A DNA stretch of 24,504 nucleotides, taken from assembly GCA_021736615.1 (NCBI GenBank), contig JAIPFN010000098.1, positions 1 through 24,504 on the forward strand. Direction: 5' to 3'. Both the position numbers and the translations under genes were made by a program. Below, one piece after another: positions 1 to 24,504 of the stretch; position 1 is the stretch's first letter; the number at the start of each line of letters is the position of its first letter. This DNA comes from Phycisphaerae bacterium. GTDB lineage: Bacteria; Planctomycetota; Phycisphaerae; Sedimentisphaerales; Anaerohalosphaeraceae. The notes under the pieces were generated by a model that was given only the letters and a program-made list of their open reading frames with translations, had not been told where the DNA came from and ran no database searches.

Positions 1-980
1 CACGCGTGCAGCGCGGTTCGATTCATCAGCGGATCTTCGGGGGCCGCTTCTCTATCCTCTACCTGCCAGGGGTAGATTACTTTGCCGCCGTACATGTCGT
101 CGGCTACTATCGGGTGATTGATATATTGCATGTGGACGCGAAGCTGGTGGGTTCGGCCTGTCTTCAGGGTTAGTTCCACTATGCTGTAGCCCCTGAACTC
201 TTCGAGCACCTTGTAGAACGAAATGGCGTGCTTGCCTTCGGCGTTTACTGCCATCCTTTCTCTGAAGGATTTGTTCACTCCTATCGGCTGATCGATGCAG
301 TCGGCGGTCAGCTCGGGTACGCCGTGGATTACGGCTATGTAGGTCTTCTGGGTAGTGCGTTCGGCGAACTGTCTCGATAGCTGCCAGTGGGCGGGGTCGT
401 TTTTTGCGACGACCATTACGCCGGTCGTGTTTCTGTCGAGTCGGTGGACTATGCCCGGTCTGAAGTGGCCGTTGATAGTGGAGAGCTGGTTTGCGTAATG
501 GACCAGTCCGTTGACAAGGGTTCCGCTTTTGTTACCCCTTGCCGGGTGGACGATGATGTCGGCTTGCTTGTTGAGGACAATCATGTCGTCGTCTTCGTAG
601 ATGACGTTTATGGGGATGTCTTCGGCCATAAGCTCGTTGCTTTTCGGAACGGGTATGATCAGGTCGACCTTGTCGCCTGCGCTAAGCTTTGTGCTTGCCT
701 TGGCGGCAAGGCCGTTGACGTCTACGCCTTGTTCCTTTATCAGCGTCTGGATGTGTGATCTGCTGAACCGGCTGAAGCGGCTTTGCAGGTATATGTCCAG
801 ACGTTTCTTCTTTACGGTCGGGCCGACGGTGATTATGAAATGCTCTCCCGGTTCGCCGTCGCATAGAACGGAGATTATCTCGCCGTCCGGATCGGTGCCG
901 TCGTCGGGAACGATAACTTCCGGCAAATCGTCTTCGTTGGGTTTTTCCGGATCAGGTATTAAATCTTGCGTGTTTGGCAT
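1..980 (-). CDS. RluA/RluD-family 23S rRNA pseudouridine synthase (3' end cut by window edge)
   Basis: Likely isomerises uridines to pseudouridine in rRNA, in the cytoplasm. My own translation of the reverse strand from the ATG at 980 gives 326 residues with no stop before the window edge, so the C-terminus is missing. An acidic, Pro-rich N-terminal stretch (about residues 1-55) precedes an S4 RNA-binding domain (about 58-110; 'RLDIYLQ', 'GVDVNG'). The catalytic domain then shows the signature 'HRLDRNTTG' at 179-187, with Asp182 as the catalytic aspartate, and the downstream motif 'LKTGRTHQLRVHM' near 272-284. The start lies 11 bases after the stop of the TPR-like gene, so the two are probably cotranscribed. 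The ribosome-binding site is weak, which suggests translational coupling. The family is certain; RluD versus RluB/C-type specificity is not. The acidic N-terminal extension is longer than in E. coli RluD as I recall it. Confidence 0.95.
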   Translation of the reverse strand, partial: MPNTQDLIPDPEKPNEDDLPEVIVPDDGTDPDGEIISVLCDGEPGEHFIITVGPTVKKKRLDIYLQSRFSRFSRSHIQTLIKEQGVDVNGLAAKASTKLSAGDKVDLIIPVPKSNELMAEDIPINVIYEDDDMIVLNKQADIIVHPARGNKSGTLVNGLVHYANQLSTINGHFRPGIVHRLDRNTTGVMVVAKNDPAHWQLSRQFAERTTQKTYIAVIHGVPELTADCIDQPIGVNKSFRERMAVNAEGKHAISFYKVLEEFRGYSIVELTLKTGRTHQLRVHMQYINHPIVADDMYGGKVIYPWQVEDREAAPEDPLMNRTALHA

Positions 981-991
981 CAAAACTATTT

Positions 992-1984
992 CTACTCGGT
1001 ATCCGGGGCTTTGGCCGGCTGGGGGCCGACCTCGTAAACTTTACCTTCATCAGTGGTGTCACCTGTTTTTGTCTCGGTATCCGGTTTTGGTTCGGGCTTT
1101 GGTTCTGTAGTTGGTTTTGGCTCTGGCGTTGATTCGGGTTTTGGCTGCGGGGTTACCGTTGGCGGTGTTGTGTCTTCCGGTACTACGACTGGGGGAGTAG
1201 TGATTGGTTTTTTGTCTTCAGAGACACCTTCCATGTGTATATCGCCGCGCATTAGGGCGTCTATCGCGCTTTTGTCAAAACCTTCGGGGACTTCCATTTC
1301 CGGAGCCGGTGCCGCGACGAATGTGAACTGTTCCTTGTGGTCATCCATGACGTCGAGTCTGAACAGTGCCTGGGCCGGGAAGATGGTGCCTTTGAAGTCT
1401 TCGTTGGCCGCGATGCCTTTGAATATCTCGGCAGCTTTATTGAAATCGCCGATCTCTTCTTCGCACAGGCCAAGTCCGTATGTGGCCATAGCAGTAAGAG
1501 TTGCGTCGCCTTTTGCTTTTATCAGGGCCTGGTCGTATGCTTTCTTTGCCAGTTCGATGTTTGATGCGATCTTGTCCTTGTCAGGGTCTTGGGAGGCGTA
1601 GTGTAGTTCTGCACGGAGGGCCTCGCCTCTTTTTATCAGGGCCATGGCGGCATGGAGGGGTTGATCGACTTTTTCGGCGACGACTTCCAGGGCGCTTGCG
1701 GAATCGGCAAAACCAGGTGATTCAATTACGTCACCGGCCATTGCGCTCTGTATGACGTCAATCTTGTTTTTTTCCATCATTTGCATCTGTTGGGTTGCCT
1801 CGACTTGCTCTTTATTTGCGACCTTTAGACTGCGGGTTCTATAGCCGAAATAGCTTATAATACCGGCAATGATTAGTATTACGCCTAATATCTGATTTCT
1901 GTTTTTCTTTAGAAATTCGGGGAAATGAGCGATCCAGTCGGCCAATTCGTTAGTTTTTAGTTCATGACGATGTTCAGCATCCAT
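992..1984 (-). CDS. Membrane-anchored TPR-like protein with Pro/Thr/Glu/Lys-rich tail
   Basis: 330 residues. A short cytoplasmic N-terminus ('HRHELKTNELADW', residues 5-17) is followed by one hydrophobic segment at about 33-49 ('LGVILIIAGIISYFGY'), then an extracytoplasmic helical region (about 60-230) with a TPR-like A-L-F/Y spacing ('TAMATYGLGLCEEEIGDFNK'). The last ~75 residues are low-complexity Pro/Thr/Glu/Lys ('PEPKPTTEPKPEPKPD'), likely disordered. The architecture resembles YfgM-type ancillary proteins (one N-terminal TM plus TPR-like domain), which assist periplasmic folding in E. coli, but the function here is inferred. A clear ribosome-binding site (AAGAGGT on the minus strand) sits 6 bases before the ATG. 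It is first gene of a two-gene operon with the pseudouridine synthase. I cannot identify a specific partner. Confidence 0.85.
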   Translation of the reverse strand: MDAEHRHELKTNELADWIAHFPEFLKKNRNQILGVILIIAGIISYFGYRTRSLKVANKEQVEATQQMQMMEKNKIDVIQSAMAGDVIESPGFADSASALEVVAEKVDQPLHAAMALIKRGEALRAELHYASQDPDKDKIASNIELAKKAYDQALIKAKGDATLTAMATYGLGLCEEEIGDFNKAAEIFKGIAANEDFKGTIFPAQALFRLDVMDDHKEQFTFVAAPAPEMEVPEGFDKSAIDALMRGDIHMEGVSEDKKPITTPPVVVPEDTTPPTVTPQPKPESTPEPKPTTEPKPEPKPDTETKTGDTTDEGKVYEVGPQPAKAPDTE

Positions 1985-2270
1985 ATTATTACCTCTTTTC
2001 AGTCAATTCTGTGATCTTTGGAATAAAAAACCTTGTTATCCGAAGAACCTGTTAAATTGCCGGGAACAATTCAGCCGGGCAAACGTTATTTAAATATACT
2101 AATTTTCCCTGAGAATAAACGGTCCGTCAGGGATTAATAGCTTAGTATTATAGAAAGTTTGCTTTTAACTTGCAATAGCTGATTGCAAATACTAAAATTT
2201 TGTATTAAATATTTTTTTGCATGAAAATTGACGGGAAAATTTAAATTCGCCTTAAAAGAAAGATAAATTG
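1985..2270. other. Divergent intergenic region between the TPR-like and S55 genes
   Basis: 286 AT-rich bases with no credible gene. It must hold promoters for both directions. I see a rightward promoter candidate at 2170-2198 (listed separately) and an inverted repeat CCCTGA (2107-2112) / TCAGGG (2127-2132) with a 14-base loop. I see no convincing leftward -35/-10 pair. Confidence 0.6.
2170..2198 (+). promoter_or_regulatory. Sigma70-like promoter candidate for the S55 gene
   Basis: TTGCAA (2170-2175), a 17-base spacer, then TAAAAT (2193-2198), about 70 bases upstream of the S55 gene start. A second TTGCAA lies at 2183-2188 within the spacer. TTGCAA is its own reverse complement, so the two copies, 7 bases apart, form a symmetrical pair that could serve as an operator. 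This is read from sequence only. Confidence 0.45.
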
Positions 2271-4082
2271 ATGATTATGGGTTTCAAAACTTTGTCAAAT
2301 TTCAAATATTTCGGTTTTCTGGTTCTTTTTAGCTGCAGTTTCGCTTTTGGATTGGATAAAAGCAAATATATTTCAGTCGATGAGATCAAGCGGGGTATGG
2401 ATGCTTATTGCCTTACCGTTCTTGCCGGCAGCGAGCCGAAGAAGTACCCTCTTAAGGTCGTCAGTGTCGTCTATAATCAGAAGCCCGGGCACAATGGGAT
2501 TCTGGTGGTCGGTACCGATGAGGCTTTTAAGCATATTGGGCCCGTTCAGGGTTGCAGCGGTTCTCCGGTTTATATTGACGGCAGGATGGCCGGTGCTTTG
2601 TCGGCGGGCTGGAGTTTTTCGGTGGATCCGCTCTATATGGTTACCCCTATCGAAGAGATGCTTCGGGTTGGCAGCATTGTTGATTCGGCGGCGCTTGTGT
2701 CGAGTAAGAATGTCAATGCTTCGATTACAGATTTCAGTAAGCCGCTGGATCTGGCCGTTGCGAGAGAGCGTGTTTTTGGTTTGCTTTCGAAGTCTCAAAA
2801 TACTGCGGGCGGGTTTCAGGCTTTGCCGTGTCCTTTGGTGACTTCTTTTTCACCGGAGGTTTGTCAGTCGCTTGCCGGTGATCTTAAAGCGACGGGGCTT
2901 GTGCCACTGGCCGGCGGCGGGACCAGTAGCAGCGATGATTCCGGCGAGGAAGTTAAATATGTTCCGGGCGGTGTGCTTTCTATACCGCTGGTGAGCGGGG
3001 ATATTATGATGGCGGCTACGGGGACGGTTACCGAGGTTGTCGGGGATAAGGTTTACGGGTTCGGGCATAGTTTTCTCGGCCAGGGGGCAGTTGACCTTCC
3101 TATGGCTGCCGGAAAAGTGCATACTGTAGTTTCCAATATGAATTTTTCGTTTAAGCTCGCAACTGCCGGTAAGATCAGCGGTGCTTTCCGGGCGGATGAA
3201 TCGACCGCGATATTCGGCAAAGCCGGTGCGAAGGCGAAGCTGATTCCGCTGCGGATCAAGGTTAGTCGTTTTGACGCTGTCGAGGATAAGGTTTTTAATT
3301 GCAAGGTCGCGTATCACAGGCTTTATACGCCGATGCTTTTACAGGCGGTTCTTGCCGGGGCGGCTCAGATGCAGGGTGCTTTGCCTGCAGAACATACGGT
3401 CGAGTACAAGGCGGGGATCGGTGTTAAGGGATTCGATCCGATCAAATTTGAAAATGTTTCGTCGGGCAGTTCGATCAATGATGTTGTCGGCGAGGCCGTT
3501 GGTGCGGTTACTTTGCTGATGAACAATTCTTTCGGCGAGGTCGAGGTCAAATCGCTGGATTTTGAGATAAATATCAAGCCGGATGTCCTTATTTCTAATT
3601 TCTCATCGATTGAGCTTGATGATGTTAGGGTAAAGCCCGGCGGTAAGGTGGGCGCGACGGTTGTGCTGCAGTCGTACAGGTCGGAAAAGACGGTTCATCG
3701 TTTGAGCCTGGATATTCCTAAAGATATAAAGCCGGGCAAGTATAAGATCGTTGTTACGGGCGATAGCGGGTATGGCGGTTTTATCAGAAAGGCCGAGCCT
3801 TATAAGTTTGTCGCACGGGATGTCGATTCGCTGGTGGCGGCGATCAAATTTATTGTCTCGCAGAAACGCGACAGGCTGTATATGCTGCTGCAGTTGCCGC
3901 CTGACGGTGTTGCTATCGAAGGCAGCGAACTTGCCGGTCTGCCGGATTCAAAAACAGTGCTGCTGACAAACTCGAAGAGAACGATTTCTACTTTGCCCCT
4001 GGGTGACTGGATTGAAGATGGTAAGGTGATACCGTCGATTGTTCCGGGCGGTAAGGTTATGGATATTACGGTTGAGAAGTGA
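2271..4082 (+). CDS. SpoIVB-type S55 peptidase domain protein, exported
   Basis: 603 residues from the ATG at 2271; a TTG at 2268 and an ATG at 2277 are in-frame alternatives, and only a weak AAAGAAAG precedes them. The N-terminus is a signal peptide (hydrophobic core 'YFGFLVLFSCSFAFG'), so the protein is probably periplasmic or surface-located. A trypsin-clan style Ser motif 'GCSGSPVYIDG' begins at residue 94 (Ser96), followed by 'VTPIEEML'. A His motif 'YGFGHSFLGQG' follows around residue 266. These match the S55 domain of SpoIVB, a serine protease that activates sigma-K processing in Bacillus spores. Here the Ser motif comes before the His motif, the reverse of the SpoIVB order. The last ~250 residues resemble a beta-rich region of unknown role. 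There is no sporulation context. Substrate is unknown; a secretion or envelope quality-control role is a guess. Confidence 0.8.
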   Translation: MIMGFKTLSNFKYFGFLVLFSCSFAFGLDKSKYISVDEIKRGMDAYCLTVLAGSEPKKYPLKVVSVVYNQKPGHNGILVVGTDEAFKHIGPVQGCSGSPVYIDGRMAGALSAGWSFSVDPLYMVTPIEEMLRVGSIVDSAALVSSKNVNASITDFSKPLDLAVARERVFGLLSKSQNTAGGFQALPCPLVTSFSPEVCQSLAGDLKATGLVPLAGGGTSSSDDSGEEVKYVPGGVLSIPLVSGDIMMAATGTVTEVVGDKVYGFGHSFLGQGAVDLPMAAGKVHTVVSNMNFSFKLATAGKISGAFRADESTAIFGKAGAKAKLIPLRIKVSRFDAVEDKVFNCKVAYHRLYTPMLLQAVLAGAAQMQGALPAEHTVEYKAGIGVKGFDPIKFENVSSGSSINDVVGEAVGAVTLLMNNSFGEVEVKSLDFEINIKPDVLISNFSSIELDDVRVKPGGKVGATVVLQSYRSEKTVHRLSLDIPKDIKPGKYKIVVTGDSGYGGFIRKAEPYKFVARDVDSLVAAIKFIVSQKRDRLYMLLQLPPDGVAIEGSELAGLPDSKTVLLTNSKRTISTLPLGDWIEDGKVIPSIVPGGKVMDITVEK

Positions 4083-4275
4083 TTTTTAGCCATTAGGTGC
4101 TTAGGGATTGGGCAAAACGCCCATTAGTCTTTAGCTATTAGCGGTTGGTGTTTTGTGGGATATCGCTTACAATTTTTGTTTGGTTTGCTTGTTATTTATG
4201 TTTTAGCCCGGCGCTTAGGGCTGCTGTTTGGTTTAACGCATGTCGGCAGGATGCCGACGCTACAGGGAGTTTGAT
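4083..4275. repeat. Intergenic with ATTAG-rich repeats and a REP-like hairpin next to the next gene's RBS
   Basis: No gene. From 4086 to 4143 degenerate repeats of TTTAGC/CATTAG/TATTAGC recur, with a small hairpin TGGGC (4109-4113) / GCCCA (4119-4123) that lacks a U-tract. At 4242-4258 a perfect 7-bp stem, GTCGGCA / TGCCGAC with loop GGA, ends 6 bases before the GGGAG ribosome-binding site (4265-4269) of the AlkP-superfamily gene. It looks like a REP-type palindrome and could sit in the mRNA leader. Confidence 0.6.
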
Positions 4276-5538
4276 ATGGGTAAGACAGTTGTCGTTGGTT
4301 TGGATGGGGTTCCTTTTGGTATGCTTGCCGGGTTTGCAGAAACCGGGGTTATGCCTAATACTGCTGAGTTGATCAAGAGCAGTTATTTCAATAAGATGCG
4401 TTCTTCGATCCCGGAGATTTCTTCTGTGGCGTGGTCGTCTATTATTACCGGGACCAATCCAGGTGAGCATCGGATCTTTGGTTTTATCGATACGCATCCT
4501 AATACCTACAAGATGCGGTTTCCTAATTATACAGACATTAAGGCTGTGCCGTTCTGGGATGAGGCGGCGGGGCGATCTATTATTGTCAATGTTCCGGCAA
4601 CGTATCCTGTGCGGCAGATGAATGGGGTGCATGTTTCGGGGTTTGTTTCTATCGAGCTTGAAAAGAGCTGCTACCCGGCGGCGTTGTCGTCGCTGCTTAA
4701 GCGGATGGATTACCGGCTTGACGTCGATGCGAGTAAGGCGGCCGAGTCGATGGACGATTTTCTTGCCGATGTGGATAAGACGCTTAAGGCGCGGATCGAG
4801 GCTTATCGGTATTTGTGGAAAGAGGTTGAGTGGGACAACTTTATGCTTGTTTTTACCGGGACAGATCGTCTTTTGCATTTTCTGTGGAATGCGTATGCCG
4901 ATGAAAATCATCAGTACCATGAGCAGTTTGCGGATCATTTCCGCAAGATCGATGTTGTTATCGGTGAGATCGCCGGTTCGCTTGGCGACGATGATACGCT
5001 TGTGATGATGTCGGATCATGGGTTTGAAGAACTTCAGACGGAGTTCTATGTTAATTACCTTCTTATGGATAAGGGCTTGCTGAAATTTAATCCGGGGGCC
5101 GATGCTAATCTTACAAACATCGCGTACGGGTCCAAGGCGTTTGCTCTTGATCCGGGCCGGATATTTGTTAATGAAAAGGGTAAGTACCCCGAGGGCGGTG
5201 TTGCGTCGGAGGAAAGAGAAGCGGTGATCGAAGAGCTTATCGCGGTTTTCTCGGAGGTTGAGGCTAACGGAAAAAAGGCGATTAAACATATATACAGAAA
5301 AGAAGATGTTTACAGCGGGCCGTATGTCGATGAGGCGGCGGATTTGATCTTGATCGCAGAGAGCGGGGTCAATCTTAAAGGGACGATGGCGGCGACGCAA
5401 CTTACGGGTAAGGGGGTGTTTACGGGTAAGCATACTCTCGATGACGCTTTTTTGCTTGTTAAGGGGGATGTTGGCGAGTTGACCGGTGAGCCGACTGTTA
5501 TTGATGCGGGCCAATTTTTAAAGGTGTGCGTTAAGTAG
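4276..5538 (+). CDS. AlkP-superfamily (type I phosphodiesterase / nucleotide pyrophosphatase-like) hydrolase, cytosolic
   Basis: 420 residues from the ATG at 4276, chosen because GGGAG (4265-4269) is 6 bases upstream and because the protein then opens with the core strand 'KTVVVGLDG'. An upstream ATG at 4240 would add 12 residues encoded by a palindrome. Alkaline-phosphatase superfamily metal-site motifs are all present: Asp10 (GLDG), the Ser nucleophile region 'ISSVAWSSIITGTNPGEH' (Ser49/50), 'GTDRLLHFLW' (Asp197, His201), 'MSDHGF' (Asp247, His248) and a C-terminal 'TGKHTLDD' (His386). It fits the predicted AlkP phosphohydrolase/phosphomutase group (COG3379-like). There is no signal peptide, so a cytoplasmic substrate is expected. 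Members of this group often lie near glycan loci, but the substrate here cannot be read. Confidence 0.88.
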   Translation: MGKTVVVGLDGVPFGMLAGFAETGVMPNTAELIKSSYFNKMRSSIPEISSVAWSSIITGTNPGEHRIFGFIDTHPNTYKMRFPNYTDIKAVPFWDEAAGRSIIVNVPATYPVRQMNGVHVSGFVSIELEKSCYPAALSSLLKRMDYRLDVDASKAAESMDDFLADVDKTLKARIEAYRYLWKEVEWDNFMLVFTGTDRLLHFLWNAYADENHQYHEQFADHFRKIDVVIGEIAGSLGDDDTLVMMSDHGFEELQTEFYVNYLLMDKGLLKFNPGADANLTNIAYGSKAFALDPGRIFVNEKGKYPEGGVASEEREAVIEELIAVFSEVEANGKKAIKHIYRKEDVYSGPYVDEAADLILIAESGVNLKGTMAATQLTGKGVFTGKHTLDDAFLLVKGDVGELTGEPTVIDAGQFLKVCVK

Positions 5539-5739
5539 AGGCAGGTGACAGTTGTGGGATGGCTGTTTTAGGCGGGCCTAATCTGGCTCTTATGGGGATT
5601 GGAATTAAGTAAATCTACTTTTCTTCTTCTTGGGTTATCACATTTCTAGGCATATCACATCTCTTTTATTTGATTTACTGCCGATGGCGGTATCAATTCT
5701 GGCGGGTTTGTTTTTATGAGACTTTGGACGGTGTGGGGT

Positions 5740-5768
5740 TTGCTATTGTGCGATAGCGTTGCTATAAT
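5740..5768 (+). promoter_or_regulatory. Sigma70-like promoter candidate upstream of the DUF2723 gene
   Basis: TTGCTA (5740-5745), a 17-base spacer, then a perfect TATAAT (5763-5768). Within it GCTAT (5742-5746) and ATAGC (5753-5757) form an inverted repeat, and GCTAT recurs at 5761-5765, which could be an operator. The transcript would have a leader of about 270 bases before the next start codon. Confidence 0.45.
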
Positions 5769-5955
5769 AGGTTTTTTATAGGCCCTGGGGCTTTCTTTTT
5801 GCGATATTTTTATTCTAAAATAATGCCGGATATAGTCCGGAAGTTGTATAATTAAGGCATATTATTGCCGATAGATTGATGATTGAGATGTGTTTTTTTT
5901 CGGATTTGTTGGTTTTACGTTTATTTTTACCGCACCCGACGGGGACGGAGTCTGT

Positions 5956-5979
5956 CAAACCGGCCTGCTGGCCGGTTTG
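5956..5979 (+). terminator. Strong 10-bp hairpin, terminator or REP-type palindrome
   Basis: CAAACCGGCC (5956-5965) pairs perfectly with GGCCGGTTTG (5970-5979) around the loop TGCT. No U-tract follows, so it may be a repeat palindrome or leader structure rather than an intrinsic terminator. Confidence 0.4.
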
Positions 5980-6012
5980 TAATTACGAATTATTAATTAC
6001 GAATTGAGGATT

Positions 6013-6042
6013 TCCGCCTTCGGCGGATTTCGCTTCGCTCAA
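6013..6042 (-). repeat. REP-like palindromic element, copy 1
   Basis: Its reverse complement matches 18847-18876 at 29 of 30 positions. The core is the hairpin TCCGCC-TTC-GGCGGA, flanked by a TTCGCTTCGCTCAA arm. It ends directly before the ATG at 6044, so the annotated start of the DUF2723 gene touches the element. Confidence 0.75.
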
Positions 6043-6043
6043 C

Positions 6044-7576
6044 ATGCCCGAGGCTGTTTTATTGAATACGGAATGTTCTTCTAAACAATTGGCGCGGAAC
6101 TATTTTTTGGTTTTTGGTGTTTCTGCACTGGTCTATGCTGTTACTTGTGCTCCCGGATCGCTTTGGCAGGATAGCGGGATGATCCAATATCGCATCTGGC
6201 ATAATGATATTGCCGGAGGCCTTGGTCTGGCACTTGCTCATCCGCTTTACTATTTGATCGGGATTGCCGCTAAACATATTCCGCTTGGAGAATTTGGATT
6301 TCGTATCAACCTGATTTCGGCGGTTTGCGGGGCGATAACAGTTGCGAATATCTTTTTGCTGCTGCGGCTTGCGGCCGGTCGGGTATTTCCGGCGGTTGCC
6401 GGGGCGGTGACGCTTGGTCTTTCGTGGACTTTCTGGCGGCATTGTGCGATTGCCGAGACATACATTCTCTATACGGCGATCTTTTCGGCTGAGCTGATCT
6501 TTCTGTTTTTGTATTTCAAAAATCAAAAGGTCGGCAGTCTTTATGCGGTTGCCTTTCTTAACGGGCTTTCGATTTCCACTCATATGCTTGGGACATTGCC
6601 GCTGGCATGTTATTTTGTGATGGCGGCGGTTTTGGTATGCCGCAAAGAATTGAGGATCGGCCAGGTTTTGCTGATGGCTTTGATTTGGGCGGTTGGGTGT
6701 TTGCCTTATGAGTTTTTGATCGTCAGAGAACTTATTGCGTCGGGTGATCTTGTTGGGACGGTTCGGTCGGCTTTGTTTGGTAATTCGTGGGATAGCGATG
6801 TTCTTAATGTCGCGTTGAACGGTACCATAGTAAAACAAAACTTTATGTTCTTTGGGCTGAGTTTTCCTACTCCGAACATTCTGCTTTTCTTTTTCGGTCT
6901 TTTCGCAAGTTATAGAATATTAAAATTCAAGCTATTCGCGAATATGCTTATCGCGATGACGGCGATGTTTTTTGTGTTTGCTTTTCGCTATACGGTCCCG
7001 GACAGGTATGCATTTTTTATTCCGTTTTACTGTGTGGCCGCTATATTTATAGGTGCCGGTGCCGGGTTGTTTGTTGAGCGTTTTCGGAACAGGTATTTAC
7101 CTTTCGTGATAATTATTTTTGCGTTTCTGGCTGTACCGGTCTATATCGTTGTTCCGAAAGTTGCCGAGCGAATGAAAGTCAGCCTTGGGACGAAGCGTCA
7201 GATTCCGTATCGTAACGAGTACGCTTTTTTTCTTAGGCCGTGGCAGAGATGGAATAACTCGCCGGAGCGTTTTGTCGACGAGGCGTTTAAGACGCTTGAT
7301 GAAAATAGTGTAATTATCGCCGACGGCACGACTGTTTATCCTCTTTGGTATGGACAGCAGGTGTTGGGGCTTAGAAAAGATGTTAAGATTATTTCACGGC
7401 ATGAAAGTTATAAAAACCCTATGGAATTTATCACCGCCGAAACGCTGGACGGGGTTCTTGCCGAAAGATCGGTATATGTCGTTACGGCGCAGAAGGGGTA
7501 TTGCCCGGAGTTTGTTTTTGACAATTACGATTTTGTTAAGGCAGGGCCGGTTTATAAAGTAAGGCGTAAAGAGTAA
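6044..7576 (+). CDS. DUF2723-family multi-pass membrane protein (TMEM260 / O-mannosyltransferase-like)
   Basis: 510 residues with about eleven hydrophobic segments across residues 19-370 and a soluble C-terminal ~130 residues. The N-terminal region carries the DUF2723 pattern: 'YAVTCAPGSLWQDSG', a later 'AHPLYYLIG', then 'FRINLISAVCGA' and 'TFWRHCAIAETYILY'. The family resembles polyprenyl-phosphate-sugar-dependent GT-C transferases, and its human member TMEM260 O-mannosylates proteins. A role in transferring a lipid-linked sugar on the periplasmic side is therefore inferred, fitting the glycan locus that follows. The ATG at 6044 has no visible ribosome-binding site and abuts a REP element. 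A TTG at 6062 with GAGG (6050-6053) 8 bases upstream is a reasonable alternative start. Confidence 0.82.
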   Translation: MPEAVLLNTECSSKQLARNYFLVFGVSALVYAVTCAPGSLWQDSGMIQYRIWHNDIAGGLGLALAHPLYYLIGIAAKHIPLGEFGFRINLISAVCGAITVANIFLLLRLAAGRVFPAVAGAVTLGLSWTFWRHCAIAETYILYTAIFSAELIFLFLYFKNQKVGSLYAVAFLNGLSISTHMLGTLPLACYFVMAAVLVCRKELRIGQVLLMALIWAVGCLPYEFLIVRELIASGDLVGTVRSALFGNSWDSDVLNVALNGTIVKQNFMFFGLSFPTPNILLFFFGLFASYRILKFKLFANMLIAMTAMFFVFAFRYTVPDRYAFFIPFYCVAAIFIGAGAGLFVERFRNRYLPFVIIIFAFLAVPVYIVVPKVAERMKVSLGTKRQIPYRNEYAFFLRPWQRWNNSPERFVDEAFKTLDENSVIIADGTTVYPLWYGQQVLGLRKDVKIISRHESYKNPMEFITAETLDGVLAERSVYVVTAQKGYCPEFVFDNYDFVKAGPVYKVRRKE

Positions 7577-7652
7577 GGTGTTAATTTTAATAGGCAGCAC
7601 TCAATAAAGAATTGCCAACGATGAATATGACAAAAATTGAAGGGATGAGTAT

Positions 7653-8972
7653 ATGAAAGTAGCTGTAGTTGGAGTTGGATATGTAGGTCTTGTCGCGGCG
7701 GCTTGTTTGGCTGACGGCGGTAACCATGTTGTTTGTGTCGATAACGATCCGAAGAAGATCGAGGATCTTAAAAACGGTATTATTCCGATCTATGAGCCTG
7801 GTCTTACTGAAGTTGTAAAACGAAACGAGGCGGGCGGGCGACTGACGTTTACGACCGACCTTAAAGAGGGAATTGACAATTCGCTGGTTATTTTTATTGG
7901 TGTCGGTACTCCCAGTGCCGCCGATGGTTCGGCTGATATTTCGGCGGTGCTGAAAGTTGCCGAGCAGATCGCCGATGTCATGGACAGCTACAGGATCATT
8001 GTAACCAAGAGCACCGTTCCGGTGGGCACACATAAAAAGGTGAGCGAAATAATTTCTTCACGTACGGAAGTTCCGTTTGACTATGTAAGCAATCCGGAGT
8101 TCCTTAAAGAAGGTTCGGCGGTCGAAGATTTTATGAAGCCGGATCGTGTGATAATCGGCACGGTGAACCCGGCAGTGATGGAGATTATGAAGCAGCTTTA
8201 CGCTCCGTTTATGCGGAAGAGAAGCAGGTTGATAACCATGGACCCGGCGAGCGCGGAGATGGCCAAGTATGCGGCTAACACGATGCTGGCGACGAGAATA
8301 TCTTTTATGAACGAGCTTAGCGCCTTATGCGATAAGTTCGGTGCGGACATCGAAAATGTTCGTTCGGGGATCGGAAGCGATTCGAGGATCGGTAACGCGT
8401 TTCTGTTTGCCGGTCTAGGTTACGGTGGGAGCTGTTTCCCGAAAGATGTGAAAGCACTTATCCATATGGGTAAAGAGCAGGGGATGGACATGACCATCGC
8501 CGCGTCGGTTCAGCAGGCCAACTATGACCAGCATGAAAGGTTCGCTAATAAGGTTTGCGACTATTATAAAGACGCCGGCAAGGAGATCAAACTTGCGGTT
8601 TGGGGTCTGGCATTTAAGGCCAGGACCGACGATATTCGCGAGTCGCCGGCGATACGATGCGTTCAGCGTTTTCTCGAAGCGGGGATGAAGGTCAAGGCAT
8701 TCGACCCGGAAGCTATGGAAAACACCAGGGCCGAGATCGGCGATTGTATAGAGATGGGGCAAAATGCCTACGACATTCTCGACGGTGCCGACGCGCTTGT
8801 GATATTGACCGACTGGCAGGAGTTCAGGACGCCGGACTTTGAAGATATCAAATCAAAACTCAATTGTCCGCTGATTTTTGACGGAAGAAACCTATACGAT
8901 CCGGGTTATGTTGCAAAGCAGGGGATCGAGTATTACTGCATCGGCCGGCAGAAGGTTGAGAGCAAGTCGTAA
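7653..8972 (+). CDS. ugd: UDP-glucose 6-dehydrogenase
   Basis: 439 residues, a normal length. It oxidises UDP-glucose twice with NAD+ to UDP-glucuronate in the cytoplasm. The N-terminal Rossmann motif is 'GVGYVGLVAA' (7-16) with Asp30/Asp32 for NAD. 'GVGTPSAADGSAD' (83-95) and 'TKSTVPVGT' (118-126) follow, and the catalytic motif 'GYGGSCFPKDVKAL' (256-269) contains the catalytic Cys261. 'EMAKYAANT' supplies the conserved Lys205. AAGGG (7640-7644) lies 8 bases before the ATG. It opens the uronate half of the locus, with GalU and UDP-glucuronate 4-epimerase downstream, so the pathway Glc-1-P to UDP-Glc to UDP-GlcA to UDP-GalA is complete here. Confidence 0.97.
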   Translation: MKVAVVGVGYVGLVAAACLADGGNHVVCVDNDPKKIEDLKNGIIPIYEPGLTEVVKRNEAGGRLTFTTDLKEGIDNSLVIFIGVGTPSAADGSADISAVLKVAEQIADVMDSYRIIVTKSTVPVGTHKKVSEIISSRTEVPFDYVSNPEFLKEGSAVEDFMKPDRVIIGTVNPAVMEIMKQLYAPFMRKRSRLITMDPASAEMAKYAANTMLATRISFMNELSALCDKFGADIENVRSGIGSDSRIGNAFLFAGLGYGGSCFPKDVKALIHMGKEQGMDMTIAASVQQANYDQHERFANKVCDYYKDAGKEIKLAVWGLAFKARTDDIRESPAIRCVQRFLEAGMKVKAFDPEAMENTRAEIGDCIEMGQNAYDILDGADALVILTDWQEFRTPDFEDIKSKLNCPLIFDGRNLYDPGYVAKQGIEYYCIGRQKVESKS

Positions 8973-8998
8973 GAAGTAGAAGGCTTTGTTGAGATCAG

Positions 8999-10273
8999 AT
9001 GAGAATTAAAGTAGTAATTATGTGTGCTGTGGTTGCCCTTGTTAATTTCTACATTGTTACTGTTTTGGCAATGGGTAATACAAACTGGCCTGATTTCCGT
9101 GGTCCAGGTGCCAACGGTATTGCCGAGGTTTCCAGTGTGCCTTTAGTTTGGAGTGAGACGGAGAATGTAAAGTGGAAGACGGCTATTCACGATGAAGGTC
9201 ATTCCTCACCTGTTGTGTGGGGAGATCAGATATGGTTAACGACGGCTGGCAAGAATGGTCACAAATTCTACGCTGTTTGTGTTGACATCAACACCGGGCG
9301 AATCATTCATGATCTTTTGGTTTTCGAGGTGGATAAACCGGATCGTATCAATGGTAAGAACACGTTTGCTACCTGTTCACCGGTTATTGAGGCCGGACGC
9401 GTTTATGTTCATTTTGGTACGTATGGAACGGCTTGTCTGGATACCGTTACGGGCAGAACGGTCTGGTCGAGGCAAGACTTAAACTGCAAGCACATACAAG
9501 GCCCGGGGGCATCTCCGATAATATACGGAGACCTGCTTATCTGTCACATGGACGGATACGATACCCGGTATGTTGCTGCCCTGAACAAGAAAACCGGCGA
9601 CACGGTCTGGAAGACATATCGCTCTAATGATATCAAAAGCAAAGGAAAGCTTTATCAGAAAGCACACAACACTCCCTTAATAGTAAAAGTTGACGGCCGC
9701 GATCAGATGATAAGCAGTAACTCAATGGCTTGCATGTCATATGACCCGCTTACCGGGAGTGAACTCTGGAAAGTTATCCACAAGGTTGACGGTACGGTAA
9801 TGCGGCCTGTGTTTGCCGACGGTGTGGTTTATATAAGTGCCGGGGATCAACCGGATAAGTGTTTGTGGGCTGTGCGGGCCGATGGACAGGGCGACGTAAC
9901 TGATACAAATGTTATATGGAAGTGTGAGGATGGGCCGTTTGTTTCTTCGCCTATAGTAAAAGACGGTTTGCTCTATATGACTACTGATAAGGGTTTGGTT
10001 TCCTGCGTGGATGTCAAAACCGGCGAGCGGATTTGGAAACAGCAGCTGGTGAAAGGCACCTACTGGTCCTCGGCGGTTTTCGCGGATGGGCGATTGTATT
10101 TTAATAATGACAGAGGCGATACTACTGTTATTTCCGCAGGTCGAACACCCAAAATCCTTGGAGTTAATAAACTTGATGACGGTATGTATGCTTCGCCGGC
10201 AGTTATTGAGGGCAGTTTAATACAGCGTACAACAACACACCTGTATTGCCTTGGCAAGCGAGAAAAGAAATAA
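8999..10273 (+). CDS. Exported PQQ-like beta-propeller repeat protein
   Basis: 424 residues. An N-terminal hydrophobic segment (about 4-24, ending 'VLAMG') is a signal peptide or anchor. The mature protein opens with 'NWPDFRGPGANG', a signature I associate with planctomycete PQQ-repeat proteins, then runs of blades with 'W'-containing repeat ends such as 'HSSPVVWGDQIWLTTA', 'TGRTVW', 'TGDTVW', 'TGSELW', 'TGERIW'. These repeats match the BamB/PQQ-binding-like eight-bladed propeller. There is no evident quinoprotein active site, so it is probably a scaffold or binding protein, not a dehydrogenase. It lies between UDP-glucose dehydrogenase and the GHMP kinase with short gaps (26 and 36 bases), so it looks cotranscribed. 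Its role in glycan export or anchoring is a guess. Confidence 0.88.
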   Translation: MRIKVVIMCAVVALVNFYIVTVLAMGNTNWPDFRGPGANGIAEVSSVPLVWSETENVKWKTAIHDEGHSSPVVWGDQIWLTTAGKNGHKFYAVCVDINTGRIIHDLLVFEVDKPDRINGKNTFATCSPVIEAGRVYVHFGTYGTACLDTVTGRTVWSRQDLNCKHIQGPGASPIIYGDLLICHMDGYDTRYVAALNKKTGDTVWKTYRSNDIKSKGKLYQKAHNTPLIVKVDGRDQMISSNSMACMSYDPLTGSELWKVIHKVDGTVMRPVFADGVVYISAGDQPDKCLWAVRADGQGDVTDTNVIWKCEDGPFVSSPIVKDGLLYMTTDKGLVSCVDVKTGERIWKQQLVKGTYWSSAVFADGRLYFNNDRGDTTVISAGRTPKILGVNKLDDGMYASPAVIEGSLIQRTTTHLYCLGKREKK

Positions 10274-10309
10274 TAAAATTTCAAATAAAAAAATTTGTGA
10301 AAGTTAAGT

Positions 10310-11308
10310 ATGATTATTCGTCAGAAAGCATATCCCAGGGTTGGTTTGATCGGTAACCCTTCGGACGGTTACTTTGGTAAGACCATTTCGTTTACGTTCG
10401 GTAATTTTTGTTCGGAGGTTGTTCTTTTTGAATCGCCGGAACTTGAAATTGACTCCAGCGAAAAAGACGAGTCATGTTTCGAGAGTATTGGCGCCCTTGT
10501 TAAGGATGTCAGGCTCCACGGTTATTATGGCGGGATTCGGCTGCTTAAGGCAACGGTCAAACGCTTTTACGATTATTGCGATGAAAATCAGATCGAACTT
10601 CACGATAAGAATTTTACGATTCGTTACAGTTCGGACATTCCGCATGGCCTTGGCCTTGCCGGTTCCAGTGCGATCATCACGGCATGTCTGCGGGCGCTGA
10701 TGGCTTTCTATGGCGTGAGTATTCCGAAATTTATACAGGCCAATCTGATTCTTTCGGCGGAGACCGAAGAACTGTATATAATGGCCGGTCTTCAGGATCG
10801 TGTCGTTCAGGTTTACCAGGGACTTGTCTATATGGACTTTAACGAAGAGTTTATGTCTTCGAGAGGTTACGGGCAGTACGACAATCTCGACGTTAAACTG
10901 CTTCCAAAGTTGTACGTCGCCTACACAGCCGATCTTGGCGAGCCGACTGAAGTGTTCCATAACAACATTCGCGCTCGCTTTGACTGCGGCGAAAAAGCGG
11001 TGGTCAGTGCAATGAAATACTGGGCTTCTCTGACCGATAAGTTTCGCAAGTGTCTTGAAAACGGCGAGCCTGAAAATTGTGCCGCTATTATAGACGCAAA
11101 CTTCGACCGCAGGTCAAAACTATACAAAATGAGCAGCGATAACCTGCTGATGGTAGAGACGGCAAGGCAGGCCGGAGCAAGTGCCAAGTTCACCGGCTCG
11201 GGCGGTGCGATAGTAGGGACATATAAGGATCAGAAAATGTTTAACTCCCTGAAAGCCAAAATGGCTAAGATTGGGATCAAGGTGATCAAGCCTAAGATAG
11301 TTTGTTGA
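10310..11308 (+). CDS. GHMP kinase, glucuronokinase-like
   Basis: 332 residues. All GHMP motifs are present: 'RVGLIGNPSDGYFGKT' at 10-25, the ATP loop 'PHGLGLAGSSA' at 111-121, and 'KFTGSGGAIVG' at 293-303. 'NPSDGYFGKTIS' and 'AGLQDRVVQVYQGLVYMDF' (159-177) strongly resemble plant glucuronokinase, which makes glucuronate-1-phosphate from free D-glucuronate. That assignment rests on my memory of the plant sequences; heptose or other sugar kinases of the GHMP family are alternatives. The next gene is GalU, and Ugd and UDP-glucuronate epimerase are close by, so a salvage route glucuronate to GlcA-1-P to UDP-GlcA is suggested by context. The ribosome-binding site is weak (GAAAG). Confidence 0.85.
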   Translation: MIIRQKAYPRVGLIGNPSDGYFGKTISFTFGNFCSEVVLFESPELEIDSSEKDESCFESIGALVKDVRLHGYYGGIRLLKATVKRFYDYCDENQIELHDKNFTIRYSSDIPHGLGLAGSSAIITACLRALMAFYGVSIPKFIQANLILSAETEELYIMAGLQDRVVQVYQGLVYMDFNEEFMSSRGYGQYDNLDVKLLPKLYVAYTADLGEPTEVFHNNIRARFDCGEKAVVSAMKYWASLTDKFRKCLENGEPENCAAIIDANFDRRSKLYKMSSDNLLMVETARQAGASAKFTGSGGAIVGTYKDQKMFNSLKAKMAKIGIKVIKPKIVC

Positions 11309-11406
11309 GGCAGGCAGCGTGCAGCGGAGAACGGGCAGCGCTGTGTTTAGAAGTTTTACCGATGGCGTAGACGTAATATTGTTTTGATATTGAAATTTGA
11401 GCTAAC
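11309..11406. other. 98-base gap before galU
   Basis: No gene. It begins with a GCAG-rich stretch (11309-11342) and then becomes AT-rich. I find no confident promoter or terminator, so the kinase and galU are probably read together. Confidence 0.35.
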
Positions 11407-12282
11407 ATGATAAAAAAAGCGGTTATTCCGGCGGCGGGATTTGGGACGCGTTTTTTGCCGGCGACAAAATCACAACCTAAAGAGATGCTTCCTATTGTCG
11501 ACACTCCTGTTATTCAGTATGTTGTCGAAGAAGCGGCGGCGGCGGGGCTTACAGATATCTTGATGGTTATCGGTAAGGGTAAGCGGGCTATCGAGGAGCA
11601 TTTCGACAGGAGCTTTCAGCTTGAGAGCCAACTTGCCGGTAAAGGCAAAGAAGCCGAGCTTAAACTTGTAAAAGATATTTCCGAACTTGCCGATATCCAC
11701 TTCGTCTGGCAGAAGGAGATGAAAGGGCTTGGAGACGCGATCTATTGCGGTAGGCACCATGTAAACGACGAGGCTTTTGCGGTGTTGCTTGGCGATACGG
11801 TTATTGATTCGAAGGTGCCGGCTGTTAAGCAGCTTGTAGATGTTTTTAATGATCATGGAAAATCGGTTGTACTGCTGGAACGTGTTGACCCTTCCAGAGT
11901 AAGTTCTTACGGTGTGATCGATGGTAACGAAGAAACAGATCGGCTTTACAGTGTAAATGATTTTGTTGAAAAGCCTCCGGTTGACGAAGCACCGTCGAAT
12001 CTTGTTATCGCAAGCAGATATATTTTTACGCCGGAGATATTCGACTATCTAAGCAGAACCAAACCGGGTAAAGGCGGCGAGATACAGATCACTGACGCGA
12101 TGCGATTGATGGTTAAAGAGCATCGGATGTACGGTCTTATACTTGATGGCAGACGTTGTGACATTGGAAACAAAGAAGGTTTCGTAAAAACGAATGTTGA
12201 GTTTGCTTTAAAGCGTGATGATATGTCTGCGGATATGAAAAAGTTTATAATGAATATGTCGTCTAAAATAAGCAATAAGTGA
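11407..12282 (+). CDS. galU: UTP-glucose-1-phosphate uridylyltransferase
   Basis: 291 residues, the normal GalU length. It makes UDP-glucose from UTP and glucose-1-phosphate. The nucleotide-binding signature 'AAGFGTRFLPATKSQPKEML' is at 8-27, with 'VLLGDTVIDS' (the Asp of the metal site) and 'FVEKPP' downstream and 'GEIQITDAM' near 218. It supplies substrate to Ugd, located upstream in the same locus. Because plant UDP-sugar pyrophosphorylases also use GlcA-1-P, this enzyme is the candidate partner of the glucuronokinase-like gene just before it, but GalU enzymes are usually specific for glucose-1-phosphate. It is 14 bases upstream of the epimerase gene. Confidence 0.95.
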   Translation: MIKKAVIPAAGFGTRFLPATKSQPKEMLPIVDTPVIQYVVEEAAAAGLTDILMVIGKGKRAIEEHFDRSFQLESQLAGKGKEAELKLVKDISELADIHFVWQKEMKGLGDAIYCGRHHVNDEAFAVLLGDTVIDSKVPAVKQLVDVFNDHGKSVVLLERVDPSRVSSYGVIDGNEETDRLYSVNDFVEKPPVDEAPSNLVIASRYIFTPEIFDYLSRTKPGKGGEIQITDAMRLMVKEHRMYGLILDGRRCDIGNKEGFVKTNVEFALKRDDMSADMKKFIMNMSSKISNK

Positions 12283-12296
12283 AAGGCTGAGTTAAA

Positions 12297-13349
12297 ATGA
12301 AAATATTGGTTACAGGTACGGCGGGGTTTATTGGTTCTTTTCTTGCTGAGCGTTTGATCGCTCGCGGTGATGAGGTTGTTGGACTTGACAGCATCAATGA
12401 TTATTATGATGTCAACGTCAAGTACGGCAGGCTTGAGCGTGCCGGTATTGAAAAATATGAGCTGGATTATAATCGAATGATCCAGAGCATTATACATCCA
12501 AACTATAAGTTCATTCAGCTCAAGCTTGAGGATTCGGTTAACATCGACGCTTTGTTTAAGGCTGAAAAGTTTGACAAGGTTTGCAATCTTGCCGCTCAGG
12601 CCGGCGTTCGATACAGTCTTATCAATCCGCAGGCTTATGTCAATGCAAACATTGTCGGTTTTGTGAACATCCTCGAAGCGTGCAGGCATAACGATATCGA
12701 ACACCTTGCATACGCGTCCAGTTCCAGTGTTTACGGGCTTAACGAGTCGATGCCGTTTTCGACGAGCGATAATATCGACCATCCCGTAAGTCTTTATGCG
12801 GCGAGCAAAAAGTCAAACGAGCTTATGGCTCATACGTACAGCCATCTGTTTGGCTTGCCGACGACTGGCCTTAGGTTCTTTACGGTATACGGGCCGTGGG
12901 GCAGGCCGGATATGGCCCTTTTCCTGTTTACCAAGGCGATACTGGAAGGCAAACCGATAGACGTCTTTAATCACGGCAAGATGAAGCGTGACTTTACTTA
13001 TGTTGACGATATTGTTGAAGGGGTTATCCGTGTGATAGACAACCCGCCGAATGGCAATCCCGATTGGTCCGGTGCGAAACCCGATCCGTCATGTTCGAAG
13101 GCGCCGTACAAAGTTTATAATATTGGTAACAGTTCACCGGTATTGCTGATGGATTTTATTGCGGCGATAGAAAATGCAATCGGCAAAAAAGCGGAGAAGA
13201 ATATGATGCCGCTTCAGCCGGGCGATGTGCCGGCGACTTGGGCGGACGTGACGGACCTGGTCGAAGACCTGGGGTATAAACCGGATACGTCCATTGAAGA
13301 GGGAGTAGGGAAATTCGTTAAATGGTACAGAGAATTTTATAATATATAG
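12297..13349 (+). CDS. UDP-glucuronate 4-epimerase (SDR family)
   Basis: 350 residues. An extended short-chain dehydrogenase: 'GTAGFIGS' (7-14) binds NAD, the catalytic pair is Tyr167 and Lys171 in 'YAASK', and Ser141-144 precede 'VYG'. '[16 protein letters not shown]' and '[20 protein letters not shown]' are hallmarks of the GAE/CapI UDP-glucuronate 4-epimerase subgroup, as is the Asn/Pro-rich insertion before '[18 protein letters not shown]'. It would interconvert UDP-GlcA and UDP-GalA. AAAGG is 10 bases before the ATG. UDP-GlcNAcA or UDP-glucose epimerase specificity is less likely given Ugd in the same locus. Confidence 0.92.
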
Positions 13350-13350
13350 A

Positions 13351-13378
13351 AATTAGCAATTAGCAATAAGCGATTAGC
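13351..13378. repeat. Four tandem ATTAGC-type heptamers
   Basis: AATTAGC, AATTAGC, AATAAGC and GATTAGC in direct succession (13351-13378), just after the epimerase stop. Similar ATTAG words recur at 4086-4143. Role unknown. Confidence 0.6.
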
Positions 13379-13407
13379 TTAAAAACAATCTTTAGAGGAA
13401 TATGATT

Positions 13408-14715
13408 ATGGCAAAGAAAACAGCAGAAGAAAAGTCTCACTATGTTGGTATTATCGGGTTAGGTTATGTCGGTTTGCCGCTTGCCCGCGAGTTTTGTCTT
13501 GGCGGTGCTACGGTTCTCGGCTTTGATGTTAATACCGCGATGGTCAATAAGGTCAACCGCGGCATAAGTCCGATCAAGCATATCCCGAGCACTCAGCTTA
13601 CCGATATGATAAGTACGGGGCGTTTTCGGGCAACCGACAAGATGAATCAGATCAGTAAGCCGGACACACTTCTTATCTGCGTGCCGACGCCGCTTACCGA
13701 AAACCGCGAGCCGGATATGTTCTATGTTGAAGAGACATGCAAGACGATTGCCAAATATCTGCGCAAGGGTCAGCTCGTTGTTCTGGAAAGCACGACGTAT
13801 CCGGGGACAACCCGTGAACTGATGCTTCCTATACTTGAGACTTCCGGTCTTAAGGCGGGTAAGGATTTTTACATGGCGTACTCGCCGGACCGTGAGGATC
13901 CGGGCAACAAGGATTTCCGGACTTCGACGATTCCAAAGGTTGTCGGCGGTCTTGACAAACCAAGTCTCGACATGGCCCTGGACGTGTACAGTTGTGCTAT
14001 CGAGACACTCGTGACCGTCGGTTCCTGTGAGATCGCAGTAGCGGCGAAGATTATCGAAAATACTTACCGTTGCGTAAATATCGCGATGGTCAACGAGCTG
14101 AAACAATTGTTCGACCGGATGGGCATCGATGTGTGGGAGGTTATCAGGGCGGCTAGTACGAAACCGTTTGGCTTTAAGGCGTTCTACCCCGGGCCGGGTC
14201 TCGGCGGACACTGCATTCCTATCGATCCGTTCTATCTTACGTGGAAAGCTCGTCAGTATGGGATGGCGACTCGGTTTATCGAACTTGCCGGTGAGATCAA
14301 TACCGATATGCCGCATTACGTTGTTACGAGGATCATGGATGCTCTTAACGATAAAAAGAAAAGTCTTAAGGGGTCCAAGGTTCTTGTGCTTGGCCTGGCT
14401 TACAAAAAGGATATTGACGACGTGCGCGAATCGCCGTCGCTGGAGCTTATCGAACTACTGAAAGAAAAGGGCGCCAAGGTTGACTACAACGATCCGTATA
14501 TTCCGAAGACGCATAAGCAGCGTGATTACGACTTGCAGATGAAGAGCAAGGACCTAACCGCGAAAATGCTGAAGACTTACGACGCGGTTCTGATAGCTAC
14601 CGATCACAGCGATTACGATTATAAATGGATCGTTGAAAATTCACAATTGGTGGTAGACACCAGGAACGCAACAGCAGATGTCAAAAAGGGCCGCAAGAAA
14701 ATCGTAAAGGCATAA
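13408..14715 (+). CDS. wbpA: UDP-N-acetylglucosamine 6-dehydrogenase (WbpA-type)
   Basis: 435 residues from the ATG at 13408. AGAGGA (13394-13399) is 8 bases upstream of it but only 2 from the ATG at 13402, so 13408 is preferred. It is a UDP-sugar 6-dehydrogenase: 'GIIGLGYVGLPLA' (14-26), 'PTPLTENREPD' (93-103), 'ESTTYPGTT' (127-135), and the catalytic 'GLGGHCIPIDPFYLTWKAR' with Cys269. The 'GLGGHCIPIDPFYL' form is that of WbpA/VipA/WecC-like enzymes that act on N-acetylhexosamines, unlike the Ugd upstream ('GYGGSCFPKD'). UDP-GlcNAc to UDP-GlcNAcA is therefore the predicted reaction, supported by WbpB, D, E and I downstream. It is separated from them by about 4.2 kb. Confidence 0.93.
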   Translation: MAKKTAEEKSHYVGIIGLGYVGLPLAREFCLGGATVLGFDVNTAMVNKVNRGISPIKHIPSTQLTDMISTGRFRATDKMNQISKPDTLLICVPTPLTENREPDMFYVEETCKTIAKYLRKGQLVVLESTTYPGTTRELMLPILETSGLKAGKDFYMAYSPDREDPGNKDFRTSTIPKVVGGLDKPSLDMALDVYSCAIETLVTVGSCEIAVAAKIIENTYRCVNIAMVNELKQLFDRMGIDVWEVIRAASTKPFGFKAFYPGPGLGGHCIPIDPFYLTWKARQYGMATRFIELAGEINTDMPHYVVTRIMDALNDKKKSLKGSKVLVLGLAYKKDIDDVRESPSLELIELLKEKGAKVDYNDPYIPKTHKQRDYDLQMKSKDLTAKMLKTYDAVLIATDHSDYDYKWIVENSQLVVDTRNATADVKKGRKKIVKA

Positions 14716-14757
14716 AAGCGGTGAACTGACAAGTAGTTTGAATTTGGGAATGATTAT

Positions 14758-15003
14758 ATGCCGACAGTATTTTGATATCGAGGTTATCGTTTTTTCTTTT
14801 ACTCAAATGAAGGAGACCCTCTTGAACCTTTGCATATACATGTAATTAAAGGCGAAAATATTGCGAAGTTTTGGGTCGAGCCTGAAGTTGCAGTTGCACA
14901 AAGCTATGGGATGAATCCTTCAGAGTAAACCAAACTTACCAAAATTGTAGGTGAACACAGGGAATTAATCAGGGAGTCCTGGAATGAATACTTTAATAAC
15001 TGA
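14758..15003 (+). pseudogene. Decayed DUF4160 gene (two in-frame stop codons)
   Basis: Reading from the ATG at 14758 gives 'MPTVF' then TGA (14773-14775), then 'YRGYRFFFYSNEGDP', 'PLHIHV' and 'IAKFWVEPEVAV', then TAA (14926-14928), then 'VGEHRELIRESWNEYFNN' and a final stop. This is the DUF4160 pattern (start MPTVL, 'RFFFYSNE', 'PHIHV', 'AKFWL', 'WNEYF') from end to end in one frame, so the gene has been killed by two nonsense changes rather than by a frameshift. DUF4160 genes commonly precede DUF2442 genes, as here, and the two reading frames overlap by 20 bases at the end. Such pairs are suspected toxin-antitoxin-like modules, but this is not established. The remaining ORFs of this gene are too short to be called genes. 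Confidence 0.88.
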
Positions 15004-15241
15004 GCCAGTCGCGACAAAAGTTAGTTTTGATCAGGATAGTATGTGGATTGAGCTGGCAGATGGACGGAAACTTGGTGTGCCTCTGGCTTATTTTCCACGA
15101 TTGCTAAATGCAAAGGTTAAGCAGAGAAAAAATTATACTATTAGCGGCGGCGGTACCGGACTGCATTGGGAGGATATCGACGAAGATATATGCGTACAAT
15201 CCCTAATGCAGGGAATAGGTGACAGAACAAGCTGTAATTAG
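14984..15241 (+). CDS. DUF2442 domain protein
   Basis: 85 residues, the usual DUF2442 length. It starts with 'LITEPVATKVSF' and carries the typical 'ELADGRKLGVPLAYFPRLL' and 'LHWEDIDEDI' motifs. AGGGAG (14971-14976), which lies inside the decayed DUF4160 gene, is 7 bases before the ATG. The gene is intact and may still be translated. Its partner is dead, so it may be a leftover of a two-gene module. DUF2442 is thought by some to be an antitoxin-like partner of DUF4160; I infer no confirmed function. It interrupts the nucleotide-sugar gene order between wbpA and the Fkp-type gene. Confidence 0.9.
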   Translation: MNTLITEPVATKVSFDQDSMWIELADGRKLGVPLAYFPRLLNAKVKQRKNYTISGGGTGLHWEDIDEDICVQSLMQGIGDRTSCN

Positions 15242-15288
15242 TTATGAGATATTGTTTGGGTTTTGTAGTTGATTATCGGAAACAAATA

Positions 15289-15368
15289 ACCTGAAACTTT
15301 TAAACCTGTAACTTGTCACCAATCTTTCGAAGATTTAACCTGTTACTTTCACACTTGTCACCTGTAAC
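15289..15368. repeat. Short direct repeats of CCTG(T)(A)ACTT and ACTTGTCACC before the Fkp-type gene
   Basis: The gap between DUF2442 and the Fkp-type gene repeats words such as CCTGAAACTT, CCTGTAACTT, CCTGTTACTT and ACTTGTCACC (15311-15320 and again 15353-15362). A small hairpin AATCTT (15321-15326) / AAGATT (15330-15335) lies among them. No promoter is clear. Function unknown. Confidence 0.5.
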
Positions 15369-15388
15369 CAATTTATCTGGAACTGAAA

Positions 15389-18300
15389 ATGTGGAACTAT
15401 CTGATCATTACAGCGTCTAACGACGAGCAGGCAGCGGGGTATCAGGCTCAGCTAGATTTGCGGGCCAGGCTCGGTCTTCTTGGCGATGTTGCCAATGTTC
15501 TGGTCGTCGCCGACCCAGGCGGCAAGCGCGTAGGCTCTGGAGGCAGTACGCTGTTTTGCCTTATGGAGGTATTGCGGCAGGAGATGAGCGAAGGCGCGGT
15601 TGATCTGAGCCGTATTCGGCAGGTGCTCGCCGGTCTGCGAATACTGATTATCCATGCAGGCGGCGATTCCAAACGACTTCCGGCCTACGGTCCCTGCGGC
15701 AAAATATTCGTTCCGGTTCCCGGCGAATCGGACAGTTGCCTTCCGCTGACACTTTTCGACCGTCAGCTTCCAACCTACCTTGCGCTTCCTGCGCCGCCGG
15801 ATAGTACCGGTCAGGTGGTAATAACCTCCGGTGATGTTATGCTGCGGTTTGATCCGGCTCGTGTGAAATTCGATAAGTGCGGACTTACCGGTCTGGGCTG
15901 TTATGCACCGCCGGCGCAAGCTGCCAATCATGGCGTATTTTGCGGTATTGACGGTAAAGGCCGGGTAAAAAAGTTTTTGCAGAAACCAACTTCCGACCAG
16001 CAAAAGGCTATGGGCGCAACCGATCATTACGGCCAGTCGATACTCGACATCGGCGTGATGAATTTCGATGCGGATACGGCTGTGCGTTTGCTGGAGATAT
16101 TCGGTCTTAGCGCAGGTGCAGGCGGCAGGCTTGAACTTTCCGGCGAGATGGGTCAGGCAGTTATGGATCGCGGTCTGGATTTTTATCGTGAAATATGCTG
16201 CGGGATGGGCAGCGAGGCGACTTCGTCTCATCATATTAAGATGTCACGGTCAAGCGGGTCGAAGTGGGACGACGTTTTGCTGGGCAGGCTTTTGCAGGGA
16301 CTTGGGCGTATAGATTTTAATCTTGAGCTGCTGCGTCATTGCGACTTTATCGATTTTGGAACGACCGCTAATATCATTCGCAGCGGGACAGCATTGATCC
16401 AGCAGGACAGGGGCGCATCGAAACTGAATTCCTGTCTGGATATAAATAACGACATTCACTCCGATGGACAGCTTACAGGTTCATGGTGGTGGGTTGAGGG
16501 TTGCCGTATCGGTTCGCCTGTGACGCTTGGCGGCGAAAATGTCGTAATCGGCGTCGATATCGATAAGCCCCTGGAACTTTCCGCCGGTGCCTGCCTTGAC
16601 GTTATCGCGGGCAATCTGCCGGAAGGCGGAGAAACATGGTTTGTGCGATGTTATGGAGTGGGCGACACTTTCAAAGATACGCTTAAGCAGAAAGCGACTT
16701 TCTGTAACATACCTGTGATGGAATGGCTCGATGCGGTCGGTACAGCCGCCGGTGAAGTCTGGGACAGTTCAATTGAAATAGATAAGAGGTCGCTCTGGGA
16801 CGGGCGTGTTTTTCCGGCGGTATCGTCGGCAGATAAATATTCCGACTGGCTCTGGATGTATGACCCGGCAAGTGCGACGAGTGAGCAGATAAAGAGATGG
16901 AAAGAGGCCCGGCGTTTCAGCGTTGCCGAAATTGCCCGGCTGACAGATCCGCAACTGTTCTTTAAGAACCGCCTTGCGATCCGCGCCGAGCAAATAAAAA
17001 ACTTCCTGCGAAATATTTTCCGCACAGCCAGCGAATTTTCCGCCGAAGAGCTTACGTGCATATTGACCGACGTCTTGAGCGTACCTGCAGAAAGAGCCGC
17101 ATGGATCGCCGCTCTTATTTCCGAAGCGAAATGGCATTACGATAACGGCAATGGTCTGGGCAAACTGGTTTTCCCGCGTATAATACATACGCTTGGTACG
17201 GTTCTTGAAAATGTCAACGAAGATACGACCGCCACTATGTCGGCTGCACTGGAGGGTCTGAGTGAAAATCTCAGCGATGCCGAAAACGACTGGCTTGATT
17301 CGCTGGGCCTGCATGTCAATTCCGGTATGACCGTTAAAGACTGGGCCGCAAAAGCACGAAGCATCGCGTTTGATTTCTTAGGCAAATCGATCATCTTCAG
17401 CGGCAGCAAAAAAGTAAGCCCGCCGGTCAGCAAACTTAGAAGCGATGAGATAGTCTGGGGACGCAGCCCAGTCAGGTTTGACACCGGCGGCGGCTGGACG
17501 GATACTCCGCCATACTCGCTGGAATACGGCGGATGTGTTGTCAATACAGCTATTGACTTGAACGGGCAGTCGCCATTGCAGGCATATTTGCGGGTTACCG
17601 ATGAGCCGGTTATTACGATCGGTTCGATTGACCTGGGCACACGGATCAAGATAACCGACCTTAAAGAACTGCTCGACTATAGCGAGCCAACCAGTAAATA
17701 CGGTCTGGTCAAGGCGGCACTTGCATTGTCAGGTTTTTCGCCGGAGATAGCCGACTGGCCGAAAGGCATCACCTTGAAGAAGATGCTAAATACGTTCGGC
17801 GGCGGAATAGAAATCACTACTCTGGCGGCGATTCCAAAGGGCAGCGGTCTGGGAACTTCGAGTATTCTCGGTGCCGTTATCGTAGCGGTGATTTATCGGG
17901 CGATGGGGCGACAGCTTACACCTACCGATCTGTTTAATAAGGTGCTTCAGTTGGAACAGGCACTGACAACCGGCGGCGGCTGGCAGGATCAGGTGGGCGG
18001 GGTTCTCGGAGGTGTCAAGATCGTATATGCCGATAGCGCACTTGTCCCCGATCCGCGGATTCATTATTTACCGTCCGATATTATGGACCCGGCGACTAAT
18101 GGCGGTTCAACCTTACTATATTATACCGGCATTACCCGCCTGGCCAAAAATATTCTCGAACAGGTTGTCGGTTCCTACCTCAATCGAAACCGCGGGTGCA
18201 TGGCAACTTTGACCAAGATCAAGGGCCTTACGGCAGAGGTTGCCGATACGCTGTCGCGTAAGGATATGCCGGCTTTTGGTCAGCTGGTCGACCGGGCCTG

Positions 18301-18553
18301 GCAACTGAATAAGCAGCTTGACCCGAATTCGACCAATGATGAGGTTGAAAAGCTGTTTGCACGTATAGAACCGCATGTTTATGGGGCCAAGCTTTTGGGT
18401 GCCGGCGGCGGCGGGTTTATGTTTATGGTCTGTAAGTCGCCTGAAGACGCCATGCGGATCCGGTCGATGCTGGATTCCGATCCACCAAACGAAAGAAGCA
18501 GATTTTTCGATTTTAACGTAAACAACCAGGGTTTGGTTGTGACGGTTTGTTAG
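15389..18553 (+). CDS. Bifunctional L-fucokinase / L-fucose-1-phosphate guanylyltransferase (Fkp-type)
   Basis: 1054 residues, comparable to plant FKGP and to Bacteroides Fkp (about 950). The N-terminal half is the fucose-pyrophosphorylase region: 'DPGGKRVGSGGSTL' at 42-55 and 'AGGDSKRLPAYGPCGKIF' near 94-111. The C-terminal half is a GHMP kinase: 'VRFDTGGGWTDTPPYS' near 693, the ATP loop 'PKGSGLGTSSILG' near 814 and 'KLLGAGGGGFMFM' near 999. Together they convert free L-fucose to L-fucose-1-phosphate and then GDP-L-fucose (a salvage route). All kinase motifs look intact. It is alone in the locus for GDP-fucose: no Gmd or WcaG is seen. D-arabinose is a known alternative substrate for Bacteroides Fkp. 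A small hairpin follows the stop. Confidence 0.93.
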   Translation: MWNYLIITASNDEQAAGYQAQLDLRARLGLLGDVANVLVVADPGGKRVGSGGSTLFCLMEVLRQEMSEGAVDLSRIRQVLAGLRILIIHAGGDSKRLPAYGPCGKIFVPVPGESDSCLPLTLFDRQLPTYLALPAPPDSTGQVVITSGDVMLRFDPARVKFDKCGLTGLGCYAPPAQAANHGVFCGIDGKGRVKKFLQKPTSDQQKAMGATDHYGQSILDIGVMNFDADTAVRLLEIFGLSAGAGGRLELSGEMGQAVMDRGLDFYREICCGMGSEATSSHHIKMSRSSGSKWDDVLLGRLLQGLGRIDFNLELLRHCDFIDFGTTANIIRSGTALIQQDRGASKLNSCLDINNDIHSDGQLTGSWWWVEGCRIGSPVTLGGENVVIGVDIDKPLELSAGACLDVIAGNLPEGGETWFVRCYGVGDTFKDTLKQKATFCNIPVMEWLDAVGTAAGEVWDSSIEIDKRSLWDGRVFPAVSSADKYSDWLWMYDPASATSEQIKRWKEARRFSVAEIARLTDPQLFFKNRLAIRAEQIKNFLRNIFRTASEFSAEELTCILTDVLSVPAERAAWIAALISEAKWHYDNGNGLGKLVFPRIIHTLGTVLENVNEDTTATMSAALEGLSENLSDAENDWLDSLGLHVNSGMTVKDWAAKARSIAFDFLGKSIIFSGSKKVSPPVSKLRSDEIVWGRSPVRFDTGGGWTDTPPYSLEYGGCVVNTAIDLNGQSPLQAYLRVTDEPVITIGSIDLGTRIKITDLKELLDYSEPTSKYGLVKAALALSGFSPEIADWPKGITLKKMLNTFGGGIEITTLAAIPKGSGLGTSSILGAVIVAVIYRAMGRQLTPTDLFNKVLQLEQALTTGGGWQDQVGGVLGGVKIVYADSALVPDPRIHYLPSDIMDPATNGGSTLLYYTGITRLAKNILEQVVGSYLNRNRGCMATLTKIKGLTAEVADTLSRKDMPAFGQLVDRAWQLNKQLDPNSTNDEVEKLFARIEPHVYGAKLLGAGGGGFMFMVCKSPEDAMRIRSMLDSDPPNERSRFFDFNVNNQGLVVTVC

Positions 18554-18554
18554 A

Positions 18555-18574
18555 ATCGCCGCATTTATGGCGAT
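18555..18574 (+). terminator. Weak terminator-like hairpin after the Fkp-type gene
   Basis: ATCGCC (18555-18560) pairs with GGCGAT (18569-18574) just after the stop codon, with an 8-base loop. There is no U-tract, so termination is uncertain. Confidence 0.3.
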
Positions 18575-18589
18575 ATACAGGGTCTTGAT

Positions 18590-18850
18590 GTGCTGTCTCT
18601 TGGCATTATTTCCTGCAAAAGTCGTCCCCAAATAAGACCGAAATACATGCGTAGGTGGGTCGTGCCCGCCTGTTTTAAAAGTGTAGTTTGGCTTAAAAAT
18701 GGAAACTGGCAGCTAAAAGACGATTTTTGGAAAGAATTGGAACCTGAACCAGAACACCAATTCCTTCCACGCGTACAAAAAGCACACCCGGAATCCAAGG
18801 CAAGATATACTGTACCTACAAATATACACTGGGAAACTATCGCAGATTGA
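18590..18850 (+). CDS. Possible small hypothetical protein (GTG start), doubtful
   Basis: 86 residues from a GTG at 18590 with CAGGG 7 bases upstream. The translation has five tryptophans and a plausible 'NGNWQLKDDFWKELEPEPE' segment, but no family I recognise. Against it: a REP-like palindrome (AGGTGGG-TCGTG-CCCGCCT, 18653-18671) lies inside the frame, and the frame ends at the edge of another repeat. It could equally be non-coding repeat debris. Confidence 0.3.
   Translation: MLSLGIISCKSRPQIRPKYMRRWVVPACFKSVVWLKNGNWQLKDDFWKELEPEPEHQFLPRVQKAHPESKARYTVPTNIHWETIAD
18653..18671. repeat. Palindromic element AGGTGGG-TCGTG-CCCGCCT
   Basis: A 7-bp inverted repeat (one G-T wobble) around TCGTG, followed by GTTTT. 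It resembles common REP-type sequences with a 'GGTGGGTCGTGCCC' core. It may also act as a terminator for the upstream gene. Confidence 0.5.
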
Positions 18851-18896
18851 GCAAAGCGAAATCCGCCGAAGGCGGACACCTCACGGGGACGGAGTC
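18847..18896 (+). repeat. REP-like palindromic element, copy 2, plus ACGGGGACGGAGTC
   Basis: 18847-18876 is the inverted partner of 6013-6042 (29/30 identical, same TCCGCC-GAA-GGCGGA hairpin). Six bases later ACGGGGACGGAGTC (18883-18896) matches 5939-5952 exactly, in the same orientation. The pair of matching pieces at two distant gaps points to a dispersed repeat family. Confidence 0.75.
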
Positions 18897-18959
18897 CAGG
18901 CAGATATTGCTGAAATACAACATGAGTATTTGATTATTATAATAGAAAGGTCTGAGAAG

Positions 18960-19901
18960 ATGAAAAAATTTGCTCTAATCGGCGTTGGCGGATATATCGC
19001 CCCAAGACACTTGAGAGCAATAAGGGATTCTGGAAACACGCTAGTTGCCGCTCTGGATAAGAATGATTCGGTTGGCGTACTGGACAGTTACTTCCCGGAC
19101 TGCAGATTTTTCACGGAGTTTGAACGGTTTGACAGGCATATTGAAAAAATAAGGAGAAACGAAAATACTCGCATAGATTACGTGTCTGTTTGTTCGCCAA
19201 ACTATCTCCATGACTCTCATTGCAGATTTGGCTTAAGAATCGGTGCAGATGTGATTTGCGAAAAACCATTGGTTTTAAACCCGTGGAATGTAGATGCTCT
19301 TACTGAGATAGAAAAGGAGACAGGCGGTAAGATAAACTCGATTCTGCAACTTCGTCTCCATGCAGCTATTATAGCACTGAAAGAAAAGATAGATGCCGCC
19401 GACAAAAATAAGACCTTTGATATTGACCTGACTTATATTACGTCAAGGGGGCCATGGTATGATGTTTCGTGGAAAGGCGATATTCATAAGTCCGGTGGGA
19501 TAGCCAATAATATTGGCGTTCATTTTTTCGATATGCTGACTTGGATATTCGGTTCTGTCAAGCAGAATATAGTTCACGTGTCTGAGCCGAGCAAGGCGGC
19601 AGGATTCCTCGAACTTGCAAGAGGACGTGTCAGGTGGTTCCTTTCACTTGATCACAATGACCTTCCATTTAAGCCTGAACCAAATCAACCAAAAACCTAC
19701 CGGTCTATTACGGTCGATGGGCAAGAGGTTGAATTTTCGGAAGGCTTTACAGAACTGCATACGGATAGTTATAAGCATATATTGGCGGGCAATGGCTTTG
19801 GTCTTAAGGATGTAAAGCCATCAATAGAAATTGTATCAGAGATCAGAAAAATTCAGCCTGTTGGCCTAAAGGGCGAGTATCATCCGATGCTGGCAAAATG
19901 A
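18960..19901 (+). CDS. wbpB: Gfo/Idh/MocA oxidoreductase, WbpB-type UDP-GlcNAcA 3-dehydrogenase
   Basis: 313 residues from the ATG at 18960, chosen for GAAAGG (18945-18950) 9 bases upstream; a longer frame from 18930 adds a poor N-terminus. The Rossmann motif is 'FALIGVGGYIAPRH' (4-17), the Gfo/Idh/MocA lysine is in 'CEKP' (100-103, Lys102), and 'SGGIANNIGVHFFDML' (178-193) has the conserved His188. 'PNYLHDSHC' and 'ITSRGPWYDVSWKGD' are typical of the WbpB/WlbA group, which oxidises carbon 3 of UDP-GlcNAcA with bound NAD. The neighbours WbpD and WbpE carry out the next steps. It is preceded by the REP-like element. Confidence 0.93.
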   Translation: MKKFALIGVGGYIAPRHLRAIRDSGNTLVAALDKNDSVGVLDSYFPDCRFFTEFERFDRHIEKIRRNENTRIDYVSVCSPNYLHDSHCRFGLRIGADVICEKPLVLNPWNVDALTEIEKETGGKINSILQLRLHAAIIALKEKIDAADKNKTFDIDLTYITSRGPWYDVSWKGDIHKSGGIANNIGVHFFDMLTWIFGSVKQNIVHVSEPSKAAGFLELARGRVRWFLSLDHNDLPFKPEPNQPKTYRSITVDGQEVEFSEGFTELHTDSYKHILAGNGFGLKDVKPSIEIVSEIRKIQPVGLKGEYHPMLAK

Positions 19902-19931
19902 CATACCGCTAATTTTCAAGAGGTAGTAACC

Positions 19932-20588
19932 ATGGCAGATTATTTTGTTCACGAAACAGCTATAGTAGATGATGGAGCAGTCATTGGAGAAGGTACCAAA
20001 GTATGGCATTTCTCTCATATAATGTCAGGAGCAAACATAGGTCAAAGATGTATCTTCGGGCAAAATGTCTGTGTCTCTGGCGGAGTGACTATCGGTAATA
20101 ATGTTAAAGTTCAGAACAACGTTTCAATATACACCGGAGCGGTCATTGAAGACGATGTTTTTCTAGGTCCCAGTTGCGTGCTTACAAATGTTACAAACCC
20201 ACGCTCCCAGGTTGTCCGTCACAGCCTTTATGAAAAGACTGTTTTCAGAAGGGGCACAACGGTAGGTGCAAATGCTACGATAGTTTGCGGTATCGAACTC
20301 GGTCTTTACAGTTTCATTGCCGCAGGTTGCGTTATCGCAAAAGATGTACCGGACTATGCGCTTATGGCAGGTGTTCCCGCTCGTCAGATTGGCTGGATGA
20401 GCCGGCATGGTATTAAACTCCCCGCTCCCGATTCCGATGGTGTTATGCTTTGCCCGGAGAGCGGTTATCGCTATAAAGAGGTAGGGCCTGGCATTGTCAA
20501 ATGCCTGGACATTGACGAAGAGTCGCCGCTGCCGGAAGACAAATCCGTAGGCAAAACATATTACGATGATTTCAAGAAAGAAGACTAA
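19932..20588 (+). CDS. wbpD: UDP-GlcNAc3NA N-acetyltransferase (WbpD/WlbB-type)
   Basis: 218 residues. The N-terminal two thirds are left-handed beta-helix hexapeptide repeats ('IVDDGAVIGEGTKVWHFSHI', 'GANIGQRCIFG', 'VTIGNNVKVQNNVSIY', 'TTVGANATIVCG'), which form the acetyl-CoA trimer site. 'MAGVPARQIGWMSRHG' closes the fold. It acetylates the C-3 amino group of UDP-2-acetamido-3-amino-glucuronate. The tail carries a 'CPESGYRY' stretch and another Cys ('IVKCLD') that I would not expect in every family member. AAGAGGT lies 7 bases before the ATG. It is 30 bases after wbpB and 18 bases before wbpE. Confidence 0.94.
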   Translation: MADYFVHETAIVDDGAVIGEGTKVWHFSHIMSGANIGQRCIFGQNVCVSGGVTIGNNVKVQNNVSIYTGAVIEDDVFLGPSCVLTNVTNPRSQVVRHSLYEKTVFRRGTTVGANATIVCGIELGLYSFIAAGCVIAKDVPDYALMAGVPARQIGWMSRHGIKLPAPDSDGVMLCPESGYRYKEVGPGIVKCLDIDEESPLPEDKSVGKTYYDDFKKED

Positions 20589-20606
20589 TTTGTTAAAGGG
20601 AAATTT

Positions 20607-21707
20607 ATGAAAGTCCCATTATTAGATTTACAGGCTCAGTATTGCAGCATCGAAAATGAGGTAATGGCTGCGGTATCCGAGGTTCTCAAGTCACAGCAGT
20701 GCATCGGCGGACCAAAGGTCACCGAACTTGAAGAGAAAGTCGCCGCTGCTAGTAACTGCAAATATGCCGTAGGTGCATCCAGCGGTACCGATGCAATTCT
20801 AAATGTTCTTATGAGTCTGGACATTGGTCCGGGCGACGAAGTGATTACCACGCCTTTCACTTTTTTCGCGACAGTCGGATGTATCGCACGCACGGGTGCA
20901 ACGCCGGTGTTTGTAGACATTGACCCGGAAACGTATAATATTGACCCTTCTCTTATAAAGGGCAAGATAACCGATAAGACAAAGGCGATCATGCCTGTGC
21001 ATCTTTTTGGCCAGATGGCTGACATGAACCCGATCATGGAGATCGCAAAGAAACATGACCTTGCGGTTATCGAAGATTCTGCTCAGTCCATAACGAGTGA
21101 ATATAAAGGAAAAAAAGCAGGCAGTATTGGAACCGCCGGATGCTTTAGTTTTTTTCCAAGCAAGAATCTTGGCGGTGTTGGCGATGGCGGAATGATCGTT
21201 ACCAATGACGAACAATTCTATGAAAAGCTGGTGATAATGCGAAATCACGGCAGTAAACCGAAGTATTACCACAAACTCGTTGGCGGAAACTTCCGTCTTG
21301 ACCCGATCCAGGCCGCTGCTCTTTTAGTGAAACTTCCGCATCTTGACGACTGGTCAAAAGCTCGTCGCCAAAACGCCGAATACTATAACAGCAAATTTGC
21401 GGCGGCGGATATTAAAACTCCCTATATAAATCTCGATTGCGTTACCATCTACAATCAGTATGTAATAGGAACGGCAAATCGTGACGAACTAATGGCACAT
21501 CTAAAAGGAAATGATATTGGTTGCGAGATATATTATCCTGTGCCGATGCACATGCAGGAATGTTTCAGTTATCTTGGACATAAACAAGGTGATTTCCCGC
21601 ATGCCGAACAAGCAGCCAAACAAGTTCTGGCCCTGCCGGTTTACCCGGAGCTAACCGATGAAATGAAAGATTTTGTTGTCGAGAAGGTTTTGTCATTTTT
21701 GAAATGA
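20607..21707 (+). CDS. wbpE: DegT/DnrJ/EryC1/StrS aminotransferase, WbpE-type
   Basis: 366 residues, a normal length. A PLP-dependent sugar aminotransferase: the PLP lysine is Lys186 in 'FFPSKNLGGVGDGG' (182-195), the cofactor Asp157 is in 'VIEDSAQS', and 'GASSGTDA' (56-63) binds phosphate. WbpE transfers the amino group from glutamate to the C-3 keto group made by WbpB, giving UDP-2-acetamido-3-amino-glucuronate. AAAGGG is a good ribosome-binding site. The next gene starts 5 bases after its stop. The specific substrate is inferred from WbpB and WbpD being next to it. Confidence 0.94.
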   Translation: MKVPLLDLQAQYCSIENEVMAAVSEVLKSQQCIGGPKVTELEEKVAAASNCKYAVGASSGTDAILNVLMSLDIGPGDEVITTPFTFFATVGCIARTGATPVFVDIDPETYNIDPSLIKGKITDKTKAIMPVHLFGQMADMNPIMEIAKKHDLAVIEDSAQSITSEYKGKKAGSIGTAGCFSFFPSKNLGGVGDGGMIVTNDEQFYEKLVIMRNHGSKPKYYHKLVGGNFRLDPIQAAALLVKLPHLDDWSKARRQNAEYYNSKFAAADIKTPYINLDCVTIYNQYVIGTANRDELMAHLKGNDIGCEIYYPVPMHMQECFSYLGHKQGDFPHAEQAAKQVLALPVYPELTDEMKDFVVEKVLSFLK

Positions 21708-21711
21708 AACA

Positions 21712-22587
21712 ATGAATAAAAAGTCTTGCCCATTATGCAGTAGTATTACCGGTCATAAGCTATTCTCGACTAATGGTTACGATTTGTTGCGCTGCGATGA
21801 ATGTGAATTGACATTCATCCATCCGTTCCCCGGCGATGAGGATCAGCGAATTGAAGGTGTTAGTAATAACAGCCTCGAAGATATCACGGTAATCGACCCG
21901 GAGAAGTATTCGGTTGCCCGTCAGGTTTATTACCAGGAACTTTTTCCTCTCGTCGAACCGTCATTCAAGAATGCGTCAACATTGCTGGATATCGGTTGCG
22001 GTACAGGACACCTGCTGAAACTCGCAGGACAAAAATATGCTATGAAATGTACCGGTATCGAGCTGAATTCGGCCCGGGCTAAATATGCCCGTGACAATAC
22101 TGGCTTTGAAGTGTTTCAGGTGCCGGTAGAAAAATTCCAGTCCGATCAAAAGTTTGACGTTATAACATTGATAGACGTTTTGTCGCATATTCCGTCCTTT
22201 GAAAAACTATTCAAATCGGTAAGTGGATTGCTGGCTCGGGATGGAAAGTTCGTAATTAAAACAGGCGAAGTTGCTGGCGATGTGAAAAGAGGCAGCGTCT
22301 TTGATTGGGAAGTGCCTGATCATGTACACTTTCTGGGTTTGAAGACGATCAATGTAATCGCAAAGAAATATGGCTTTACCATTGCCAGTCATCATCGAGT
22401 AGCTCATGCAGATGAGTTATATACACGAGCCAGATTCTTAACCAAAGGAAGAAGTAAAGCCAGAGATTTAATCAAACTCATTCTGGCATACACTCCCTTT
22501 GCATTGGCGGCAATGAAAAAAAACTACATTAAAAAAAACGGTAAAAGTGTCTATTCATCAGTGATAGTGCTTAGTAAGGTTGGATAA
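21712..22587 (+). CDS. Class I SAM-dependent methyltransferase with N-terminal zinc ribbon
   Basis: 291 residues. Two CxxC pairs near the N-terminus (Cys6/Cys9 and Cys28/Cys31) look like a zinc ribbon. The SAM motif 'LLDIGCGTGHLLKL' (91-104) follows, and 'GIELNSARAKYARDN' is motif II. 'FDVITLIDVLSHI' is motif IV-like. The C-terminal 90 residues are less conserved ('PDHVHFLG' is typical of this methyltransferase type). It starts 4 bases after the stop of wbpE, so it is cotranscribed. A sugar or glycan methyltransferase is the best guess, perhaps acting on a diacetamido-uronate or the chain end, but no substrate is visible. Confidence 0.85.
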   Translation: MNKKSCPLCSSITGHKLFSTNGYDLLRCDECELTFIHPFPGDEDQRIEGVSNNSLEDITVIDPEKYSVARQVYYQELFPLVEPSFKNASTLLDIGCGTGHLLKLAGQKYAMKCTGIELNSARAKYARDNTGFEVFQVPVEKFQSDQKFDVITLIDVLSHIPSFEKLFKSVSGLLARDGKFVIKTGEVAGDVKRGSVFDWEVPDHVHFLGLKTINVIAKKYGFTIASHHRVAHADELYTRARFLTKGRSKARDLIKLILAYTPFALAAMKKNYIKKNGKSVYSSVIVLSKVG

Positions 22588-22641
22588 CGCGAAATTAGTT
22601 TGTGTCTGCAAATTACTTATTACGCTGGCGTGGAGTAGTAT

Positions 22642-23748
22642 ATGAGAAAAATAAAAATTCTTACAGTTGTAGGTGCAAGACCACAGTTTGTAAAAGCGGC
22701 AGCGATAAGCAGAGCGATAAACAAGTTTAATTGCAATAACAGTTCTGTGAAAATTGAAGAGTTGATCGTTCATACCGGCCAGCACTATGATGATAATATG
22801 AGCAAGATATTTTTTGATCAGCTCAAAATACCACATCCTGAGATCAATCTAGAGGTCGGTTCTGGTATGCACGGCAAACAAACTGGCATGATGCTCGAAA
22901 AACTTGAAGAAGTGGCGATGGACAAAAAACCTGACTGGATGCTGATTTACGGAGATACCAATTCAACACTGGCAGCGGCAATTGTTGCCTCAAAATTACA
23001 TATTCCCATAGCGCATGTTGAAGCTGGTTTACGATCGTTTAATCGTAAGATGCCGGAAGAGGTAAACCGTGTTGTCGCTGACCATCTTTCAAGACTTCTC
23101 TTATGCCCGACTGATACAGCCGTTAATAATTTGTCTAACGAGGGGATTACAGGCGGAGTACACAAGGTAGGAGATGTAATGTATGATTCGGTATTATTTA
23201 ATTATAAGTTGGCAGCAAGCAGCAGTAAAATTATTGAAAAATTAGCACTTGAAACCAAACAGTATTACCTTGCCACAATACATAGAGCAGAAAATACCGA
23301 TGATCCCCAGAGATTGGAAAGCATTATAAAAGCTTTTTCGCAAATTGATGCGACTATAGTATTGCCGTTGCATCCCAGAACAAAAAATACACTTGGAGAT
23401 GGTTTAGAGAAATTAGCGGATAATGTGTTAATTATCGAACCCATCGCATACCTAGATATGTTAATGCTGGAAAAAAAGGCGTCAATAATTCTGACTGACT
23501 CAGGAGGAGTCCAGAAAGAAGCTTACTGGGCAGGTGTCCCATGTATTACATTACGTGATGAGACCGAATGGATTGAACTAGTAGATGCCGGGGTTAATAA
23601 GGTCGTCGGAACGGACACAGCTATGATACTGGATGCTGTAAGGAAATCGCCTCTAGTTGCAGAGAAGTTCAATTCCAATAGTCCACGGCTATATGGAGAC
23701 GGAAATACTGCTGAAAAAATCATTGAATTATTAAGCGGGAAAACATGA
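22642..23748 (+). CDS. wbpI: Non-hydrolysing UDP-sugar 2-epimerase (WbpI-type)
   Basis: 368 residues. 'GARPQFVKAAAI' (11-22), 'TGQHYDDNMS' (45-54), 'GDTNSTLAAA' (104-113), 'HVEAGLRS' (125-132), 'IHRAENTDDP' (213-222), 'PLHPRTKN' (242-249) and 'LTDSGGVQKEA' (284-294) are the WecB-fold active-site motifs. 'GSGMHGKQTGMML' and 'EEVNRVVADHLSRLLLCPTDTA' fit the WbpI subgroup better than E. coli WecB as I recall them. In context it should turn UDP-GlcNAc3NAcA into UDP-ManNAc3NAcA. GGAG is upstream. The stop overlaps the next start (ATGA), so it is tightly coupled to the flippase gene. Confidence 0.9.
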   Translation: MRKIKILTVVGARPQFVKAAAISRAINKFNCNNSSVKIEELIVHTGQHYDDNMSKIFFDQLKIPHPEINLEVGSGMHGKQTGMMLEKLEEVAMDKKPDWMLIYGDTNSTLAAAIVASKLHIPIAHVEAGLRSFNRKMPEEVNRVVADHLSRLLLCPTDTAVNNLSNEGITGGVHKVGDVMYDSVLFNYKLAASSSKIIEKLALETKQYYLATIHRAENTDDPQRLESIIKAFSQIDATIVLPLHPRTKNTLGDGLEKLADNVLIIEPIAYLDMLMLEKKASIILTDSGGVQKEAYWAGVPCITLRDETEWIELVDAGVNKVVGTDTAMILDAVRKSPLVAEKFNSNSPRLYGDGNTAEKIIELLSGKT

Positions 23749-24504
23749 GCGTTCAACATGTAACGACGTCTAAAAAGCTGGTTTGGAACACAGTAACTAA
23801 TCTTGCAACTTTGATAAGCAATGTGGTTATCAGTTTTTGTCTTGTGCGTTTTTTCCTCGGTCATCTTGGCGAACAGCGTTATGGTATTTGGCTGCTTATC
23901 GGATCTATTTTTCGTTACAGGGGAATGCTGACTCTTGGATTGAATAGTGCAGTGGCGCGGTATATTCCAGTTAGTCTTGCGGTAAATGATGACGAAGGCG
24001 TTCAGAGGGTTATTAGTACAGCGTTTTTTTACTATATTTGTCTTGCGGTTATAATATTAATAGTAACAGTGGTAGCTTATTTTAATATTGAATCGTGGTT
24101 TGTTATAGAATCGGCGTTTTTGGCAGATGCTCGAAGACTGGTGCTAATAGTTGGTATTTGCGGTACTCTAGTGATGCCCCTGTTGCTTTTTAGCGCAGTA
24201 TTGGGTGGTATCCAACGATATGACATAATGAATTTAGGATCGCTTATACCTCTACTTATCCGGACGGTATTACTGGTTGTATTGTTGTTGCGTGGGTATG
24301 GGTTGGTGACGATGGGTTTTGTGTTTGGGATAAGTGAGATATCTACTTCATTATTACAGTTTTTCTTTGCTCGAAGGCTTTTGTCGCAATCTTTAATTTC
24401 TTTTAAGATGTTGGATTTCAGGCTTTTTCGTGAAATGCTTGCCTATGGCGTTAACACATTTTTGTATGCTATGGGAGCGATGATAATGTATAAGGCTAGT
24501 GATG
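23745..24504 (+). CDS. Wzx-type polysaccharide flippase (5' part; cut by window edge)
   Basis: 253 codons are visible from the ATG at 23745, which overlaps the wbpI stop as ATGA. The translation is strongly hydrophobic with six or so membrane segments. 'VRFFLGHLGEQRYGIWLLIGS' and 'LTLGLNSAVARYIP' match Wzx/MVF-type flippases of the polysaccharide-synthesis family. It would move the lipid-linked repeat unit across the inner membrane. The C-terminal half lies beyond the window. It is the only assembly protein seen here; a Wzy polymerase and glycosyltransferases are presumably further right. Confidence 0.88.
   Translation, partial: MSVQHVTTSKKLVWNTVTNLATLISNVVISFCLVRFFLGHLGEQRYGIWLLIGSIFRYRGMLTLGLNSAVARYIPVSLAVNDDEGVQRVISTAFFYYICLAVIILIVTVVAYFNIESWFVIESAFLADARRLVLIVGICGTLVMPLLLFSAVLGGIQRYDIMNLGSLIPLLIRTVLLVVLLLRGYGLVTMGFVFGISEISTSLLQFFFARRLLSQSLISFKMLDFRLFREMLAYGVNTFLYAMGAMIMYKASD

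What the first reader, a model, noticed from the sequence alone, without database searches (positions are those of the whole stretch)
10310..12282. Glucuronokinase-like GHMP kinase beside GalU in a bacterial glycan locus
The kinase carries 'NPSDGYFGKT' and 'AGLQDRVVQVYQG' motifs I associate with plant glucuronokinase, and its neighbour is a uridylyltransferase. With Ugd and UDP-glucuronate epimerase close by, the locus may make UDP-glucuronate both from UDP-glucose and by salvage of free glucuronate. Bacterial use of this plant-style salvage route is, to my knowledge, little described.
Basis: partly seen in the sequence, partly recalled or inferred. Interest (0 to 1): 0.7.

Follow-up and report, generated by a model that had tools for sequence, protein, structure and literature searches.

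The report
Bacterial glucuronate salvage kinase with uridylyltransferase
An uncultured planctomycete bacterium carries a kinase of the same family as the plant enzyme that re-activates free glucuronic acid, and in its relatives this kinase mostly comes together with a particular GalU-type enzyme that probably finishes the job of making UDP-glucuronic acid.

Summary
ORF 10310-11308 (332 aa) is a GHMP kinase, 43% identical to Arabidopsis glucuronokinase over 306 aa. In trees it groups with plant glucuronokinases (91/88) and apart from 12 other GHMP kinases used as outgroup.

The neighbouring GalU is more than a chance neighbour. In 32 of 47 clade loci a GalU gene lies within 600 bp on the same strand, in either gene order, one of them on a Bacteroidota plasmid. 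Of 392 Planctomycetota genomes 27 have GalU, among them 18 of the 23 with this kinase. Of 25 kinase-free genomes sampled none has GalU and 23 have a UDPGP-family pyrophosphorylase. Kinase-linked GalUs fall in one subclade. A sister kinase clade is mostly followed by, or fused to, another nucleotidyltransferase.

Best reading: glucuronate + ATP gives glucuronate-1-P, which GalU turns into UDP-glucuronate. I found no paper characterising a bacterial glucuronokinase in the open library searched; database labels already use the name. A new variant of a known salvage pathway.

The parts
10310..11308 (+). Glucuronokinase-family GHMP kinase (predicted: D-glucuronate + ATP -> glucuronate-1-phosphate)
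   Evidence: 43% identity to Arabidopsis glucuronokinase P0122; tree with plant glucuronokinases; N16-P-S-D19, D163-R164, R268, R286 shared with plants; AlphaFold2 model mean pLDDT 91.4 with GHMP fold matches
11407..12282 (+). GalU-type uridylyltransferase of the kinase-linked subclade (predicted: glucuronate-1-P + UTP -> UDP-glucuronate)
   Evidence: TIGR01099 363 bits; GalU adjacent to the kinase in 32 of 47 clade loci; co-occurrence 18 of 23; GalU subclade
12297..13349 (+). NAD-dependent epimerase, probably UDP-glucuronate 4-epimerase; third member of the cluster in the closest relatives
   Evidence: Pfam Epimerase/GDP_Man_Dehyd; PDB 5u4q and 6zl6 matches; found near the kinase in 6 of the 46 loci compared
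7653..8972 (+). Ugd, UDP-glucose 6-dehydrogenase (TuaD-like): the ordinary de novo route to UDP-glucuronate
   Evidence: Pfam UDPG_MGDP_dh domains; NCBIfam TuaD 485.8 bits, below that model's cut-off of 700, and NDP-sugDHase subfamily above its cut-off; directly upstream of the kinase in L001

Best explanation
The 10310-11308 protein is a bacterial glucuronokinase and its GalU-type neighbour is its working partner. Free D-glucuronate is phosphorylated at C1 with ATP; the GalU-type enzyme then couples the glucuronate-1-phosphate to UTP, giving UDP-glucuronate, which the epimerase downstream can turn into UDP-galacturonate for glycan building. In this locus the pair sits beside Ugd, the usual route from UDP-glucose. 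Shown by comparison: family membership of the kinase, conserved linkage, genome co-occurrence, and a kinase-linked GalU subclade. Inferred: the substrate, the GalU reaction, the epimerase reaction and the fate of the product.
For: Identity of 43% over 306 aa to Arabidopsis glucuronokinase. Careful kinase tree: window clade, clade B and plants together at 100/100 against clade C, and window clade plus plants at 91/88. In the quick tree 12 other GHMP kinases, given as outgroup, part from the rest at SH-aLRT 88, and window clade, clade B and plants hold together at 99. R164 directly after D163, plus R268 and R286, are invariant in the window clade, plants and clade B; none of the six galactokinase-like, heptose-kinase-like and fucokinase comparison rows has Arg there. 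GalU lies on the same strand within 600 bp in 32 of 47 loci, in both orders; kinase and galU overlap by 4 nt (ATGA) in the closest relative L001; a Rufibacter plasmid has the same pair. Of 392 Planctomycetota genomes 27 have GalU (E <= 1e-60): 18 of the 23 kinase genomes against 9 of 369 others (one-sided Fisher 2.8e-20, not corrected for shared ancestry). In a hand-picked 25 against 25 comparison, 23 and 0. UDPGP-family proteins are present in 24 of 25 and 23 of 25, so GalU is not obviously needed for UDP-glucose. Kinase-linked GalUs, the Rufibacter one included, fall in one subclade (SH-aLRT 99) with the GalUs of three kinase genomes that lie on other contigs than the kinase. Clade B kinases are followed directly by another nucleotidyltransferase in 10 of 13 loci and fused to one in 1; 118 of the 120 listed hits of that fusion, itself included, carry both domains. 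Zebrafish has a glucuronokinase fused to a nucleotidyltransferase; it phosphorylated only glucuronate of nine sugars and gave a little UDP-glucuronate in a 70 h assay (PMC3938481, passages and section 25).
Against: No activity was measured. 11 of 47 loci show no GalU in the stretch held, 3 have it 1-2.4 kb away and 1 is cut by the contig end; some of the 47 loci are near-duplicates. 5 of 23 kinase genomes have no GalU at the cut-off, and 5 of 27 GalU genomes have neither the window-type nor the clade C kinase. Clade C kinases, also next to GalU, mostly lack R164 and R286 and have Gln at 268, so pairing with GalU does not prove a glucuronate substrate. Few GalU positions mark the linked group and none is a gained positive charge, so nothing in the sequence shows that GalU takes a carboxylate. 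One kinase-free genome (G161) also has a GalU of the linked subclade. That plants are sister to the window clade rather than to clade B is not firmly established (AU p 0.20). MIOX, the plant source of glucuronate, was found in 0 of 16 kinase genomes, but the control genomes were silent too.
Confidence: 0.7

Rival explanations
1. The kinase is a glucuronokinase, but GalU is only the ordinary UDP-glucose pyrophosphorylase; the two genes sit together because both serve the UDP-glucuronate pool, and glucuronate-1-P is uridylylated by another enzyme such as the UDPGP-family protein.
For: The window GalU passes the GalU equivalog model, and in 17 genomes chosen because the pair was known there the kinase neighbour is the only strong GalU, the next hits scoring about 150 bits or less. 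A UDPGP-family gene is present in 47 of 50 genomes; plant UDP-sugar pyrophosphorylase, which takes glucuronate-1-P, is recalled to be of that broad family.
Against: GalU tracks the kinase (18 of 23 against 9 of 369), whereas an Ugd hit is, if anything, commoner without the kinase (15 of 25 against 22 of 25). In 41 of the 42 loci compared no Ugd match lies in the stretch held (L001 is the exception; G481, not in that call, also has Ugd beside the kinase).
Confidence: 0.2
2. The kinase acts on another sugar or uronic acid (for example galacturonate or a neutral hexose), and GalU makes the matching UDP-sugar.
For: GHMP kinases differ in substrate within one fold (general knowledge); clade C shows GalU-paired kinases with different residues at key positions; identity to the plant enzyme is 43%.
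Against: The catalytic Asp, R164, R268, R286 and the NPSD stretch are the same as in plants. The animal relative used only glucuronate of nine sugars, galacturonate and glucose among those rejected (PMC3938481).
Confidence: 0.12
3. It is a D-glycero-D-manno-heptose kinase (HddA/WcbL type).
For: Nearest solved structures by sequence are heptose kinases, and the top two fold matches are WcbL.
Against: 42.9 bits against a cut-off of 600 in the HddA model; tree position; Arg instead of Gln after the catalytic Asp. The Arabidopsis glucuronokinase itself finds only the same two heptose kinases in the PDB copy at E <= 1e-5, so those matches only show that no closer structure is there.
Confidence: 0.02

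Closest known systems
Plant glucuronokinase (Arabidopsis GlcAK1 type, EC 2.7.1.43)
   Same: Same GHMP subfamily, 43% identity, same NPSD and QDRV motifs and same arginines at 164, 268 and 286.
   Different: In plants the next step is a broad UDP-sugar pyrophosphorylase (PMC3938481) and glucuronate comes from inositol through MIOX (recalled; mentions the myo-inositol route); here a GalU-type gene sits beside the kinase, and MIOX was not found in 16 kinase genomes with a silent control.
Animal bifunctional glucuronokinase/putative pyrophosphorylase (zebrafish DrGKUP, PMC3938481)
   Same: Kinase plus nucleotidyltransferase as one unit; homology to plant glucuronokinase.
   Different: One fused protein with the transferase at the N-terminus; a little UDP-glucuronate was seen only in a 70 h assay. 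The window has two genes and a GalU-model protein. That paper says bacterial and archaeal members of its pyrophosphorylase group are not fused; the bacterial fusion seen here has the kinase first. I compared no animal sequence.
Bacterial FKP (fucokinase/GDP-fucose pyrophosphorylase)
   Same: Same logic of salvage: GHMP kinase plus nucleotidyltransferase; a protein of this kind is encoded in this window at 15389-18553.
   Different: Its kinase part falls with the outgroup rows; GDP rather than UDP product (recalled); fused.
GalU, UTP-glucose-1-phosphate uridylyltransferase
   Same: The window GalU passes TIGR01099; the GalU-annotated plasmid hits H2, H4, H7 and H8 are 39-50% identical to it.
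   Different: Belongs to a subclade that goes with the kinase; GalU of any kind is in 27 of 392 genomes of the phylum.

Membership tests
Glucuronokinase | Sequence homology to plant glucuronokinase over most of the protein | tested here: met
   43% identity over 306 aa
Glucuronokinase | Phylogenetic grouping with glucuronokinases rather than other GHMP kinases | tested here: met
   with plants 91/88, with plants plus clade B 100/100; the root was set on the outgroup rows by me, and their own identities are my reading except the window fucokinase
Glucuronokinase | Conserved catalytic and family residues (R10, D19, D163, R164, R268, R286, GSGG 296-299) | tested here: met
   the functional role of each residue is inferred
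Glucuronokinase | Phosphorylates D-glucuronate at C1 specifically | not testable with these tools
   Needs an enzyme assay
GalU (UDP-glucose pyrophosphorylase) | Score above the TIGR01099 cut-off | tested here: met
   363 against 326.8 bits
GalU (UDP-glucose pyrophosphorylase) | Housekeeping presence independent of the kinase in the phylum (my criterion) | tested here: not met
   27 of 392 phylum genomes have it, 18 of them with the window-type kinase
UDP-glucuronate salvage pathway | UTP:glucuronate-1-P uridylyltransferase activity present | not testable with these tools
   Only linkage and co-occurrence
Heptose kinase HddA/WcbL | NCBIfam NF049969 cut-off 600 bits | tested here: not met
   42.9 bits
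Plant-style pathway with inositol oxygenase | MIOX gene in the genome | tested here: inconclusive
   0 of 16 kinase genomes of relatives, but the control genomes gave no signal either; the window's own genome is not held

The most novel reading that the evidence does not exclude
Many Planctomycetota, and at least one Bacteroidota plasmid, own a dedicated two-enzyme glucuronate salvage module whose 'GalU' is a distinct, misnamed glucuronate-1-P uridylyltransferase. In genomes without a window-type Ugd (10 of 25 kinase genomes sampled, one of them almost wholly on a single 6.36-Mb contig) it may be the only source of UDP-glucuronate. Fusions of a sister kinase to a second nucleotidyltransferase family suggest that the pairing arose more than once, as also in animals.
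Probability: 0.4. Interest if true: 0.7.

Novelty: new variant of a known kind. Interest (0 to 1): 0.58.

Why it matters
UDP-glucuronate is a central precursor of acidic polysaccharides, and bacteria are usually described as making it by oxidising UDP-glucose (general knowledge). A widespread bacterial salvage module would change how uronic-acid polysaccharide degraders are modelled, would show that some genes labelled GalU have another job, would give a prokaryotic background to the plant and animal glucuronokinases, and could supply enzymes for making UDP-glucuronate cheaply. The animal transferase domain is almost inactive in vitro (PMC3938481), so a bacterial pair could make the second step testable.

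Tried and rejected
Heptose, homoserine, mevalonate, galacto- and fucokinase identities were considered and rejected by tree and model scores. The idea that GalU is merely the housekeeping copy was tested by co-occurrence and weakened, not excluded. A search for GalU residues that would explain acceptance of a carboxylate gave only small changes (positions 39, 52, 202, 243, 253) and no new positive charge. The MIOX search was silent in all 16 genomes and in the controls. UxaC had a strong match in 9 of 25 kinase and 5 of 25 kinase-free genomes, any match in 14 and 8; no clear pattern. Promoter-like sites were 19 against 12.2 (sd 3.5) in shuffles and terminator-like 11 against 7.5 (sd 2.7); not used. 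No phage record of the INPHARED set matched. Single-sequence structure prediction failed (mean pLDDT 34.4). In one search kinase and GalU are the widely shared neighbours; two other recurrent sets (35 and 21 loci) look like shadow reading frames to me, unchecked. The NCBIfam scan did not name the two UDPGP-family proteins tried, so which sugar they use is unknown. Rows dropped: L065 (truncated) from the kinase trees; the P0241 kinase part (same as L034) from both trees; L066 and 30 of the 52 window-clade rows from the careful tree; L039 (short) and loci without a GalU hit from the GalU tree. The bands A, B, C were set by bit score.

Full report
What is there. The window has a run of genes on the + strand. 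Between Ugd (7653-8972) and a nucleotide-sugar epimerase (12297-13349) lie a PQQ-propeller protein (8999-10273), the kinase (10310-11308) and GalU (11407-12282). No whole genome is held for the window. The closest genome contig found is a Planctomycetota MAG (VRUI01000002.1, L001), whose kinase is 88% and GalU 94% identical and which has Ugd, kinase, GalU and epimerase in the same order, with no match to the propeller gene between Ugd and kinase. In L001 the kinase stop and the galU start overlap in ATGA; in the window they are 98 nt apart.

The kinase. Pfam sees only GHMP_kinases_N and no NCBIfam equivalog is reached. Against the Arabidopsis glucuronokinase it scores 43% identity over 306 aa. 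A source label 'glucuronokinase' from JGI stands on many of the 69-77% relatives listed, so the name is not new. The quick tree of 92 rows has 12 other GHMP kinases as outgroup, on which I rooted it: the window's own fucokinase domain and 11 from relatives' genomes which I read, from their sequences only, as galactokinases, homoserine, mevalonate and IspE-like kinases and two heptose-kinase-like proteins. They part from the rest at SH-aLRT 88; window clade, clade B and plants hold together at 99; several outgroup branches are long. The careful tree of 49 rows, without those outgroups, gives 91/88 for window clade plus plants and 100/100 for these plus clade B against clade C. Forcing plants with clade B is not rejected (AU p 0.20), so the order within the family is open.

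Residues. One search lists positions at least 95% conserved in 52 window-clade proteins and identical in 7 plants. Among them R164 follows the presumed catalytic base D163, where the comparison rows (three galactokinase-like; the fucokinase and two heptose-kinase-like) have Gln or Pro; R268 and R286 are likewise invariant in the window clade, plants and clade B, and no comparison row has Arg there, though one has Lys at 268. N16 stands where the galactokinase-like rows have D, G or E. That these residues hold the carboxylate is my inference. Clade C keeps the base but has mostly other residues at 164, Gln at 268 and mostly Leu at 286, which suggests another substrate. The AlphaFold2 model with 44 sequences is confident (mean pLDDT 91.4, pTM 0.90); the 50 best Foldseek matches shown are heptokinases, galactokinases, mevalonate and phosphomevalonate kinases and one unnamed Listeria protein, at 12-19% identity.

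Linkage. I fetched the surroundings of the kinase from the 392-genome phylum sample and the 198-genome class sample (fetched) and one Bacteroidota plasmid. Of 47 window-clade loci, 32 have GalU on the same strand within 600 bp, 1 has it cut by the contig end, 3 have it 1-2.4 kb away, 11 have none in the stretch held; four of the 11 are on contigs under 6 kb, and a few loci are near-duplicates. GalU is downstream in some and upstream in others. Of 13 clade B loci, 10 have another NTP_transferase directly downstream, 1 is fused to it and 2 have none (the profile used was built from four of these loci, and Pfam confirmed three of them). 6 of 6 clade C loci have GalU upstream, two of these cut by contig ends. 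The fused protein P0241 has 554 aa with the kinase first; of the 120 hits listed, itself included, 118 carry both domains by the precomputed Pfam columns (831 hits at E <= 0.001, the list favouring fusions by rank). All-against-all comparison of neighbours in 46 window-clade loci found the kinase in 46, GalU in 35 and the epimerase in 6, the window's own close kin.

Co-occurrence. GalU at E <= 1e-60 is in 27 of 392 Planctomycetota genomes; the window-type kinase (E <= 1e-80) in 23; both in 18 (one-sided Fisher 2.8e-20). Counting clade C kinases too, 22 of 29 kinase genomes have GalU and 5 of 363 others do; two of the seven misses (G032, G094) have a GalU piece cut by a contig end. Shared ancestry inflates these p-values; gene order changes and the Bacteroidota case argue against mere inheritance. 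In 25 kinase genomes chosen by me and 25 kinase-free ones, GalU is in 23 and 0, a UDPGP-family protein in 24 and 23, an Ugd match at E <= 1e-50 in 15 and 22 (counts; p 0.05). In each of 17 genomes looked at earlier, all chosen because the pair was known there, the best GalU was the kinase neighbour. The 10 kinase genomes without such an Ugd have only nucleotide-sugar dehydrogenases closer to the window's WbpA-like protein, in 14 of 15 loci; the fifteenth gave no match. An UDP-glucose dehydrogenase of that other type is not excluded.

GalU subclade. A tree of 53 GalUs puts the kinase-linked ones, including Rufibacter, together with GalUs from three kinase genomes where they lie on other contigs and one kinase-free genome (SH-aLRT 99, quick method), apart from E. 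coli, Monoglobus, Sphingomonas, Caballeronia, Sinorhizobium and four of the five GalUs of planctomycete genomes without window-type or clade C kinase (rooted on E. coli; one of the four on a long branch).

What is known. In zebrafish the kinase half of a fused protein phosphorylates glucuronate only, of nine sugars, and UDP-glucuronate was seen in small amount in a 70 h assay with both halves; that paper describes the fusion in eukaryotes only (PMC3938481; passages, which include the abstract in part, and section 25). Searches of the open PMC library for glucuronokinase (54 papers, 40 listed), with bacteria and GHMP kinase (4), glucuronic acid kinase (2), K16190 (2), glucuronic acid 1-phosphate with bacteria and salvage (0), glucuronate kinase (1), UDP-glucuronic acid with planctomycetes and glucuronate (0), GlcA-1-P with GalU (1), and fucokinase with UDP-glucuronic acid, salvage and bacteria (5) gave no paper, judged from listings, that characterises a bacterial glucuronokinase. 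A few listed papers are on microbial communities and hold the term once or twice; I did not open them. Subscription journals are mostly not held.

Verdict. The kinase belongs with the glucuronokinases by the sequence tests made here, and the partner GalU is tied to it by linkage, co-occurrence and phylogeny. The chemistry of both steps is still to be shown.

Noticed in passing
window 15389-18553: FKP-like bifunctional fucokinase/fucose-1-P guanylyltransferase of 1054 aa (626 bits against a cut-off of 721): a second salvage-type sugar activation enzyme in the same locus.
   Followed up: partly
window 13402-14715 and 18930-23748: WbpA-like dehydrogenase, Gfo/Idh oxidoreductase, hexapeptide acetyltransferase, DegT aminotransferase and WecB-type 2-epimerase look like a UDP-ManNAc(3NAc)A-type pathway (pathway recalled).
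   Followed up: no
L177 4001-5020 and L178 3755-4741: Two IMG/VR viral contigs encode glucuronokinase-like kinases (46% and 36% to the window) without a GalU match in the stretch held; L177 has RecA-like and QueC/D/E-like genes around it by my reading of the ORFs.
   Followed up: partly
P0347: A kinase-nucleotidyltransferase protein of the fungus Hyaloraphidium curvatum is 61% identical to the planctomycete fusion and its kinase part sits inside the bacterial fusion group in the trees: possible gene transfer or contamination.
   Followed up: partly
L038-L043: Clade C GHMP kinases directly behind GalU keep the catalytic Asp but mostly lack the family arginines; substrate unknown.
   Followed up: partly
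L067-L072: Clade B kinase plus NTP transferase is followed by a Gfo/Idh/MocA-type oxidoreductase in L067 (Pfam) and by what look like similar proteins in others (by eye).
   Followed up: partly
window 8999-10273: PQQ-propeller gene between Ugd and the kinase, with no match at that place in L001.
   Followed up: no
window 2268-4082: Protein with a SpoIVB peptidase S55 match (32 bits, cut-off 25).
   Followed up: no
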